This document shows, one piece after another, positions 1-64,000 of a stretch of 64,000 nucleotides of DNA. The notes beneath the pieces are model-generated. The model was not told where the DNA came from. It did not search any database and was given only the letters and a program-made list of their open reading frames with translations. The position numbers and the translations under genes were made by a program. Within the stretch, counting starts at the first letter, position 1; the number at the start of each line of letters is the position of its first letter. Source of the DNA: Gemmatimonadota bacterium (GTDB lineage: Bacteria; JAAXHH01); NCBI GenBank assembly GCA_009838645.1, contig VXRC01000049.1:1-64000 (forward strand), in the 5' to 3' direction.

Positions 1-2
1 CG

Positions 3-260
3 AACATGGAGATGGCGCCCTGGGTGACCGAGTCCGGGGTCACGGTTTTCTCGCCATTCCAGGCGGACACGGATTACTTCGCGGCGGACAAGACATTCAT
101 GCTGAATTTCCGCGTGGCCGATTTGGCCGCGATGATCGCGCAACTGAAGTCTGCGGATATCGAGGTCAGCCACGAGAGCGAGATGGCGGGTATCGGTCGC
201 TTCGCCCGTATCCACGACCTCGAAGGAAACGCGATCGAGCTATGGGAACCCGCCTCGTGA
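3..260 (+). CDS. VOC-fold (glyoxalase/bleomycin-resistance) protein, 3' part
   Basis: The reading frame is open from the window edge, so the N-terminus is missing. The visible 85 residues have the C-terminal half of a vicinal-oxygen-chelate module: a beta-strand MLNFRVADL, the helix AAMIAQLKSADIEV, then RFARIHDLEGNAIELWEP, whose DxxGNxxELWEP ending with the metal-ligand Glu is typical of this fold. Family members include glyoxalase I, fosfomycin and bleomycin resistance proteins and extradiol dioxygenases; the substrate cannot be told from this fragment. The ATG at 6 is internal to the fold and is unlikely to be the true start. Confidence 0.8.
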   Translation, partial: NMEMAPWVTESGVTVFSPFQADTDYFAADKTFMLNFRVADLAAMIAQLKSADIEVSHESEMAGIGRFARIHDLEGNAIELWEPAS

Positions 261-277
261 GATTCGGGATTACACCG

Positions 278-338
278 GTTGCGGACCCTGGAAGGGGCGG
301 CCCGTGGGATTGGATCCCTTGACGATCACGCCTTTCTT
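278..338. repeat. Vestige of a duplicated antitoxin/PhyH gene junction
   Basis: Bases 279-306 match 1175-1202 (end of the antitoxin gene) with 3 mismatches. Bases 307-338 match 1303-1334 (3' end of the leftward PhyH gene) with 3 mismatches, giving 54 of 60 identical. The two halves join at CCGTG, which occurs at both 1198-1202 and 1298-1302, so this copy equals the downstream junction with exactly 100 bp removed between direct repeats. Read leftwards it still encodes KKGVIVKGSNPT, close to the KEGVIVKGSDPT end of the intact PhyH protein. The following bases to about 482 contain a short open frame I do not recognise. Confidence 0.7.
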
Positions 339-572
339 CTGTCGTTGCCGCGGAAGGGGTATTCCGAGGTTTGGACCAGGGCGACGTATTCCCGAGGCGT
401 CAGCCAGCCCCACGCCATCGCGTGGAATCCAGGCGGCTACTTGAACAACGCCATGAACCGTATTGCCGTTTACGTGGAGTAAGCACTTTCCCTCGCCACG
501 GTTTTTGTTTCCGAATAACGCTTTATAGTATCCTAATAACCCGAAAGGGGTTGGTGAAACGCTAAGTTGTTA

Positions 573-601
573 TTGATAACGTATCATAATTGATACACTT
601 T
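573..601 (+). promoter_or_regulatory. Toxin-antitoxin operator/promoter region
   Basis: Bases 581-596 form a perfect inverted repeat, GTATCA-TAAT-TGATAC, about 20 bp before the toxin start. A TTGATA hexamer at 573-578 could serve as a -35 element. Toxin-antitoxin operons of this class are usually autorepressed by the XRE antitoxin binding such a palindrome, so this is the likely operator of the antitoxin at 950-1237. The ATG at 590 lies inside the palindrome and is therefore a poor choice for the toxin start. Confidence 0.5.
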
Positions 602-616
602 AGATACGATATCTGC

Positions 617-953
617 ATGTTGCGTGTAGTTTTCTATAGGACTGAAAGTAGACGTGAACCGGTCCGGGATTGGTTGGCGACTTTAACCAGAGAGGATAAG
701 AAGGCTATAGGCGCAGATATCAAGACAGTTCAGTTTGGCTGGCCATTGGGTATGCCACTAGTACGCAGACTGTATCGTGGGGTTTGGGAAGTGAGGTCTG
801 TGCTTCAAGGACGTAAAGCGCGAGTGCTGTTCACAGTTCAAGCCAGCTCTGTCGTTTGTTGCACGGGTCATCAAGTAAGAACGTAAGATACCCTATCAGG
901 ACCTGCAACTCGCCAAAACGCGAGCGGCTAAGCTGGGAGATTCGCCAGAATGA
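617..953 (+). pseudogene. Broken HigB/Gp49-type toxin (RelE superfamily)
   Basis: From the ATG at 617 the protein reads MLRVVFYRTESRREPVRDWL, then GADIKTVQFGWPLGMPLVRRL, WEVRS and ARVLFTV. This is the phage Gp49/HigB toxin family, which cleaves mRNA on the ribosome. Near base 855 it derails. The expected LLHG is found one frame over (856-867), VIK is in the third frame (867-875), a TAA follows at 876-878, and the family's C-terminal tail (KIPYQDLQLAKTRAAKL) continues in that third frame to TGA 951-953. That ancestral stop overlaps the antitoxin ATG as ATGA, the normal arrangement. Two frameshifts plus a stop within about 25 bases mean the present product ends early at 886 with a wrong tail. 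Sequencing error could explain one shift but hardly all three lesions. Confidence 0.75.
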
Positions 954-1237
954 CTTCTGTTAACAAACACGTCGGAAGCGACTACGATGACTATCTGAAG
1001 GAAGAAGGACTGACTCAAGAGGTAGAACGAGTCGCGATAAAGCGAGTGGTTGCTTATCAGGTGGGGCAATACATGTTGAATCAGGGACTGACCAAGACGG
1101 AAATGGCCCGGAGAATGCGTACGAGTCGCGCCTCACTGGATCGCCTACTGGATCCGGAAAACAGTTCGGCCACGTTGCAGACCCTCGAACGGGCGGCCCG
1201 TGCGCTGGGGAGACGTTTGCATATCGCGCTGGTCTGA
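950..1237 (+). CDS. XRE-family antitoxin (HigA-like)
   Basis: This 95-residue protein has a lambda-repressor-type helix-turn-helix in its second half: YMLNQGLTKTEMARRM, then TSRASLDRLLDPEN, and a third helix TLQTLERAARALGRRL. It belongs to the XRE antitoxins paired with Gp49/HigB toxins, which neutralise the toxin and repress the operon. Its ATG overlaps the ancestral toxin stop (ATGA at 950-953), so translation was coupled. With the upstream toxin broken, this is now probably an orphan antitoxin that may still bind the palindrome at 581-596. The gene pair is visibly AT-richer at its 5' side than its neighbours, which suggests acquisition. Confidence 0.85.
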   Translation: MTSVNKHVGSDYDDYLKEEGLTQEVERVAIKRVVAYQVGQYMLNQGLTKTEMARRMRTSRASLDRLLDPENSSATLQTLERAARALGRRLHIALV

Positions 1238-1253
1238 CCCTGATCCCTACCGA

Positions 1254-2108
1254 CTACACGTTATCCACTGCCGGTCGAGGCAGATTCGCCCAGTGGTCCG
1301 TGGGATCAGATCCCTTGACGATCACGCCTTCCTTGTTCCAGTTGAGTTCGGCGCGGACCGAGGCGGCGCAGAATCTAAGCGTCAGGCCGCAGCGACGGCG
1401 GTCCGACGAGTTTAAGCCCGAACCATGCAGCAGCAGGTCGCTGTGCAGCGAGATCTCTCCCGCCTTGAGTTCGATGTCCACCTCGGTGCCGTACATCCCG
1501 ACTTCCTTCACCGTCTGGTTGAGCACGTTGTTCTCGGCTTCTTCGCTCATGTGATAGGTCAGGTGCCCGTAGTGGTGCGATCCGGCTACGAAACGCATGC
1601 AGGCGTTGCCCGTGTCCGCGTCGTCGATGGCCAGCCAGGCGGTGACCGTCTTTGACGGCGAGAGGGGCCAGAAGCTGGCGTCCTGGTGCCAGTTTACGAT
1701 CTTGCCGTCCCCGGGGAGCTTACAGAAGAAGTGGGCGCCCCATCCGACCACGTCATCCCCAAGCAGGTCGCTGATGTAGGCGACGATACGCGGCTCGTTC
1801 ATGATATCGTGCACCATGCCCGATTTCAGGTGGGCAGAAATGATGGAGTAGTTGTGGTCGCCCCGCGCCATGACCTGCTCGATCATGCCGTCGAATTCGT
1901 CCCGGATGGCGCCGATTTCTTCGTTCGAGTATATCCTGAAGGGCTTCAGGTAGCCCTGTTCGTTGAAGGTATCGATCTGTGCGCCCGTCAGCACGGCCGG
2001 ATGGTCGTTGCGGACCGGATGGTACCGGAGGTCGCGGGACATGCGGAACAGGTCTTCCGGGGTCGGCATCTGCTTGAAACGGGTGTCCTGCAGGGTCGTC
2101 TGCGCCAT
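1254..2108 (-). CDS. Phytanoyl-CoA dioxygenase (PhyH) family protein
   Basis: This 284-residue Fe(II)/2-oxoglutarate dioxygenase has the double-stranded beta-helix iron site: H141-x-D143 in NWHQDASFW, distal H228 in LLLHGSG, and R245 in CGLTLRF, a good candidate for 2-oxoglutarate binding. Family members hydroxylate small molecules, natural-product intermediates or fatty acyl-CoA; the substrate cannot be inferred. An LTGAQIDTFNEQGYLKPF segment near residue 40 is the typical N-terminal part. It is followed after 43 bp on the same strand by no gene in common pathway terms; the unknown gene at 2152-3009 lies just upstream and may be co-transcribed. It is one of three intact PhyH genes in the window, and its 3' end was partly duplicated at 307-338. 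Confidence 0.88.
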   Translation of the reverse strand: MAQTTLQDTRFKQMPTPEDLFRMSRDLRYHPVRNDHPAVLTGAQIDTFNEQGYLKPFRIYSNEEIGAIRDEFDGMIEQVMARGDHNYSIISAHLKSGMVHDIMNEPRIVAYISDLLGDDVVGWGAHFFCKLPGDGKIVNWHQDASFWPLSPSKTVTAWLAIDDADTGNACMRFVAGSHHYGHLTYHMSEEAENNVLNQTVKEVGMYGTEVDIELKAGEISLHSDLLLHGSGLNSSDRRRCGLTLRFCAASVRAELNWNKEGVIVKGSDPTDHWANLPRPAVDNV

Positions 2109-2151
2109 GGGACCGCTCCTTGTGGTGGCCGTCGGCCGGGATGTAAAGGCC

Positions 2152-3009
2152 TCAGCGCTTGTTTTTCGTTCTTAAAATGACGTTCTCGGTTTCCATTGCC
2201 CAGGTTTCGTTGTAGACCAGGGGCCGCGGCCTGCGCGGCGGATAGTCCGGCGGAGGATTCTCAGGGTCGTTCAGTTCCAGGCGGTCACGCCCCCGGGGCG
2301 CTTCGTACCAGTGCTTCTCCCGCTCCGCCGCCTCGATCTCCCTGCGGAGGATGAACTCCGCGTGATCGAAACCGGAGACGGCCGCGTCGGCCAGGAACAC
2401 GCGATGCACCTCGCTGCCGTCCCAGGTGGCCAGGTCCGGAAGGACCACTGGGCCCGTGCAGACCTGGAACTCGGCGTCTTCCTCGTTAATATTGATCAGA
2501 TCCACGGGAAACTCAAGGGTTACCTTTACATTACGGTCCGGTTCGAGGTAAGTGATCTTTCCATTCATGAGATCCCGGCTGATCGTCGCGTTCACGACGG
2601 CGCGCGCACTGGTCAGCGTGTCATCGGAACCGTAGTGCCTGATGTCGATATCGTGGCCCTGGAACTGCTCCTCCAGCGGGGTTCCCCCGGTTTCGGCGGG
2701 CTCGGTGCTTGGTCTCCTCGATATGGGGATGCTCAGACTCCGGCTGAAGGCCATGCGCCATTCGTCGCTGGGAATCTGGAAGAGGTTACGCCGTGCGATC
2801 GTATATTCCGTGCGGCAGGGCGCACCAAGGTACAGATCGGTCTTGTGTCCCGATTCGAGGTCTTCCACGGTACAGGCCGCCTCCAGATGGAACCGCACCT
2901 GGTAGGCCTGTCCCGGTATCCCGACGAACCCACCGGTGTACTTGTAGACCGGATCGGGTTTCCAGGGCCGGGATCTCCAGTGGAAGGAGGAGCGGTGGAA
3001 AGCGATCAT
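2152..3009 (-). CDS. Conserved-looking hypothetical protein
   Basis: I do not recognise this family. The frame is open up to 3120, but the ATG at 3007-3009 (MIAFHRSSFHWRSRP) is the better start because the upstream extension is low in plausible secondary structure. The 285-residue product has no signal peptide or membrane segment. It contains beta-rich stretches (YQVRFHLEAACTVEDL, NVKVTLEFPVDLININ), a Pro-rich linker near residue 110 and a very basic C-terminus (RTKNKR). The pattern of long beta strands separated by polar loops suggests a beta-sandwich, which is weak inference. It lies 43 bp upstream of the PhyH gene on the same strand, so a shared transcript is plausible. Confidence 0.6.
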   Translation of the reverse strand: MIAFHRSSFHWRSRPWKPDPVYKYTGGFVGIPGQAYQVRFHLEAACTVEDLESGHKTDLYLGAPCRTEYTIARRNLFQIPSDEWRMAFSRSLSIPISRRPSTEPAETGGTPLEEQFQGHDIDIRHYGSDDTLTSARAVVNATISRDLMNGKITYLEPDRNVKVTLEFPVDLININEEDAEFQVCTGPVVLPDLATWDGSEVHRVFLADAAVSGFDHAEFILRREIEAAEREKHWYEAPRGRDRLELNDPENPPPDYPPRRPRPLVYNETWAMETENVILRTKNKR

Positions 3010-3173
3010 GGGTGTGGATTCATTGGCGTTGGCGTACCGGGTCAACCAGACCTGAAACGGGTGTCTCGGGCATGTTCCGATCCCATGCGGCATTGTCCCA
3101 TAATGACGCATTCGACCCACGCAGGCAATACAAAACTGATGCCTCGCCGGATGGTCCGCGACCGTGATTTCTG

Positions 3174-3202
3174 TTGCGAGCGAAGGGTGGGAACGCTACA
3201 TT
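3174..3202 (+). promoter_or_regulatory. Sigma70-like promoter for aceE
   Basis: TTGCGA (3174-3179), a 17-bp spacer, and TACATT (3197-3202). The -10 hexamer is the same as in the strong-looking ndk promoter of this window. Transcription would start near 3209, giving an mRNA leader of about 150 nt that contains the 22-23-bp repeat array. Confidence 0.5.
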
Positions 3203-3240
3203 GAATGTACGTTTCAAGTGGTTAAAGACGAAGCGCAGAC

Positions 3241-3352
3241 CCGGTGAATAACGGCGCGCACCCGCGATAAACAACGACGTGCAGGCCCGGTAAAAACGCC
3301 GCGCGGTTCCGGCACAAAACGGGCGCAGTCATCGTACACAACGGTCCACGGA
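3241..3352 (+). repeat. Five degenerate 22-23-bp tandem repeats in the aceE leader
   Basis: Five units share a C-C-G-G-T-A-rich start, an A-run ending in ACG and a GCGCG-type end. The ACG core recurs at 3251, 3274, 3296, 3319 and 3341, spaced 23, 22, 23 and 22 bp, close to two helical turns. The array fills the space between the predicted aceE promoter and the start codon. It may be a decayed minisatellite or a set of phased regulator sites; the sequence alone does not decide. Confidence 0.6.
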
Positions 3353-3358
3353 CTGGAT

Positions 3359-6040
<2,682 letters not shown>

Positions 6041-6856
6041 TCAGGCGTACAGTGCGTTGCTGAAAGCACGGCGGTATTGCCGCGTGGTGGGGTGATCCTC
6101 GCCGAGCATGCCAAAAATGGCGACACAGCTCCTCCTGGCCCCGTCGTCGTCATAGGACCGGTTCTTCTCCAGCACCTCGATGAAGCGCTGCAGGGCAAGG
6201 TCGAATTCCTCCCGCCTCAGATGCTCGATCGCCTGGACATAGACGGGCCGGACCGGGGCGTCCTCGAGACGCTCGGGCGTGTCCAGGTGAAGGTAGAGTT
6301 CCGCGATGGTCCGCAGTACGACCGCCGAGTCGTGGTATTCCGTGCCCGGTTCGATGGTAAGTAAAAGCTCCAGGCTGCGGCCGGGATCATCATCCAGCCA
6401 GGTGCGCGCCAGGCAGACCGCCGCCTGCTCGTTGTCCGGCTCGGCCGCCAGGACGTCCTCCAGCATCTCGCGGGACGCATCCCGGGCGCCGGTTTCGAGC
6501 AGCCGGAGCGCCTCTTCCAGCTGCTTCGCGCGTGGACTGGGCAGGGCTTTTCTGAGCCACTGTTCGATCATGGGCTCCGGCAGCGCGCCGGTAAACTCGT
6601 CCCGGACTTCGCCGTCGACAAACATCTTCACGTTCGGAATCCCCTGTATCCCGTATTGCCGGGCGATGTCCGTGTGTGTTTCCGTGTTGACCTTCACGAG
6701 TTTCCACCGGTCCCGGTGGCGTTCGGCGAGGGATTCAATTACGGGGCCGAGCATCTTGCAGGGCCCGCACCATTCCGCCCAGAAATCGACCAGCACGGGG
6801 ACCGTGTGGCTCTGTTCGACCACTTCTTTGTTGAAGTCCGAAACTTCGTAACTCAT
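6041..6856 (-). CDS. Thioredoxin-domain protein with C-terminal TPR region (CnoX/YbbN-like)
   Basis: Residues 1-105 are a thioredoxin fold with W29-C30-G-P-C33 and the cis-proline in GIQGIPNVKMF. The remaining 165 residues are helical TPR-like repeats (AKQLEEALRLLETG, ASREMLEDVLAAEPDNEQAA, FDLALQRFIEVLEKN). This domain order matches CnoX/YbbN co-chaperones, which hold unfolded or oxidised proteins and hand them to GroEL or DnaK. E. coli CnoX has SxxC, whereas this one keeps both cysteines and so may also be redox-active. It is cytoplasmic, with no signal peptide. A plausible ribosome site (aaggaac) precedes the ATG. Its stop codon directly abuts the aceE stop (TGA|TCA), with no intergenic base. 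Confidence 0.9.
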   Translation of the reverse strand: MSYEVSDFNKEVVEQSHTVPVLVDFWAEWCGPCKMLGPVIESLAERHRDRWKLVKVNTETHTDIARQYGIQGIPNVKMFVDGEVRDEFTGALPEPMIEQWLRKALPSPRAKQLEEALRLLETGARDASREMLEDVLAAEPDNEQAAVCLARTWLDDDPGRSLELLLTIEPGTEYHDSAVVLRTIAELYLHLDTPERLEDAPVRPVYVQAIEHLRREEFDLALQRFIEVLEKNRSYDDDGARRSCVAIFGMLGEDHPTTRQYRRAFSNALYA

Positions 6857-6902
6857 TGCCGTTCCTTACCGGTCTGCGGCGCGCGTGGTAGAGAGCCGCT
6901 GG

Positions 6903-6931
6903 TTGACACGTATGCTGACTGGGGTTATCTT
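6903..6931 (+). promoter_or_regulatory. Promoter-like sequence facing into the 3' end of the kinase gene
   Basis: TTGACA (6903-6908), a 17-bp spacer and TATCTT (6926-6931) lie in the 106-bp gap between two leftward genes but point right. A transcript would start near 6938 and run antisense to the cytidylate-kinase-like gene. No open frame of its own follows. It could drive an antisense RNA or be chance. Confidence 0.3.
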
Positions 6932-6962
6932 TCTTTGCGGATCATCCGGGTGAATCAGGCTT

Positions 6963-7658
6963 TCAATCGTCGTCGCCGAAGAGTCTGCGGTGGAAGTCGA
7001 TCACGATGTCGGCCATGTTCTCCCACGACGTGAGGGACGTGTTGAAAACCGCGTGGTACAGCGTCGGATCCGTCCAGTCGCGATGGTAGTTGTGCTGCAG
7101 GTACAGCGACCGCTGCCGGTCCTTTTCCTTGATGAGTTCGGCGGCACGGTCCCGCGCGAGGTTCATCTCGTCCATGATAACGTCGACCCGGTAATCGAAT
7201 GGCGCGACGAACAGGGTGTGGAAGACGTCCTTGCGGTCCGCCAGGATGCACTGGCACCCGCGCCCAACGATGATGATGTGCTGCCTGTCGGCCAGCGAAC
7301 GGATGGTATCCCGGAGGATCTGGAGGTATTCGTCCCGGTCCAGGAAGGTGTTCTTCAGGGAGGTAGGATCCTTCGTCCCCTCGTCGTCGCCCGGCACGTA
7401 GGGCCAGATGAGGGGCGGGTATTCCGGGGAAAGTGAGTAGACGGTCGATGGCGTGAACAGTTCGCCGAGAAAGCGTCGTATGGGCGATTCGCCCACTTCG
7501 TCCAGCTGCTCGACGACATCCTCCGAAACGCCCGCGGCATGGGCGGTTTCGGCGATGAGTTCCTTGTCCACGCAATCATAACCGAGGCGGTCGGCGACGA
7601 TCCTCGCAACGTCCCTCCCACCGCTGCCGTATTCCCTGGCAACCGTAATGATGCTCAT
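6963..7658 (-). CDS. Cytidylate-kinase-like family protein
   Basis: The ATG at 7656-7658 is chosen because aaggag sits seven bases before it; the frame stays open further upstream without a ribosome site. The 231-residue protein starts MSIITVAREYGSGGRDVARIVADRLGY, the P-loop variant GSGGR of the cytidylate-kinase-like (AAA_26) family, and has IIIVGRGCQCILADR and a basic lid DRAAELIKEKDRQRSLYL. True CMP kinases have a compact CMP-binding insert. Here residues 60-95 are instead a Pro/Tyr-rich segment (STVYSLSPEYPPLIWPY), so the phosphate acceptor may differ. It is divergent from the nucleoside phosphorylase gene 64 bp away. Confidence 0.85.
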   Translation of the reverse strand: MSIITVAREYGSGGRDVARIVADRLGYDCVDKELIAETAHAAGVSEDVVEQLDEVGESPIRRFLGELFTPSTVYSLSPEYPPLIWPYVPGDDEGTKDPTSLKNTFLDRDEYLQILRDTIRSLADRQHIIIVGRGCQCILADRKDVFHTLFVAPFDYRVDVIMDEMNLARDRAAELIKEKDRQRSLYLQHNYHRDWTDPTLYHAVFNTSLTSWENMADIVIDFHRRLFGDDD

Positions 7659-7722
7659 GATGGACTCCTTGTTGCATTCAGCCGTCGAAGGAGACGAGGT
7701 AACCGTTTGAAAGTGCCGCGCC

Positions 7723-8535
7723 ATGCCCCGTCATGATCCGTTGGACGCGACTGCGGACTTCCTGAGTTCGAAGGGGTTCGCGGCCGCCCGCTTCGGCATG
7801 ATTCTGGGTACCGGATTCGGGTCGTGCGTCCGGGCGGTCGAAAAGAAATCCGTTGTTCCCTACGGTTCCATCCCCCATTTTCCAATATCGACCGTTAAAG
7901 GCCACGAAGGCAACCTGGTCTTCGGCGCCCTGGGCGATGCATCCGTGATTTTGATGCAGGGACGGATCCACCTGTACGAGGGTTACGACGCGAGGCAGAT
8001 CGCCTATCCTCTCGAGGTAATGCGCCGGTTCGACGTCGAGGTTCTGCTCGTGACCAATGCCGCCGGCGGACTGAATCCCCGGTACGAGGTGGGAGACCTC
8101 ATGATCGTTCGGCAACATATCCATCCCATCGGCGGTAAACTGATGGGAGACTTGACGTCGGATACGGACGGCGAACCCTGTTACAGTGCGTCTTTGAGGG
8201 ATTCGCTTCTACAGATCAGTATACAAAGAAACCAGCACGTCCAACAGGGAATTCTGGCTTGGATGCCCGGACCTTCCTTCGAGACCCGCGCCGAAATCGC
8301 CCTGCTGAAAACACTGGGTGCGGACGCGGTGACCATGTCGACCGTCCCGGAAGCACTGGCGGCCCGGCGACTCGGCATGAGGACCGTGGCCGTATCGTGC
8401 ATATCCAATGTTTGGACGGGTCAAGCAGGTGAAACCGTCGACGCGGACGACGTGGTGACGACGGTTGAATCGGCGGCAGAGCGATGCTCCGAACTGTTCC
8501 GTGGCTTTTTACTCCAGATGGCAACCCGCGTTTAG
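7723..8535 (+). CDS. punA: Purine nucleoside phosphorylase (trimeric PNP family)
   Basis: The enzyme splits purine nucleosides with phosphate to the free base and ribose 1-phosphate in purine salvage. The 270-residue length fits the trimeric class. Motifs in order are GMILGTGFGS (phosphate loop), GHEGNLVFG, QGRIHLYEGYD, LLVTNAAGGLNP, PGPSFETRAEI, and VTMSTVPEALAARRLGM, followed by CISNVWTG, where the Asn is the purine-recognition position. No strong ribosome site precedes the ATG. It is divergent from the kinase-like gene and upstream of accD by 36 bp, possibly sharing its transcript. Confidence 0.9.
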   Translation: MPRHDPLDATADFLSSKGFAAARFGMILGTGFGSCVRAVEKKSVVPYGSIPHFPISTVKGHEGNLVFGALGDASVILMQGRIHLYEGYDARQIAYPLEVMRRFDVEVLLVTNAAGGLNPRYEVGDLMIVRQHIHPIGGKLMGDLTSDTDGEPCYSASLRDSLLQISIQRNQHVQQGILAWMPGPSFETRAEIALLKTLGADAVTMSTVPEALAARRLGMRTVAVSCISNVWTGQAGETVDADDVVTTVESAAERCSELFRGFLLQMATRV

Positions 8536-8571
8536 GTTGGTTTTGGTACCTCAGCGTTAAGCGAGCGAACT

Positions 8572-9447
8572 ATGGCCTGGTTTGAGAGACGACAGCGGGG
8601 ACTGAGCCCGCAGAAGCGCAAGGAAATCCCGAAGGGGTTGTGGGTCAAGTGCGACAAGTGCGACGCCATGCTGTACAAGGCTGAGCTCGAACGGGACTTC
8701 AACGTATGCGCACATTGCGGGTACCATTTCAAGATCGGCCACCAGGGGTACATCTCCCTGATCATGGACCCGGACTCCTTCACGGAGACCGACACGGATC
8801 TGCGCACCGTCGACCCGCTCGAGTTCAAGGAGAAGGAAAACTACCCGGACTACATGAAGCGGTATCAGAAGCGGACCGGCATGATGGAGGCCGTGGTATC
8901 GGGCACGGGACGCATCGAGGAAAGGCTCGTTTCCCTGTCCATACACGACGGGGCCTTCCTGGCCGGGAGCATGGGTTCCGTGGTCGGCGAAAAGGTAACG
9001 CGGTCGATCCGGCGGTCCCTCGACCTGGAGATTCCGCTGCTCGTGGTCGCCACGTCGGGCGGCGCGCGCATGCAGGAAGGCATCCTATCTCTCATGCAGA
9101 TGGCGAAGACTTCCCTCTGGCTGAACCGTTTATCGGAGGAGAAGATCCCCTTTGTCGTCGTGATCACGAATCCGACCATGGCCGGCGTGATGGCGAGTTA
9201 TGCTTCGCTGGGAGATTTCACCCTGGCCGAGCCGGGCGCCATGATGGGTTTCGCCGGCGGAAGAGTGATCGAACAGACGATAGGTTCGAGCCTGCCGGAG
9301 GGATTTCAGACCGCGGAGTTCTTTCTGACCAAGGGGTTTGTCGACCAGGTCGTGCCCAGGACCGGGTTGCGGGAGACCCTGTCCACGATCCTGAGCTATT
9401 TCCCCGACCGGGAGAAGAAGGAAGATTCGGAATCGGAAGTGCCGTGA
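8572..9447 (+). CDS. accD: Acetyl-CoA carboxylase carboxyltransferase subunit beta
   Basis: AccD with AccA transfers the carboxyl group from carboxybiotin to acetyl-CoA, the first step of fatty-acid synthesis. The N-terminal zinc ribbon is complete: C27, C30, C46 and C49, the same positions as in E. coli. The crotonase-fold core shows VVSGTGRIEERLV, FLAGSMGSVVGEKVTR, VATSGGARMQEG, NPTMAGVMASYASLGD and AEPGAMMGFAGGRVIEQT. Length is 291 residues, normal for the family. accA is not in the window. The gene converges with purF, with about 50 bp between the stop codons. Confidence 0.97.
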   Translation: MAWFERRQRGLSPQKRKEIPKGLWVKCDKCDAMLYKAELERDFNVCAHCGYHFKIGHQGYISLIMDPDSFTETDTDLRTVDPLEFKEKENYPDYMKRYQKRTGMMEAVVSGTGRIEERLVSLSIHDGAFLAGSMGSVVGEKVTRSIRRSLDLEIPLLVVATSGGARMQEGILSLMQMAKTSLWLNRLSEEKIPFVVVITNPTMAGVMASYASLGDFTLAEPGAMMGFAGGRVIEQTIGSSLPEGFQTAEFFLTKGFVDQVVPRTGLRETLSTILSYFPDREKKEDSESEVP

Positions 9448-9497
9448 TGCGCACGCGCACGTAGGAATGGCACCGTGAAAGGCCTGCCGCCCGGCCG

Positions 9498-10907
9498 TTA
9501 CGATTCCAGCATGAGCTTGTTAAGCGAATCTTCCGGGACGACCGGGTAGTCCCCGCTGAAGCAGGCCGTGCAGTAGCCCACCCCGGGCTTTCCATACTCC
9601 TTGCCCGTCTTCACCATGCCTTCGATGGACAGGTAGCCCAGGCTGTCCGCCCCGAGATACTGCCGGATCTCCTCCACCCGGGTCTGCGAGGCGATGAGTT
9701 CGCCCCGGCTCTGCATGTCGATCCCGTAGTAGCAGGGATGGCGGATGGGAGGACTGCTGATCCGCACGTGCACCTCGGACGCGCCCGCGCCGCGGATCAG
9801 CCTGACCAGCTGATTGAGGGTCGTGCCCCTTACGATGGAATCGTCCACGAGGACCACGCGCCGGTTCCGCAGCACGCCCTGGACCGGATTGTACTTCAGT
9901 CTCACCGTGAATTCGCGCATCGACTGGTCCGGATCGATGAAGGACCGCCCCACGTAGTGGTTCCGTATCAGGCCGATTTCGAACCGGATTCCCGATTGCT
10001 CCGAGTAGCCCAGCGCGGCGGTCGTGGCCGAATCCGGCACGGCGATGACGATATCGGCGTCCACCGGGTGTTCTTCCGCCAGCTGGCGGCCGAACCTTCG
10101 GCGGAACTTGTCGCTGTTTTCTCCGAATACCTTGCTGTCGGGCCGGGCGAAATAGATGTACTCGAAGATGCAGGCGGCCGGTTTCGCCTCTTCGAAGGGG
10201 AAGAAGGACCGCATGCCCTGTTCGTCGATGACGACCATCTCGCCGGGTTTCACTTCACGGACGTATTCCGCTTTCATGATGTCGAAGGCGCAGGTTTCCG
10301 ACGCGAGCACGTGGGCATCGCCCAGGCGTCCCAGGCACAGGGGCCTGAAACCGCGGGGATCCCGGACGCCGATCAGCTGCGAATCGGACAGGAACACGAT
10401 GGAATAGGCGCCTTCGACCTGGCGCAGGGCGTCGGCGATCATGCCGGGCAGGTCGGGTTCGTTCGATCGCGCGATGAGGTGGAGAACGACCTCGCTGTCC
10501 GACGAGGTGCGGAAGATGGAACCGGTCTCTTCCATCGACAGGTGCAGCGCGCCCGTGTTGGTGAAATTGCCGTTGTGGGCGGTGGCCAACTGTCCGCGCT
10601 TGAAGTTGACCATGAAGGGCTGCGCGTTGTCGACGTTGGACGTGCCGGTGGTGGAATACCGGTTGTGGCCGATGGCCATATGGCCGTCGAGATCGTTCAC
10701 CCGCTCGCCATGGTCGTAGGCTTCGCTGACCAGGCCCATGGCCCGGTGGGATGCGATGTGATGGCCGTCTGAGACCGCCATACCGGAGCTTTCCTGACCG
10801 CGGTGCTGGAGGGCATACAAACCCAGAAAAGTCAGCCGGGCGGCTGCGGGGTCGCCATAAACGCCGAAGACACCGCACTCCTCGCGAATTTCATCGTCTT
10901 CCCACAT
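9498..10907 (-). CDS. purF: Amidophosphoribosyltransferase
   Basis: PurF makes phosphoribosylamine from PRPP and glutamine, the first committed step of purine synthesis. A ten-residue propeptide precedes the nucleophile C11 (EECGVFGVYG), which must be exposed by processing. All four iron-sulfur cysteines of the Bacillus-type enzyme are present: C246 (AACIFEYIYFARPD), C392 (HPCYYGID), C446 and C449 (GYCTACFSGDYP). The PRPP loop is VVLVDDSIVRGTT. Length is 469 residues. The gene has its own promoter at 10946-10974 and is divergent from ndk; nearby PNP and ndk also serve nucleotide metabolism. Confidence 0.97.
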   Translation of the reverse strand: MWEDDEIREECGVFGVYGDPAAARLTFLGLYALQHRGQESSGMAVSDGHHIASHRAMGLVSEAYDHGERVNDLDGHMAIGHNRYSTTGTSNVDNAQPFMVNFKRGQLATAHNGNFTNTGALHLSMEETGSIFRTSSDSEVVLHLIARSNEPDLPGMIADALRQVEGAYSIVFLSDSQLIGVRDPRGFRPLCLGRLGDAHVLASETCAFDIMKAEYVREVKPGEMVVIDEQGMRSFFPFEEAKPAACIFEYIYFARPDSKVFGENSDKFRRRFGRQLAEEHPVDADIVIAVPDSATTAALGYSEQSGIRFEIGLIRNHYVGRSFIDPDQSMREFTVRLKYNPVQGVLRNRRVVLVDDSIVRGTTLNQLVRLIRGAGASEVHVRISSPPIRHPCYYGIDMQSRGELIASQTRVEEIRQYLGADSLGYLSIEGMVKTGKEYGKPGVGYCTACFSGDYPVVPEDSLNKLMLES

Positions 10908-10945
10908 GGCCTTGCCCCGATTGTATGTGGATGAAGCCCACCGAC

Positions 10946-10974
10946 ATTATACGCGCCGAAGCTGGAAATGTCCA
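10946..10974 (-). promoter_or_regulatory. purF promoter
   Basis: Read leftwards: TGGACA (10974-10969), a 17-bp spacer, and a perfect TATAAT (10951-10946). Predicted transcription start is near 10939, about 32 nt before the purF ATG. It lies back to back with the ndk promoter, and no purine-responsive palindrome or riboswitch-like structure is obvious between them. Confidence 0.65.
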
Positions 10975-11020
10975 CCGCATTTTTGCACAAATGAAGCACT
11001 TCGCAAAGGGGCCATTTCCG

Positions 11021-11049
11021 TTGACACTCCGGGGGCCGCCGCCTACATT
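11021..11049 (+). promoter_or_regulatory. ndk promoter
   Basis: Perfect TTGACA (11021-11026), a 17-bp spacer and TACATT (11044-11049). Transcription would start near 11056, giving a leader of about 46 nt that includes the ribosome site aaaggag at about 11089. Confidence 0.7.
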
Positions 11050-11101
11050 GCACGAGGCTTTAAATCTTTGTTTCGACCCATATTTAAAGGAGAATCGATC
11101 C

Positions 11102-11563
11102 GTGGAACGAACGCTTGTTCTCATCAAGCCGGATGCCGTGCAGCGCGGAATGATCGGCCTCATCGCCGGCCGTTTCGAAAGCAAGGGACTCAAGGTCGCC
11201 GGTCTCAAGATGATGCAGCTGACCGACGGGATCCTGGACGAACACTACGCACACCTGTCCGACAAGCCCTTCTTCCCCCGAATCAAGTCCTTCATGCAGG
11301 AAACGCCGGTCGTGGCGCTGTGCCTGGAAGGCGTCGACGCCGTGGACGTCGTGCGGGGCCTGTGCGGCGTGACCAACGCCAGGCAGGCCGCCCCCGGGAC
11401 GATACGCGGCGATCTCGGCATGAGCGTACAGTGCAACCTGGTGCACGCTTCCGATTCCCTGGAAACGGCGCGGGACGAAGTGCCCCGCTTTTTTTCAGAC
11501 GATGAACTGTTTAACTACGCGAAGGCGGAAGACGCCGTCGTCTACGCCAGCGACGAACGTTAG
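11102..11563 (+). CDS. ndk: Nucleoside diphosphate kinase
   Basis: Ndk balances NTP and dNTP pools by gamma-phosphate transfer. The GTG at 11102 is chosen because the protein then begins VERTLVLIKPDAVQRGMIG, the family start, and aaaggag lies upstream. Further motifs are HLSDKPFFPRIKSFM, GVTNARQAAPGTIRGDLG and the catalytic histidine in NLVHASDSLETA. Length is 153 residues, slightly longer than E. coli Ndk, as in many bacteria. The open frame extends upstream of the promoter, so longer starts are excluded. recD2 follows after 21 bp and may be co-transcribed. Confidence 0.96.
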   Translation: MERTLVLIKPDAVQRGMIGLIAGRFESKGLKVAGLKMMQLTDGILDEHYAHLSDKPFFPRIKSFMQETPVVALCLEGVDAVDVVRGLCGVTNARQAAPGTIRGDLGMSVQCNLVHASDSLETARDEVPRFFSDDELFNYAKAEDAVVYASDER

Positions 11564-11584
11564 GCGCCTTTACTCCGGTCAGGC

Positions 11585-13810
11585 ATGGACATACTCACCG
11601 GTACCATCGAGCGCATCACCTACCAGAGCGAGGAGACCGGCTACACGGTCGCGCGGCTGCGCGCCGAACCGGACGCCTGCAGAACCACCGAAAACCTGGC
11701 GCGCGCGGCCACGCGGGACGGCCTGCTGACCGTAACGGGCGAACTGGCGAAGATCGCGCCGGGCGAGCGCGTCGAAGTCTCCGGATTCTGGGTAACCCAC
11801 AAGCAGTACGGCAAGCAGTTCAAGATCGTCGAATCTAAATCGATCCAACCGACGACCACGGACGGGATTCGAAAGTACCTGGGATCGGGCCTCATCAAGG
11901 GACTGGGCCCGGCCAAGGCCGCCATGATCGTCGATCACTTCGGCGAGGACACCCTCGCGGTGATCGAGAATACGCCCGGCCGGCTGTCCGAGGTGAAGGG
12001 CATCGCGAAGAAGACCATCGACGTCATCCGATCCAGCTGGGAGGAACAGAAGCACATCCAGGAGGTCATGCAGTTCCTGCTCGGTCACGACGTGAGCATG
12101 GCCTACGCGGTGAAGATCTACAAGGCCTACGGCAACGAGGCCATCCGGCAGGTCACGGAGAATCCGTACCGCCTGTCCACGGACATCTGGGGCATCGGTT
12201 TCAAGACCGCCGACAAGATCGCCATGAACCTGGGGGTGGATCCCGGCGCTCCCGCCCGGGTCGAGGCCGGCATCCGGTACGTCCTTGAGGCGCAGGCCGA
12301 CGACGGTCACGTATTCGTGCCCCTGGAAACCCTAACCGAAGAAAGCGCCGCCGTGCTCGAGGTCGACGCCGAAGCCATTCCGGCCGGTATCGGAGCCCTG
12401 GTCCGGGCCGAGGTCGTCCTTCGCAACGAAGACCGTGTCTATCTCCAGCCCCTTTACTACGCCGAGCAGGGCATCGCGCGGCACATCGCACGCCTGGTCG
12501 ACCATCCCCGCACGCCGCCGCCCCCCGAACGAATCGACGAACACATCCTGCACATCGAGAGGGAACGCGGCATCGTCTTCAACGCGGAACAGCGCGAGGC
12601 GATACACACCTCGGCATCCCGGAGCGTCCTGGCGGTTACCGGCGGTCCGGGGACCGGCAAGACCACCTGCGTGCAGGGCATCGTCTACCTGTTCAACCGC
12701 GTGGGAGCGAAGGTGCTGCTGGCCGCGCCGACGGGCCGCGCCGCGAAGCGGCTGTCCGAGGTGACCGGCGCCGAGGCGAAGACGATCCACCGGCTGCTCG
12801 AGTTCAACCCGGGGCTCATGGAGTTCGGCCGCGACCAGGACAACCGGCTGGAAGCCGACCTGGTCATCCTCGACGAGTCCTCCATGGTGGATACGGTCCT
12901 GATGAACGCCGTGCTGCGGGCCGTGAAGACCTCGGCCCGCTTCATCATGGTGGGCGATGTCGACCAGTTGCCTTCCGTGGGAGCGGGCAACGTCCTCCGG
13001 GACATGATCGACGCCGGCCGTCTCCCGGTGGTCCGCCTGACCGAGATCTTCCGCCAGGCCCGGGAAAGCAGCATCGTGATGAACGCCCACCGGGTGAACC
13101 GGGGCGAAATGCCGGACACGAAGAACAGGAACCAGGGTGATTTCTTCTTCATCAACGAACCCGATCCTTCCGCCGGCGCGGAACAGATCACCGAGCTGTT
13201 GACGGACCGCCTACCGCGCAAGTATGGACTCGATCCCTTCAACGACATCCAGGTGCTCACCCCCATGTACCGCGGCGACATCGGCGTGGACCAGCTCAAC
13301 CAGAAGCTCCAGCAGGTGCTGAACCCGTCGGGCGCCTCGTTGAAGCGGGGCGACCGGGAACTGCGCGTGGGCGACAAGGTGCTGCAGACGCGGAACAATT
13401 ACGGGAAAATGACCTTCAACGGCGATATCGGACGCATCACGCACATCGATCCGGACGACCAGGCCGTGGACATCTCATTCCAGGAATCCGTCCGATACGA
13501 CTACGGCGAACTGGACGAACTGGTCCTGGCCTATGCCATCAGCGTACACAAGAGCCAGGGTTCCGAGTACCCCGCCATCATCCTGCCGCTCTACAGCACC
13601 CACTACATCATGCTGCAGCGGAACCTGCTGTATACCGCACTGACCCGGGCCAGGGCGCTGGCCGTCCTCGTCGGCACGCCCAAGGCCCTCGCCATCGCGG
13701 TGAAGAACAACCGGGTCGTCGAGCGTTATACGGGGCTGCGGGATGCGCTGGGCGAATTGATCGGCGACCGGACGGGAAGCCTACCGGGTTTTCAAGGCCT
13801 TTCGCCGTGA
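11585..13810 (+). CDS. recD2: RecD2-type ATP-dependent DNA helicase
   Basis: This is an SF1B 5'-3' helicase of the RecD2 class, found outside RecBCD and linked to replication-fork repair. The N-terminal 100 residues form the OB-like region (DILTGTIERITYQSEETGYTVARL), followed by helix-hairpin-helix repeats (YLGSGLIKGLGPAKAAMIVDHF, LSEVKGIAKKTIDVI, YRLSTDIWGIGFKTADKIA). The motor has Walker A GGPGTGKTT, motif II LDESSMVD, GDVDQLPSVGAGNVLRD, FRQA, and the C-terminal YAISVHKSQGSEYP and LLYTALTRAR. At 741 residues it is close to Deinococcus RecD2 (about 715). There is no recB or recC nearby. Confidence 0.95.
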   Translation: MDILTGTIERITYQSEETGYTVARLRAEPDACRTTENLARAATRDGLLTVTGELAKIAPGERVEVSGFWVTHKQYGKQFKIVESKSIQPTTTDGIRKYLGSGLIKGLGPAKAAMIVDHFGEDTLAVIENTPGRLSEVKGIAKKTIDVIRSSWEEQKHIQEVMQFLLGHDVSMAYAVKIYKAYGNEAIRQVTENPYRLSTDIWGIGFKTADKIAMNLGVDPGAPARVEAGIRYVLEAQADDGHVFVPLETLTEESAAVLEVDAEAIPAGIGALVRAEVVLRNEDRVYLQPLYYAEQGIARHIARLVDHPRTPPPPERIDEHILHIERERGIVFNAEQREAIHTSASRSVLAVTGGPGTGKTTCVQGIVYLFNRVGAKVLLAAPTGRAAKRLSEVTGAEAKTIHRLLEFNPGLMEFGRDQDNRLEADLVILDESSMVDTVLMNAVLRAVKTSARFIMVGDVDQLPSVGAGNVLRDMIDAGRLPVVRLTEIFRQARESSIVMNAHRVNRGEMPDTKNRNQGDFFFINEPDPSAGAEQITELLTDRLPRKYGLDPFNDIQVLTPMYRGDIGVDQLNQKLQQVLNPSGASLKRGDRELRVGDKVLQTRNNYGKMTFNGDIGRITHIDPDDQAVDISFQESVRYDYGELDELVLAYAISVHKSQGSEYPAIILPLYSTHYIMLQRNLLYTALTRARALAVLVGTPKALAIAVKNNRVVERYTGLRDALGELIGDRTGSLPGFQGLSP

Positions 13811-13831
13811 GGTTCGGCCACGAAATACAAC

Positions 13832-13859
13832 TTGACAGGTGTAGGAGGCGTCCTATCTT
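13832..13859 (+). promoter_or_regulatory. Promoter for the OPT-like membrane protein gene
   Basis: Perfect TTGACA (13832-13837), a 16-bp spacer and TATCTT (13854-13859). The predicted leader is about 125 nt and ends with the ribosome site aggagg at 13980-13985 before the TTG start. Confidence 0.55.
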
Positions 13860-13991
13860 GTCAGACTTGTTATCCGAGCATGCGGTAACTGGTGTATCCC
13901 CCACAATCAGCGTCGATGTGAATACATTGTATCTACTTGGCGTACAATATGTTGCGTGATTTAACGGCAGTACCGCTTCAGGAGGCCCGCG

Positions 13992-16016
13992 TTGTCCGTC
14001 CGTGAAGAGGAACAGAGGGAAGACAGTCCGGAGCAGTACCAGAATCCGGATACCGCTTTGTTCGGCGAAGCGGACGAACCCTACCTGCCGGGATTCAACC
14101 TGAAGACGATCTGGGCCTGCCTGTTCGTCGGGTTCATCATGCTGCCGGGATCGATCTACCTCAGCCTGGTGACGGGCGGGCAGACCGGCGCGGCGGACTG
14201 GGTCACCGTCATCCTGTTCCTCGAGATCGCTAAGCGGTCCCTCGTCAAGATGACCCGGCAGGAAATCATGATCCTGTACTGGGCCGCGGCCGGGCTGGCC
14301 GCCGCGGGGAACGCCATGAACACGGGCATCACCGGCGGTCCCTTCGCCCATCTGATCTGGGAGCAGTACTACAAGCAGTCCCCGGAAGCCACGGGCATCG
14401 CCACGCTGATCCCCACCTGGGTCGTTCCGACGCTCGATTCCACCGCGATGGCAAGCCGGACCTTCTTCCACATGGACTGGTTCGTCCCCGTCCTCGTCCT
14501 CACCGCGGTGACGCTACTCTTTGCCGTCAATTCCTACTCGATGGGGTACATCCTCTTCCGGGTCACCAACGACGTGGAACGGCTGACCTTCCCCCTGGCG
14601 CGGGTGCACGCGGGCGGGGCCACGGCGCTGGCCGAGACGTCCCAGAACCGGGAGGGCTGGCGATGGCGGGCGTTCAGCATCGGATCCGTGATCGGCGTAT
14701 CGTGGGGACTCCTGTACGTGATGATTCCCATCCTGTCCAGCACCTTCCTGGTCACGCCCATCACCATATTGCCCATTCCCTTCATCGATTTCACCACCAG
14801 TCTCCGAGAAGTGCTGCCAGCGACTATGGTGGGCATCGGCACCGATCTCGGCACGCTCCTTGCCGGGTTCGTCCTGCCCTACTGGGTCGTGATCGGTACA
14901 TTCGTGTCGTCGGCTGCAATCGCGCTGGTCGCCAATCCGCTCCTCTACCACAACGGCATCCTGACCACCTGGGAGCCCGGGATGTCGCTCATCCCAACGC
15001 AGATATCCAACAACATCGATTTCTGGCTCAGCTTCACCATCGGCGCCTCCCTCGTCATCGGCATCGTGGGTTTCACTGCGACCATCCGGGCCATTCTGAA
15101 ATCCAACCGGGAGCGGCGGGAAGATCCCAACCGTGAAACGCAGGTGCAGCCGACGCCGAAGGGCCGGGGCGACCTGCCGATCTGGCTAGTATTCATCTTC
15201 TGGTTCGTCAGCACGACGGGCTTCGTGGTCATCCTCTACATCCTGATCCCCGATTTTCCGTGGTGGATCAGCGTCATCTTCGGATTCCTCTGGTCGCCGG
15301 TGTTTTCCTACATCGGGGCCCGGATGATCGGCATCACGGGTTCACCCTACGGCACCTCCTTCCCCTTCGTCAAGGAAGCTTCGTTCCTGCTGTCCGGTTA
15401 CCGGGGCGTCGACGTGTGGTTCGCGCCGATACCGATCTTCGAGCACGGGAAGGTGGCCGAGACTTTCAAGCAGCTCGACCTCACCAAGACTACCTTCGGC
15501 AGCGTGGTCAAGCTGACCGCGGTGACCACCATCCTGATGTTCGTCTGCAGTTTCATCTTCTACTCGCTCGTATGGAAGCTCAACCCGATCCCCTCCTCGG
15601 CCTATCCCTACGTGCAGAAGATGTGGCCCCTGAACGCGGCCATGCGGACCATCTGGGTGAAGTCCACCCTGCCCGGCGGCATCACGTTCATCTTCGATAT
15701 CATCAAGATCGAGTACATCATCGCCGGCCTGGGCATCACGGGAGGGCTCTTCGGCCTGATCACGCTGGTGGGCGGCTCGCCCCTCTTCTTCTACGGCCTG
15801 GTCGGCGGCATGGCCATGCCGCTCTGGCAGACCCTGCCCACCTTCTTCGGCGCGATCCTGGGGCGCTACTACTTCACCAAGCGCTTCGGCGAAGAGAAAT
15901 GGATGTCCTACGTGCCCATTGTGCTGGCCGGCTACGGGGCCGGCATTGGACTCATAGGCATGATCGCCATCGCCATCGCGCTGATCTCCAAGGCGATTTC
16001 GCAGATCGTGTATTGA
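13992..16016 (+). CDS. Large polytopic membrane protein (OPT-like, DUF6785/DUF6784 type)
   Basis: Translation begins at TTG 13992, seven bases after a strong aggagg. The 674-residue product has a hydrophilic 35-residue N-terminus and about 14-16 hydrophobic segments (for example IWACLFVGFIMLPGSIYLSL, WFVPVLVLTAVTLLFAV, ITMLVGGSP-type loops near the end). Gly/Pro-rich loops such as GNAMNTGITGGPF, ITGSPYGTSFPFVKEASF and GGSPLFFYGLVGGMAMPLW resemble oligopeptide-transporter (OPT) relatives annotated as DUF6785/DUF6784. The charged loop near residue 375 separates two halves. Transport is likely, but no substrate can be named. It stands alone with its own promoter; the next genes are leftward. Confidence 0.75.
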   Translation: MSVREEEQREDSPEQYQNPDTALFGEADEPYLPGFNLKTIWACLFVGFIMLPGSIYLSLVTGGQTGAADWVTVILFLEIAKRSLVKMTRQEIMILYWAAAGLAAAGNAMNTGITGGPFAHLIWEQYYKQSPEATGIATLIPTWVVPTLDSTAMASRTFFHMDWFVPVLVLTAVTLLFAVNSYSMGYILFRVTNDVERLTFPLARVHAGGATALAETSQNREGWRWRAFSIGSVIGVSWGLLYVMIPILSSTFLVTPITILPIPFIDFTTSLREVLPATMVGIGTDLGTLLAGFVLPYWVVIGTFVSSAAIALVANPLLYHNGILTTWEPGMSLIPTQISNNIDFWLSFTIGASLVIGIVGFTATIRAILKSNRERREDPNRETQVQPTPKGRGDLPIWLVFIFWFVSTTGFVVILYILIPDFPWWISVIFGFLWSPVFSYIGARMIGITGSPYGTSFPFVKEASFLLSGYRGVDVWFAPIPIFEHGKVAETFKQLDLTKTTFGSVVKLTAVTTILMFVCSFIFYSLVWKLNPIPSSAYPYVQKMWPLNAAMRTIWVKSTLPGGITFIFDIIKIEYIIAGLGITGGLFGLITLVGGSPLFFYGLVGGMAMPLWQTLPTFFGAILGRYYFTKRFGEEKWMSYVPIVLAGYGAGIGLIGMIAIAIALISKAISQIVY

Positions 16017-16076
16017 GGTATCCGGTACAGGTCGAGGCAGGTAACAGCAGATTCCGATGTTCTGGCCGGTTGGCGC

Positions 16077-17009
16077 CTAGTGGTAGGCCCGCAGCGGCTC
16101 CACCGCGTCGGCCACGCGGTCGGCGATGTCCCGCGGCACCCTAGGATTGAAGGGGCCGCCCTCGCCCGCCTCAACGTCCTCCCAGCCCCCGATGATCATC
16201 GCTTCCACCACCGCCGAGTAGTTGTACTGCCGGCCGTTCATGAACCGCAGGTGCTCGAGGTCTGCAATGAGGGCTTCTACATCGGCCGAGGCCGCGTAGT
16301 CGTCCCGGCGCTGGGCGTTGTTGATCTCGTCGGCCGAGCGGGCGGCGACGATGGCCGTGCCCGAGGTGTGCCCCCGGGCGCCCAGTTCGGCAGCCCGGGT
16401 GCTCCGGTCTCCGATCCCCCACATGACGATGCCGTCGTCGCCGATGCCTTCGATGAGCGGGGCGACTTCTTCTTCGCTCGTACCCACCTTGACGCCGACC
16501 ATGTGCGGAGAGTCCTTGACCAGCCGGATGATCGGGTTCACGTAGTCCGCGGACCGCATGTACAGCAGGAAGCGGGTGCCGCAATCCGTTCCGAGCCGCT
16601 CGGCGAAGGCCATGTAGTCGACGTAGACCGCCTCGTGGTCGGCCACGCCGGTGAGCGGCATGATGAGGTAGATGTCCGGCGGACGGGGAAGGGCCGACTG
16701 CCTGCGAACGAGCTCCTCGGCCTGGGAAAGGGGATTCGGCACGATGCCGGACATCAGGAACCCGCCTTCTCCCATCTCATCCCCGGTCGCCTCGATGACC
16801 CGCATCTGGTCCTCGAAGGAGAAATGATGGATCAGGCTCGTGCCCGCGATCCCGATCACGCGCTTCCGGTTGCCGTCGAGATGGTTGTTCTCCATCAGGT
16901 ACCGGATGTTTCTTCGGTGACCGCATAAGTCGATAGCGCCGCCGCGGAAGGGTACGATGGGAATCGCGGTGACGGAATCGAGCGTGTCGTACAGGGCTTC
17001 GGATTGCAT
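16077..17009 (-). CDS. Dihydrodipicolinate synthase/N-acetylneuraminate lyase family protein
   Basis: This is a class I aldolase TIM barrel of 310 residues. The Schiff-base lysine is K174 (MVGVKVGTS) and the partner tyrosine is Y150 (TRFLLYMRS). The oxyanion loop IAGTSLIHHFS replaces the usual GTTGE, so it is probably not a true DapA. Members cleave or condense pyruvate with aldehydes, or dehydrate keto-deoxy sugar acids. It lies in a leftward row behind the enolase-superfamily gene at 17148-18245, which would supply keto-deoxy acids, so a sugar-acid pathway is a reasonable guess. A ribosome site aaaggaac precedes the ATG. Confidence 0.8.
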   Translation of the reverse strand: MQSEALYDTLDSVTAIPIVPFRGGAIDLCGHRRNIRYLMENNHLDGNRKRVIGIAGTSLIHHFSFEDQMRVIEATGDEMGEGGFLMSGIVPNPLSQAEELVRRQSALPRPPDIYLIMPLTGVADHEAVYVDYMAFAERLGTDCGTRFLLYMRSADYVNPIIRLVKDSPHMVGVKVGTSEEEVAPLIEGIGDDGIVMWGIGDRSTRAAELGARGHTSGTAIVAARSADEINNAQRRDDYAASADVEALIADLEHLRFMNGRQYNYSAVVEAMIIGGWEDVEAGEGGPFNPRVPRDIADRVADAVEPLRAYH

Positions 17010-17147
17010 GGATCAGGTTCCTTTCGTTTTGTGGTGGTGGATCCAGCGGCCGAGGATTCAGCGGTCGTGACGCCAGCCGGCCGTGTAATCTGCAGTCGTG
17101 GAACTGGTGTGTAGAGATCCTGTGGCCGCGCAACGCGTGGTCGTGGA

Positions 17148-18245
17148 TCAGGCCGCCGCCGGGTCGACGCGGTTATCTTCCACGACGCCGGGTTCAAGGC
17201 ACAGGCCGAGGCCCGGGCGCCCGGGGACATCGATCCGGCCGTCTACAACCCGCTCCGCGGGCGAAACGAGCCCTTCGCGCCAGGGCACCTGTCCCCAGGC
17301 GTATTCGAGGATGAGGAATCCCGGATGGGAGGCCATGATCTGTACGTGGGCCGCAACCGTAACCGGACCGAAGGGGCCGTGCGGCGCAGTCAACTGCCCC
17401 CTGCTTTCGGCGATGGAAGCGATTTTCTTGAGTTCGCCGATGCCGCCCGCGATGGTGACGTCGGGCATGAGGACATCCATGGCTTCGGCATCGAAGAGGG
17501 GCCAGCATCCCTCGATGAGCATGGCCCGTTCCCCGCCGGCGATACGCCACCCGGTTTCCTTTCTGATCTGCCGGTAGCCTTCCAGGTCCCGTTCTCCCAC
17601 CGGCTCCTCAAGCCAGTACAGTTCGACCCCGCGCAGTCCATCCACGATCCGCCGGGTTTCCTCCAGCGTGAAACGGCCGTAGCAGTCGAGGAGCAGGTCG
17701 ATATCCGGCCCGATGGCCTCACGCACGGCGTGCACGCACTCCAGTCCGTGGTCGATCAGCTTGTTGCCTGCGACGAATCGGCCGTCGAAGGGCGCGATTT
17801 TCACCGCGGTGTGTCCGTCCGCGACGGCGCCCGTGGCCTGTCGGACGAAGTCTTCCGGCGTGCCCTCCAGCGCGGCACGCGTGACGTTGGCGTAAACGGG
17901 GATGCTGTCGCGGCACTTGCCCCCGAGCAGGGTGTGTACCGGGACGTCCAGTGACTTCCCGAGAATATCCCAAAGGCCCTGTTCGAATGCGCACAGGGCG
18001 TGCACGGCGGGCCGGTCCTCTGGAGGGGGCTTCAGGCTCGCGGTCAGTTGTTCGATCCGTCGGGGGTCCTTCCCGACGACCTCGCGTTCGATTTCCCGCA
18101 GCGCGGCCAGGACCGCTTGCCTCGGCGCCGAGGGATTGAGCTCACCTAATCCGTCCACGCCATCGTCGGTCCGGACGTGTACGAACACCCAGTGGTGCTG
18201 TCCGTTCACGTCCACTGCGTCGAGATCGATGCCGGTTATGCGCAT
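17148..18245 (-). CDS. Mandelate racemase/muconate lactonizing enzyme family protein
   Basis: This 365-residue enolase-superfamily enzyme abstracts a proton alpha to a carboxylate using Mg2+. Visible residues are K149 (HTAVKI), metal ligands D187 (LLLDCYGRF), E213/E214 (WLEEP) and E239 (IAGGER), and catalytic H289 (TAPHGPFGP). The Lys plus His pair fits the mandelate-racemase subgroup, often acid-sugar dehydratases. The N-terminal capping domain occupies residues 1-125. Upstream, a spacer with four 10-bp repeats separates it from the metallo-hydrolase gene, and a DapA-like lyase gene follows downstream, consistent with a dehydratase-then-lyase pair. Confidence 0.88.
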   Translation of the reverse strand: MRITGIDLDAVDVNGQHHWVFVHVRTDDGVDGLGELNPSAPRQAVLAALREIEREVVGKDPRRIEQLTASLKPPPEDRPAVHALCAFEQGLWDILGKSLDVPVHTLLGGKCRDSIPVYANVTRAALEGTPEDFVRQATGAVADGHTAVKIAPFDGRFVAGNKLIDHGLECVHAVREAIGPDIDLLLDCYGRFTLEETRRIVDGLRGVELYWLEEPVGERDLEGYRQIRKETGWRIAGGERAMLIEGCWPLFDAEAMDVLMPDVTIAGGIGELKKIASIAESRGQLTAPHGPFGPVTVAAHVQIMASHPGFLILEYAWGQVPWREGLVSPAERVVDGRIDVPGRPGLGLCLEPGVVEDNRVDPAAA

Positions 18246-18302
18246 AGCGCGTGCCTTACGGTTTTTCCGGGGATTCGAGGCGGTCCGCCGCTAACCGTCG
18301 AT

Positions 18303-18342
18303 ACCCGCCGCGACCCGCCGCGACCCGCTGCGGCCCGCTGCT
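18303..18342. repeat. Four 10-bp tandem repeats (acccgccgcg type)
   Basis: Units at 18303-18312, 18313-18322, 18323-18332 and 18333-18342 differ by one to three bases. They fill part of the 126-bp spacer between the leftward metallo-hydrolase and enolase-superfamily genes. No function is evident. Confidence 0.7.
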
Positions 18343-18371
18343 ACCCCATGAGCACCAGATGATAACCGGTC

Positions 18372-19163
18372 TCAGGGGCTGTACACGGTGGACTGGTTGT
18401 ACGGAATGATGAGGGGTTCCGGACCGCCTTCCGGCAGATGGGAAGCCCATTCTTGCGGATCGTAGTCCCGCGCGACGAAACAGGCGTAATGGGCGGGCAC
18501 GGCGGTCTTCAGACCGAGGGAGACCGCGATGCGGGCTGATCCTGCGAAGAAGGGGAATTCGCCCTCGTCCGGATGATTGGTCAGAAACCCGATCTGCGGC
18601 CGCAGGTCCCGTACCGGTGCGAGCAAGGATTCGTGGTCGGCGAAGGTATTAACCGGGTCGCCCGAGACATATACACGGACCGGTCCGATTTCGACGACGT
18701 AACCCAGGTGCTGCACGTCGGGCGGCGCGATGTCGTCTTCGGGAAGGCCTTCCGGCGGCTTGGCCCACACCGTGTGCGCCTTTGCACGGCCCATTTCGGC
18801 GGTGTCACCGGCCGTGACGACCGTCATGTTCCCGGCGTCAAGGCCCGCTTCCTTCAGCGCGTCTATGCTCTCGACCGGTCCCACGTAGCGGACCTGCGGA
18901 CAGGCGGCCGCCAGGCGTTCCAGGGATTCGAGGCAGGTGTGATCGCCGTGGTTGTGGGTCAGGAGCACGAAGTCGGTAATCAGGGTCCCTTCGTCCAGGG
19001 GCGGCCGGGCATGGACGAAGCGGTCCGCGGGTCGTTCACGGGGGTAATAGGGATCGACCTGGATCACCGTGCCGTCCGGATGCTTCAGTCCGAAAGAGCT
19101 TTGTCCGAACCAGTGTATGCCTACGCTTCCGGCGGGTACTTGCAGGTCTTCGAAGGGGTGCAT
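18372..19163 (-). CDS. MBL-fold metal-dependent hydrolase (UlaG-like)
   Basis: The ATG at 19161-19163 follows an aaagga ribosome site; the upstream extension (rich in Cys/Arg) is not family-like. The 263-residue metallo-beta-lactamase fold has H70-N-H72-G-D74-H75 in LLTHNHGDHT, a bridging Asp in VYVSGDP and a late His in VPAHYACF. The start, GIHWFGQSSFGLKHPDGTVIQVDPY, resembles UlaG/RomA-type hydrolases acting on lactones or phosphodiesters. No signal peptide is seen, so it is cytoplasmic. It is the first gene of the leftward row 19163-16077 with the two putative sugar-acid enzymes, and a lactonase role there would be coherent but is inferred. Confidence 0.85.
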   Translation of the reverse strand: MHPFEDLQVPAGSVGIHWFGQSSFGLKHPDGTVIQVDPYYPRERPADRFVHARPPLDEGTLITDFVLLTHNHGDHTCLESLERLAAACPQVRYVGPVESIDALKEAGLDAGNMTVVTAGDTAEMGRAKAHTVWAKPPEGLPEDDIAPPDVQHLGYVVEIGPVRVYVSGDPVNTFADHESLLAPVRDLRPQIGFLTNHPDEGEFPFFAGSARIAVSLGLKTAVPAHYACFVARDYDPQEWASHLPEGGPEPLIIPYNQSTVYSP

Positions 19164-19352
19164 GCGGGAGGTCCTTTCTGCGCACAACCGCTCAAAATGT
19201 ACTTTCATCATGGGCTTGCAGACACCGGAAAACTTAGTGTTTCGGCATGGTCGTGTCAAGCGGGGCAGGATGGTCCGGGCCGTACCGCACGCGCTCCGCG
19301 ATACGTTACGATACGTCTGGATTTCGAGTCGCCCGCCCTGCCCTGATTTGCC

Positions 19353-19381
19353 TTGCTCCGACCTGGTGGGTCCTGTAGACT
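19353..19381 (+). promoter_or_regulatory. Possible pcm promoter with almost no leader
   Basis: TTGCTC (19353-19358), a 17-bp spacer and TAGACT (19376-19381). Transcription would begin about 19388, three bases before the pcm ATG. The -35 match is weak, so this is a tentative call. Confidence 0.3.
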
Positions 19382-19390
19382 GAACGGACC

Positions 19391-20050
19391 ATGCTGCTAT
19401 CCCGATTGTTCAAGAAAATCGAGTCGGTTGTCGTCCCCGTTTCATCACAGGAACGGATGATCGAAGAGCAGATCCGTGGACGCGGTCTCGACGACCCCCG
19501 GGTGATCGAGGCCATGCTCGCCGTACCGAGGCACCGGTTCATTCCCGAAGCGTACCGGTCGCACGCCTACGAAGACTGCGCCGTGTCGCTCGACCTGGGA
19601 CAGACCGTGTCCCAGCCCTACATCGTGGGGCTCATGACCCGACTGCTCGATGTGAGTACATCGGACCGGATCCTCGAAATCGGCACGGGATCGGGCTACC
19701 AGACGGCGATCCTGGCCCGGATCGCGCGGTCCGTATTCACGGTGGAACGGTTGTCCGTCCTCGGCCGGCGTGCCCGGGAGACCCTGGAGTCCCTGGGTTA
19801 CGACAACATCCATTACCGGATCGGTGACGGCTACGAGGGGTGGCCCGAGCATGCGCCCTTCGACGGGATCATGGTGACGGCTGCGCCCGGTGAGCTCCCC
19901 GACACGCTGTTTCGACAGTTGAAGGACAGGGGGAAAATGGTCATCCCAATCGGCGAAGAGCTTTATTCCGTGACGCGGTCGGGTGATGAGGCGGTCAAGC
20001 TACACCACGGCGGCGTGCGGTTCGTGCCCATGGTGGAGGATGGGGGGTAG
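19391..20050 (+). CDS. pcm: Protein-L-isoaspartate O-methyltransferase
   Basis: Pcm uses SAM to methylate isoaspartyl residues in aged proteins, starting their repair. The 219-residue protein shows RGLDDPRVIEAMLAVPRHRFIP, the family signature LDLGQTVSQPYIVGLMTRLL, SAM motif I ILEIGTGSGYQTAIL, and the post-motif APFDGIMVTAAPGELP. About 20 N-terminal residues (RLFKKIESVVVPVSSQE) precede the usual start. It converges with the giant helicase gene, leaving a 94-bp gap without a visible terminator. Confidence 0.93.
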   Translation: MLLSRLFKKIESVVVPVSSQERMIEEQIRGRGLDDPRVIEAMLAVPRHRFIPEAYRSHAYEDCAVSLDLGQTVSQPYIVGLMTRLLDVSTSDRILEIGTGSGYQTAILARIARSVFTVERLSVLGRRARETLESLGYDNIHYRIGDGYEGWPEHAPFDGIMVTAAPGELPDTLFRQLKDRGKMVIPIGEELYSVTRSGDEAVKLHHGGVRFVPMVEDGG

Positions 20051-20144
20051 TTTTGTTTCAGCAACAGACAGATCGGCTTCAATGTCCACGATTTGTATAG
20101 TTGGGCTGACTCCAGCAGGCTACCAGCATACTCCAAAGACACAA

Positions 20145-23100
20145 TCAAACAGGCTCCGGTTCGAACACGAATTCCGGCACTACTACCTCCCATGTGTCGC
20201 ACTTCATGACTTCACGGAAATTGGGATCAGATGCCTCGCGGCTCCAGGACACGATCGCAAATACAGACGCAGAACAGCACGCTGCCCCGCCTGGGGGCTC
20301 GAACGTCCTGGCAAGACGCCCAACCACCATTCCTTCCTGGTCGAGAAGTTCCCAGGTTCCTTGCTCGGTGATCCTCGTTGTAAGTGGATCGCCGTGCGAC
20401 AGGGCGGAGATTGCACGGTGCACTGAGTGGTTAGGTTGGAATCGTCCTACAAACCCCAGGTTTATTTCACGTAGACTGGGTCGCCGGTATTGACGTGCGA
20501 GTTCACGGGTAGGATTCTGTGCACCGTCCTGTGATCGGTAAAGTATCGATCCATTGTTCGGAAAGTAAAAAGGCAGTGAACGCAAATCTTCGGTGTATAC
20601 TGGGGATTCCGGTTCCTGAACGAGATTTCGTTGCCCGGGATGACCCACTGAGGAAGGTCCTTGAAAACGCACGGTTGCAAGGGTCTGTTTGGCACGGGTC
20701 ATGGACACATAAAAGAGTCTGCGAGGTGCATCTCGATCTTCATCTCTACCGACTTTGTCCCAACCTCCGTCAAGCACCACTACGTGTTCAAACTCCAGAC
20801 CTTTTGCACGGTGTGCCGTAAGCAGTAAAAGCCCATGTTGTCGCCGGCGGGCATCACGTCCCCATTCCGCCAGCCACTCCATGAAATGATCCAAAGGCAC
20901 TTCCCCAACGCCTGATTCCAACTCGAAATCATCCAGCGCTGATTGCATCAAATCCTTCCAAGGTCCCGTGGGCACGGTCTCCAAGCAGTAATAAAGGTCT
21001 GTATTATTCACCGCCCGGATTTCTCGGTGACGCAGCTGGTCGGTAAACATTCGTGTCTCGCGCAGGTGCCAGAAACTCGGGATTTCCTCATTTCCTAAAT
21101 GCACCGGGATTCCTGAGACCTCGCTGAGCGCCCTAACGGGATCCAGGTATTTCCACTCGCGAGCGATTACCGCACATTCGGACCAATTCCAGTCTGGAGA
21201 GAGCGATTCAAGACGCTTCAGTTCTTTGATAGCGACTTGGGCTTGTGATATCGGATCGCGTCTGGCATGCAGAATCTGAACCCGGCCTTTAGAGACCGGA
21301 TCGAGTGAACCCCACTTTCCGCCTTCGGGGTTTTTTGCACGGGCACGGTCAATACGGATAGGATGTTGCGACTTCAGCCTGTTACGGGCTGAATCGATAA
21401 TGGTATTTGCTGTAGTAATGATATGGCCGGTGGAACGATAGTTTTCGACAAGAAACATCGGTTTGGGACCGTAATCCTCCTCGAATCGACGGATGAATTC
21501 CACAGAAGCGCCGTTGAAGGTATAAATGTTCTGATCATCGTCACCGACGGCAAAGAGGGTGAGTTTGCGGTCCTCATCCTCAAGGGTTCGTCCTGCTAAT
21601 GCCGATATCAACTCGTATTGATCTTCGCCTATGTCTTGATACTCATCTACCAGAATCCATCGGAAACCCGCGAGAAGACGGTCTCGTTGATCGTCCGCTT
21701 CTTCCTCTTCAAGACCCTCCCCATGCAGCAAAGCAACCGCCTGGCGCAGAACTTTCCGGAATTCGGCATCGTCGAGCGTCTTCCTTTCTCGCTCCCGAAA
21801 GCTGACGCCTACGATTCGCATGGCGAGCGCATGACAGGTTAACACAGTAATCCCGCGAGCGTCGTCACCAATCAGTTCCTTCAAGCGTCGACGTATATCA
21901 ATGGCAGCGTGTCGATTATACGCCAAAGCAAGAATCCCTCGTGGATTCTCACGTCTCACACGTACGAGGTAGGCGATGCGATGCACAAGTACGCGTGTCT
22001 TACCCGATCCGGGACCGGCAAGAACCAGCATATTCATCTGTTCGTGGTCATCTGCGACGATTCTTTGCTGGATCGGGTTTTTCAAGCTTTCGACGATGGC
22101 CCGCCACGATTCCGGCGTGGTCTCCCGGGCAGTTTCTTTTTCGCGATCGGGCAACCACCGCTTTATGAAATCCTCTTGTTTCAGACTGAAGTAGTCCATG
22201 GCAAGTCGCAGTGCATCGGCAATGTCCTCAAGTCCGCGCTGCGCGAATTCAGCCATCACATGGATCTGACGTACCTGTCCCTTGTAGTGCTGATCGAGCG
22301 GTTCAAAGTCTACTTTGGCAAAACCCCTTCTGTCTTCTGCCAGTTTGATTGTCATAGCGGGACGGAATACCGCGAGGCCCTTGTGTAGGCGAATGACTTC
22401 CTGCTCATGCATCCAGAGGAGCGCGCGGTCCAGGAGCTTCTCCGGCTTTTTACTTTCAAGAAAAAGGTCGGACGTAATAGCGGCCAATAGCTTGCCCAGC
22501 GTAGTTTCGACGAGTAGATCAGTGCCTTGTCTGCCGGGTGGAAGACCAGAAAGCAGACTATCCAGGAGACTCTTTGCCCCATTTCTCCTTCGTGATGCAA
22601 GCTCCTCCAAGTCCGACCAGGAGCGTCTTAACGTTACCTGCACGGTATCCATGTTCGTACGTCTTACCCCGAGGCTTCCAGCGTCGCCGCCTTCGCCGCG
22701 CCCGTCAAAGGCGATACTGCGTAGTATGCGCCAGATAAGTTCAGGTAGCGGGTTTTCAACATCTTTGGCTCTAAGTAAATCTGATGCAACACGCAAATGT
22801 AGCGGCCATCTTTCTCCGACACTGATATCTGGAGCTATTTCACGCATCAGTGAAATCAGATTGGTTTCCAACTCGGCAGCCTCATTGAACCGTTTCTGCG
22901 ATGATCTGACTACACCTGAGTGAACAAAGGCTGTGAGTGCCGTATCGTTGCTTGCTATGCCTACCCGTTCCAAATCGTACATTGCACCTCGAACGGCTTC
23001 GGCACTCAATCCGGAGATACCCATGAGTTCGTCGGTAGATATGCCATCATCCGGATCCGCATCAATCAGTGTTTCGGCGATGCTGAGCAGTCTCTTACGA

Positions 23101-25334
23101 TAGTCTTCGGCTATATTCATTTTCGATAGCCGACTCTGTGCTTCATCCACAGAATCTACCCTCAACGACGAAGGAAAGACCTGCACTCTATTCTCTTCTC
23201 GTGTCAGCAAGATCGCCTCTTCAAGCCAAGACACGGCTGTTCGTACACGGGTATCATCCGTAGTAGAGTCTCTTTCGAATACCTTCTCATCATCCTCGCC
23301 AAGTATTTCGCCGGGTGTGGCCACGACTTCGCCATTCAATCGCTTCTTACGATCCAGGTTACGAAGTGACCTGAGAACGCCATGGATTTCCTGCCGAGTA
23401 AGCCTTGACCGAGCCGACATTCCGAATTGCCGTTCGATGTCTTCAGGTGAATACAATAACACGCAAAGCGCTAACTGACGGTCACGTCCGGCACGTCCCG
23501 CTTCTTGCAGGTAATTCTCCAACGACCCTGGAATGTCCGCATGGATTACCAGGCGGACGTCCGACTTGTCAATTCCCATGCCGAATGCATTCGTCGCGGT
23601 AACGACACGCAATTCACCATCGATAAAGCGATGCTGCACGTCCTTCTTGGTATCCGGAGGTAACCCGGCATGAAAGAAATCAGCCCTTATTTCCTTGTCC
23701 TGAAGAAACTCCGCAATCTCTTCGGTCTGACGTCGCGACGCGCAATAAATAATGGCGCCACCAGGCGTTTCTACAGGCAGGTACGTCGTCAAAATGTGAA
23801 GAATGTGTGCGAACTTCTCCCCGCCCGTTGTCGGAATTACCGTGAATTCCAGATTCGTGCGATGAGTGCCGCCGTCAAAAACCTCCAATTCGATACCGAG
23901 TTCTTCCTTGAAATGTTGGTTGATGTCCGCCACTACATCGGGTTTGGCTGTTGCGGTCAAGCACATTACTGGGGGTATCGACTGATTTCCGGCTCTTTCG
24001 CGAATGAATCGACCCACGTAACGGTAGTCTGGCCGGAAGTCGTGTCCCCACTTTGAGAGGCAGTGGGCTTCATCCAATACCCAGCCACCGATCTCACGCT
24101 GATCGATCACGCGTCGGACCGCAGTGCTACGCAGTTGCTCTGGTGAGATGAGCAGGATTCCTGCATCGCCAAGACGAACGCGATCAAGCGCATCTTTCCG
24201 TTCCGGCAGGCTCAACAGTCCGTTAACGGCTACACACGAACCGACACCTTGTGCCTCCAGTCCCGACACCTGGTCTTCCATGAGTGCGACTAAGGGTGAG
24301 ATCACAACCGTTAAGGCGCCGGTTTTGTCATAACGAGACAATGCGGGTAGCTGATAGCAGAGAGATTTGCCCGTTCCGGTGGGTAGAATACCCAACAAGT
24401 GCCGGCGTGACATCGCTTCTTCAATGATGACCTGTTGCATGGGACGACCATCATCGTTCTTTGGATCTGGGCGATATTCGTCAAAACCGAACCATCGTTT
24501 GAGTTCTTCTCGAGGATCGTGTCTTTCGGCGCACCAGTCACAGTCCGATTTTCCGCAGGGCGTGTCCCTGAGTAACCGTACATATTCACCAGATTGCGGA
24601 AACTGGTGTCGAACCCAGGGTGGCATAACCGAATTGCCTCCCGACACGGACAACCAGGCCAATGCATACGCAAGGGACCATCCATCGGAATGTTTCTGGT
24701 TCAGAACCCTTTGACCTTGGTTCGCGCATGCGTTTCCGTCTAGTTGGTTTCGGATCGCATCAGTCGCGGTCGCACGGTTTGGCCGTTCCGCTCCGCGTAT
24801 ATCAGTGAATACATGCTCGAAACCCTTACCATTGGGTTCCATTGAAGTCAGATAATGCCAGGCAACAAGCAATTCGGGGGATGCCTTCCGGAACTCGTTG
24901 TTTTGGTTACTGAAGACTTCCAAAACAAGCCGGGCGTCCAGTTCGGGGTCATTTATTCGACCTCGTTTGAGTTGGCCGTCTTGATAGTGTTTGACGAGGT
25001 GGTGATAGGGATTGCGGGGAAAGGCGAGAGGGTTAAGCCACAAAGTATCTACCGCCGGTAAACTCAATACTGCGAGATCCGGCTTTGCAGCCCGGAGATG
25101 AGGAAGATCGAAATCTATCAGATTATGTCCGAGCAGGAAATCTGCAGTTACAGCAAACTCGTCAAGCATCGCCAAAGCCGCACCAAAATCGCCACGGTCG
25201 AAGATCAGAGGTTGATCGACACCTGGTCGTACAGCTGCAAATGCACGAATACGGCCGTTTTGCTTGTTTACTTCGAGGTCAAGAGAGAGACAGCGAGGGA
25301 GTAAGGTGGAGTCCATATCCGATGCGATGTGCAA
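20145..25334 (-). CDS. Exonuclease-RecQ-UvrD triple-fusion DNA helicase
   Basis: One frame of about 1,729 codons holds three enzymes. Residues 1-170 look like a DEDD 3'-5' exonuclease: D19-L-E21 (LSLDLEV), D74/D76 (GHNLIDFD) and D133 (NDPELDARL). A short Cys motif (CGKSDCDWC, near 260) follows. Residues 295-640 are a RecQ helicase: PTGTGKS 318-324, DEAH 421-424 with KWGHDFRPDY, and QEAGRAGRDR 610-619. Residues 650-1050 are helical and winged-helix-like. Residues 1090-1560 are a UvrD/Rep helicase: AGPGSGKT 1106-1113, DEYQDI, GDDDQNIYTFNGA, TAHRAKGLEFEHVVVLDG and FYVSMTRAK. The C-terminal 170 residues are unassigned. The start is either TTG 25334 or ATG 25316, neither with a good ribosome site. 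The gene is clearly AT-richer than its neighbours and begins 9 bp after the AKR-like gene. Exonuclease plus RecQ recalls eukaryotic WRN; the added SF1 motor is unusual. Confidence 0.9.
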   Translation of the reverse strand: MHIASDMDSTLLPRCLSLDLEVNKQNGRIRAFAAVRPGVDQPLIFDRGDFGAALAMLDEFAVTADFLLGHNLIDFDLPHLRAAKPDLAVLSLPAVDTLWLNPLAFPRNPYHHLVKHYQDGQLKRGRINDPELDARLVLEVFSNQNNEFRKASPELLVAWHYLTSMEPNGKGFEHVFTDIRGAERPNRATATDAIRNQLDGNACANQGQRVLNQKHSDGWSLAYALAWLSVSGGNSVMPPWVRHQFPQSGEYVRLLRDTPCGKSDCDWCAERHDPREELKRWFGFDEYRPDPKNDDGRPMQQVIIEEAMSRRHLLGILPTGTGKSLCYQLPALSRYDKTGALTVVISPLVALMEDQVSGLEAQGVGSCVAVNGLLSLPERKDALDRVRLGDAGILLISPEQLRSTAVRRVIDQREIGGWVLDEAHCLSKWGHDFRPDYRYVGRFIRERAGNQSIPPVMCLTATAKPDVVADINQHFKEELGIELEVFDGGTHRTNLEFTVIPTTGGEKFAHILHILTTYLPVETPGGAIIYCASRRQTEEIAEFLQDKEIRADFFHAGLPPDTKKDVQHRFIDGELRVVTATNAFGMGIDKSDVRLVIHADIPGSLENYLQEAGRAGRDRQLALCVLLYSPEDIERQFGMSARSRLTRQEIHGVLRSLRNLDRKKRLNGEVVATPGEILGEDDEKVFERDSTTDDTRVRTAVSWLEEAILLTREENRVQVFPSSLRVDSVDEAQSRLSKMNIAEDYRKRLLSIAETLIDADPDDGISTDELMGISGLSAEAVRGAMYDLERVGIASNDTALTAFVHSGVVRSSQKRFNEAAELETNLISLMREIAPDISVGERWPLHLRVASDLLRAKDVENPLPELIWRILRSIAFDGRGEGGDAGSLGVRRTNMDTVQVTLRRSWSDLEELASRRRNGAKSLLDSLLSGLPPGRQGTDLLVETTLGKLLAAITSDLFLESKKPEKLLDRALLWMHEQEVIRLHKGLAVFRPAMTIKLAEDRRGFAKVDFEPLDQHYKGQVRQIHVMAEFAQRGLEDIADALRLAMDYFSLKQEDFIKRWLPDREKETARETTPESWRAIVESLKNPIQQRIVADDHEQMNMLVLAGPGSGKTRVLVHRIAYLVRVRRENPRGILALAYNRHAAIDIRRRLKELIGDDARGITVLTCHALAMRIVGVSFRERERKTLDDAEFRKVLRQAVALLHGEGLEEEEADDQRDRLLAGFRWILVDEYQDIGEDQYELISALAGRTLEDEDRKLTLFAVGDDDQNIYTFNGASVEFIRRFEEDYGPKPMFLVENYRSTGHIITTANTIIDSARNRLKSQHPIRIDRARAKNPEGGKWGSLDPVSKGRVQILHARRDPISQAQVAIKELKRLESLSPDWNWSECAVIAREWKYLDPVRALSEVSGIPVHLGNEEIPSFWHLRETRMFTDQLRHREIRAVNNTDLYYCLETVPTGPWKDLMQSALDDFELESGVGEVPLDHFMEWLAEWGRDARRRQHGLLLLTAHRAKGLEFEHVVVLDGGWDKVGRDEDRDAPRRLFYVSMTRAKQTLATVRFQGPSSVGHPGQRNLVQEPESPVYTEDLRSLPFYFPNNGSILYRSQDGAQNPTRELARQYRRPSLREINLGFVGRFQPNHSVHRAISALSHGDPLTTRITEQGTWELLDQEGMVVGRLARTFEPPGGAACCSASVFAIVSWSREASDPNFREVMKCDTWEVVVPEFVFEPEPV

Positions 25335-25343
25335 GAGTTCAAC

Positions 25344-26351
25344 TCAGGCGGCGCCCAGCACCTCGCGGGCGGCCTGCGTGGTCTCGCGGACCTGGTTGAG
25401 AGTCCCCAGTCCGAACATCGAGGCTGCTACGCCCATCTCGTTGAAGACATACTCGAACGCCTTGTGTCCGAGGTAGCGGCCGCCGGCCATCGGCTTGATG
25501 GCGATGACGGGCCTGGTGGCCCGCCGGATGGCGTCGATGGCCACGTCTCGGGTGGGGAACATGAAGGTGCCCGGGGCGTTTACCGTGGTCAGGTAGCCGT
25601 CGACCGGAATATCCTCGGCCTCGAGCAGCGGCAGGGTGACCCCGGCGTGGTGGACGCTCGTGATTACGGTACTGAACCGTTCACGCAGGAAGCCCAGGTA
25701 CTCGCGGATCAGGTCGAAGCGCCCGGACATGGCGAGCAGGTCGATTTCAGCCCCCGGATCGGCCACGAGAATGTCGCACCCGGCGAAGAAGCCCAGGTAC
25801 TGTTCCAGGACGCCGTAGTCGATCTCGAACCGGGCGGCGTCCGCTTCCGTGTACGGCGGCACGGACTCCGGCGTGACGATGCCGTCGAAGGTGTCGCCCA
25901 GGTTGTAGCGTATGATGTCGTCGCGGTGGAAATGATCGCGGAAGGCCTGGCCGGCAAGAGCTTCGTTGCGGCCGTAGAATGTCGAGTGGGCTCGATCGGA
26001 ATAGGAGACGATCTCGCCGTCCAGCGTCACCGGGATCAGGATATAGGCCACCATGCCCAATCTGATGCCGGTCTGTTGCTCGGTTTCCCAGATGGCCTGC
26101 AGGTGCAGCCGATCGAGCCTCGGCAGCATGTGGTCCACCTGGACGGCCGTGATGCCGCCTTCCTCGACGGCGTAGCGTAACACGTCGGTCACGGACTGGA
26201 CGCGGCTGAAGGCGCGGTAATTCTCCGCGTCCCGCGCCTTGTTCTGGTAAGAACAACCGTCGTAGGGATGGATGCCCATGATCAGCCGAGGCACCTCGGC
26301 CTGGCCGATCCGTGTCGTGGGTACGCCGCAGCCTTCCAGGTAGGTTTTCAT
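25344..26351 (-). CDS. Aldo/keto-reductase-like TIM-barrel protein
   Basis: The ATG at 26349-26351 is preferred: the longer frame begins upstream of the predicted transcription start near 26426. The 335-residue product begins MKTYLEGCGVPTTRIGQAEVPRLIMGIHPYDG and ends with an aldo/keto-reductase-like strand-helix, RPVIAIKPMAGGR and FGLGTLNQVRETTQAARE. The usual catalytic Tyr/Lys tetrad is not obvious, so it may be a catalytically altered AKR relative. It appears to be a lineage-specific family; the substrate is unknown. The giant helicase gene follows 9 bp downstream and probably shares this promoter. Confidence 0.65.
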   Translation of the reverse strand: MKTYLEGCGVPTTRIGQAEVPRLIMGIHPYDGCSYQNKARDAENYRAFSRVQSVTDVLRYAVEEGGITAVQVDHMLPRLDRLHLQAIWETEQQTGIRLGMVAYILIPVTLDGEIVSYSDRAHSTFYGRNEALAGQAFRDHFHRDDIIRYNLGDTFDGIVTPESVPPYTEADAARFEIDYGVLEQYLGFFAGCDILVADPGAEIDLLAMSGRFDLIREYLGFLRERFSTVITSVHHAGVTLPLLEAEDIPVDGYLTTVNAPGTFMFPTRDVAIDAIRRATRPVIAIKPMAGGRYLGHKAFEYVFNEMGVAASMFGLGTLNQVRETTQAAREVLGAA

Positions 26352-26432
26352 CGCTTCCGAGTCCCGGACTTCGGGTTTGATCCCACAAACATCGGTTGAT
26401 GCTTCATTACAAGAACATTTCAAGGTCTGGCC

Positions 26433-26462
26433 AATATACACCTTCAATTACCAGGTATGCAA
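26433..26462 (-). promoter_or_regulatory. Promoter for the AKR-like/helicase transcript
   Basis: Read leftwards: TTGCAT (26462-26457), an 18-bp spacer and TATATT (26438-26433). The start would be near 26426, leaving a leader of about 75 nt before the ATG at 26351. The 355-bp gap 26352-26706 also holds the opposite SMP-30 promoter and an 18-bp repeat; I see nothing else in it. Confidence 0.4.
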
Positions 26463-26535
26463 GCCCCGGCCGTCACACCGCACAAGTTCCCGGAATCCCG
26501 CCGCAACTTGTCATGTTTTTAAACCATGTCCCGCC

Positions 26536-26564
26536 TTGACCTTCGCCGTCTTTTGGTATATATA
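26536..26564 (+). promoter_or_regulatory. Promoter of the SMP-30 to sulfatase gene run
   Basis: TTGACC (26536-26541), a 17-bp spacer and TATATA (26559-26564), in a run of alternating TA. Predicted start is near 26571. The leader of about 136 nt carries three 18-bp repeats before the ribosome site ggag at about 26696. Confidence 0.5.
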
Positions 26565-26617
26565 CTTGCAGTCCCGCCGATATGTCCTTCCCCGGCGGCA
26601 CCGCACGCGTAAATGCA

Positions 26618-26669
26618 GTGAAGCGGCAAGACACCGTGAAGCGGCAAGACACCGTGAAGCGGCAAGACT
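26618..26669. repeat. 18-bp tandem repeat, about 2.9 copies
   Basis: The unit gtgaagcggcaagacacc starts at 26618, 26636 and 26654; the copies are identical until the last two bases. It lies in the leader between the predicted promoter and the SMP-30 start. The unit length is a multiple of three but the repeat is upstream of the chosen start codon. Confidence 0.85.
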
Positions 26670-26706
26670 TGTGCAGCATTCGAATTTGTTCAACCGGAGC
26701 AACGCC

Positions 26707-27621
26707 ATGATGGCGACCATCGAGAAAATCGCGGAAGTCGAGGCAATGGTGGGCGAGGGGCCGGTCTGGGACCCGGACAGCAGAACGCTCATCTGGACCG
26801 ACATCCGGACCGGCCGGTTCTTCACCTATGACCCGGCCACGAATCAGAACCGACAGGTGCACGACGGTTTCAACGTCGGCGGGTTCGCCTTCAACGAATT
26901 CGGAGGTCTTGTAGCCTGCATCTGGGACGGGGTCGTGCTATGGAAGTCGGACGACGAGTGGGTGCGCGTTTTCGACGAGACCCATGAAGGAGAACCGCTG
27001 CGCTTCAACGACGTGACGGCCGACCCCGGCGGGCGAATGTTCGCCGGCTCCCTGATCGACGGCGGCCTGGGCAAGCTGTACCGTTTCGACCCGGACGGCA
27101 GCGTGGAAGTCATCGAAGAGGGGATCGGGTGCAGCAACGGCATGGGATACTCGCCGGACGAATCGATCATGTACTACACCGATTCCGCCGTGCGGACGAT
27201 CTATGCTTACGACTACGACCGGGCGACCGGTTCCGTGTCCAACCGGCGCGATTTCGTCAAGCTGCCCGACACCGCGGGGGTTCCGGACGGGATGACGGTG
27301 GATGCCGAGGGATTCGTCTGGACGGCCGTCTGGTTCGATGGATGCATCGTCCGGTTCGACCCCGACGGCGTGGAAGAGCGGCGCATCGCGCTGCCGGCGA
27401 TCCAGACTTCGAGCGTCATTTTCGGCGGTACGGACCTCACGGACATCTACGTGACGACCGCCGGGACCTCGCTGGAACCCGGCTCTCCCCTGGATCCGAA
27501 GGACTACGACTGGCAGGCATACGGAAAACATTACCGCGGTGGCGGATTGTTCCGCGTGCGGCAGGACATTCAGGGAAAACCCGAATACAAGGCCCGTTTT
27601 CCGTGGCCGGACAGCTCCTGA
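26707..27621 (+). CDS. SMP-30/gluconolactonase family protein
   Basis: This 304-residue six-bladed beta-propeller hydrolyses sugar lactones (gluconolactonase, regucalcin). Metal-site residues are visible: E17 (GEGPVWD), Asn in LRFNDVTADPGG, Asn in GCSNGMGYSPDES and Asp in VPDGMTVDAEG. The ATG at 26707 follows a ggag site; the frame upstream crosses the 18-bp repeats and is not family-like. It heads a rightward run with the D-aminoacylase-like gene 26 bp downstream, which does not share an obvious pathway with a lactonase. The C-terminal GLFRVRQDIQGKP is typical. Confidence 0.9.
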   Translation: MMATIEKIAEVEAMVGEGPVWDPDSRTLIWTDIRTGRFFTYDPATNQNRQVHDGFNVGGFAFNEFGGLVACIWDGVVLWKSDDEWVRVFDETHEGEPLRFNDVTADPGGRMFAGSLIDGGLGKLYRFDPDGSVEVIEEGIGCSNGMGYSPDESIMYYTDSAVRTIYAYDYDRATGSVSNRRDFVKLPDTAGVPDGMTVDAEGFVWTAVWFDGCIVRFDPDGVEERRIALPAIQTSSVIFGGTDLTDIYVTTAGTSLEPGSPLDPKDYDWQAYGKHYRGGGLFRVRQDIQGKPEYKARFPWPDSS

Positions 27622-27647
27622 TAGACAGAACCTGACTGGAGGAATGC

Positions 27648-29192
27648 GTGGCCTTCGATGTCGTCATTCGCGGTGGTGAGGTAATCGATGGTACTGGCAG
27701 GACCGACCGCTACCACGCGGACGTGGGAATACAGAACGGACGCGTGGCGGGGATCGGCGACCTGTCGGATGCCGAAACCGCCCGAACGATCGACGCCGTC
27801 GGCCATGTCGTCTGCCCCGGATTCATCGACGTCCACGTTCACTCCGAGAATTCCCTGCTGGGTGGCCGGGACCAGATGGGCGGCCTCCGTCAGGGCGTGA
27901 CGACCCATTTACTGGCGCCGGACGGCTTCGGCTGGGCCGGCCTGTCGTCCGAAGAGGCCCTGCCCCTTTGGCATTACACGCAGTTCGCCTACGGAGAGCC
28001 CCTGGAGCCGGTCGACTGGCCCACCATCGAGTCCTACCTGGACCTCTTCCCGGGCCGCTCACCCGCCAACGTGTATCCCCAGGTGCCGCACTGCGCCGTG
28101 CGGGTCAAGGCCATGGGCTGGGACCCCGGGGCGCCCACGCCGGACCAGTTGAAGGTCATGGAAGCGGAGACCCGCGCCTGGATGGAAGCCGGCGCCGGCT
28201 GTCTCTGCCTGGGACTGGACTACCAACCCAGCGCCAACGCGCCCTTCGAGGAGCTGGTAGCCCTCTGCAAAGTGGCCCTGGAGTACGACGGGATCTACGC
28301 CGCCCACCTGAGGTACCAGATCCTGGGGCGGGAACGGGCCTGGCAGGAGATCATCGACCTGCACCGGACCAGCGGCATCCCCGTGCACGTGTCTCACGAG
28401 CGTGTCGACGGCATGACGGGTCCGATCCTGGAACAGGCCGTGAAGGACGGGGTGGACATCACCTTCGAATCCTATCTCTACCCGGCCGGCATGACCCACA
28501 TCACTATGCAACTGCCCATGTGGGTGCAGTCGGGCAGTCCCGATGAAGTGCTCGAGCGAATGCGCCAGCCGGATACCCGCCGGAAGGCCCTGGAGCATCT
28601 GAAATCGACGAACCTGGCGGACCGCCAGTATATCGGCTATACGCGTTCCGGCAGATTCGCGGGGATGACCCTCGGTGAGGCCGCGAGGAGCGTGAACAAG
28701 TCCAACAAGGAATTCGCCTACGACCTCGTGCTCGATGAAGACGGCATCCAGGCCTTCGTCATGTTCTGGCCGGTGCCGGAGGCGGAAGTCGACGCCGTGC
28801 TGAACCGGACGGCGCCCCATCCCCTCATGATGGTCGCCAGCGACGGCGTCTATGACTGTACCCATCCCCATCCCCGGGGAATGGGGTGTTTCGCGCAGAT
28901 GCTCCGTAAATTCGTTCGGGAGCGCGGCCTGCTGTCCCTGGAAGAGGCCGTCTACAAGATGAGCGGCTTTCCGGCGGAACGTTACCGGCTGAAGGACCGG
29001 GGCGTGCTGCGTGAAGGTGCTCCCGCGGACGTGGTCGTCTTCGATCCTCAGACCGTGGTCGACCGGGCTACCTTCGAAGCGCCGATTCAGCCCCCCGACG
29101 GCATTCCCCACGTCTTGGTCAACGGTATTCCGGTCATCGAAAACCACGAGCCCACGGCGCACCGCCCGGGCCAGGTCCTGCGCAGAGGATAG
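27648..29192 (+). CDS. N-acyl-D-amino-acid deacylase family amidohydrolase
   Basis: GTG start 27648 follows tggagg. The 514-residue metal-dependent amidohydrolase has GFIDVHVHSEN (HxH metal ligands), the strand CLCLGLDY, AAHLRYQ (metal His), PVHVSHERV (second metal His), MVASDGVYD (Asp acid/base) and the family tail THPHPRGMGCFAQMLRKFVRE with LSLEEAVYKMSGFPAERYRLKDRG. Canonical D-aminoacylase has GxxPxG after the GLxY strand; here it is YQPSANAPF, so substrate preference may differ. It releases D-amino acids or similar from N-acyl compounds, fitting the peptidase next door and the D-amino-acid dehydrogenase-like gene at 47350. Confidence 0.87.
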   Translation: MAFDVVIRGGEVIDGTGRTDRYHADVGIQNGRVAGIGDLSDAETARTIDAVGHVVCPGFIDVHVHSENSLLGGRDQMGGLRQGVTTHLLAPDGFGWAGLSSEEALPLWHYTQFAYGEPLEPVDWPTIESYLDLFPGRSPANVYPQVPHCAVRVKAMGWDPGAPTPDQLKVMEAETRAWMEAGAGCLCLGLDYQPSANAPFEELVALCKVALEYDGIYAAHLRYQILGRERAWQEIIDLHRTSGIPVHVSHERVDGMTGPILEQAVKDGVDITFESYLYPAGMTHITMQLPMWVQSGSPDEVLERMRQPDTRRKALEHLKSTNLADRQYIGYTRSGRFAGMTLGEAARSVNKSNKEFAYDLVLDEDGIQAFVMFWPVPEAEVDAVLNRTAPHPLMMVASDGVYDCTHPHPRGMGCFAQMLRKFVRERGLLSLEEAVYKMSGFPAERYRLKDRGVLREGAPADVVVFDPQTVVDRATFEAPIQPPDGIPHVLVNGIPVIENHEPTAHRPGQVLRRG

Positions 29193-29213
29193 GAAGGGAC
29201 GCATTGTAGACAC

Positions 29214-31016
29214 ATGGATTGGGATCTGGCTGCTTACTTTCCCGCTTTCGACGGTCCGGAGATGCGCCGTTTCAAGGTCGGCCTCCGGGACGACCTGGAC
29301 GTTTTGCTGGCCGATGCCTCGGGCACGGCGGATTTGAACCCTGGTAACCTGGAAGCGTGGGAGCGCATTGTCCTGTCCTTCGAAGACGCCGTCACCCGGT
29401 TGCGGCACCTGGGCTCCTACGTTTCCTGCATAACCTCCGCGGACGCGAACAATGAGGATTACGCCGCGGAGGAAGGGGCATTGAGCCTGCTGGACGCCCG
29501 GATGTCCAAGATCCTCGTAGAACTTCAGCGGGGGTTCAAGACCCCTTCGGATGAGGTTTTTGAAGAGTTCACCTCCCGCCCCGCCCTCCGGGACGCACGG
29601 TACCGCATTACCCGGATCAGGGACCAGTCCAGGCATACCATGTCCACGGAGGAAGAACACCTGGCGTCGGACCTGGGCGTGGACGGGATCGAGGCCTGGG
29701 GACGGCTGTACGACAGGATCTCGGGCAAGCTGACTTTCGAGATGGCCTATCCGGACGGCCGGCGGGAGCAGGTGCCCATGTCGCAGCGCCGCGCCCTGAT
29801 GGAACACCCGGACCGCCGCGTGCGCCGTGCCGCCTTTGAGGGAGGCAACAAGGCCTGGTCGTCGATCGAGACCGTGCCGGCCGCCGCGTTGAATGCCATC
29901 GGAGGCACGAGGCTGACCCTGTACCGCCATCGCGGCATGGATCATTACCTGGACAAGGCCCTCTTCCAGGCGGCGATCTCGCGCGAAACGCTGGAGGCCA
30001 TGTTCGAGGCGGTGTTCGCGAAAATCGACTTAGCCCGCGGCATCCTGGCGTACAAGGCGCGTCTCATGGGCGGCGATACGCTCGGATGGTACGATCTCTC
30101 GGCACCCCTGACCGTGGAGCACCAGGACGAACCTTCCTGGGAAGACGCCAGGGCACTGGTGCATCGCGCTTTCGCGGCCGGATATCCCGCCCTGGCGGAC
30201 TATACGAACGAGACCTTCGAGCAAAAATGGATCGACTGGTCGCCCCGGCCGGGCAAGCGTCCCGGCGCCTTCTGCACGGGTTCTCCCCTGACCAAAGAGT
30301 CCCGTGTATACATGACTTATAACGACAACATGGGTGACGTGCTAACCCTAGCCCACGAACTGGGGCACGCCTTTCACGGCCATCTTATGCGGGGGGAACG
30401 CACGCTGAATCGCGCCTACCCCATGACCCTGGCCGAATCCGCTTCCACCTTCGGCGAGATGCTGCTCATGCGGGGCCTGCTGGATGAACCGGGCGTAAGC
30501 GCCGAAACCAGGGCCTTTCTGCTGAACCTGGAGGCCAGCGACGGCGCGACCTACCTGATGGACATCCCGGTGCGCTTCGAATTCGAAAAGGCCTTCCACG
30601 AAGAACGGGCGGAGGGCGAAGTCGGCGTGAGCAGGCTGAAGGAACTGATGGTCGATACCCAGCGCCGCGTGCTTGGCGACGTGCTGGACCCCGAGGGCGG
30701 CGATCCCTATTTCTGGGCGTCCAAGCTCCATTTCTACATCACGGACACCACGTTCTACAATTTCCCCTATACCTTCGGCTACCTGCTCAGCCGGGGCCTA
30801 TTCGCCCAGTACGAGAAGGAAGGTCCGGACTTCCTGCCGAGATACGAGCAGTACCTGAAGCTTACAGGCAGCGATACGGCGGAAAACGTGGTGCGGCAAA
30901 CCGTCGGCCTCGAACTCACGGACCCCGGTTTCTGGTCGGATGCCATAAGGGGGTTGGAAGGCGTGCTGGAACTGCTCAAAGCAAGCGTGGACGAAAGCCG
31001 GGTCGTGCTGAACTAG
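29214..31016 (+). CDS. M3-family oligoendopeptidase (PepF-like)
   Basis: This 600-residue cytoplasmic zinc peptidase trims oligopeptides. The zinc motif is H381-E-L-G-H385 (TLAHELGHAFHGH), with the third ligand in AESASTFGE (E408), 23 residues later as in family M3. The substrate-cleft Tyr/His region YFWASKLHFYITDTTFYNFPYTFGYLL is also present, and the N-terminal helical domain (residues 1-200) matches PepF. It begins 21 bp after the amidohydrolase gene, so the two probably form one transcript that breaks down modified peptides. Confidence 0.92.
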   Translation: MDWDLAAYFPAFDGPEMRRFKVGLRDDLDVLLADASGTADLNPGNLEAWERIVLSFEDAVTRLRHLGSYVSCITSADANNEDYAAEEGALSLLDARMSKILVELQRGFKTPSDEVFEEFTSRPALRDARYRITRIRDQSRHTMSTEEEHLASDLGVDGIEAWGRLYDRISGKLTFEMAYPDGRREQVPMSQRRALMEHPDRRVRRAAFEGGNKAWSSIETVPAAALNAIGGTRLTLYRHRGMDHYLDKALFQAAISRETLEAMFEAVFAKIDLARGILAYKARLMGGDTLGWYDLSAPLTVEHQDEPSWEDARALVHRAFAAGYPALADYTNETFEQKWIDWSPRPGKRPGAFCTGSPLTKESRVYMTYNDNMGDVLTLAHELGHAFHGHLMRGERTLNRAYPMTLAESASTFGEMLLMRGLLDEPGVSAETRAFLLNLEASDGATYLMDIPVRFEFEKAFHEERAEGEVGVSRLKELMVDTQRRVLGDVLDPEGGDPYFWASKLHFYITDTTFYNFPYTFGYLLSRGLFAQYEKEGPDFLPRYEQYLKLTGSDTAENVVRQTVGLELTDPGFWSDAIRGLEGVLELLKASVDESRVVLN

Positions 31017-31115
31017 CCGGCGTAGAGAGGGACTGGTCGAGCTTCCCGTGGACCAGGTCCAGTGGGCCGGCCCCGGCGGCCAGCCACGGCAGCTAGCCAC
31101 GGCAAGGAGAGGGTC

Positions 31116-31865
31116 ATGACCGTGATCGAGGGGGAGCGCAACCGTTTCCACGGCGTGGAAGTCGACTCGGACGCCCTGCCGGACAAGCCGGACGGATTCA
31201 GGGAGCGCCTGGACCTTACAATCAGGGAGTGGAAGGCAGAGGAACTCCAGGTCGCCTGGTTCAAAGTCCCCCTGGACCGCGCCTTTCTCATTCCCGCACT
31301 GGTGGACGCGGGAAGTGTGTTCCATCACAGTACCACCGAATATCTCATGCTGACGCTCAGACTGGTGGAGGACGCCTTCGTACCGCTCTACGCGACCCAT
31401 TACATCGGCGCCGGTGGCGTGGTGATCAACGAGAAGAATGAACTGCTCGTGGTCTGTGAGCGATTTCGCGGGGGCCGTGCGCCGTACTACAAGCTGCCCG
31501 GCGGCGCACTGCAGCCGGAGGAGCATCTGGCCGAGGGCGTCGTCCGGGAGGTATTCGAAGAAACGGGCGTGCCGACCCGCTTCGACGGGCTGGTCTGCTT
31601 CCGGCATTGGCACGGCTACCGGTACGACAAGTCGGACATCTACTTCGTCTGCCGGCTGAAGCCGCTCCACCAGATCATCGAGATGCAGGCCACGGAGATC
31701 GAAGAGTGTTTCTGGATGCCCGTGGAGACCTACATGGGTTCGGAGAACGTCAGCCAGTTCAACAAGCTCATCGTCAAGGCCGCCGTGGAGAGCGAGGGCC
31801 TGAAGGAAACCTGGGTCGACGGCTACGGCGATCCGGAACGGTACGAGTTCTTCATGCCGGAGTAA
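31116..31865 (+). CDS. Nudix hydrolase with NUDT6-type N-terminal domain
   Basis: The start ATG 31116 follows aaggagagg. Residues 1-90 (RNRFHGVEVDSDALP, REWKAEELQVAWFKVPLDRAFLIPAL, FHHSTTEYLMLTLRL) match the pre-Nudix domain of NUDT6 and plant Nudix proteins. Residues 95-225 are the Nudix fold with a complete box: GGALQPEEHLAEGVVREVFEETG has the pattern G-x5-E-x7-R-E-x2-E-E-x-G. Nudix enzymes hydrolyse nucleoside diphosphates linked to other moieties; the exact substrate is not known for this branch. It lies between the peptidase and sulfatase genes, about 100 bp and 58 bp away. Confidence 0.9.
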   Translation: MTVIEGERNRFHGVEVDSDALPDKPDGFRERLDLTIREWKAEELQVAWFKVPLDRAFLIPALVDAGSVFHHSTTEYLMLTLRLVEDAFVPLYATHYIGAGGVVINEKNELLVVCERFRGGRAPYYKLPGGALQPEEHLAEGVVREVFEETGVPTRFDGLVCFRHWHGYRYDKSDIYFVCRLKPLHQIIEMQATEIEECFWMPVETYMGSENVSQFNKLIVKAAVESEGLKETWVDGYGDPERYEFFMPE

Positions 31866-31923
31866 ATGGTAGCATAAATTCCGCTATCCCAGGGAGTTAA
31901 CCTACATCAACGAGGACCAACCT

Positions 31924-33330
31924 ATGGCCAAGACCCGCAGGCGACGCAAGAAGCGTCCCAATATCTTACTGTTGGGCGTGGATTCCCTTCTGGCCGATCA
32001 CATGAGCTGTTACGGCTATCATCGACGGACCACGCCCCACATCGACCGGTTCGCCGAGGGCGGCGCGCTTTTCGAGAAGACGTACAGCGCCCATATCCCC
32101 ACGACCAGCGCCTACGCGTCCATGCTGACCGGACTGGACGCCTTCGGCACCCAGGTCGTAGCCCTGCGGCACAAGGGCGGACTGCGGGAGGACGTGCAGA
32201 CGCTGCCCGAGATCCTGCGGGAGCAGGGATACGCGACTACCAGCGTGGGTTTTGCCGGGAACCCGTCGTCCCGTGGCTTCGACAAGTACCTAGAGTATCC
32301 GAGCTGGGGCAGCTGGAACGAGGGGCGCAGTCCAAAGGCGCAGAATCTGAACGACGTAGCGATCCCGGAGCTGGACCGGCTCGCCAAAAGACGCGGACCG
32401 TTCTTCCTCTTTCTCCGCCACATGGACCCTCACGCGCCGTACCTGCCGCCGGAGCCCTACGAGCGTATGTTCTATCACGGAAACGAGTGCGACCCGGAGA
32501 ACCGATCCATGGATCCGGTCATGGCGTTCAAGCCGTTCTGTGATTTCTTCGCATCGTGGATGCCGCCGGGCATCACCGACAAGGATTATGTGATCGCCCA
32601 GTACGACGGCGCCGTGGCGTACATGGACGCCTGCATCCAGACGATCTTCAACGCGCTCGAGGCCCATGGCATCATGGACGAGACGATCGTGATCCTCAAC
32701 GGCGACCACGGCGAGACGCTCTACGACCACGAATGCTGGTTCGATCACCACGGTCTCTACGACGTGACGCTCCACGTCCCGCTCATCATTCGTTATCCGG
32801 GCAGAATCCCCGCGGGAAGCCGTATCGCCGGATACAACCAGCACAAGGACCTCGTCCCCACCATTATGGATCTGGCCGAACTAGACACGGAGATCGATTT
32901 CGACGGGGACAGCCTGATGTCGCTGGTCGACGGCACGAAATCCTCCTTCGACAGCGAGTTCTACATCACGGAGTGCACGTGGATGCGGAAGCAAGGCTGG
33001 CGCACGCCGCAGTGGAAACTGATGGTGGCCCTGGAGCCGGACTTCCACTTCAAGCCCCAGGTCGAGCTGTACAACCTCGTGGAGGATCCGGACGAGAACC
33101 ACAACGTGGCCGAGGAACTGCCGGAGGTGGTTGACCTGCTCAAGCGGCGGATGAACGGCTGGATCCGGAAGCGCGTGCGGGAGACCGGAACGCCCAATCC
33201 CATGCTCACCCAGGGAGACTGGCACGGGCACGAGGGAATCGGCGCATTCAAGACATCGCAGCAGGCCTACGACACGATGCACATCGGCGACCCCGACCAG
33301 GCCGCCAGCCTGCAGGCGCGCAGCAGGTGA
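31924..33330 (+). CDS. Sulfatase-family protein lacking the formylglycine motif
   Basis: This 468-residue alkaline-phosphatase-superfamily protein has the sulfatase frame RPNILLLGVDSLLADHMSCYG, TPHIDRFAEGG, NGDHGETLYDHECWFDHHGLYD and HVPLIIRYPGRIP. Where sulfatases have C/S-x-P-x-R, it reads IPTTSAYASMLTG, with T60 at the nucleophile position and no Pro or Arg. The first Asp pair is D20-S21 rather than DD. It therefore cannot use formylglycine. Thr nucleophiles are used by relatives such as phosphonoacetate hydrolase, NPP phosphodiesterases and phosphoethanolamine transferases, so a phosphodiesterase or phosphonate role is a fair guess. The N-terminus is very basic (KTRRRRKKR) with no signal peptide, so it is probably cytoplasmic. 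Confidence 0.85.
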   Translation: MAKTRRRRKKRPNILLLGVDSLLADHMSCYGYHRRTTPHIDRFAEGGALFEKTYSAHIPTTSAYASMLTGLDAFGTQVVALRHKGGLREDVQTLPEILREQGYATTSVGFAGNPSSRGFDKYLEYPSWGSWNEGRSPKAQNLNDVAIPELDRLAKRRGPFFLFLRHMDPHAPYLPPEPYERMFYHGNECDPENRSMDPVMAFKPFCDFFASWMPPGITDKDYVIAQYDGAVAYMDACIQTIFNALEAHGIMDETIVILNGDHGETLYDHECWFDHHGLYDVTLHVPLIIRYPGRIPAGSRIAGYNQHKDLVPTIMDLAELDTEIDFDGDSLMSLVDGTKSSFDSEFYITECTWMRKQGWRTPQWKLMVALEPDFHFKPQVELYNLVEDPDENHNVAEELPEVVDLLKRRMNGWIRKRVRETGTPNPMLTQGDWHGHEGIGAFKTSQQAYDTMHIGDPDQAASLQARSR

Positions 33331-33419
33331 TGGGAGCGGGTTCGAGTGGGTCGGAAGCCTTCCGCTCGTGCGAATGGGTCTGTGGATTGATTGAAACTGG
33401 TCCGCGGCCGGTGGATGGG

Positions 33420-33445
33420 TTATATTTTAAGTGATTGAAATATAA
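33420..33445 (+). promoter_or_regulatory. Inverted repeat overlapping a TATAAT box before the Gfo/Idh gene
   Basis: Perfect 8-bp inverted repeat TTATATTT (33420-33427) / AAATATAA (33438-33445) with a 10-bp centre. A perfect TATAAT at 33441-33446 overlaps its right arm; no good -35 is seen 17 bp upstream, so an activator or a weak core promoter is possible. It lies 50 bp before the start of the sugar-acid genes and is a likely operator for them. Confidence 0.5.
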
Positions 33446-33498
33446 TAATTAACACGCAGGATACCTGATACGTAGTTTGCATAAAGGAGCGACTGAAG

Positions 33499-34494
33499 AT
33501 GGGGCTGAATATCGCGGTGGTGGGCATGGGCGGCATAGGCAACAACCATGCCCGGAACTACCAGGCACATGAAGCGTGCACGATCGTGGCCGTTTGCGAT
33601 GCCATCAGGGACAAGGCCGATGAGGCGGCGCAGACCTACGGTTGCCAGGCGTTCTATAGCGTCGGCGACCTGCTGAACAGCGGGCTGAAGGTGGACGCGG
33701 CCAGCGTATGTACGGCCGGCGTGGAGAACGGCGGGGATCATTACGCGCCGACGATGGAACTGCTGGGCGGCGGCATCCCCGTACTGGGCGAGAAGCCCAT
33801 ATCCAACGAGATCCCGAAGGCCCGGGAGATGGTCGCGCTGGCGCGGGAACGGGGCATTCGCTACGGGATCAACCTCAACCACCGCTTCACGCCCGCCGCG
33901 CTGCGGGCGAAAGAATGGGTCGAGGCCGGCCGGTTGGGCGAGCTGAACATCATCAACATGACGATGTGGATCAACAACCCCAACGAAAGCTCGCCTCATT
34001 TCCACATGCGGGCGCTCCATCCCCACTCCATCGACGTGATGCGTTATTTCTGCGGCGACGTGGAGAAGGTGCAGGCCTTCTTCAAGAAGGGTTGGGGCCG
34101 GAAGATCTGGTCCAACGTACAGGTCAACATGCTGTTCGAAAACGGCATCGTCGGCCACCTGACCGGGAGCTACGACGCCGGCGGTAGCTATGGCCTGGAG
34201 ACCTGCGAGGTCGTGGGATCGGACGCCCGGTTTGTCATACGCGAGGCCTGCGAGGGACTGGAGTTCTATCCCCGGCATTCCAGGGAGGTGGAATCCTATC
34301 AGTACCCGGGCGGCATGATGGGTTTTTCAGAGACCTTCGGCTCGCGGATTTCCCGCTGGATCGAGCAGAATCTCGATGAGGCGGCGCCGGAGGAAATCGA
34401 CGCCAAAGCCGAGGACGCCCTGCGTGCCCAGTTGATCATCGAGGCCGCCATCGAATCATGGGACACCGATACCGTCGTGACTGTACAGTACTGA
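33499..34494 (+). CDS. Gfo/Idh/MocA family oxidoreductase
   Basis: This 331-residue NAD(P)-dependent sugar or inositol dehydrogenase has the Rossmann start NIAVVGMGGIGNNHARNY, the signature E-K-P (VLGEKPISNEI) and a C-terminal alpha/beta domain with HFHMRALHPHSIDVMRYF, where the paired His/Asp contribute to catalysis. Ribosome site aaaggag precedes the ATG. It is the first gene of a rightward set with a TIM-barrel isomerase and a galactonate-dehydratase-like enzyme, so it probably oxidises a sugar or a lactone precursor in that pathway. Confidence 0.9.
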   Translation: MGLNIAVVGMGGIGNNHARNYQAHEACTIVAVCDAIRDKADEAAQTYGCQAFYSVGDLLNSGLKVDAASVCTAGVENGGDHYAPTMELLGGGIPVLGEKPISNEIPKAREMVALARERGIRYGINLNHRFTPAALRAKEWVEAGRLGELNIINMTMWINNPNESSPHFHMRALHPHSIDVMRYFCGDVEKVQAFFKKGWGRKIWSNVQVNMLFENGIVGHLTGSYDAGGSYGLETCEVVGSDARFVIREACEGLEFYPRHSREVESYQYPGGMMGFSETFGSRISRWIEQNLDEAAPEEIDAKAEDALRAQLIIEAAIESWDTDTVVTVQY

Positions 34495-34524
34495 AGGTAC
34501 AATACTAACGGTACGATACTGACA
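34483..34524. repeat. Three 14-bp tandem repeats across the Gfo/Idh stop codon
   Basis: Units gtacagtactgaag (34483), gtacaatactaacg (34497) and gtacgatactgaca (34511). The first unit contains the TGA stop (34492-34494) and the last runs into the ribosome site of the next gene, so the spacer appears to have grown by duplication. Confidence 0.8.
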
Positions 34525-34534
34525 AGGAGTGGAC

Positions 34535-35332
34535 ATGAAACTTGGCGCCAACTCGGTCCTGTTCGGCGGCTACGACATGGAGACGGCCTTCAAGTACCTG
34601 GCCATGGCCGGGTACGACGGCATAGAAGTGTCGGCCATCGGCGGAATGAGCGAGCATCTCGTCCTGTCGGACTGGCGGGCCATCGCGCCGGAAATTCAGC
34701 GCCTGTCCGACGAATACGGCCTGGAACTGCTGGCCATGGAGCAGCCGTCTCAGGATGAAGAGACCATGGAGTCTGCGTTCCGGGCCGCGGCCGAGACCGG
34801 CATTCCCATCATCAACTGCGGGCCCGGTGGCACGTCCGGAGACGAGGAAAGCCTCCAGACGACCATCGATTCCCTGGGCAGGCTGGCGGACCGGGCGGGA
34901 ACCTACGGGGTTACGCTCTGCGTCAAGGCCCACGTGGGCGCGAGTATATACGACACGCCGACGACGCTGCGGGCCATGGAAGCCATATCGTCTCCGGCCT
35001 TCGGGATCGACATGGATCCTTCCCATATCCACCGCGCCGACGAGAACCCCGTGGACGCCATCAAGGCCGTGCTTCCCCGCGTCCGCCACGTGCACATCCG
35101 TGACTGCAAGGGCCGCCAGGCCGGGCCCGGCGCGCCGGAGGACCAGGCAAACGGCAGGGGGGATATCGACCTGGTCGGGTATATCCGCGCGCTGCACGAG
35201 GGCGGCTACGACGGTCCGGTCAACCTAGAAGTCATCGGGGCAAAAGAGTATTCGCTGGAACAGTGCTGCGTCGTCGCGGCGGAGACGCGGGGTCACATGC
35301 AGGCGTGTCTGCAGGCCTGCGGGGCGCGGTAA
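34535..35332 (+). CDS. Sugar phosphate isomerase/epimerase (xylose-isomerase-like TIM barrel)
   Basis: The ATG at 34535 is used because aaggag lies at 34524-34529. The 265-residue TIM barrel has LGANSVLFGGYDMETAFKYLAMAGYDGIEVSA, metal-ligand candidates in LLAMEQP, GIDMDPSHIHRA (Asp/His) and VRHVHIRDCKGR (His-x-Arg-Asp), and a final Glu in GPVNLEVIG. Members interconvert sugars or act as dehydratases; the exact reaction is open. It sits between the Gfo/Idh dehydrogenase and the dgoD-like gene, so it likely acts on the same sugar. Confidence 0.85.
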   Translation: MKLGANSVLFGGYDMETAFKYLAMAGYDGIEVSAIGGMSEHLVLSDWRAIAPEIQRLSDEYGLELLAMEQPSQDEETMESAFRAAAETGIPIINCGPGGTSGDEESLQTTIDSLGRLADRAGTYGVTLCVKAHVGASIYDTPTTLRAMEAISSPAFGIDMDPSHIHRADENPVDAIKAVLPRVRHVHIRDCKGRQAGPGAPEDQANGRGDIDLVGYIRALHEGGYDGPVNLEVIGAKEYSLEQCCVVAAETRGHMQACLQACGAR

Positions 35333-35391
35333 GGGGATAGGGCGGAGCGCGGTAGGGCGGTAAAACGGTAGAAAAACCGGAGAGGCACACC

Positions 35392-36495
35392 ATGAAAATC
35401 ACCAAGCTCGAGACCTTCCTGGTCAAACCCCGCTGGCTCTTTCTCAAGATGCATACCGACGAGGGGCTGGTGGGACTCGGCGAGCCCATCCTGGAGGGCC
35501 GGGCGAAGACCTGCGCCCAGGCCGTGGCCGAGCTGGAACCGTACCTGGTCGGCAAGGACCCGACCCGGGTGGTCCACCACTGGCAGGCCATGTACCGCCA
35601 CGCCTTCTACCGGGGCGGCCCCATCCTGACCAGCGCGCTCAGCGGTGTCGAGCAGGCGCTGTGGGACCTGTCGGGCAAGGCGCTGGGCGTGCCGGTGTAC
35701 AAGCTGCTGGGCGGTCCGACGCGGGACCGGATCCGGCTGTACAAGGGCGGCGGCGACCCGGACACCATCGGGGACTGGATCGCGCAGGGCTTCACCTGTT
35801 TCAAGACGGGACCGTATGCGGAGCGCCCGTCCCGGATCATCGAGAACAAGGCCTTCATCGACACGGCCGCCAACCACTTCGCCCGGCTGCGGGAAGCCGC
35901 CGGACCGGAAATCGACCTGGCCATCGACTTCCACGGCGCGGTCAGTCCCCAGACGGCCAAGCTGCTCATCAAGGAACTCGAACCCTACCAGCCCTTCTTC
36001 GTGGAAGAGCCCGTCCAGTGTCAGAACGTCGACGTGCTCGCCGAGATCGCCCGGAGCACCCACCTGCCCATCGCCACGGGAGAGCGCGTCTTCACCAAAT
36101 GGGGATTCCGCGAGATCCTGGAGAAGCAGGCCGCGTCCATTCTGCAACCGGACCTGTGCCACGCCGGCGGCATCTTCGAAGTACGGCTCATCGCGGGCAT
36201 GGCCGAGGCCTACTACGGCGGGATCGCGCCTCACAATCCCCTCGGACCGATTTCACTGGCCGCCTGCCTGCAGCTGGACGCCTCGATCCCCAATTTCGTC
36301 GCCCAGGAGCACACCACACTGGGCGAGGGATACCTGAAGAAGCCCTTCGTCTTCAAGGATGGTTTCGTTGATCTGCCCACGGAGCCCGGGCTCGGGATCG
36401 AGCTGGACGACGACGCCCTGGAGGACAAGATCGACCACGACTGGCGGAACGGCGAGAGCTACCTGGCCGACGACGGTTCCGTGGTGGACTGGTAG
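35392..36495 (+). CDS. dgoD: Galactonate-dehydratase-like enolase-superfamily enzyme
   Basis: D-galactonate dehydratase makes 2-dehydro-3-deoxy-galactonate. The 367-residue protein is closely DgoD-like (MKITKLETFLVKPRWLFLK, GEPILEGRAKT, YRGGPILTSALSGVEQALWD). Metal ligands D179, E205 and E231 and catalytic H181 and H281 (IAPHNPLGP) all fall four positions before the E. coli numbering (183, 209, 235, 185, 285). The acid-sugar specificity is not proven by this; related dehydratases share the residues. It ends the rightward set and converges with the isomerase-sulfatase-aldolase operon, whose aldolase could cleave its product. Confidence 0.85.
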   Translation: MKITKLETFLVKPRWLFLKMHTDEGLVGLGEPILEGRAKTCAQAVAELEPYLVGKDPTRVVHHWQAMYRHAFYRGGPILTSALSGVEQALWDLSGKALGVPVYKLLGGPTRDRIRLYKGGGDPDTIGDWIAQGFTCFKTGPYAERPSRIIENKAFIDTAANHFARLREAAGPEIDLAIDFHGAVSPQTAKLLIKELEPYQPFFVEEPVQCQNVDVLAEIARSTHLPIATGERVFTKWGFREILEKQAASILQPDLCHAGGIFEVRLIAGMAEAYYGGIAPHNPLGPISLAACLQLDASIPNFVAQEHTTLGEGYLKKPFVFKDGFVDLPTEPGLGIELDDDALEDKIDHDWRNGESYLADDGSVVDW

Positions 36496-36538
36496 GACCA
36501 GGACGGGTAGAGGGCACGGACCAGCCCGCAGCCGTGCT

Positions 36539-37306
36539 CTAGAGGGCGCGAACCAACCGCAAACCGCTTTCTATGGCCGCTAGCGGGTCGGGGAGCTCGG
36601 GGTTCATTTCCAGGCTGACCGGGCCGTCGTATCCGATTTGGCCGAGGGTGGCCAGGGTTCGCTTCAGCACGTCCCGGGTGAGCACCCCGTCGTACAGGGC
36701 CCAGTGCAGATCGGACACGCCGTCGTTGTCGTCGAGGTGGAAGTAGCCCAGCCGGTCACCGGCCGCCGCGACGCTGTCGGCAGGATCTTCCTTCGAAATC
36801 TGTGCGTGACCGATGTCGAACAGCAGGTACAGGTTGTCGTGTCCCAGCCTCTCGATGTAGTCGAGGGTGTCCCGCACCGTCGCCAGGGCCTTTCCCGGAA
36901 AATGCTCGATGCACAGTTTGATGCCGTACCCGGCCGCGATGCCGGCGAGTCCGTTCACGGACGCACCGTACCGGCGCAGCGACTCCGCGTCGCCGGCTTC
37001 CCCGGGCAACAGGTAGGCCCTCCGGATGCCGGTCTCGTGGGCGTATTCGAGGGCACGCCGGGTATGTTCCATGGCCGTGTCCCTCGCGCCGCCGTCGGCC
37101 GCGTCGAGCGCCGCGCCCTCCGGCATGCCGAAACCCGTCGCCATGCATGTGGGCATGAGCTCCAGGTCCGAGATCAGGCGGCGGGACTCGGCGGACCTGA
37201 AGTCGAAGGGGCGGTGATCGATGTGGCGCAGTCCCGCCTGCGCGATCGCGGTCAACACGTCCGCTTCCGGTCCCTCCAAAGCCCAGGTGCAGCAGGAAAT
37301 CGTCAT
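36539..37306 (-). CDS. Sugar phosphate isomerase/epimerase (xylose-isomerase-like TIM barrel)
   Basis: This 255-residue TIM barrel has metal-site candidates IKLCIEHFPGKA (Glu), LLFDIGHAQI (Asp-x-x-His), LGYFHLDDNDG (His-x-Asp-Asp) and a late Glu in GPVSLEMNPE. Its ATG overlaps the stop of the sulfatase gene by four bases (37303-37306), so translation is coupled. It is the last gene of the PadR-headed leftward operon and probably isomerises the sugar released by the sulfatase, which is inference from context. Confidence 0.82.
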   Translation of the reverse strand: MTISCCTWALEGPEADVLTAIAQAGLRHIDHRPFDFRSAESRRLISDLELMPTCMATGFGMPEGAALDAADGGARDTAMEHTRRALEYAHETGIRRAYLLPGEAGDAESLRRYGASVNGLAGIAAGYGIKLCIEHFPGKALATVRDTLDYIERLGHDNLYLLFDIGHAQISKEDPADSVAAAGDRLGYFHLDDNDGVSDLHWALYDGVLTRDVLKRTLATLGQIGYDGPVSLEMNPELPDPLAAIESGLRLVRAL

Positions 37307-38694
37307 CTTGCGGTCTCCCCTTGCTCATACATCTCGTGATTGAACCGCTGCCCGAGCCGCAGCATGCCCGTTTCCGGGTCGCGGGGCCCGGTGTCGAAGG
37401 GATCGCCGGTCTCCGCCATCCATCGCTGTAGCCGAGCCTCACATTCGTCCTGAATCTCCCGAAAATCTGGATCGCCGGCCAGGTTCTTCAGTTCAAAGGG
37501 ATCGTTCTTCCGGTCGAAGAGCAGCGTGTCCCGTTGATTGTTGTGCCAACGCGCGTAGACCCATCGGTCCGTCCGGATCCCGCGCCAGAAGCCGACCCAT
37601 TCGCCCCGGTGCGGCCAGCCGGGTCCCAGGATCTGCAGATAGACCGAATCGCTGCGCGGTCCCGGCGTCCCCGTCAGCACGTGCGCCTGATCCGTGCCCT
37701 GCACGCCGTCGGGCACCGGCACGCCGGCCATGCCCAGCAGCGTAGGCATCATATCCACGCTGCTCACCAGGGCGTCGCTCCTCGTCCCGGGCGCGATCCG
37801 GCCCGGCTGCCGGGCGATGAAGGGAACATGGATCGATTCCTCGTAGGGCGTCGCCTTCGAGGCCCGGAAGGATGGGTGCATCCAGCGGTCCATGGGCTTT
37901 CCGTAGCCGTGGCTGCTGAGGTGGTCACCGTGGTCCGAGGTGAAGACCACCAGGGTGTCGTTTCGGATACCCAGCCGTTCCAGCGCGTCGTCCAGCCGGC
38001 CGAACTGGTGGTCCAAGGCGGTCACGTTGCCGTAGTAGTGGGCGATCTCCCGCCGGGCGAAGGCGGCGAACTGTTCCGGGACGTTGGGCGGCAGATCCAC
38101 CTGCTCCGGGTCGTAGCGGTCGAACTCGGCCGGATACGCGTCGTAGGGCCAGTGGGGCGGTCCCCAGCTCAGCACGAGGGCGAAGGGCCGGCCGGCATGT
38201 ACCCTTGCATGTTCCTCCATGAACCGTATCGCCAGCGAAGTCTCCGTCTCCGGCGCCCACCCCGCCATGTCGATGGGACCCTGTTCGTTCTCATGGTAGG
38301 AAACGTCGTAGTAATCGTGATTGCAGTCGTAGGCGGCCATGTAATCGAAGCCGTAGCGGCCGTCCTCGCCAAAGGGGCCGTAGCCCAGGTGCCACTTGCC
38401 GATGTAAGCCGTGCGGTAGCCATGATCTCCGAGCACGGCCGGCAGAAAGTCCTGGTCACGGCGAAGGAGGTACTCGTTGTCCATGACGCCGTTGACGTGT
38501 GAATACCGACCGGTCATGAGCTGGCCGCGGTAGGGGGAGCAGATGGGGCAACTCGAAAGCACCTGGTCCAGCACCACGCCTTCGGACGCGAGCCGGTCCA
38601 GGTTCGGCGTCCGCACGACGGGGTTGCCGCTGGTACCCATGGCGGAGTACCGGTGCTGATCGTCGAATACGAAGAGGATGTTGGGGCGGGACAT
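37303..38694 (-). CDS. Sulfatase (canonical Cys type)
   Basis: This 463-residue sulfatase has the formylglycine motif C52-S-P-Y-R56 followed by GQLMTGRYSHVNG, metal ligands D11-D12 (LFVFDDQHR) and FTSDHGDHLSSHGYGKPMDRW. An anaerobic or FGE-type maturase is needed to convert C52; none is in the window. No signal peptide is seen, so a small imported sulfated sugar is a likelier substrate than a polysaccharide. It is in the PadR operon between the aldolase (37 bp upstream) and an isomerase (4-bp overlap), suggesting use of a sulfated monosaccharide or sugar acid. Confidence 0.93.
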   Translation of the reverse strand: MSRPNILFVFDDQHRYSAMGTSGNPVVRTPNLDRLASEGVVLDQVLSSCPICSPYRGQLMTGRYSHVNGVMDNEYLLRRDQDFLPAVLGDHGYRTAYIGKWHLGYGPFGEDGRYGFDYMAAYDCNHDYYDVSYHENEQGPIDMAGWAPETETSLAIRFMEEHARVHAGRPFALVLSWGPPHWPYDAYPAEFDRYDPEQVDLPPNVPEQFAAFARREIAHYYGNVTALDHQFGRLDDALERLGIRNDTLVVFTSDHGDHLSSHGYGKPMDRWMHPSFRASKATPYEESIHVPFIARQPGRIAPGTRSDALVSSVDMMPTLLGMAGVPVPDGVQGTDQAHVLTGTPGPRSDSVYLQILGPGWPHRGEWVGFWRGIRTDRWVYARWHNNQRDTLLFDRKNDPFELKNLAGDPDFREIQDECEARLQRWMAETGDPFDTGPRDPETGMLRLGQRFNHEMYEQGETAR

Positions 38695-38697
38695 TAT

Positions 38698-38737
38698 GGT
38701 CTCGGCCGGATCTGCAGGGTCTCGGCCGGATCTACGA
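38698..38737. repeat. 20-bp tandem duplication across the aldolase stop codon
   Basis: ggtctcggccggatctgcag (38698-38717) is repeated with two changes at 38718-38737. The second copy includes the leftward aldolase stop (38732-38734), so the duplication has lengthened the spacer to the sulfatase gene. Confidence 0.75.
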
Positions 38738-39514
38738 CCCGTCCAGCGCCTTGCGCATATCGTCGCCTTCGCGCCGCCAGTAGCCGTGCAGCACGTGCAC
38801 GTCCGTGCCGATGCAGAAGTGGCGCACGCCGAGATCGAGGTAGTACCGGGCCTCGTCCGCGGTGTTGATTTCCGCGCGGGGGTTCCGGCCCGCGGCCAGG
38901 GACTTGTCGATGACCACGCGCTCGACGGATTTGACCGCTTCTCGCTGGCCGATCTTGCCCACGTTCACGGAATAGTCGGCCGGTCCCCACTGGATCATGT
39001 CGATCCCGTCGATTGCAAGGATCTCGTCGAGGTGGTCCACCGCGGGTCCCTTTTCGATCATGACCGCCACGACGATCTCGTCCAGGGCGTCCACGTAGTC
39101 CTGTCCGCCGCCGTATCCCATGTAGGAGAACCGCCGCGTCGCAACGCCGTAGGTACCCCGGGATTCCGGCGTATCCGGGCGTACGATGTCCACGCAGGCG
39201 CGGAACTCGTCCGGGGTCCGGCAGTCGGCGAAGAGCACGCTCTGGAATCCGGAACCGATGGCCCGCTGCGCGAGGAAACCCCGCGGTTCCTGGTCGACCT
39301 TGATCATCAGTCCGAGGTCGTGCAGTTCGGCGGCGCGGCCCAGGTTGTCCAGATCATGGAGGTCGTAGGGTCCGTATTCACCCACGAATTCGACGTAGTC
39401 GTACCGGCCGGTGTGCCCCACGAGTTCGACCACGGAGGGCCAGACTGTATGGATGTGGGTAGCCAGGGAAGGACGGCCCTCGTTCAGGATGCTCCTGAGT
39501 TTGTTCGGTCGCAT
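38732..39514 (-). CDS. HpcH/HpaI family aldolase
   Basis: This class II aldolase TIM barrel of 260 residues cleaves 2-keto-3-deoxy acids to pyruvate and an aldehyde. Landmarks are YDYVEFVGEYGPYDLHDLDNLGRA, the metal-ligand Glu in VAVMIEKGPAVDHLDEIL and Asp in IDMIQWGPADYSVNVG. The usual Arg of the family falls in KVDQEPRG. It is the second gene of the PadR operon, upstream of the sulfatase. It could take the keto-deoxy acid produced by the converging dgoD-like dehydratase. Confidence 0.87.
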   Translation of the reverse strand: MRPNKLRSILNEGRPSLATHIHTVWPSVVELVGHTGRYDYVEFVGEYGPYDLHDLDNLGRAAELHDLGLMIKVDQEPRGFLAQRAIGSGFQSVLFADCRTPDEFRACVDIVRPDTPESRGTYGVATRRFSYMGYGGGQDYVDALDEIVVAVMIEKGPAVDHLDEILAIDGIDMIQWGPADYSVNVGKIGQREAVKSVERVVIDKSLAAGRNPRAEINTADEARYYLDLGVRHFCIGTDVHVLHGYWRREGDDMRKALDGS

Positions 39515-39547
39515 TTTCTCGTTTGCCTTTCCGGGTTCCGGGCCGCA

Positions 39548-40111
39548 TTACGACCCGTTCGGCTTTGCAGATTCGAAAGCCGTCATGGCCTGGTCCGCCC
39601 ATTCGATATGCATCTGGACCATGGAGATTTCCCGTTGCAGTGAAAGGGCGAAATGGCGAGAGCTTTCGGCCTGCGTCCTGGTCTGTGATTTGAGGATGCT
39701 GGCGTAGGTCCTGGCCTTGCGCCTGAAATCCTGGAGGAATCGCAGCGTTTCCTGGTCGCTTGCGATGTCTTCCATGAACCGAAACCTGAGCATCAACTCG
39801 GAGAGGTTGTCCCTCAGATCGGATACGGCGAGCCGCTTGTGCAACCACGCGCTTAAGGCCTTTTTGCCCTTCTCGGTCAGGTGGAACACTTCCCTCGGCT
39901 TCAGCCGGGAGCGGTGGATGACCTCGCTGTCGATAAAACCGTTCTTCTTCAGCAGCTGGAGCGCCGGGTAGATCGAACCTGGGCTGCTGCTGAAGTGGGC
40001 CATGGGCGTCGATTCCATCTCCAGGCGGACGTCGTAGCCCGACCGGGGAAGCTGGTTCAGCAGTCCCAGCAGTACGTATCCGAGCAGGGTGGGGGAATAG
40101 GGTCTGGCCAT
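39548..40111 (-). CDS. PadR family transcriptional regulator
   Basis: This 187-residue regulator has a winged helix in residues 1-90 (LLGYVLLGLLNQLPRSGYDVRLEME, SPGSIYPALQLLKKNGFIDSE, FHLTEKGKKALSAWL) and a long helical dimerisation domain (RTYASILKSQTRTQAESSRHFALSLQRE), as in subfamily 1 PadR proteins. These usually repress nearby genes until a small aromatic or metabolite ligand binds. It heads the leftward operon with aldolase (33 bp downstream), sulfatase and isomerase and probably controls it through the site at 40139-40189. Confidence 0.9.
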   Translation of the reverse strand: MARPYSPTLLGYVLLGLLNQLPRSGYDVRLEMESTPMAHFSSSPGSIYPALQLLKKNGFIDSEVIHRSRLKPREVFHLTEKGKKALSAWLHKRLAVSDLRDNLSELMLRFRFMEDIASDQETLRFLQDFRRKARTYASILKSQTRTQAESSRHFALSLQREISMVQMHIEWADQAMTAFESAKPNGS

Positions 40112-40138
40112 CGGGCAGTTTGCGTAATATGGAAAGAA

Positions 40139-40189
40139 TTAGTACGAACCGTTCTAAACGAGTATACGATCACCGTCCATCGTTGCCAA
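40139..40189 (-). promoter_or_regulatory. PadR operon promoter with a start-site inverted repeat
   Basis: Read leftwards: TTGGCA (40189-40184), a 17-bp spacer and TATACT (40166-40161), one of the best promoter matches here. The predicted start near 40155 falls inside an imperfect inverted repeat, TTAG-TAC-GAAC-C-GTTC-TAA (40139-40157), well placed for autorepression by PadR. The 203-bp gap 40112-40314 shows nothing else. Confidence 0.5.
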
Positions 40190-40314
40190 ACACAAAATGT
40201 CCGTCAGGCGCAAATGCTGAAAATGCTGCGGATCGTTTGGGGATCTGATGTCCGTGATTCAAGCTTTCCAGCGCAACGTTGCAGGCGTAACGATGGCGCT
40301 TCGCAAAGGCTTCG

Positions 40315-41136
40315 CTACGGAGCGTCCGCGGTCTGCTGTTGCCGCCAGACCTCGAATTCGGCCGTCATTTCGGGGGTCCATTCACGGTCGATCTCGCCGG
40401 GCGTGTAGGTGCCTTCGCGAAGCTGCTGGTGGCCCCAGGCGTCCCGCATCCTGGTTTCTTCCGATTCGATGACGACCTGTTCCGCCAGGTGCGGCGGTAT
40501 GAAGATGACCCCTTCCCGCGTGCCGAGCACGACGTCCCCGGGTACGCAGGTGGCCTCGAGCCCGATCCGGACCGGCACGTTGATGCCGAGGAGGGTTACG
40601 TCGGCGATGGCCGTGGGATCGACCCCGCGGATGTAGGAGACCATGGGGATTTCGTAGAGCCTTTGCAGGTCCCGGATTCCTCCGTCGATGACCATGCCCG
40701 TTCCGGTCTTGGCATAGATGGAATTTCCGAGATTATCGCCGGCGAAGGTCCCGAACTTGACCTTTCCGAAGAGGTCGATGACGATCACGTCTTTGGGTTC
40801 GAGCGTATCGATTACCCAGGAGTTCTGGCCGCCTATGCAGCCATGTTCCGCGCCGTCGGCCTGGACCGCCGTTTCCAGGTCGGGCCGGGTGGGCACGTAG
40901 ACCCCGGTCACCGCGCGGCCGACGAGGGTACGATCGGGATGGAGGATCTGCCAGTCCCCCGCGAACTGGTAGTTGTATCCCTTTCCTCCGATGACGCCCC
41001 ATGCTTCCTCGATGGTTACCTTCTCCATCCGTTTCAGAATGCCGTCGGGCACGACGGGGCGCCCGTCCGGACCCCGTTCGCCGTCCCACTGCGAGGTGAC
41101 GGCTCGCGTGAATTCCGGACTGTTCAAACCGATCAT
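40315..41136 (-). CDS. RraA-like protein (HMG/CHA aldolase family)
   Basis: This 273-residue protein has the RraA fold with the substrate-binding DGGIRDLQRL (Gly-x-Arg-Asp) and the phosphate-like loop FAGDNLGNSIYAK. Family members are 4-hydroxy-4-methyl-2-oxoglutarate aldolases and oxaloacetate decarboxylases, or RNase E inhibitors that lack catalysis. It is longer than RraA itself (about 160), with an extra N-terminal 60 residues and a C-terminal tail (REWTPEMTAEFEVWRQQQ). It follows the prohibitin gene by 72 bp on the same strand. A keto-acid aldolase role beside the sugar-acid genes is plausible. Confidence 0.82.
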   Translation of the reverse strand: MIGLNSPEFTRAVTSQWDGERGPDGRPVVPDGILKRMEKVTIEEAWGVIGGKGYNYQFAGDWQILHPDRTLVGRAVTGVYVPTRPDLETAVQADGAEHGCIGGQNSWVIDTLEPKDVIVIDLFGKVKFGTFAGDNLGNSIYAKTGTGMVIDGGIRDLQRLYEIPMVSYIRGVDPTAIADVTLLGINVPVRIGLEATCVPGDVVLGTREGVIFIPPHLAEQVVIESEETRMRDAWGHQQLREGTYTPGEIDREWTPEMTAEFEVWRQQQTADAP

Positions 41137-41208
41137 GTAAGGCTCCTGTCTCCTTGTCGCTTGCGGGGTATGTCGACTGCGCCGTTTCCGAACGACGGCA
41201 CGGGCACC

Positions 41209-42030
41209 CTACCTGGTCTGGGGACCCAGCGTCTTCAGATCGATGAAGGGCATGGCCTGTCCGATGACCTGGGGAAAATGGCCGTCCCATTTCTCGATCG
41301 CACGGAGTTGAAGCAGGGTCGGCGTGATCGTGGCGCGCTGCAACCGTTGGGACTCGGCCTCAGCCTGGGCGGATGCTATTTTCTGCTCGGCTTCAATGCG
41401 AATTCGCTCCAGGTCGCGCTGGGCCTTCAGGGCCTGCTGCTCGGCCATCTGCTTGGCTTCGATCGCCGTGTTGAAGTTGTTGGAAAAAGCAAAGTCGACT
41501 ATGTTGAACTCGTCCACGATCATGTTGAAGTTCAGGAGTCGTTGCGTGAGGGAGGCCTTGATCTCATCCTTGACGTCCGCGCGGCGCGTAATCAATTCCT
41601 CCGCGGTGTACTGTGCGGACACCGCCTTGACGGCTTCCTGGACAGCGGGATCGATGACGCGTTCCTTGTAGAATATGCCGATTTCCTGGTAGACCGTGTT
41701 CACCCGACCAGGATCTACATGGTAGTTCAACGCGATCGTGGACGAAACCGTCTGCAGGTCCTTGGTAGAAGCCGTGGCGGCGGTCTCCGCCTTCTTGATC
41801 TTCACGTCGACGGGAATCACGTCCTCGATAAAGGGCGTCTTGAATCTGATTCCTTCGTCGAGGATCCGGTCCTGTATGCCGCCAACCTTGCTGAATACCA
41901 CCCCGCGTTCGCCGGCGCCGATCACCGCGTAAGAATTGTACAGCACCAGCAGCACGACGATACCGATGGCGATTTTCAGATACGGGATATTGCTGCCGGG
42001 AAGTTGCTCCCGGATATCATACTCAGACAT
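41209..42030 (-). CDS. Prohibitin-type SPFH-domain membrane protein
   Basis: This 273-residue protein has one N-terminal membrane segment (YLKIAIGIVVLLVLYNSYAV, about residues 17-36) followed by an SPFH/band-7 domain (GERGVVFSKVGGIQDRILDEGIRFKTPFIEDVIPVDVKIKKAE) and a coiled coil (AEQQALKAQRDLERIRIEAEQKIASAQAEAESQRLQ), the layout of prohibitins. These form large rings at the membrane, often working with FtsH. No ftsH is nearby. A strong ggaggag site lies six bases before the ATG. Placement between dehydrogenase and RraA-like genes does not suggest a metabolic role. Confidence 0.92.
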   Translation of the reverse strand: MSEYDIREQLPGSNIPYLKIAIGIVVLLVLYNSYAVIGAGERGVVFSKVGGIQDRILDEGIRFKTPFIEDVIPVDVKIKKAETAATASTKDLQTVSSTIALNYHVDPGRVNTVYQEIGIFYKERVIDPAVQEAVKAVSAQYTAEELITRRADVKDEIKASLTQRLLNFNMIVDEFNIVDFAFSNNFNTAIEAKQMAEQQALKAQRDLERIRIEAEQKIASAQAEAESQRLQRATITPTLLQLRAIEKWDGHFPQVIGQAMPFIDLKTLGPQTR

Positions 42031-42065
42031 TTCTACTCCTCCTTCTACTTGGTGGACCGGCTCGA

Positions 42066-42092
42066 CTGGCCGGACTGACCGGACTGGCCGGA
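42066..42092. repeat. Three 9-bp tandem repeats (ctggccgga type)
   Basis: Units at 42066, 42075 and 42084 differ at one base. They lie in the 99-bp spacer between the prohibitin start and the stop of the upstream dehydrogenase gene. Confidence 0.65.
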
Positions 42093-42129
42093 TGGGCCCA
42101 ACCGGCCGGAATACGCGTTGACGTGATGC

Positions 42130-43158
42130 TCACGCGTTGATGTGAATCAACACTTTCAGGGAATCCTGTGCGGCGGCGGTGACCTCCATGCCCCGCCGAG
42201 TCTCAGATAAAGGAAAGCGGTGTGTAACGACCTGGTCGGAAGTTACCACACCGGCCTCGATAAGGTCCAGCGCCATGCGGGTATCGTGAGGCCCGCAGGA
42301 ATAACTGCATACGATCGATACGTCATTAAAGTACAGGTCATAGGGCCGGAAGGCAAGCACATCCTCCTCTGGCGAGGACATGAAGAGGAGCACGATCCCG
42401 CCCTTGCCCACGCAGGCCAGTCCGGTCTCCATCGCCGCGATGCTGCCGGGACCGACGATCACCGTGTCGGCCATCACGCCACCCGTAAGTTCGCGTACCG
42501 CCTCCGCCGTTACGTGCTCCCGCACGTCCACCACGTGGTCCATGCCGAGTTCGAGCGCCTTGTTCAGCCGGTAGGGCACCCGGTCGGTCCCGATAACCGT
42601 CCTGGCGCCGTAGTGCCGGGCAACGATACCGTTCAGGACGCCCATGAAGCCCAGTCCGATGACGAGCACGATGTCCCCCGGGCGGACACGGGCGCGTTCC
42701 ACCGCCTTGACCGAGCAGGCTACGGGCTCGATCAGCGCGCCGTCGTCGAAGGAAACCGATTCGGGCAGGACCAGGGTGTCGTAGCGGAGGTTGATCTCTG
42801 GGACCCGCACGTATTCGGCCGCGCCTCCCGGGTCGAGCTGCGTTTTCTTCCAGGTGGCGCACATGGTGAAGTTGCCGCGACGGCAGTGGCGGCACCGGAA
42901 ACAGGGCGCGTGGTGGTGAATGAATACGCGGTCCCCCACGGAGAGCCCTTCGACCTCGTCGCCCACGGCCTCCACGACTCCGGTCGGCTCGTGCCCGATG
43001 ACGATGGGCGCCTTTCGCCGGATGTACCAGGGTGTGACGTCCCCACTGCAGATCCCGCAACTGCGCATCTTCACCAGGGCGTCACGCGCCGTGATGGCAG
43101 GCGTGTCCATCTCCTCGATCCGGATATCGTCGATATCGTAGACTTTAGCGGCTTTCAT
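42130..43158 (-). CDS. Zinc-dependent alcohol dehydrogenase family protein
   Basis: The ATG at 43156-43158 starts MKAAKVYDIDDIRIEEMD, the family N-terminus. The 342-residue medium-chain dehydrogenase has the catalytic zinc region CGICSGDVTPWY with GHEPTGVVEAVG, the structural zinc quartet CFRCRHCRRGNFTMC and a Rossmann segment VLVIGLGFMGVLNGIVA. It resembles sorbitol/threonine-type polyol dehydrogenases. It lies 20 bp downstream of a second dehydrogenase of the same family, so the two are co-transcribed. Both probably oxidise sugar alcohols or hydroxy acids; the substrates are unknown. Confidence 0.9.
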   Translation of the reverse strand: MKAAKVYDIDDIRIEEMDTPAITARDALVKMRSCGICSGDVTPWYIRRKAPIVIGHEPTGVVEAVGDEVEGLSVGDRVFIHHHAPCFRCRHCRRGNFTMCATWKKTQLDPGGAAEYVRVPEINLRYDTLVLPESVSFDDGALIEPVACSVKAVERARVRPGDIVLVIGLGFMGVLNGIVARHYGARTVIGTDRVPYRLNKALELGMDHVVDVREHVTAEAVRELTGGVMADTVIVGPGSIAAMETGLACVGKGGIVLLFMSSPEEDVLAFRPYDLYFNDVSIVCSYSCGPHDTRMALDLIEAGVVTSDQVVTHRFPLSETRRGMEVTAAAQDSLKVLIHINA

Positions 43159-43178
43159 GGACGGTACCCCCGCCGGGA

Positions 43179-44207
43179 TCAGGGTATGATCGCGTACTTC
43201 AGCGTATCCTTGCCGCGGAAGGTCCTGAAGGTCTCCGGCACTTCCTCCAGCGTGCGGTCTCCCGTAATCAGGGGCGTAACGTCGAGCCGCCCTTCCGCGA
43301 GCAGATCGTAGGCGCTCCGGACCGCCTCGGGCGTGAAATGAAAGATACCCTTGAGCGTGATCTGGTCGTAGTGAAGCCGGGCCGTATCGTACGTGACCTT
43401 CGTGCCTGCCGGGCATCCACCGAAGAGGATGACGCATCCGCCCCTGCTGACCATGGTTACGGCTTCTTCCCAGACCGCGGGTAATCCCGTGCATTCGAAT
43501 ACGGTGGGCGAACCGTGGCCCCCGGTGGCGTCCAACACGGCTTCCGTGGCGCGCTCGTCGTCGCTGTCGATGACGAGGTCCGCCCCCACCGCCTTCGCCG
43601 TTTCAAGCCGGTATGCGTGTCGCCCCGTAACGATGACCTGGCCGACCCCCATTTCCTTCAGCACCATGACATGCAGCAACCCGATAGCACCGGCGCCGAT
43701 CACGACCGCGGTTTCCGGACACGTCGCCAGCGCCTGGCTGATACCATAGGTCACGCAGGACAGGGGTTCCAGCATGGCGGCCTCGCGATAGTCCAGTTCA
43801 TCGGGCTTGGGGTACATGTTCACGTCGACCACCGTACCGGGAACCCTAAGGTACTCGGCGTATGCGCCCAGTGCCATCGTCTTCGTCAGGTGCGGGCAAA
43901 GGTTCTGAAGCGATCTGCCGCAGTAGACGCACTTTCCACAGGGCGCCGTATGTACCGACATGACGGGCTGCCCGATGGCGTATCGGTCCACCTTATTCCC
44001 TTTGTCGAAAACCACCCCCGAGAACTCGTGGCCGAACAGGGTCGGCGGCGGCATGAGGTGATGGCCCCGCCGGTATGCCTTGAGATCGGTCCCGCAGGTC
44101 AGGGCGGATTCCACCCGCACGACCACGTCGGTCGGTCCCGCGACCGGCAAATCGACATCGTCGCGGGTTTCGATCCTTCCCGGTTCAACCAGCACACATG
44201 CGCGCAT
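43179..44207 (-). CDS. Zinc-dependent alcohol dehydrogenase family protein
   Basis: The ATG at 44205-44207 (MRACVLVEPGRIETRDDVDLP) is used; the frame continues upstream towards the promoter without a good site. The 342-residue protein shows CGTDLKAYRRGHHLMPPPTLFGHEFSGVV (catalytic zinc and GHE), structural zinc CGKCVYCGRSLQNLC and VVIGAGAIGLLHVMVL. It differs clearly from its neighbour at 42130, so this is not a recent duplication. It is first in the leftward row dehydrogenase, dehydrogenase, prohibitin, RraA-like. Its promoter carries an inverted repeat at 44314-44339. Confidence 0.9.
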   Translation of the reverse strand: MRACVLVEPGRIETRDDVDLPVAGPTDVVVRVESALTCGTDLKAYRRGHHLMPPPTLFGHEFSGVVFDKGNKVDRYAIGQPVMSVHTAPCGKCVYCGRSLQNLCPHLTKTMALGAYAEYLRVPGTVVDVNMYPKPDELDYREAAMLEPLSCVTYGISQALATCPETAVVIGAGAIGLLHVMVLKEMGVGQVIVTGRHAYRLETAKAVGADLVIDSDDERATEAVLDATGGHGSPTVFECTGLPAVWEEAVTMVSRGGCVILFGGCPAGTKVTYDTARLHYDQITLKGIFHFTPEAVRSAYDLLAEGRLDVTPLITGDRTLEEVPETFRTFRGKDTLKYAIIP

Positions 44208-44306
44208 TAGGGTAAAGTATCCGTAGCTCTGTGGGTATGTTCGCCCTGAACGTAAACGCCTATCAGGTAAGACGTAATGACTGCGAAACAAGTTTCACGA
44301 ACGCCT

Positions 44307-44339
44307 ATTATACGTCCTTGACGAAGCAAGCGCAAGGAC
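44307..44339 (-). promoter_or_regulatory. Dehydrogenase promoter with overlapping operator
   Basis: Read leftwards: TTGCGC (44335-44330), a 17-bp spacer and a perfect TATAAT (44312-44307). A perfect 7-bp inverted repeat, GTCCTTG (44314-44320) / CAAGGAC (44333-44339), spans the spacer and -35 element, where a bound repressor would block polymerase. It lies between divergent genes and could also affect the dipeptidase promoter 45 bp away. Confidence 0.6.
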
Positions 44340-44383
44340 AGGCGGCTGGCACGAATCAAAACGGAATTCCGGGGTGATTTGTA

Positions 44384-44412
44384 TTGACACTCCACGGACC
44401 GCCCGGTATCGT
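44384..44412 (+). promoter_or_regulatory. Dipeptidase promoter predicting a leaderless mRNA
   Basis: Perfect TTGACA (44384-44389), a 17-bp spacer and TATCGT (44407-44412). Only six bases separate the -10 from the ATG at 44419, so transcription should start at or next to the start codon. No ribosome site precedes this ATG, in agreement with a leaderless message. Confidence 0.5.
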
Positions 44413-44418
44413 TTTCCC

Positions 44419-45510
44419 ATGCTCATCTTCGACGGCGACTATCCCATGGCATACGGCGGCGTGGAGCTCAACAGGGACCTTACGCTTCCGCTGGACGATG
44501 TACGTGCGGCTGATGGAGACTCGGGCAACATAGCCTTCGCGTGCCTGCCCGAGATGCGGCGGGGCCGGGTGGCGGCTGCGCTCATGAAGTTCTGCGTACG
44601 TCGGAAACGGGAGAACAGCATACTGTCCGGTCTCCGCGGGAGCGCGGCGGTGTATGGGGCGGCCCGCGGCCAGGTGGCCTACTACCATATGCTGGCGGAA
44701 CAGGGGGAAGGCGTCGTACTCACGCACGGGGAAGCCCTGGCCGGCCATGTGGAAGTATGGGAGAAGGCGGAGGATACCCGCAGCCTGCCCGTGGGATTCA
44801 TCCTCGGCATGGAAGGCGCCGATCCCATCCTCCGGCCGGACCAGGTACACGAATGGTTCGAATACGGCGTCCGCGTGGTAAGCCTGACCCACTACGGCCC
44901 GAGCACCTACGCCCATGGCACGGGTTCGGTGGGCGGCCTGTTCGCGCCTGCGGGAGACCTGCTGCGGGAGATGTCCGACTGCGGCATGTTGCTCGACCTC
45001 ACTCACATCTCGGACGAGAGTTTCTTCGAGGCCGTGGATCGGTATGAGGGACCGGTGCTGGCCAGCCATCAGAACTGCCGCGCCCTCGTGCCCGGCCAGC
45101 GCCAATTCTCCGACGAGCAACTCCGGATCGTCATCGAACGGGGCGGCGTCATCGGCGCGTCCATGGATACCTGGATGCTCTGTCCGTGGTATACCCTCGA
45201 CTGGGCGAACACCGGGGGATTCAACCGCCGGGACCACTACCGGCGCGAGGACATAACGCTGAACCACGTGGCCGATCATATCGATCACGTGTGCCAGCTT
45301 GCCGGCAATGCCGGCCATGCGGCGATCGGCGGCGATACCGACGGGCAGGGCGGCATAGACGGCGCGCCTTGCGAAGTCGACTCCATCGCGGATTACCAGT
45401 TGCTGGCCCCCATGCTTGAAGACCGGGGCTACGCCCGGGAGGATATCGAGAAGATCATGTACCGGAACTGGGTGCGATTCTATACGGACCACCTGCCGAA
45501 GACGTGTTGA
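44419..45510 (+). CDS. M19-family dipeptidase with altered first metal motif
   Basis: The protein of 363 residues is a membrane-dipeptidase homologue. Later metal-site motifs are present: Glu in ILGMEGADPI, His in LLDLTHISDESFFEAVD, His in VLASHQNCRALVPGQRQFSDEQL and the Asp region AIGGDTDGQGG. The first motif, normally D-A/G-H-x-D, reads DGDYPMAYGG before ELNRDLTLPLDDV, so the H-x-D zinc ligands become D-x-P. Either a subfamily with a different metal site or loss of activity is possible. M19 enzymes cut dipeptides, including L,D- and D,D-forms, which fits the downstream peptide-binding and D-amino-acid genes. Confidence 0.87.
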   Translation: MLIFDGDYPMAYGGVELNRDLTLPLDDVRAADGDSGNIAFACLPEMRRGRVAAALMKFCVRRKRENSILSGLRGSAAVYGAARGQVAYYHMLAEQGEGVVLTHGEALAGHVEVWEKAEDTRSLPVGFILGMEGADPILRPDQVHEWFEYGVRVVSLTHYGPSTYAHGTGSVGGLFAPAGDLLREMSDCGMLLDLTHISDESFFEAVDRYEGPVLASHQNCRALVPGQRQFSDEQLRIVIERGGVIGASMDTWMLCPWYTLDWANTGGFNRRDHYRREDITLNHVADHIDHVCQLAGNAGHAAIGGDTDGQGGIDGAPCEVDSIADYQLLAPMLEDRGYAREDIEKIMYRNWVRFYTDHLPKTC

Positions 45511-45537
45511 CGTTGAAGAAGTATTGACGTTTAAGAC
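45504..45537. repeat. 17-bp tandem duplication across the dipeptidase stop codon
   Basis: gtgttgacgttgaagaa (45504) and gtattgacgtttaagac (45521) differ at three positions. The first copy contains the TGA stop (45508-45510); the second fills most of the short spacer before the lipoprotein gene. Confidence 0.65.
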
Positions 45538-45549
45538 GAGGTTCCCGCA

Positions 45550-47310
45550 ATGGACACACACATCCGAAACACGAGGCGTCACGGACTCATGCTGCCCGTG
45601 CAGCGTCGAGAACCCTTGCCGCGGGCGCTTCACGGCTGCATGCTGCTGGCCTTGGCGATCCTGTGCCTGAGCGGCTGCGCCGGCGACGAAAACGGCTCCC
45701 GGACCGACAGCCAGACCAGGTTCAATTCCATAGGCCGCCAGCTGCCGGACGACGCGGCCCCGCCGGAACAGCAACGGTTCCGATACATGTTCCGCGAGCC
45801 TTCCACGCTGGACATCAGCGTGGCGGCCTACGAAGCCGACGGCACGTACTTCGCCTTCGAGCGGCTGGTGCTGCTGGACGAGAACAACGAGCTGGTGCCT
45901 GCCGCGGCGGACCGTTGGGAGTCTTCAGAGGACGGCCGGACATGGACCTTCCATCTACGGGAAGGCGCGCGGTGGAGCGATGGCCGGGACGTAACGGCCC
46001 ACGACTTCGAATATTCCTTCCGCCGCATGCTGGATCCGGCCAGCGGGAACATCTACGCCTTTCTCTACTACGTGATCAGGAACGGGCGGGCCTTCAACCA
46101 GGGTGAACTGACGGACGTGGAGCAGGTGGGCATCCGCGCGGTGGACGAGCTGACCTTCCAGATCGAGACCGAGGGACCCTGCCCCTACCTGCCCTATATC
46201 GTTTCCTTCATCACGTCGTCGCCCGTGCCGCGGTGGCAGGTGGAGCGTTTCGGCGCGGAATGGACGGAACCGGAACACTGCGTGTCAAACTTCACCTACC
46301 GGCTGGCGGAGTGGAACACGGGTTCCGACATGAAGTTCACGCTGGATCCGAACTACAACGGTCCGCACAAGGCGCTGCTCGAGGAGATCATTGTCAAGTT
46401 CATCGGCGCGCAGCGTCCGGGCACCCTGCCCTATGAGAACGGTGAAATAGACGCCTACCGGCTGGACCCCATCGACTACGAACGGGTGCGTCAGGACGAA
46501 AGGCTCGCGCAGGAGATTCACCGGATGCCGGAGTTCACCACGTGGTACCTGTTCTTTCAGACCCGGCAGCCGCCCTTCGACGACGCCCGGGTAAGGCAGG
46601 CCATCGCCCGTGCGATCGACCGGTCTACGCTCAGCACGACCGTCCTCAACGACCTCGCCATCCCGGCGTACTCCATGCTCCCGCCCGGCTTCCCGGGGTA
46701 TTCGGCGGAGCAGTTCAAGGCGTTCCAGTCATTCGATCCCGACGAAGCCCGGCGGCTGATGGCGGAAGCCGGCTATCCGGAAGGCCGGGGCTTCCCCCGC
46801 ACGGAACTATGGCTGCGGGTGGCCGACACGGGCATCAACCGAATCGCGGGCGAAGCGGTGCAGGCAATGCTCCGCGAGACGCTGGGCATCGAACTGGAAA
46901 TCAGGTACCAGCAGCGCAACGTCTTCAACGAGAACCTGTTCCAGTGGCAGATCCCCATGGGCATGCTGGTCTTCGTCTACGACTACCCCGACCCATCCAA
47001 CATGCTCGGTCTCCTCTGGCGGTCCCAGCCCAGGGGCTATGCCCGCCACGACTGGCTGCAAGCGGAGTTCGACGACCTGCTCGACCGGGCCAATACTCAT
47101 ATGGATCCCGCGGTCCGTTACGACCTGTATGCCCGGGCCGAGCGCATCATGGCGGAGGAGGCGGGCGCCGTCTTTCTCTTCCATCCGGTGATCACGGAGT
47201 TGCGAAAACCCTATCTCCGGGGCGTCAAGCAGGACCGTGAAGGCCGCGTGGTGCCGATCATATCGATACAGACCGTGAACTTTACGGAAATGTACATCGC
47301 GCGCGACTGA
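45550..47310 (+). CDS. Oligopeptide ABC transporter substrate-binding lipoprotein
   Basis: This 586-residue protein has a long basic N-region, a hydrophobic segment (MLLALAILCLSGCAG, near residues 31-45) and the lipobox LSGC, so it is a lipoprotein. The mature part is family-5 binding protein: MFREPSTLDISVAAYEADGTYFAFERLVLLDENNELVPAAADRWE, HDFEYSFRRMLDPAS, VRQAIARAIDRSTL and the C-terminal VFLFHPVITELRKPYLRGV. Such proteins deliver oligopeptides or dipeptides to an ABC permease. No permease or ATPase genes follow, so the partner is encoded elsewhere. It is 39 bp downstream of the M19 gene. Confidence 0.92.
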   Translation: MDTHIRNTRRHGLMLPVQRREPLPRALHGCMLLALAILCLSGCAGDENGSRTDSQTRFNSIGRQLPDDAAPPEQQRFRYMFREPSTLDISVAAYEADGTYFAFERLVLLDENNELVPAAADRWESSEDGRTWTFHLREGARWSDGRDVTAHDFEYSFRRMLDPASGNIYAFLYYVIRNGRAFNQGELTDVEQVGIRAVDELTFQIETEGPCPYLPYIVSFITSSPVPRWQVERFGAEWTEPEHCVSNFTYRLAEWNTGSDMKFTLDPNYNGPHKALLEEIIVKFIGAQRPGTLPYENGEIDAYRLDPIDYERVRQDERLAQEIHRMPEFTTWYLFFQTRQPPFDDARVRQAIARAIDRSTLSTTVLNDLAIPAYSMLPPGFPGYSAEQFKAFQSFDPDEARRLMAEAGYPEGRGFPRTELWLRVADTGINRIAGEAVQAMLRETLGIELEIRYQQRNVFNENLFQWQIPMGMLVFVYDYPDPSNMLGLLWRSQPRGYARHDWLQAEFDDLLDRANTHMDPAVRYDLYARAERIMAEEAGAVFLFHPVITELRKPYLRGVKQDREGRVVPIISIQTVNFTEMYIARD

Positions 47311-47349
47311 TTCTCCCAGGCCGTCCGCCACCTTGCCCCCGTTTCCCCT

Positions 47350-48618
47350 ATGAACAAGACCGACGTACTGATCATCGGAGGCGGCGCGGTGGGGATATGC
47401 GCCGCGTACTACCTGCGTGATGCGGGGTACGAGGTCACCCTGGTGGACCGCGGGGAGATCGGGTCCGGCGCTTCCCACGGCAACATGGGCCTGGTCGTAC
47501 CCAGCCACAGCGTGCCGCTCGCGGCGCCGGGCGTCGTGTCCCAGGGCCTGAAGTGGATGTTCAAGCCGGACAGCCCCTTTTACATCAAGCCGCGGCTGGA
47601 TCCGTCGCTGATCCGATGGCTATGGGCCTTCTGGAAGGCAAGCAGTGAAGACCGCATGCGCACGGCCATTCCACTGATCCGGGACATGAGCCTGCGCAGC
47701 CTTTCGCTTTTCGATGAGTTAAATGGTCTGGACGGGGTGGATTTCGACTATCATCAGCGGGGCGTGTTGGCCGTGTATCGTACGCGGGAGGGTGTGGAGG
47801 AAGGGGAGGAGGAACGGCATCTCCTCGCTTCCTACGGACTGGAGATCGACACGCTTTCCCCGGACGGACTGGCCGAGGCGCTACCGGGGCTGGAGCTGAA
47901 TGCGTTGGGCGGCCTGCACTTCAGGCAGGACGCCCATTTGACGCCGGTCAAGTTTGTGCGGTCATTGGCGGACCACGTAGAGCGGCTCGGCGTGACGGTG
48001 CTTACCCAGGCGGAAGTTAAGGGTTTCACGAATGAAAAAGGACGCATCGCGGTTACCCACACGACCAGGGGTGATATCGCGGCGGGAGAGGTGGTGCTCA
48101 CGGCGGGTTCCTGGTCCGCCGCACTCGGTCAACTCGCCGGAGTTCCGTTGCCCATCCAGCCGGCAAAGGGTTACAGCGTTACCCTGAGGCGGCCGTCCGG
48201 CTGGCCGGAAATGCCCTTCATGCTGTCGGAGTCCCGGGTGGCCGTTACGCCCATGGGCGACACGCTGCGTATCGGAGGCACCCTGGAGCTGGCCGGCATG
48301 GATCATTCCATAAACCACCGGCGCGTTTCCGCCATTCTGAACGCCGTACCCAGATATCTGCCGTCTTTCGATATCGACTCCCATGAGATCCTGGAGACCT
48401 GGTGCGGGCTGCGTCCCTGCACGCCAGACGGACTGCCCTTTCTGGGCCGGGTCCCGGACGTCCGCAACCTGGTCGTGGCGGCCGGCCACGCCATGATCGG
48501 GGTATCCCTCGGTCCGGTGACCGGGAAGGTGGTCCGTCAGATCGTAGCCGGCGGACGGGCCGAAAACGACATCGACCTTGATCTCGATCTACTCGCGGTG
48601 GACCGTTTCGCCGCCTGA
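47350..48618 (+). CDS. FAD-dependent D-amino-acid dehydrogenase-like oxidoreductase
   Basis: This 422-residue DAO-superfamily flavoprotein has the FAD-binding start VLIIGGGAVGICAAYYLRDAGYEVTLVDRGEIGSGASHGNMGLVVPSHSVPLAAPGV in segments, the DadA-like IKPRLDPSLIRWLWAFW and the C-terminal GLRPCTPDGLPFLGR with GHAMIGVSLGPVTGKVV. DadA enzymes oxidise D-amino acids to keto acids and pass electrons to the respiratory chain. There is no signal peptide. It is the third gene of the peptide/D-amino-acid run after a dipeptidase and a peptide-binding lipoprotein. Confidence 0.88.
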   Translation: MNKTDVLIIGGGAVGICAAYYLRDAGYEVTLVDRGEIGSGASHGNMGLVVPSHSVPLAAPGVVSQGLKWMFKPDSPFYIKPRLDPSLIRWLWAFWKASSEDRMRTAIPLIRDMSLRSLSLFDELNGLDGVDFDYHQRGVLAVYRTREGVEEGEEERHLLASYGLEIDTLSPDGLAEALPGLELNALGGLHFRQDAHLTPVKFVRSLADHVERLGVTVLTQAEVKGFTNEKGRIAVTHTTRGDIAAGEVVLTAGSWSAALGQLAGVPLPIQPAKGYSVTLRRPSGWPEMPFMLSESRVAVTPMGDTLRIGGTLELAGMDHSINHRRVSAILNAVPRYLPSFDIDSHEILETWCGLRPCTPDGLPFLGRVPDVRNLVVAAGHAMIGVSLGPVTGKVVRQIVAGGRAENDIDLDLDLLAVDRFAA

Positions 48619-48683
48619 GTACGCCGCTAAAGTACGCCGATTCAGCACGCCGATTCAGCACGCCGATTCAGCACGCCGCTCAG
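48619..48683. repeat. Five 13-bp tandem repeats directly after the stop codon
   Basis: Units of gcacgccgattca type start at 48619, 48632, 48645, 48658 and 48671; the third and fourth are identical and the outer ones differ by two to four bases. The array begins at the base after the dehydrogenase stop and ends just before the MATE start, filling the whole spacer. Confidence 0.9.
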
Positions 48684-48689
48684 GTGAAT

Positions 48690-50033
48690 ATGCGCGATTC
48701 AAAGCCCGCGGGCACCTCGTCCGACCATCCTTTTACGACCAGGCCCCATGCCACGCTTGTACGGCTTTCCTTCCCCGTACTGCTCTCGCTCATCGCGGAA
48801 CCGCTTACCGGGCTCGTGGACACCGCCTTCATCAAGCGGCTGGGCGCGGAGTCGCTGGCCGCCCTCGGGGTCGGCGCCGTGTCGCTTTCCGGACTCTTCT
48901 GGATCTTCAACTTCCTCGGGATCAGCACCCAGACCGAAGTCGCCCAGGCCGAAGGCGACAACGACCGGGCCCGGTCTGTTTCCATGAGCAGCCTGGGCAT
49001 CATCATGAGCACCGTCTTCGGGCTGCTGATCATCGTCCTCGGCGTTCCACTCACCTCGTACCTCGCCACGCTGCTCGGCGCGTCGGGTGCGATCCACGAT
49101 GGGGCCGTGGACTACATCTTCTGGCGCTGGCTCGGCGCCCCCGCCATCCTGATCACGCTGACGGCCTGCGGTGCCCTGCGGGGCCTCCAGGATATGCGCT
49201 CGCCGCTCTGGATCGCCCTCGGCATCAACGGCATAAACATTGTGCTCGATCCGATCCTCATTTTCGGCGCGGGCCCCGTACCCGCCCTGGGAATCGCCGG
49301 CGCGGCGGTAGCCAGCGTCGTCGCGTACTGGATCGGCGCGGTCTGGTCGATCTGGATCGTCAGGCGGAAGCTGGGCTGGTCCTTCCAGGTAAATCTCGGC
49401 GCGGTCCGCCGGCTGATGCGCGTCGGCGCCGATCTCTTCATACGCACCGGCGTATTGAACCTGTTTCTCCTCCTGACGACCCGGGAGGCCACGCACGGAG
49501 GCGCCGACATCGGGGCCGCCCACCAGGCGATCAGGCAGGTCTGGATGTTCGGCACCTTCGTGCTGGACGCCCTCGCCGTCACGGGACAGAGCCTGGTGGC
49601 CTACTTCCTCGGCGGCGACCGGATCCGAAGCGCCCGGAAGGTAGCTCGCATCGTGTGCCACTGGAGCGTGTGGTCGGGTTGCCTGCTGGGCCTCGTCCTG
49701 TGGCTGGGGAGCGGGGTCATCATTGATCTGCTCGTACCCGCGACCGCAGTCGCCTATTTCCATTCGGCCTGGATCATCGCCGTCGTCGTACAGCCGGTGA
49801 ACGCCCTGGCCTTCGCCACCGACGGGCTGCACTGGGGCTCGGGGGACTACCGGTACCTGAGGAACGCCGTGGTCCTCGCCACCGGCACGGGTGCGGCCGG
49901 ATTGCTCGCCGGTCCGCACGCCCTGGACTGGATCTGGTTGATGACCGGAGTCTGGATCGGCGTCCGGGCGACCCTGGGCGTGGTGAGGATCTGGCCGGGG
50001 GTGGGGAACAGCCCGTACAGGGTGATGGAGTGA
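48690..50033 (+). CDS. MATE family efflux transporter
   Basis: The 447-residue membrane protein has about 12 hydrophobic segments in two related halves. Typical MATE features are the N-terminal VRLSFPVLLSLIAEPLTGLVDTAFIKRLGAESLAALGVG pattern and NGINIVLDPILIFGAGPVPALGIAGAAVASVVAYW. MATE proteins export cationic drugs or metabolites with H+ or Na+. The start could be GTG 48684 or ATG 48690; neither has a strong ribosome site. It follows the flavoprotein gene across the 13-bp repeat array and may be co-transcribed. Confidence 0.93.
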   Translation: MRDSKPAGTSSDHPFTTRPHATLVRLSFPVLLSLIAEPLTGLVDTAFIKRLGAESLAALGVGAVSLSGLFWIFNFLGISTQTEVAQAEGDNDRARSVSMSSLGIIMSTVFGLLIIVLGVPLTSYLATLLGASGAIHDGAVDYIFWRWLGAPAILITLTACGALRGLQDMRSPLWIALGINGINIVLDPILIFGAGPVPALGIAGAAVASVVAYWIGAVWSIWIVRRKLGWSFQVNLGAVRRLMRVGADLFIRTGVLNLFLLLTTREATHGGADIGAAHQAIRQVWMFGTFVLDALAVTGQSLVAYFLGGDRIRSARKVARIVCHWSVWSGCLLGLVLWLGSGVIIDLLVPATAVAYFHSAWIIAVVVQPVNALAFATDGLHWGSGDYRYLRNAVVLATGTGAAGLLAGPHALDWIWLMTGVWIGVRATLGVVRIWPGVGNSPYRVME

Positions 50034-50053
50034 GGGGGAGGACGGTTACAACT

Positions 50054-50446
50054 TCAGATCTTCTTCGAATCCAGGATTGAGTTAAACACACTGTCGAAGG
50101 TTTTAACATCGCCGATACCTCGACGTTGGCAACTTGCCCAGTGGCATAGATCCCGTGCCTGAAGCATTGGAAACCGTTCGTGCATATGGCCGGCGAGTTT
50201 TACGTCTTCCTCCTCTAATGGCCAAACTTCTATTTCCAAATCTGCTATAAGTCTAACCGCTGCCTCGAATGTCGAAAGGCGATTCTCGGTGAGATATACG
50301 TGCAGTAATTCCTGCATTACTTCAGCGGAAGTGCATAGTTGATCTCGATTGAGGACGGACGTGCGTAAGAACTCCGTTGCCTGCGCTTGAAGGGAATGCT
50401 CCTTTCCAACCGCATACATGAATACGTTGGTGTCGACAAAGATCAT
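50054..50446 (-). CDS. PIN-domain ribonuclease toxin
   Basis: The 130-residue PIN domain has acidic residues D5 (MIFVDTNVFMYAVG), E42 or E46 (TSAEVMQELLHVYL), D99 (LQARDLCHWAS) and D118 (DVKTFDSVF), the Mg2+ site of VapC-type RNases. Its ATG overlaps the TGA of the 331-residue upstream gene as ATGA (50443-50446), so the pair is translationally coupled like a toxin-antitoxin operon. No VapB-like small DNA-binding antitoxin exists beside it; the partner is the large upstream protein. Composition is AT-richer than the MATE gene next door. Confidence 0.85.
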   Translation of the reverse strand: MIFVDTNVFMYAVGKEHSLQAQATEFLRTSVLNRDQLCTSAEVMQELLHVYLTENRLSTFEAAVRLIADLEIEVWPLEEEDVKLAGHMHERFPMLQARDLCHWASCQRRGIGDVKTFDSVFNSILDSKKI

Positions 50447-51438
50447 GTATTCGTGATCCCGCGTCCTTTCGACTGTTCGATGATTTCACGTTGCTCCTCC
50501 CAATCGGGTTCCTTTTCGGGACCAGGAAGATCGCCACAACTGTGAAAGAAATCGTCCAGTTTTGCCAGTTTCTCGACGACCTCATCCTCGGAGAGAATGA
50601 AGTTTTTCCGCTGGGTATGGAGTTCCTGAAGCCAGGTATCTAATTGACCGTGGCGTTCCCGCCTTTTTTTGTCGAAGAATCCGTCCGCGCTTCTGATCTT
50701 GTTAAACAGCGTGTATGCCATTCCTGCAATGCTCGCGAGATAGTAGTATTCTTGACCTTCAATGTTGGAAATAGGGTACTCAGTTCCCTTTACGGCATAC
50801 CGCCTGAAGTTTGTGCCGATCGCTATATCGAACCTTCGCTCGTCTTCGCTTGAGGCTTCTCCGAATATCCCTTCCAGCCAGTTGTTTTCCAGCATCGAAT
50901 CCAATGAACCTTCCTCGTTCTCCGGCTTGTCACCATATGGAATAACGACGCAACGTTCGATTTCAAGATCGTACTCCCAGGCGTTTATGAGTAGTGTCTG
51001 AAGGTTATGTCCAAAGTGCTCTTTATCTTTGAGATCTATCGGTAACAATCTCTCGTCCTTGAAGAGCATGTACGCCTTGAGGCCGAGTTCAATGCCATGA
51101 AGGAAATTGTAGGCCGTTGATCGATGAGATTCAGGCAACTGAAGGCCGAATGCTCCCTTCCAGTCGCGCGCCAGTTCGTTGCGTCCTATCCTGACGAAAT
51201 CCTTGCCAAACTCAAAAAACTTCCTATGGCCAATCCACTGTTCGCCAACAGAAACATGGGTGAACGAGTCTTCCCGCTGACGGTCAATGTACACACTTTG
51301 TTTCAGGTATTCGCGTGCCTCGTCCCGGACCAACATTTTCCGTTGGCCGGTGCTGTCATATAGGTAGAATCGCCCGTTTGGATCGCGTTCGATTTTCCTG
51401 TCTTCTGGTATGTCGAAACGGTGCCGTCTAAGATTCAC
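50443..51438 (-). CDS. 331-residue partner of the PIN toxin, HEPN-like helical region
   Basis: Start GTG 51436-51438 follows a gaggt site. I do not recognise the family as a whole. Residues 105-155 (YNFLHGIELGLKAYMLFKDE, then HFGHNLQTLLINAWEYD) have the helix pattern of HEPN-like domains, with a conserved-looking GHxL, but no canonical R-x4-6-H RNase motif is seen. The C-terminal 50 residues are acidic and charged (EDEVVEKLAKLDDFF, PEKEPDWEEQREIIEQ) and could bind the toxin, as antitoxin tails do. It overlaps the PIN gene by four bases and has its own promoter. Role as antitoxin, sensor or second effector is open. Confidence 0.65.
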   Translation of the reverse strand: MNLRRHRFDIPEDRKIERDPNGRFYLYDSTGQRKMLVRDEAREYLKQSVYIDRQREDSFTHVSVGEQWIGHRKFFEFGKDFVRIGRNELARDWKGAFGLQLPESHRSTAYNFLHGIELGLKAYMLFKDERLLPIDLKDKEHFGHNLQTLLINAWEYDLEIERCVVIPYGDKPENEEGSLDSMLENNWLEGIFGEASSEDERRFDIAIGTNFRRYAVKGTEYPISNIEGQEYYYLASIAGMAYTLFNKIRSADGFFDKKRRERHGQLDTWLQELHTQRKNFILSEDEVVEKLAKLDDFFHSCGDLPGPEKEPDWEEQREIIEQSKGRGITNT

Positions 51439-51493
51439 GAAGTGACTACCTCATTGGTTTTCTTTACAGACGTACAGAACCTGCTGTTTATAA

Positions 51494-51522
51494 AATATCA
51501 ACTTAATCTTAGCATTCGTCAA
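51494..51522 (-). promoter_or_regulatory. Promoter of the PIN/partner operon
   Basis: Read leftwards: TTGACG (51522-51517), a 17-bp spacer and GATATT (51499-51494). The start would be near 51488, about 50 nt before the GTG. No clear palindrome overlaps it, unlike the two HigBA-type operons in this window. Confidence 0.5.
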
Positions 51523-51607
51523 TACCAAATCTGATCGAATTCGCGGAAATTCTGACGACACTGAATCACGCTTCGACATGAATTCGACGTAACGTTGGTC
51601 CATCCAT

Positions 51608-53359
51608 TCATCCCCACGGAAACGCTAACGTCGGCTGGTTCGCAAATCGTTCCATGGAGATCTCGAGGCGGGCCCCGGAGCCGGGCGCGAGCCGCAGTCT
51701 GAGATAGTCGCCGGCCACTTCCACGGTCCGTCCGTCCGCTTCCGCGGCCTTGCTTTCCACCGAAACCGATTTCAATGCGTGTTCCCGGTAGGCGCCGCCC
51801 TGGATGATGATATCCGCAGGATCTACCGGGTTGAGGTTGACCAGCGTTACCGCCGACCTCGTATCGGCGACCGTGTCGACCAGCGCCGCAACGTCTTCCG
51901 GCAGCCCGGGTCTGCGCCTTCCGGGATCGAAGTACCGGAACATGCAGTGGACCGCCTGGGCCCGCTTCGGGGCTGGACCGCCCATGGTCAGCTGAAACAG
52001 TGCGCTCGGCATCGCGGGGTTGAAACCGTTGGTGTTGTCGGACAGGCGCGTGTCCGGCGTCAAGGGGTCGGTGCGGACCGACTCCACCTTCTGCCGGACC
52101 GACGCCAGGTCGGCCTGCAATGCCTCTTCCGGATATGCGGGGTTATCACCGGCCACGTACCGCACCCAAGCGTCATCGGCACAGCGCGCCCGCGCTTCCT
52201 TGGTCATCGACCAGTACCAGGTCTCCATCGCACCGACGTTATAGGGTCCGGGGGTAAAGTTGTACCAGCCGTCGTCCCCATACTTGTTGGGGTACACCAT
52301 CCGGCCGTCTTCTTCCCGCCCGTTCTCGTTAATCAGATCGATCATCTCGCTCCATGGCGCCGCATAGGACCGGTCACCGGTCAGCAGCAGCGCGTGACTG
52401 AAGCCCGACAGGCCCAGGTGGATCGTGTCGCGGTGCACGGTCCGGCCGTCCTGCGGGGCGACGGTCGTGAATCCCCAACCGTAACACCCGCCGTACCACT
52501 TTCCGTCACAGGCGCCGCCGATGGTGCCGTCCAGCCCGATATTGGTGGGGATGATGCCGCCATTGGCCCGTATACGTTCCACCCAGGCGTCCACGTATTC
52601 CAGGATCCAGTCCCGGTACTTGCCCTCGCCCGTCAGCGCAAAGGCATTGAAGGCCAGTCCCGTCGCGAGCATGTTGGAGGGATGGTCGCCGATCACGTCG
52701 GTGTAATCCTTGAAATGGGCGAGCATCTCCTGGTAGTTGCGTTCGCCGTGGGCCAGGACGAAGCGCCCCTCCTCGATGGGATCGCCCGTCCAGTCCAGGG
52801 CCGTGGCCTTGCGTAGCATGGGCCCGCGGCTGCCGTTGAACAGGCTGCGGATGATCCGGTGTTCCGGGTCGTAGTTCCGCGCACCGGGATCCTCATCCAT
52901 GTAGAACCCGGACCACAGGCGCACCCGGCGTTCGAATTCCTCGGCGTCCGGGTCGCAGAGACCCAGGTCACCGAAGACCGACATGCTCTCGCCGTTGTGC
53001 AGCCAGTCGAACATCACCGGGAACTCCTTGTAGTACATCCCGTCCCGGCAGAAGGGTACGTCGACCGTCTTCGCCTCGGTGTACTGCTTGATGTGTCCAT
53101 CCTGCGCGAGGTTGCTCATGGCCAGCAGTTCCTCCGGTCCGCCCATCATGTAGAGGACCGGCCAGCCGGTCAGGTTCTCGATGGCATCATCGGGCCCGTC
53201 GTCGCCGCCCCAGCGCGGCACGCAGCGCATGTAGCCCTGCTCGTCGAAGTAACGACTGTAGAAGTATTCGCAGGCGCGGGCCTGTGCCTTCATGGACTCC
53301 TTTTGCAGGAGTGCCCAGGCCGGTGGTGGCATCGGGGTGGTGATGGATAACGAAGTCAT
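51608..53359 (-). CDS. Hypothetical protein, possible alpha/alpha-barrel enzyme
   Basis: The 583-residue protein has no signal peptide or membrane segment. I do not recognise its family. Aromatic and Gly-rich helices (ACEYFYSRYFDEQGYMRCVPRWGG, NLTGWPVLYMMGGPEELL, GKYRDWILEYVDAWVERIRANGGIIPTNIG) are like six-hairpin alpha/alpha barrels of glycoside hydrolases, lyases and terpene dehydratases. The last 90 residues are beta-rich (SAVTLVNLNPVDPADIIIQGG, LRLRLAPGSGARLEIS), perhaps a beta-sandwich. It stands alone between the conflict genes. A carbohydrate-active role is inference only. Confidence 0.7.
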   Translation of the reverse strand: MTSLSITTPMPPPAWALLQKESMKAQARACEYFYSRYFDEQGYMRCVPRWGGDDGPDDAIENLTGWPVLYMMGGPEELLAMSNLAQDGHIKQYTEAKTVDVPFCRDGMYYKEFPVMFDWLHNGESMSVFGDLGLCDPDAEEFERRVRLWSGFYMDEDPGARNYDPEHRIIRSLFNGSRGPMLRKATALDWTGDPIEEGRFVLAHGERNYQEMLAHFKDYTDVIGDHPSNMLATGLAFNAFALTGEGKYRDWILEYVDAWVERIRANGGIIPTNIGLDGTIGGACDGKWYGGCYGWGFTTVAPQDGRTVHRDTIHLGLSGFSHALLLTGDRSYAAPWSEMIDLINENGREEDGRMVYPNKYGDDGWYNFTPGPYNVGAMETWYWSMTKEARARCADDAWVRYVAGDNPAYPEEALQADLASVRQKVESVRTDPLTPDTRLSDNTNGFNPAMPSALFQLTMGGPAPKRAQAVHCMFRYFDPGRRRPGLPEDVAALVDTVADTRSAVTLVNLNPVDPADIIIQGGAYREHALKSVSVESKAAEADGRTVEVAGDYLRLRLAPGSGARLEISMERFANQPTLAFPWG

Positions 53360-53463
53360 TTATCTGGATGGTCTCCGGGTTCCCTGAATGTGTGACTATG
53401 AACGTCTCGTAATCCACAGCCGCATCGATTTAAACACTGAATGAGCTACTCCGGTCGTGACAG

Positions 53464-53757
53464 TCACACAACTTTATGTGGCCTGATGGCTCGCAAAGCT
53501 GAAGCTGCCGTACGTTTCGCTTGTGCCAGCTCGTATTGAACCTGCAGGTTCATCCAACTCTGCGCGTCTGTATTGAAGTACTTGGCGAGTCGCAAAGCGG
53601 TTTCAGCCGAAATCCCCCGGCGGCCGCGTACAATCTCGTTTATTCTGGCTGGCGTTACGCCGACGGCCTTCGCCAAAGCGTTAGAAGACAATCCAAAGGG
53701 TTCCATGAAGTCGTTTTTCAATACTTCACCGGGATGCACGGGATTCAATTGAGCCAT
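53464..53757 (-). CDS. higA: HigA-family antitoxin
   Basis: The 97-residue XRE protein begins with the HigA signature NPVHPGEVLKNDFMEPFGLSSNALAKAVGV and continues VTPARINEIVRGRRGISAETALRLAKYFNTDAQSWMNLQVQYEL in the standard helix-turn-helix order. HigA binds HigB and represses the operon. It lies 15 bp downstream of the higB gene, the inverted gene order (toxin first) typical for this system. Likely operator is at 54063-54077. Confidence 0.95.
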   Translation of the reverse strand: MAQLNPVHPGEVLKNDFMEPFGLSSNALAKAVGVTPARINEIVRGRRGISAETALRLAKYFNTDAQSWMNLQVQYELAQAKRTAASALRAIRPHKVV

Positions 53758-53772
53758 GGAAGGTCTTTCCTT

Positions 53773-54051
53773 TCAGTGGTAATCAACAATCTCCACATCA
53801 TAAGCGTTACCTTTATCGAATCTGAAACACAGACGCCACTGATCATTGATCCGTATACTATACTGTCCTTGACGGTCACCCGTTAGGGCTTCAAGACGAT
53901 TACCCGGCGGAACCTTCAGAAAACAAATTGTCGCGGCAGCATCCAACTGGGCAAGTTTACGCTGGGCAACTCGTTCAATTGCGACAAATCTACGCACACG
54001 GTATCCCGCCGCAAGTTTCTCCGTGTCCCTGCATCGATACGTCCTGATCAT
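53773..54051 (-). CDS. higB: HigB toxin (plasmid-maintenance killer family)
   Basis: The 92-residue RelE-superfamily RNase has the HigB pattern: RKLAQLDAAATICFLKVPPGNRLEALTGDRQGQYSIRINDQWRLCFRFD and VEIVDYH with the C-terminal His. The family cleaves translated mRNAs. Length and motifs look intact, in contrast to the broken toxin at 617. The ATG lies 11 bp from a palindrome that probably binds HigA. The ARPP-1 gene lies 67 bp upstream on the same strand. Confidence 0.93.
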   Translation of the reverse strand: MIRTYRCRDTEKLAAGYRVRRFVAIERVAQRKLAQLDAAATICFLKVPPGNRLEALTGDRQGQYSIRINDQWRLCFRFDKGNAYDVEIVDYH

Positions 54052-54062
54052 ACTCGAAGTTA

Positions 54063-54077
54063 TATCGAATATCGATA
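54063..54077 (-). promoter_or_regulatory. Operator of higBA
   Basis: Perfect inverted repeat TATCGA-ATA-TCGATA (54063-54077), 11 bp upstream of the higB start. Read leftwards it sits between a possible TTGCCG -35 and TATAAC -10 element (15-bp spacing). Position and symmetry fit autorepression by HigA. Confidence 0.6.
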
Positions 54078-54118
54078 AACGGCAAGCAGTTTGTCCTTTA
54101 ACTCAGTTGATCCCTGGG

Positions 54119-55030
54119 TCACGCCGCCTTGGCCTGCCGCATCCAAAAGCTGCCGTGCACCAGAGATTCCTCGTACTTCAACGCCCGGCCGATTCGCTTC
54201 TTGTCGCGGAGACGTAAATCGGTACCGAGGCCGACACCGGGAGCCTCCTGGGAGTCCATGGATGCAAAGCGACGAATCACCCACAGCGCTATATCGGCCG
54301 ATGGAGGACCGGTATGGACGGGATGCTCCATCAGGTGGGATTTGATGAGCGCGCTCCAGTGTTCCGCCAGCAGATGCCGTGCGCCGAAGATCTCCACGGC
54401 CGTAATCCACCGACCCTGGGATACCGCGATCCCGCACTGCCCCGGCAACGGTCCAAGCTTGCTGAGTTCCCGGGCCGCCGCGGCCCGTTCCTTGTCGCGA
54501 CGAAAGATCTGCCGATGACTTTCCATCGCGGCCGATGTGCTGGATTGTGCCTGATGGGATTGTAGTTCATCCGCGATCTCGGACCAGACCCTCCCCTGGT
54601 CGCTGGCGTGGGTTTGCTCCCGTTGAATCGAGTCGTACACGCCCTCCTGGATCACCCTGCGAATCCGCGGAGAGGCATTCACCTCATCGCGCTCGTACGA
54701 CTGGGCCTGTCCCCACCGCCCTTGCTCCAGACACGATACGGGCATGGTTCGTTCAGCTCGTGCCGGAACCAGTACGGAGGCGTTTACGGCGCGGTTCTGC
54801 TTGCCTCCCAGAAAGTGCTCTCCGTCAATGATCAGAATCGGCGTGTCGGTCGGGTTGACGGCCAGCAGGGATCCTACTGCCGCGTCTTCAAGCTCCCGAA
54901 CAACGATCCCGGAGGAGGTTCCGGTCGTTATCTCCGGAGGATGGTTCGACGGCAGGTAGACGGGAAAAAACGAAACGCCCAGTCTGGTAATGGGTGCGCC
55001 GATTGCCGCGGTCGAAAGGTGCTGAATCAT
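54119..55030 (-). CDS. ARPP-1-domain protein
   Basis: The 303-residue protein matches the ARPP-1 family (ARG- and rhodanese/phosphatase-associated proteins) through LLAVNPTDTPILIIDGEHFLGGKQNR, AVNASVLVPARAERTMPVSCLEQGRW and a helical middle (YDSIQREQTHASDQGRVW, SEIADELQSHQAQSS). This family was named from gene neighbourhoods with ADP-ribosylglycohydrolases and phosphatases in biological-conflict and nucleotide-signalling contexts; its biochemical role is unknown. Here those partners are absent, and the neighbours are HigBA and, further left, the PIN operon. Translation begins seven bases after an aggagg that is repeated in tandem upstream. Confidence 0.8.
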   Translation of the reverse strand: MIQHLSTAAIGAPITRLGVSFFPVYLPSNHPPEITTGTSSGIVVRELEDAAVGSLLAVNPTDTPILIIDGEHFLGGKQNRAVNASVLVPARAERTMPVSCLEQGRWGQAQSYERDEVNASPRIRRVIQEGVYDSIQREQTHASDQGRVWSEIADELQSHQAQSSTSAAMESHRQIFRRDKERAAAARELSKLGPLPGQCGIAVSQGRWITAVEIFGARHLLAEHWSALIKSHLMEHPVHTGPPSADIALWVIRRFASMDSQEAPGVGLGTDLRLRDKKRIGRALKYEESLVHGSFWMRQAKAA

Positions 55031-55036
55031 CGAGAT

Positions 55037-55078
55037 GCCTCCTGTAATGTGCCTCCTGTAATGTGCCTTCTGTAACGG
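55037..55078 (-). repeat. Three 14-bp repeats that duplicate the ribosome-binding site
   Basis: Units at 55037-55050, 55051-55064 and 55065-55078 (gcctcctgtaatgt type on the + strand). Read leftwards each of the first two contains aggagg, the nearest seven bases from the ARPP-1 ATG and the second 21 bases away; the third has agaagg. A repeat-number change would alter the count of Shine-Dalgarno sequences. Confidence 0.75.
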
Positions 55079-55178
55079 GCCTTCTGATGCTCCTTCGAAT
55101 GCTCCTGCGATCCAGTTTCCCGGATGCTGGTTGGCTGGTCCCAGGTACCCATGCCATCCGATGTGCGAAACTTAGTCC

Positions 55179-55207
55179 ATGATACATAAATGTTCAGTAG
55201 TCTACAA
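55179..55207 (-). promoter_or_regulatory. Possible ARPP-1 gene promoter
   Basis: Read leftwards: TTGTAG (55207-55202), a 17-bp spacer and TATCAT (55184-55179). Start would be near 55172, about 140 nt before the ATG. The whole gap 55031-55395 holds this promoter, the 14-bp repeats and the opposite promoter at 55288; nothing else is evident. Confidence 0.35.
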
Positions 55208-55287
55208 TATAATCCAATGGAGGCCGACAGGCCGCACCGATGCGCAGTATCGGATGGCGTGTGGGATGATCCCAGAGCCAATAGGCC

Positions 55288-55316
55288 TTGACACCGCGCC
55301 TTGGTGCGTGGATAAT
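55288..55316 (+). promoter_or_regulatory. Promoter of the aldolase/Kelch/PhyH operon
   Basis: Perfect TTGACA (55288-55293), a 17-bp spacer and GATAAT (55311-55316). The predicted start near 55323 leaves a leader of about 73 nt before ATG 55396, with ribosome site gaaagga at 55383-55389. Confidence 0.65.
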
Positions 55317-55395
55317 CTCCGCACTGATTCACTGCCAGACGGTCGCTTTTCGATCCTGACTCCATTTCCTGATGTTTCCCCCGAAAGGATCCGGC

Positions 55396-56175
55396 ATGCG
55401 CAAGAGCAAGGTCCTCTCCAAGCTACGCTCCTCCGGTTTCGTCCGGATGGCCGGTCTCGGCCACTATCTGCCCTTCTACATTCGCTATGCAGCCCACTTC
55501 AAATACGACGGCCTCTGGTTCGACCTGGAACACAGGGCGATGGATGCCCGGGAGGTCCAGTCCATTCTGGCCATGTGCAAGCAGCACGACATCGACTGCA
55601 TGGTGCGCCCGCCGACCCTGGAAAGGACCCGGCTGTACCGGTACCTGGAAGACGGCGCCACGGGCTTCATGATCCCTTTCATGTCGACTGCGGACGTCGC
55701 GCGCCACGTCGTCGACTGCACGAAGTTCCCTCCCCTGGGCAACCGGGGCATCGACGGCGCCGGCCTCGATGGTGATTTCGGTATCGAGGTGTGGAAAGAG
55801 GGCACGACCTATTTCGAGGACGCCAACCGGGAGACCTTCATCGTCGGTCAGATCGAGACCGTGGAAGGGCTGCGCAACGTGGACGCCATCGCGGCCGTGG
55901 AGGGCATAGACGTGGTCTTCATCGGTCCCGCCGACCTGACGCACCGCCTGGAGACCGACCCCAATGTCAACTGGACGCTGGACGATGCCATTTCCCGGGT
56001 ATCGGACGCGGCCGAACGGAACGGCAAGGCCTGGGGCATCACGGCGGGCAACCCCGAACTGGTCGCCCACTACCGCGGCCTGGGCGCCAGTCTCGTGCCA
56101 TGGGGCGGCGATTTTAACCTGATGGGCGTGTTGGAGCAGTGCAGCAAGGATTTGGACGGGATACCGGGCGCCTGA
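55396..56175 (+). CDS. HpcH/HpaI family aldolase
   Basis: The ATG at 55396 is chosen over 55372 because gaaagga lies seven bases upstream. The 259-residue class II aldolase barrel has KYDGLWFDLEHRAMD, the catalytic-Arg region MVRPPTLERTRLYRYLEDGATGFMIPFM, metal Glu in VGQIETVEGLRNV and Asp in IDVVFIGPADLTHRL. These are more canonical than in the paralogue at 38732. The family cleaves 2-keto-3-deoxy acids to pyruvate. It is first in a compact operon: the Kelch-like gene starts one base after its stop. Confidence 0.9.
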   Translation: MRKSKVLSKLRSSGFVRMAGLGHYLPFYIRYAAHFKYDGLWFDLEHRAMDAREVQSILAMCKQHDIDCMVRPPTLERTRLYRYLEDGATGFMIPFMSTADVARHVVDCTKFPPLGNRGIDGAGLDGDFGIEVWKEGTTYFEDANRETFIVGQIETVEGLRNVDAIAAVEGIDVVFIGPADLTHRLETDPNVNWTLDDAISRVSDAAERNGKAWGITAGNPELVAHYRGLGASLVPWGGDFNLMGVLEQCSKDLDGIPGA

Positions 56176-56176
56176 T

Positions 56177-57136
56177 TTGGACTATCATTGGACGCAGGTG
56201 ACTGCCCGTGCCCCCTTCGCACCACGCGACGGGGCCGGCGCATTGGTTTTCGACGACGCCATGTGGTTGATCGGCGGCTGGAATCCGCGCGACAAGCTGC
56301 ATTACCCCAGGGTCTGCAGCAATGATGTCTGGCGGTCCACCGACGGGCGGGACTGGTCGCAAGTAAAACCCAACACCTACCTCGACGAATCCTTCGATAC
56401 GAAGCGGGACTGGGCGGGCAGGCACACGGGCGGATACGCCGTGCACGACGGCAGCATGTGGCTGATCGGCGGCGACGCCAACCAGGGGTATCACCAGGGC
56501 GATGTCTGGTCGTCGGCCAACGGCCGGGACTGGCACTGCGTGCTCGAAGAAGCCCCCTGGGCGCCCCGCGTGCTGCACGGCGCGGTGGCCTGGATGGGCA
56601 GACTCTGGGTATGGGGCGGACAGACCATACCCGGCTTCGCCGGTGGGAAGGACCGTTTCTACGATGACGTGTGGGTTTCGGAGGACGGGAAGGACTGGTC
56701 AAGGCTCGAGCCGAACAAGCCCCGGTGGTTACCCCGCGGCATGGTCGGCGGAAGCGTCGTGCATCGAGGTCGTTTCTGGGTCCTCGGCGGCGGTACGTAC
56801 GAAACCCCGGACACGCCTGATCGGACGTTTCACAATGATGTGTGGAGTACCTCCGACGGCGTTCTCTGGGCGTGCCACAACCGTAACGCGCCCTGGACAC
56901 CCCGGCAGTATCATGGGACCGCCGTGTTCGACGACCGGATGTGGGTGTTGGCGGGCTGGAACGGCGTTAACCTGAATGACGTCTGGTACTCGTCCGACGG
57001 CGCAGTCTGGTTCGAAGTACTGGATACGCCCTGGCCGGCCCGGCACGCGGCCAGTGTCTTCGTGTACCGCGATGCGCTCTGGGTCGTCGCAGGCAGTCAC
57101 ATGGCGTCGGACGTGTGGAGACTGGAACGGCTATGA
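56177..57136 (+). CDS. Kelch-like beta-propeller protein
   Basis: TTG 56177 is the first codon after the aldolase stop. The 319-residue protein has five to six repeats with the pattern (R)xxGAxVxDDxMWxxGGW...NDVWxSxDGxxW, e.g. ALVFDDAMWLIGGW with NDVWRSTDGRDW, YAVHDGSMWLIGGD with GDVWSSANGRDW, and AVFDDRMWVLAGW with NDVWYSSDGAVW. This is Kelch-like and lacks a signal peptide, so it is cytoplasmic. Function is unknown; bacterial relatives include sialate mutarotases, but no specific match can be claimed. It overlaps the downstream PhyH start by four bases (57133-57136). Confidence 0.85.
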   Translation: MDYHWTQVTARAPFAPRDGAGALVFDDAMWLIGGWNPRDKLHYPRVCSNDVWRSTDGRDWSQVKPNTYLDESFDTKRDWAGRHTGGYAVHDGSMWLIGGDANQGYHQGDVWSSANGRDWHCVLEEAPWAPRVLHGAVAWMGRLWVWGGQTIPGFAGGKDRFYDDVWVSEDGKDWSRLEPNKPRWLPRGMVGGSVVHRGRFWVLGGGTYETPDTPDRTFHNDVWSTSDGVLWACHNRNAPWTPRQYHGTAVFDDRMWVLAGWNGVNLNDVWYSSDGAVWFEVLDTPWPARHAASVFVYRDALWVVAGSHMASDVWRLERL

Positions 57137-57969
57137 CGACACAGACCCCGGTGCCTTTCCTGACACCGGAAGAGAAGTGGCATTTCGAGCTGCAGGGCTA
57201 CCTGCTGCTGCCTGGCGTCGTTCCGGACGCCGACCTGTCCGAGATGCGTCCGGTCCTGGACGGCTGGCTGGCCGCGGACGAAAAGGACATTCCCGCTCCA
57301 CTCAAGCGGGGACGCCAGGAGCCGAACAAGACCCACATCGGCCACATCCACTACGGCCACGAGGTGTTCCAGCGGCTCAACATGAACCCGGAGATCATCC
57401 GCGTGGTAGCCGGGTTGACCTGGGGTTGTCCCCGTCTGATGCACTGCGTGTTCACCCACATGGTCAAGGGTCCGGAAGAACTGCGCTTTCATCGGGATGA
57501 CGACGGAGTCAAGGTCACCCACGGATTCCGCAATCCGAACAACGATTTCCAGGTGGCGGACGGCGAGATCTACTGCAGCCACCTGGCCACATGGGTCGCC
57601 CTGGCCGACGTTCCTCCAGGCACGGGATTCTGCCTGGTGCCGGGCAGCCATAAGTCCACGATTCCCGAGCCGGAAGGTCTACCCGTCGAGCACGACCCTC
57701 CGACTTCGATCACGATCCCCATGAAGGCGGGAGACGTGATCGTCTTTTCCACCCGCCTGTTGCACAACGCCAGTCCGTGGACCCGGGACTATCCCCGCCT
57801 GAACATCTTCCAGCGGTACGTCTTCAGTTGGTTCTTCGATCTGCCCCACCTGTATCCGCTGGAGGAGCACCGCGAGAAACTCTCGGACGATATGTACGAG
57901 TTGGAGAAAATGACCCGCGACGAGAAACAGGTCGTCAAGCGGGTACGGGAAATGCTGGCAAGCGCGTAG
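57133..57969 (+). CDS. Phytanoyl-CoA dioxygenase (PhyH) family protein
   Basis: The ATG at 57133 overlaps the Kelch gene stop (ATGA). The 278-residue 2-oxoglutarate dioxygenase has the H-x-D iron site in LRFHRDDDG, distal His in TRLLHNASPW and Arg in DYPRLNIFQRY, with PGTGFCLVPGSHKSTIPEPEG as the conserved strand-loop. The N-terminus ELQGYLLLPGVVPDADL is typical. Its fixed, coupled place after an aldolase and a Kelch protein suggests that it oxidises a substrate upstream of a pyruvate-releasing aldol cleavage, which is inference. Confidence 0.9.
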   Translation: MTTQTPVPFLTPEEKWHFELQGYLLLPGVVPDADLSEMRPVLDGWLAADEKDIPAPLKRGRQEPNKTHIGHIHYGHEVFQRLNMNPEIIRVVAGLTWGCPRLMHCVFTHMVKGPEELRFHRDDDGVKVTHGFRNPNNDFQVADGEIYCSHLATWVALADVPPGTGFCLVPGSHKSTIPEPEGLPVEHDPPTSITIPMKAGDVIVFSTRLLHNASPWTRDYPRLNIFQRYVFSWFFDLPHLYPLEEHREKLSDDMYELEKMTRDEKQVVKRVREMLASA

Positions 57970-57982
57970 AAGCGGTTGCGTA

Positions 57983-58010
57983 GACGCGGGCGCGTGGACG
58001 CGGGCGCGAT
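57983..58010. repeat. 14-bp tandem duplication between convergent genes
   Basis: gacgcgggcgcgtg (57983-57996) is followed by gacgcgggcgcgat (57997-58010). It occupies half of the 57-bp gap between the PhyH stop and the stop of the leftward enolase-superfamily gene. No terminator hairpin with a T-run is seen. Confidence 0.7.
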
Positions 58011-58026
58011 CACTCCTCCTGTCCGC

Positions 58027-59178
58027 CTACGCCTCGTGCACGATCGTATTCACCCGATGCGCCTCGATGTAGTCCCGATCGATCTCGGCGCCCAGACCCG
58101 GACCCTGGGGGACGGGAACGCATCCGTGTTCATCGATGTTCTCGAGCTCATCGGTGAATTCGGGCGCGTAAACGTGCGGCTTGGTCTTCTTAATCCCGGG
58201 ATGTACGAGCCCCAGTTCGTAGTAGTTGCTGTTCCGGACGGATGCCATGATATGGCGGTGGGCGAGGCCGCCGCCGTGGAGCTCCATGTCCAGCCCGAGT
58301 CCCTCGGCCGCGTGGGCGATCTTCATTACGCCGGTGATGCCGCCGTCCTCGTAGACCCCGGACCGCACGAAGTCCGTTCCCCCGTTCACGACGAAATCGA
58401 CGTGCTGCTCCAGGCCGAAGATATGCTCGGTCTGCAGGATCGGCGTGGTGATGTGTTCCCGCAGCTTCTTGTGGCCGAATATGGACACGCCGCCGTCCTT
58501 GTAGGGATCCTCCAACCAGAAGAATCCGGCTTCGTCGCAGGCTCGTCCTACCTTGAGCGCGTCCGCCCAGGTATTGTATTCGCAGGCGGGATCGATCATG
58601 AGGTCCATGCCATCTCCCACGCGCTTTCCCGTGACTTTCACGTTGGCGACCTCGCGCTCGATGGGGGCGTTGCCCCAGCCGTGGATCTTGAAGGCGCGGT
58701 ATCCCAGGTCCCGGCACTGTTCGGCGAAGTCCGCGAAGGCCTCGGGCGTGTGCAGTCCGCCGTTTTCGTCGCCGTGGTACGTGCTCGCGTAAGCCGGAAG
58801 GGAAGTCCTGTAACCGCCCAGCAACTGGTAGACGGGCGCGTTGTAGTACTTGCCTGCGAAGTCCCAAAGCGCCACATCCACCGCGCCGATCTGGGTGCGG
58901 TCGGTGTGCCGCAGCCCGCGCTTCAGATCATTGTAGGTCTTCTCCCGTTCGAAAGGATTGCTGCCCAGCAGGTACTGGACCGCCGGTCCCGACGGCGAGG
59001 GACCGCCCAGGTACTCGCCGACGATTCCCAGGTTGGTGTGTATCCGTAACAGGCCACCGCCGAGTTTGCGCGTGGCGCCTTGCTCGTACACCAGGTTGAA
59101 TCCATTATAGTCCACGCCCATGTTATCGACGGTGTATTGAAAAACAACGGTTTCGATTTTGGTAATTTCCGGGGTCAT
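58027..59178 (-). CDS. Mandelate racemase/muconate lactonizing enzyme family protein
   Basis: The 383-residue enolase-superfamily enzyme shows AFKIHGWG (Lys-x-His at the catalytic strand), metal ligands Asp in LMIDPACEY, Glu in FFWLEDPY and Glu in ILQTEHIFG, and His in MELHGGGLAHRH. The second metal strand has E-H rather than G-E-R, unlike the other two members in this window, so the three are distinct paralogues. An acid-sugar dehydratase is the likely class. ggagg precedes the ATG at 11 bases. It has a long AT-rich and purine-rich 5' region (59179-59607). Confidence 0.88.
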   Translation of the reverse strand: MTPEITKIETVVFQYTVDNMGVDYNGFNLVYEQGATRKLGGGLLRIHTNLGIVGEYLGGPSPSGPAVQYLLGSNPFEREKTYNDLKRGLRHTDRTQIGAVDVALWDFAGKYYNAPVYQLLGGYRTSLPAYASTYHGDENGGLHTPEAFADFAEQCRDLGYRAFKIHGWGNAPIEREVANVKVTGKRVGDGMDLMIDPACEYNTWADALKVGRACDEAGFFWLEDPYKDGGVSIFGHKKLREHITTPILQTEHIFGLEQHVDFVVNGGTDFVRSGVYEDGGITGVMKIAHAAEGLGLDMELHGGGLAHRHIMASVRNSNYYELGLVHPGIKKTKPHVYAPEFTDELENIDEHGCVPVPQGPGLGAEIDRDYIEAHRVNTIVHEA

Positions 59179-59366
59179 AGCCGGTTGCCTCCCTCGAGAT
59201 GGGTCACTGGGTCGGACAAAGGTTTCGGGAATGGTTTCATCGGGCCGAATTCTGGTTTCATCCTTCTTTTCATTCAGTCTTCTTTCATCCAGTGCGTTTT
59301 TTGGTCAGGTCCGGTCCTCCATTATTCTTTAATACGAAACGTACTATCGATTTATCACCGAACGAT

Positions 59367-59465
59367 CCCTGCTTTCACTTTTCCGCGCTTTCGGCTCTTC
59401 TATTTCCTTCTTCAGTCCTTTTGCCCTTCTTTCCGTCCTTTCCATCCGGATTTACTTTTTCATCT
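59367..59465 (-). promoter_or_regulatory. Purine-rich run in the leader of the enolase-superfamily gene
   Basis: On the - strand this 100-bp stretch is almost all A and G in runs such as ggaaaggacggaaagaaggg, with scattered C and T. Similar gatgaaa-containing purine runs continue down to about 59240. The 429-bp gap 59179-59607 shows only this tract and the AT-rich promoter region; the short Phe/Ser-rich frames on the + strand here are low-complexity products of it. The tract could be an unstructured mRNA leader, a protein-binding site, or triplex-forming DNA. Confidence 0.45.
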
Positions 59466-59525
59466 GTCGCATCCGAGTTCGATCTGATATTGAACGTAAC
59501 ATTATTAATAAATATATAACTAATT

Positions 59526-59552
59526 ATTATAGTACTAATCGTATTAAATCAA
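59526..59552 (-). promoter_or_regulatory. Possible promoter of the enolase-superfamily gene
   Basis: Read leftwards: TTGATT (59552-59547), a 15-bp spacer and a perfect TATAAT (59531-59526), in a very AT-rich 80-bp block. Start near 59520 would give a leader of about 340 nt containing the purine-rich run. Confidence 0.4.
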
Positions 59553-59607
59553 TACGACGTAATTAAAACTACGGACATCGTTGATGAGATACCCACAGAT
59601 TTGAAGT

Positions 59608-60834
59608 TCACCTCACCTTGCTGATGTCCCGGATGGCCCCGTAGGGCACCCCGGTGATATCCACCATTTCCTGGGCCCGGCGCTCCGTCTCCGCGACGTC
59701 TTCTTTAACGTCCTCCGGATAATACACCTGGCCGGCCCGCACGGTAAGGTGCGGCGTGATCATGCTGCCGCCGGTTTCCTCCCTTCCGTGGGCGTCGGTA
59801 AAGATAAAATGCCCCTCTTCGACGCTAAAAACGGCGATGTCGGCAACGCTTCCCTCCTTCAATGTTCCGATTTCATCCGATCGGTCCAGCACACGTGCGG
59901 GATTGATGGTCGTCTGTCGCACGATCTCCTCGAAATCCAGCCCCATGTTCAGCAGTTTCGACGCGGTTTCGGGCAGGCTGTGTACTGGGGACTTCAGGCT
60001 GTAGACGTGAAGGTCCGTGCTGATCACGTCGGACAGGAAACCCAGTTCGACCGCCCGTTTCGCGATCCCGTAGTGAAAACTCCCGGCGCCGTGGCCCAGG
60101 TCGAAAAACACGCCGCGCTTTCTTGCTTCGTATACTTCCGGAATCACCCGGTCTTCGTCGCCGAGGATATGATCTCCCTTTCCCTGGTAGCAGTGGGTCA
60201 CTATATCGCCGGGACGAAGCAACTCCAGAATATCCGGCAGAGCGACACCCTTGTCAATATGGACCATGACCCGGGTGTCCACCATTTCGGCCGCTTCGAT
60301 GGCCCGACGGAGCGGTTCCACGCCGTGGCTTCCCACCTGGAAGGCCCCCTGACGGACCTTGACGCCCACGCAGTGTTCCGGCCACATGGAAATGACCCGG
60401 GCCGTGTGTTCGGGATCGGCGTTCTTGATGTCCTCCATCTCGCCGCGCATGGAATTCAGCAGCCCGATGCTGCTGATATGAACGAAGGTGAGCACTTCGG
60501 TCCGGGACGGTTCGATGATGTACTCGAGAAAGCCGCGCAGGTTCGTCCATCCCGGGCTCCCGGCATCTACGATGGTCGTTACGCCGGTGGCCAGACATAG
60601 GGCGTCGGCCTTGATACCGAAGGTCGTGGCGCCGGCGTAAACATGGGCGTGCAGGTCGATCCAGCCGGGCGTTAGAAACTTGCCCGATACGTCGATGGTC
60701 GTACGCGCGCCGTCTTCAATGCGATCGGAAATCGCGGCGATTCTGCCGTTAGTGATCCCTACGTCGCCTCTTCCGTTCTTCTGTTGGGAGGGATCGACAA
60801 TCGTCGCGCCCGACAGCACCAGGTCGAAAGCCAT
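59608..60834 (-). CDS. Amidohydrolase/deacetylase family metallohydrolase
   Basis: The ATG at 60832-60834 follows ggagg; the frame stays open to 61125 but crosses the promoter. The 408-residue TIM-barrel hydrolase has LTPGWIDLHAHVYAG (H-x-H), a metal-His in MVHIDKG, another in DIVTHCYQG, and the Asp in VISTDLHVYS. The start MAFDLVLSGATIVDP is nearly the same as in the D-aminoacylase-like protein (MAFDVVIRGGEVIDG), but the rest belongs to the dihydroorotase-like deacetylase branch (EF_0837-type). The substrate is unknown, likely an N-acyl or cyclic amide compound. Confidence 0.87.
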   Translation of the reverse strand: MAFDLVLSGATIVDPSQQKNGRGDVGITNGRIAAISDRIEDGARTTIDVSGKFLTPGWIDLHAHVYAGATTFGIKADALCLATGVTTIVDAGSPGWTNLRGFLEYIIEPSRTEVLTFVHISSIGLLNSMRGEMEDIKNADPEHTARVISMWPEHCVGVKVRQGAFQVGSHGVEPLRRAIEAAEMVDTRVMVHIDKGVALPDILELLRPGDIVTHCYQGKGDHILGDEDRVIPEVYEARKRGVFFDLGHGAGSFHYGIAKRAVELGFLSDVISTDLHVYSLKSPVHSLPETASKLLNMGLDFEEIVRQTTINPARVLDRSDEIGTLKEGSVADIAVFSVEEGHFIFTDAHGREETGGSMITPHLTVRAGQVYYPEDVKEDVAETERRAQEMVDITGVPYGAIRDISKVR

Positions 60835-60912
60835 GGAAAACCTCCGGAATCGGTTCCATTCGGACGTCGCAGTCCTGATTCCCTTCTGCACCCTAGTTGT
60901 TGACATTTGAAA

Positions 60913-60941
60913 AGTATAATCATATCGTTTTCTCGCATCAA
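60913..60941 (-). promoter_or_regulatory. Amidohydrolase promoter
   Basis: Read leftwards: TTGATG (60941-60936), a 17-bp spacer and TATACT (60918-60913). Start near 60907 gives a leader of about 73 nt. A TATAAT on the opposite strand (60915-60920) overlaps this -10 and may belong to the PhyH gene at 60996, though no -35 lies at the right distance. Confidence 0.55.
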
Positions 60942-60995
60942 TGGACTTAACCCCAATGAAATTAACCCAGTCCAGCCACCTGAAGGATTTGCGCC

Positions 60996-61829
60996 ATGGC
61001 GAGCGGTCTGACCGACCACCAGAAAAACCGGTATCTCGAAGACGGCTTCCTGCCCATCGAAGGGCTGTTCGACCCCGCTTCGCTCGATCCCTTGATCGCG
61101 GAATTGAACGAGGTCGTCGATGCATGGGCGGAGCGGTACCACGCGGAAGGGAGGCTGCCGGAACGGTTTGCGGACGAACCCTTCGAACGGAGACTTTACC
61201 GGATCCATGAGGCCATGGACGGCCAGTGCGGGGAATTGCTCGAAGCCGTGCTGGGAAAACGGAAGACCGCGGGCATGTTTCTCGTCATGACCCTGCCCGA
61301 GATCCTGGACGTGGTCGAATCCCTCATCGGTTCGGAGATCCTCGTCCACCCCCAGTTCAACTCCCGGGCCAAGCTTCCGGACAGGACTTCCGTCGTGGAC
61401 TGGCACCAGGACATCGGGTTCCTGGATCCGGACGTGATGCAGACCTTCATGGTCAATTTCTGGCTGCCGCTGGTGGATACGGACGAACATAACGGCTGTC
61501 TGGAGGCCATCCGCGGCAGTCACCGCAGCGAACGGCTCCCGTTCGAGGATTCACCCGAGAACATCGTTCCCGGCGCCTTGCCCGCCGGCGAGCGGGTATC
61601 CTGTCCCATTCCCAGGGGCGGCGTGCTCCTGCTACAGCACACCACGGTGCACCGTTCCGCGCCGAATTACTCGGATCACATACGATGGAGCCTGGATATC
61701 CGGTACAGCGACTGGCGAAAGCCCACGGGAAGGGACGATGTCCCGGGATTTATCGCCCGCAGCCGGTCGCATCCCGAGAAGGTCGCCACCGGGCACGAGG
61801 CCTGGCAGCGGCTGTTCGAACTGGACTGA
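60996..61829 (+). CDS. Phytanoyl-CoA dioxygenase (PhyH) family protein
   Basis: The 277-residue 2-oxoglutarate dioxygenase has VVDWHQDIGF (H-x-D), distal His in LLLQHTTVHRSAPNYSD and Arg in HIRWSLDIRY. The N-terminus LTDHQKNRYLEDGFLPIEGLFDPASLDPLIAELNEVVD is the usual two-helix cap. A site aagga lies nine bases before the ATG. It shares the WHQD motif with the PhyH protein at 1254 but is otherwise different. It is divergent from the amidohydrolase gene and lies 86 bp upstream of the HTTM gene. Confidence 0.9.
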   Translation: MASGLTDHQKNRYLEDGFLPIEGLFDPASLDPLIAELNEVVDAWAERYHAEGRLPERFADEPFERRLYRIHEAMDGQCGELLEAVLGKRKTAGMFLVMTLPEILDVVESLIGSEILVHPQFNSRAKLPDRTSVVDWHQDIGFLDPDVMQTFMVNFWLPLVDTDEHNGCLEAIRGSHRSERLPFEDSPENIVPGALPAGERVSCPIPRGGVLLLQHTTVHRSAPNYSDHIRWSLDIRYSDWRKPTGRDDVPGFIARSRSHPEKVATGHEAWQRLFELD

Positions 61830-61915
61830 TTTATGGTTGAACTGTCTGGCAGGTCTCCCTCACTCTCACTCCCGTTCTCACACGAAGAATCACGCGTGCG
61901 CCCCCGGTTGGCACG

Positions 61916-63451
61916 ATGATCGGCTCCCGGTCGCCAGGAAGGATGGTCCTACGCTGGTGCTCGCGGCTTTGCGCACCCGTATTCGCCCTGCCCGTTGACC
62001 TCTTCAGGATCCTGGCGGGTCTCCTGAGTTGCGCGTATTTTACAGCCGCCTTATTCGAGACGAACGACATCAGCGGACCCGGCGGACTGGTCGACCACCG
62101 GCTATCGCTGGAGCTTTTCCCCTATACGAAATGGAGCCTGCTACAGGGGGAAATACCGACGGGCCTGTTGAAAGCCGTCTTCCTTGGCGCCGTCGCTGTT
62201 TCCGCCGCACTCACAGCGGGTTACCGTCCGACCCTCTGTGCCGCGGTGCTGTACTTGGTAGCAGTGTCGACGTATCGGTTGAATTTCCTCGTACTCTACG
62301 TCGATGATGCCATATTCCACTGGACCCTGTTGTGGTTGATCCTGCTGCCGACGGGGCGCACGTTGACATGGCGCGCGTGGCGGCGCGACGGCAAGGCGGC
62401 CATGGACCGCTGGCGAAGTCGTACCGTGCCGGGACTGGTCGTTCGCTGCTTCCTGGTCAATCTGGCCCTGGTTTACGCCTTTTCAGGGCTCTGGAAACTG
62501 ACCAGCCCCATGTGGCGGGATGGATCGGCGCTCTATGTCATTCTCAAGCTGCCTATCGCATGGGCGCCACAACTGTGGGACGCGGGGTCCCTGCCCTGGC
62601 TGAAGATCGCCGGTTACGTAGCCCTGGTAACGGAACCTATGGTCGTGCTGTTGCTCGTGCTTTCGCCGGGAAGGCCGTTCAAGTGGATAATCGTGGCCTT
62701 GGTCACCATCTTTCACGCGGGCATCATCGCCACATTGAAGATCCCTTTCGCCAATCTTGCCTGCCTGGCCGGCGTGGTGTTCTGGTGCCGCCACGAGATC
62801 ATGACCGCCGCGGGCGTGCGCGCGCCGCCCGGAGACAGGGAGAGTGTCACGTGGCAGGGCAAGGGGAGCGTCACTTGGCGCAGCGGGACGGCCGTGGCGG
62901 TCACTTGCATCCTTGGCTTGCAGGCCGTCCTGGACTTCGCCAAACCGCAGTGGCGTTACGACGACTGGGAGGTGGGCAGGCCCGTCCAGGCGCAAGGGGG
63001 ATGGGTGGACGGTCTTCACCGCGCCGTGTACGGGGCGTTGTGGGTCGGCGGGCTGGCACAGAGCTACCGGTTGCTCGACTGGGTCGACAGCCGCAACTAT
63101 ACGCTTGATTATCGGGTCAGGGAACGTAGGCCTGACGGAAGCTGGAACGAAATAGATCAGGAAACCCTCTTCCCCACTACCATGCGGAGCATTTTGCTTC
63201 AATCCTACCTCCATGGCGTCGTATGGCGTAAGTTTCCCCCGGCGAAGGAAGCCGAGCTTCGGACCGGATTGAGACAGAGGTTTGCGGACAGGTATTGTCG
63301 TGGGCGGCCCGATGAGGACCTCCTGGTCGAAGTGGACGTGCGGATCGGACGCGTTACCGCCGGTGACCCACCACTGCGACGACAAGGCTACGGCCGGTTG
63401 ATGTCCTTTACCTGCCGGGCAGGCGTGGCAGTCTTTCAGGAGCCCGAATAA
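61916..63451 (+). CDS. HTTM-domain membrane protein
   Basis: The 511-residue protein has seven to eight membrane segments in residues 20-320 with the HTTM pattern (PVDLFRILAGLLSCAYFTAALFE, LNFLVLYVDDAIFHWTLLWLILLPTGRTL, NLALVYAFSGLWKLTSPMWRDGSALYVIL). HTTM proteins are relatives of vitamin-K-dependent gamma-glutamyl carboxylase. The last 150 residues are soluble with one more possible membrane segment (AVAVTCILGLQAVLDFA near 325) and are not assigned. The TAA overlaps the asparagine-synthase ATG by one base, which strongly couples the two genes. Confidence 0.85.
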   Translation: MIGSRSPGRMVLRWCSRLCAPVFALPVDLFRILAGLLSCAYFTAALFETNDISGPGGLVDHRLSLELFPYTKWSLLQGEIPTGLLKAVFLGAVAVSAALTAGYRPTLCAAVLYLVAVSTYRLNFLVLYVDDAIFHWTLLWLILLPTGRTLTWRAWRRDGKAAMDRWRSRTVPGLVVRCFLVNLALVYAFSGLWKLTSPMWRDGSALYVILKLPIAWAPQLWDAGSLPWLKIAGYVALVTEPMVVLLLVLSPGRPFKWIIVALVTIFHAGIIATLKIPFANLACLAGVVFWCRHEIMTAAGVRAPPGDRESVTWQGKGSVTWRSGTAVAVTCILGLQAVLDFAKPQWRYDDWEVGRPVQAQGGWVDGLHRAVYGALWVGGLAQSYRLLDWVDSRNYTLDYRVRERRPDGSWNEIDQETLFPTTMRSILLQSYLHGVVWRKFPPAKEAELRTGLRQRFADRYCRGRPDEDLLVEVDVRIGRVTAGDPPLRRQGYGRLMSFTCRAGVAVFQEPE

Positions 63452-64000
63452 TGTGCGGACTCGTCGCCGTTATGGCCCGTGGAGGCGCCTGGACTCGCGA
63501 TGCCCTCGAGCGTGCCACCGATACACTCGCGCATCGCGGTCCGGACGGCAGGGGTACGTGGGTAAACCCCCACGGGAAGGTGGGACTGGGACATACCCGG
63601 TTGAGCGTGATCGGCCTGGAAAACGGCGTACAGCCTATCTGCAGCGAAGACGGCCGTCTGCACCTGTCGGCAAACGGCGAGTTCTATGGTTTCGAGCCGA
63701 TTCGGCGAGACCTCGAAAACCGGGGCCATGTATTCGCCACGGGTTCCGACAGCGAAATCGCCCTTCACCTCTACGAGGAACGGGGTCGTTCGTGCGTCGA
63801 ATCCCTCCGCGGAGAATTCGCATTCGTCCTCTGGGATGAAAACCTGCAGACGCTCTGGGCGGTCCGTGACCGATTCGGCATCAAGCCCCTGTATTACGCG
63901 GAAGCCGATGGGGTGCTGTACCTGGCCTCCGAAGTCAAGGCGCTGCTGGCCGCGGGAGTGCACGCTGCCTGGGACGAGGAGACAGTCTTCCAGCAGATCT
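63451..64000 (+). CDS. Asparagine synthase (glutamine-hydrolysing), N-terminal part
   Basis: The gene runs past the window end; 183 codons are visible. The protein begins MCGLVAVMARGG with the Ntn nucleophile C2 and has LAHRGPDGRGTW, GLGHTRLSVIGLENGVQPI, ANGEFYG, TGSDSEIALHLYEERG, CVESLRGEFAFVLWDE and RDRFGIKPLYY, the full class II glutaminase domain of AsnB-type enzymes. The usual YNGEIYN is ANGEFYG. The ATG overlaps the HTTM stop by one base (TAATG). AsnB-like enzymes make asparagine or act as amidotransferases in surface-polymer and peptide natural-product pathways; coupling to HTTM favours the latter, by inference. Confidence 0.93.
   Translation, partial: MCGLVAVMARGGAWTRDALERATDTLAHRGPDGRGTWVNPHGKVGLGHTRLSVIGLENGVQPICSEDGRLHLSANGEFYGFEPIRRDLENRGHVFATGSDSEIALHLYEERGRSCVESLRGEFAFVLWDENLQTLWAVRDRFGIKPLYYAEADGVLYLASEVKALLAAGVHAAWDEETVFQQI

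Follow-up and report, generated by a model that had tools for sequence, protein, structure and literature searches.

The aldolase, Kelch propeller and PhyH-type dioxygenase encoded here seem most likely to belong to an ordinary locus for the breakdown of sugar acids that has two additional, dispensable genes, since relatives shed either the Kelch or the PhyH gene and yet retain the aldolase beside a dehydratase-like gene. On balance we lean towards a reading in which what persists is a catabolic pair for acid sugars, dehydratase plus aldolase, with Kelch and PhyH as accessories. Judged by sequence, the pair fits non-phosphorylative sugar-acid catabolism. The enolase-superfamily enzyme would dehydrate a sugar acid to a 2-keto-3-deoxy acid, which the HpcH/HpaI aldolase would then cleave to pyruvate and an aldehyde. 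Our best guess for PhyH is that it acts ahead of the pair and renders a modified sugar acid usable, e.g., by hydroxylation or O-dealkylation, and for Kelch that its role is to bind the sugar acid or the corresponding lactone, or to mutarotate it. In part of one genus, the two accessory genes would be translated downstream of the aldolase. Positions of the features in the window, i.e., the whole 64,000-nucleotide stretch analysed, are collected in Table 1.

Table 1. Features of the locus, with their positions in the window and the basis of each assignment.
Feature	Position	Strand	Basis or remark
583-aa protein	51608..53359	-	found close to the aldolase in 12 of the 13 genomes that possess it
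Promoter-like site TTGACA-17-GATAAT	55288..55316	+	11 of 12 consensus matches; TTGACA conserved in 9 of 10 aligned genomes of the genus
HpcH/HpaI class II aldolase, 259 aa	55396..56175	+	PF03328; E45-H46, R71, E154, D180
Kelch propeller, 319 aa, TTG start, without signal peptide	56177..57136	+	Kelch profiles, model, repeat turns
PhyH-type Fe(II)/2-oxoglutarate dioxygenase, 278 aa	57133..57969	+	PF05721; H120, D122, H211, R222
Enolase-superfamily dehydratase-like protein, 383 aa	58027..59178	-	PF13378/PF02746; convergent with the aldolase unit
Amidohydrolase/deacetylase-family metallohydrolase	59608..61125	-	404.7 bits, NF006689 cut-off 371

Gene coupling and gene starts

Direct reading of the sequence confirmed that aldolase, Kelch and PhyH follow one another on the plus strand (starts ATG, TTG and ATG, respectively), coupled by a one-base gap and an ATGA overlap. 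The single base lies between the aldolase stop codon (TGA, 56173-56175) and the Kelch TTG, and the Kelch stop codon (TGA, 57134-57136) overlaps the PhyH ATG to give ATGA at 57133-57136. This tight spacing is not general across the genus: the one-base gap was found in four genomes (G000, G002, G003 and G007), the aldolase and Kelch genes are 22-76 bases apart in G001, G004, G006 and G009, and about 41 bases separate Kelch from PhyH in G004 and G006.

The near-consensus promoter claimed in the preliminary description is borne out by its match and its conservation, but is weak taken alone. Two sites of this type occur in the 3.2 kb scanned versus 0.7 (sd 0.8) in shuffles, and thus conservation was relied on instead. 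An alternative in-frame ATG for the aldolase lies upstream, at 55372. Ahead of the ATG at 55396, the ribosome site CGAAAGGATCC is conserved in all 10 genus genomes aligned, and the Kelch start codon is TTG in all 8 genus orthologues, conservation which supports the start assignments proposed for both genes.

Protein families and neighbouring genes

The aldolase is a member of the HpcH/HpaI class II superfamily (100.1 bits to PF03328, gathering cut-off 25), with 3qz6, 7et8, 4b5s, GarL 1dxe and YfaU 2vws as PDB relatives. According to PMC8560999, the active site of AbHpaI comprises Glu and Asp as metal ligands, plus Arg and Glu-His; the aldolase residues in Table 1 correspond, by motif rather than by structure, to AbHpaI Glu46-His47, Arg72, Glu151 and Asp177. 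The protein scores below the NCBIfam equivalog cut-offs for HpaI (118.7 versus 368.8 bits), GarL (110.3 versus 406.75) and RhmA (89.9 versus 441). Within the genus its dN/dS against G000 is 0.04-0.08.

PhyH reaches 48.6 bits with PF05721 (cut-off 22) and has 4xcb/4xc9 as PDB relatives (E about 1e-7). Its four residues listed in Table 1, forming the HxD...H plus Arg motif, are invariant in five aligned PhyH proteins, and dN/dS within the genus against G000 is 0.05-0.14. A paralogue of PhyH (59-62% identity) occurs in 10 of 11 genus genomes (unlisted for G010) and also in G011. As a replacement in genomes that lost PhyH it was rejected, since keepers possess it equally.

The Kelch protein passes the profile cut-offs (PF24681, 71.6 versus 50; PF01344, 47.8 versus 20.1) and contains five DVWxxx(D/N)GxxW turns and a closing DVWRL, read as six blades. 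The predicted model (pLDDT 90.9) matches the Kelch domain of LZTR1 with Z 32.6 and rmsd 2.6 over 284 residues, and the first blade strand in the model begins at residue 3, in support of the absence of a signal peptide from this protein. No NCBIfam match and no sequence match to YjhT were found. Within the genus, dN/dS against G000 is 0.13-0.20. Relatives 50-60% identical, with many invariant residues, occur in metagenome-assembled genomes under several phylum labels, and all relatives named from the Kelch scan are such assemblies; the scan used a single Kelch sequence as query and reaches close relatives only. The alignment comprises 17 sequences drawn from 21 loci; those excluded were the partial L044 and L058, L045 with its long insertion, L049, whose frame is broken, and L057, which encodes a protein identical to that of L056. 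Among the 18 loci outside the genus some contigs end close to Kelch (e.g., L040, L047 and L058), thus partner genes could be overlooked there.

The dehydratase-like protein has 1rvk/4hcd/4mmw as best PDB relatives (E about 1e-54), and its putative metal- and substrate-binding residues, placed by motif position, are K164-I-H166, D196, E223, E251 and H301. It does not reach the gluconate/galactonate dehydratase equivalog (101.7 versus 750 bits); its dN/dS within the genus against G000 is 0.05-0.08. Being on the opposite strand, it has no transcript in common with the aldolase, which counts against the proposed pair, as do the low equivalog scores of both enzymes. The preliminary description was silent on this convergent gene.

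Further out, the 583-aa protein gave no match in Pfam or among PDB sequences (E up to 1 in both) or in NCBIfam, and its structure, predicted from three sequences 91-100% identical to it, reached a pLDDT of only 31. The true start of the metallohydrolase is probably further in, as relatives have a 408-aa form. No transporter was identified inside the block, a further point against the pair.

Conservation and loss among relatives

Of 16 genomes from the phylum, 13 encode an aldolase orthologue (69-98% identity besides the query). The dehydratase orthologue shares a contig with the aldolase in 10 of these 13 and lies across a contig end in G003; G011 and G013 are unreadable because their contigs stop before its position. 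In other words, the dehydratase adjoins the aldolase unit in every relative whose contig extends far enough. The order of 583-aa gene, aldolase, Kelch and dehydratase is repeated on a 13-kb contig of G012, a member of another genus, while the other 7 of the 11 ORFs taken from this contig have no match in the window.

All three genes are complete in 6 of 12 genus genomes, five times on one contig and once split by a contig end, so the same order does recur in other genomes. Its preservation on one contig in five species-level genomes is not chance; inherited within a single genus, it is modest evidence for joint function. A unique order without any shared distribution of the proteins is thus not what the genus shows; outside it, aldolase, Kelch and PhyH orthologues were not found together among the relatives and Kelch loci searched.

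PhyH and Kelch were lost separately, and the three genes were not gained and lost as a set. PhyH is deleted in G001, where a 45-bp remnant is left bordering a GC-rich repeat (its score is reached by 0 of 500 shuffles versus G006, 2 versus G000 and 1 versus G004), and no PhyH orthologue was found in the sister genus G012. Kelch is missing from G008 and G010, neither of which has a second copy. A 35-bp remnant of the Kelch 3-prime end persists in G008, its score being reached by 0 of 500 shuffles versus G009 and G004, and by 1, 13 and 3 versus G000, G006 and G001. No remnant was detected in G010 (373-485 of 500 shuffles reach the score), and the loss there is therefore read from absence only. 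These shuffles are mononucleotide, a mild test, and the remnants were located by eye or by scanning several relatives. In G002 Kelch is reduced to a 94-aa in-frame remnant; this deletion, like the contig end inside Kelch in G003, could reflect repeat collapse. Loss of all three genes is compatible with G005 only, a fragmented 520-contig assembly which could itself account for the absence. Aldolase and dehydratase are retained in G001, G012, G008, G010 and G002.

These losses speak against the single pathway of oxidation followed by aldol cleavage which had been proposed, and for the step before the aldolase the neighbouring enolase-superfamily gene is a better candidate than the dioxygenase. 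The earlier interpretation keeps partial support from the gene calls, the coupling, the lack of a signal peptide on Kelch, the recurrence and the PhyH genes near distant aldolases described below, but not in the form of an obligate pathway.

Across the genome there are 10 HpcH matches and 40 PF13378 matches. Counting rather against the pair, none of the 10 HpcH matches, the window aldolase included, lies within 1.5 kb of an enolase-superfamily match; three of them, again with the window aldolase, lie within 3 kb (p = 0.04). The neighbour statistics, here and below, rest on all 10 HpcH and 111 PhyH matches but on 37 enolase matches out of 40, since three split genes were each counted by one piece only; random positions were confined to contigs that carry hits, and for most contigs the length was an approximation.

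Alternative explanations and known systems

The rival to which we give most credence, although we think it rather unlikely, is that Kelch and PhyH are hitchhikers: drawn from large or scattered families, they would have landed downstream of the aldolase, with its strong promoter and ribosome site, and would be kept or lost while playing no part in its pathway. Besides the repeated losses, the genome itself lends it support: with 111 PhyH matches, PhyH neighbours come cheap. PhyH matches lie within 1.5 kb of 4 of 10 HpcH matches versus 1.4 expected (p = 0.039), within 800 bp of 2 (p = 0.25) and within 3 kb of 4 (p = 0.12), an enrichment too weak to rely on. Kelch relatives also occur elsewhere without aldolase, PhyH or dehydratase partners. 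On the other side, Kelch and PhyH are under purifying selection, Kelch still adjoins the aldolase and dehydratase in another genus although other gene order is broken there, and PhyH genes lie near Kelch relatives in L041, L049 and L057. Moreover, of five distant relatives of the aldolase from other genomes (49-58% identity), three have a PhyH gene in the vicinity, at 0.15, 0.9 and 2.1 kb, though these genes are not orthologues of the window PhyH. No dehydratase relative was found on the stretch read around these five aldolases, which, together with the three PhyH neighbours, would favour a link between PhyH and aldolase and counts against the dehydratase-aldolase pair. In favour of the pair, an aldolase of 52% identity in L093 has a lactonase-type neighbour, an Amidohydro_2 gene, 23 bases away.

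We regard as improbable, but worth stating, an oxidative unmasking pathway in which PhyH would strip or alter a blocking group (e.g., O-methyl) on a sugar acid derived from a host or alga. Kelch, a propeller from a new multi-phylum family whose conserved arginine in each blade may line the channel, would then carry or mutarotate the acid or lactone, and lineages would shed one part or the other with shifts in the sugars at hand.

Slightly less credible still is an obligate three-enzyme pathway, in which PhyH would oxidise a ring or chain, the propeller would open or mutarotate the lactone and the aldolase would cleave the product. The tight coupling in the window, the full order in five contiguous genomes and one split, the catalytic motifs of aldolase and PhyH, and the PhyH genes near aldolase relatives elsewhere are all in its favour. 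However, the aldolase persists without PhyH in G001 and G012 and without Kelch in G008 and G010 (with a reduced one in G002), and the PhyH paralogue, present in keepers and losers alike, is no loser-specific replacement.

That Kelch is a structural or targeting scaffold for the enzymes we consider very improbable: the top fold neighbours of its model are protein-binding Kelch domains, e.g., LZTR1 and KLHDC2/3 (Z about 30-33), but YjhT has the same fold, and several Planctomycetota relatives with signal-peptide-like N-termini (judged by eye) have no enzyme orthologues beside them, so enzyme binding cannot be the general function of this family.

Under the preferred reading of a dehydratase-aldolase pair, the conserved neighbour names sugar-acid dehydration as the likely first step and makes the three-enzyme story testable. 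Natural deletions in close relatives act as knock-outs which reveal the optional parts, and the Kelch family is a clean target for study. For the PhyH expansion in one genome, this locus offers one PhyH with a defined metabolic neighbourhood. Our literature searches found no paper combining Kelch, phytanoyl-CoA dioxygenase and aldolase in one operon, none on an HpcH and phytanoyl-CoA dioxygenase gene cluster, none on phytanoyl-CoA dioxygenase in sponge Latescibacterota (the main text of PMC12993501, on sponge Latescibacterota, has none of the searched terms) and none on the Kelch family of this locus. A search on bacterial Kelch beta-propellers in Planctomycetes returned a paper on a galactose-oxidase-like gene of Streptomyces.

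Pairs of the RhmD/RhmA (YfaW/YfaU) and GarD/GarL type consist of an acid-sugar dehydratase and an HpcH/HpaI 2-keto-3-deoxy-acid aldolase. The window likewise combines an enolase-superfamily dehydratase, as in the Rhm pair, with an adjacent class II HpcH/HpaI aldolase whose active-site residues agree; unlike either pair, its two genes are convergent rather than in one operon, the proteins score far below the equivalog cut-offs, and Kelch and PhyH are added. YjhT/NanM is a Kelch sialic-acid mutarotase whose propeller fold (2uvk) the window Kelch shares (Z 27.7, rmsd 2.6 over 273 residues), a fold match only, at 15% identity; judged by fold, the window Kelch could be a NanM-type enzyme. Poribacteria resemble this genome in the great number of PhyH proteins, most of them of unknown function, encoded per genome, but they are a different phylum, and the main text of PMC3909097 has no Kelch and, in the parts concerned, no aldolase unit. 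In SAR202 bacteria, a precedent for the proposed pair, the relevant section of PMC10444878 places COG4948 and COG3836 in non-phosphorylative sugar-acid pathways, with growth tests. The pairing described in that section is by copy number and pathway rather than by adjacency, with Kelch and PhyH unmentioned there, but the expanded enolase-superfamily paralogues and the accompanying HpcH aldolases are features that SAR202 and the present genome have in common.

The gene unit and its surroundings

The window belongs to an assembly of 3.81 Mb in 50 contigs (97.4% complete), whose nearest named relatives, by label, are Gemmatimonadetes SB0665_bin_8, Gemmatimonadetes IRC1_bin_16 and Candidatus Latescibacterota p16x34bins.14; isolates such as these presumably originate from sponges. 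The preliminary description had reported a coupled run of aldolase, Kelch and PhyH genes, and this arrangement was borne out, as the coordinates and the ATGA overlap can be read directly and Pfam backs all three families. The ribosome site 5' of the aldolase is invariant in the 10 genus genomes compared, TTGACA is retained in 9/10 genus genomes, and TTG is the Kelch start codon in all eight orthologues. An enolase-superfamily gene next to PhyH had been missed. Past this gene lie an amidohydrolase and a second PhyH. Upstream are an ARPP-1 gene and a gene for a 583-aa protein; in G013, another genome of the phylum, the upstream protein differs, having 757 aa and no Pfam match.

Features of the window
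Feature	Position	Strand or overlap	Remarks
Sulfatases (two)	31924, 37303
GFO/IDH/MocA dehydrogenase	33499
Another enolase-superfamily gene	35392
Second HpcH aldolase	38732
Zinc dehydrogenases (two)	42130, 43179
583-aa protein	51608-53359		Without a match in Pfam, NCBIfam and PDB; close to the aldolase in 12/13 genomes
HpcH/HpaI aldolase	55396-56175		Pfam-supported
Kelch	56177-57136		TTG start; Pfam-supported
PhyH	57133-57969	ATGA overlap with Kelch	Pfam-supported
Enolase-superfamily protein	58027-59178	Opposite to PhyH	Directly 3' of PhyH

The stretch 31924-44291 looks like a sugar-catabolic island, and a sugar-catabolic setting of the locus is plausible because of the sulfatases, dehydrogenases and extra enolase-superfamily and HpcH genes of the window. 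At 61916-63451 a 511-aa protein is encoded, whose sole match is a sub-threshold one to a lipase maturation factor (18.5 bits vs a cut-off of 27).

Distribution and history in the phylum

We compared 16 genomes of the phylum, of which 12 belong to the genus, two to other genera of the family and two to other families of the order. The order aldolase-Kelch-PhyH-dehydratase is contiguous in the genome of the window (G000), and recurrence of the three-gene order, the check proposed in the preliminary description, was found in G004, G006, G007 and G009, again contiguously. The order is consistent in G003, where the contig end falls inside Kelch. In G002 (L069:9914-10198) Kelch is a 94-aa in-frame remnant in which blade 1 is followed directly by the closing strand; the remnant still overlaps PhyH. 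G001 is devoid of PhyH, and a 45-bp piece matches PhyH codons around GSHKS (shuffles reaching its score: 0/500 vs G006, 2/500 vs G000, 1/500 vs G004). A GC-rich short tandem repeat lies there between Kelch and the dehydratase, where PhyH was lost (L062:10917-11101).

Kelch is absent from the locus in G008 and G010, and no copy was found elsewhere in either genome. G008 keeps a 35-bp remnant of the Kelch 3-prime end, which begins near the same 3-prime site as seen in the G002 remnant (shuffles: 0/500 vs G009 and G004; 1, 13 and 3 of 500 vs G000, G006 and G001), and in G010 no Kelch remnant was found. The G011 contig ends inside the aldolase, and the whole genome yielded neither Kelch nor a PhyH orthologue (best 61%); G005, an assembly of 520 contigs, has no orthologue of any of the three genes. 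In G012, of the sister genus, the 583-aa gene, aldolase, Kelch and dehydratase are present, a PhyH orthologue is lacking (best 40%), and the remaining 7/11 ORFs of the contig are without a match in the window. Aldolase and Kelch lie on separate contigs in G013. G015 has Kelch on one contig and a partial dehydratase relative (63%) on another, and no aldolase orthologue; G014 has neither Kelch nor aldolase orthologues.

A tree built from the aldolase, dehydratase and 583-aa genes has a very long outgroup branch and backbone supports of 84-97, with lower values, to a minimum of 54, within the G000 clade. Since G008 and G010 fall apart in this tree, at least two losses of Kelch are probable; PhyH may have been gained after the split from G012 or, alternatively, lost in G012. 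Within the genus, dN/dS is 0.04-0.20 for all four genes, which indicates purifying selection, weakest on Kelch. The dS to G001, G004 and G006 is higher for Kelch (0.79-0.99) than for the aldolase (0.47-0.64) and the dehydratase (0.35-0.48).

Relatives outside the genus and abundance of PhyH

Scanning with Kelch yielded 21 loci: three in the genus and 18 outside it, the latter labelled as Planctomycetota groups, Verrucomicrobia, Armatimonadetes, Gemmatimonadetes/Gemmatimonadaceae and Latescibacterota. Within the available stretch around Kelch, none of these 18 shows an aldolase, PhyH or dehydratase orthologue; the closest found were an aldolase-like ORF of 26% identity some 7 kb off (L043) and 26-27% enolase-like ORFs (L050, L055). 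In the loci scanned for PhyH by Pfam, L041, L057 and L049, distant PhyH genes lie near Kelch (~170 bp, ~0.85 kb and ~4 kb, respectively). Several Planctomycetota copies (L040, L042, L046, L048) have N-termini that by eye resemble signal peptides.

Of the genomes with these outside Kelch loci, 16 were searched for the aldolase; five have one at 49-58% identity, not beside Kelch, and no dehydratase relative was found on the stretches read around those five genes. A PhyH gene lies near three of them (L094 at 147 bases and L091 at ~0.9 kb, both divergent; L093 at 2.1 kb), which counts against a dehydratase-aldolase reading; near the aldolases of L092 and L095 nothing matched the PhyH proteins of the window. 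The L093 aldolase lies 23 bases from an Amidohydro_2 gene, which counts in favour of that reading.

In G000 (3.8 Mb) there are 111 PhyH (PF05721), 40 enolase-superfamily and 10 HpcH matches; PF05721 matches occur in 1/14 control genomes. PhyH is at most weakly enriched beside HpcH (within 1.5 kb of 4/10 vs 1.4 expected, p = 0.039; no enrichment at 800 bp or 3 kb). Its proximity to enolase-superfamily matches at 1.5 kb is clearer (11/37 vs 5.1 expected, p = 0.0095; at 800 bp and at 3 kb p is 0.05-0.06). Given these counts and the weak HpcH-neighbour enrichment, PhyH at this locus needs no special explanation, and it may be a general component of sugar-acid loci. A 59% PhyH paralogue in G001 adjoins a short-chain dehydrogenase and a GH32 gene, another sugar setting.

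Protein features and likeness to sugar-acid pathways

Kelch has six repeat turns and is confidently predicted to fold as a propeller (pLDDT 90.9). The folds closest to the model are the LZTR1 and KLHDC Kelch domains, followed at lower rank by plant specifier proteins and YjhT. Many residues are invariant across 17 aligned relatives, among them same-place arginines in five blades (R17, R131, R187, R243, R289); in the sixth blade H83 is invariant and R82 is substituted in two sequences. PhyH contains H120, D122, H211 and R222, and its PDB relatives are weak matches only.

The best PDB matches of the enolase-superfamily protein are 1rvk, 4hcd and 4mmw (E ~1e-54), which we take to be acid-sugar dehydratases, and its aligned positions include K164-I-H166, D196, E223, E251 and H301. 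The class II active site is present in the aldolase (E45-H46, R71, E154, D180); motif comparison pairs these residues with those of AbHpaI, for which PMC8560999 describes the roles. Its PDB relatives include HpaI, GarL and YfaU, and it scores far below the NCBIfam cut-offs of all three.

The three genes had been proposed as one unit for oxidation and aldol cleavage. In our reading Kelch and PhyH are accessory, and we infer all the chemistry assigned to the locus. A paper on SAR202 (PMC10444878) connects the enolase-superfamily and HpcH aldolase families with each other and describes growth as improved by sugar acids and lactones. The stable pair here is the dehydratase-like enzyme and the aldolase, resembling known non-phosphorylative sugar-acid pathways.
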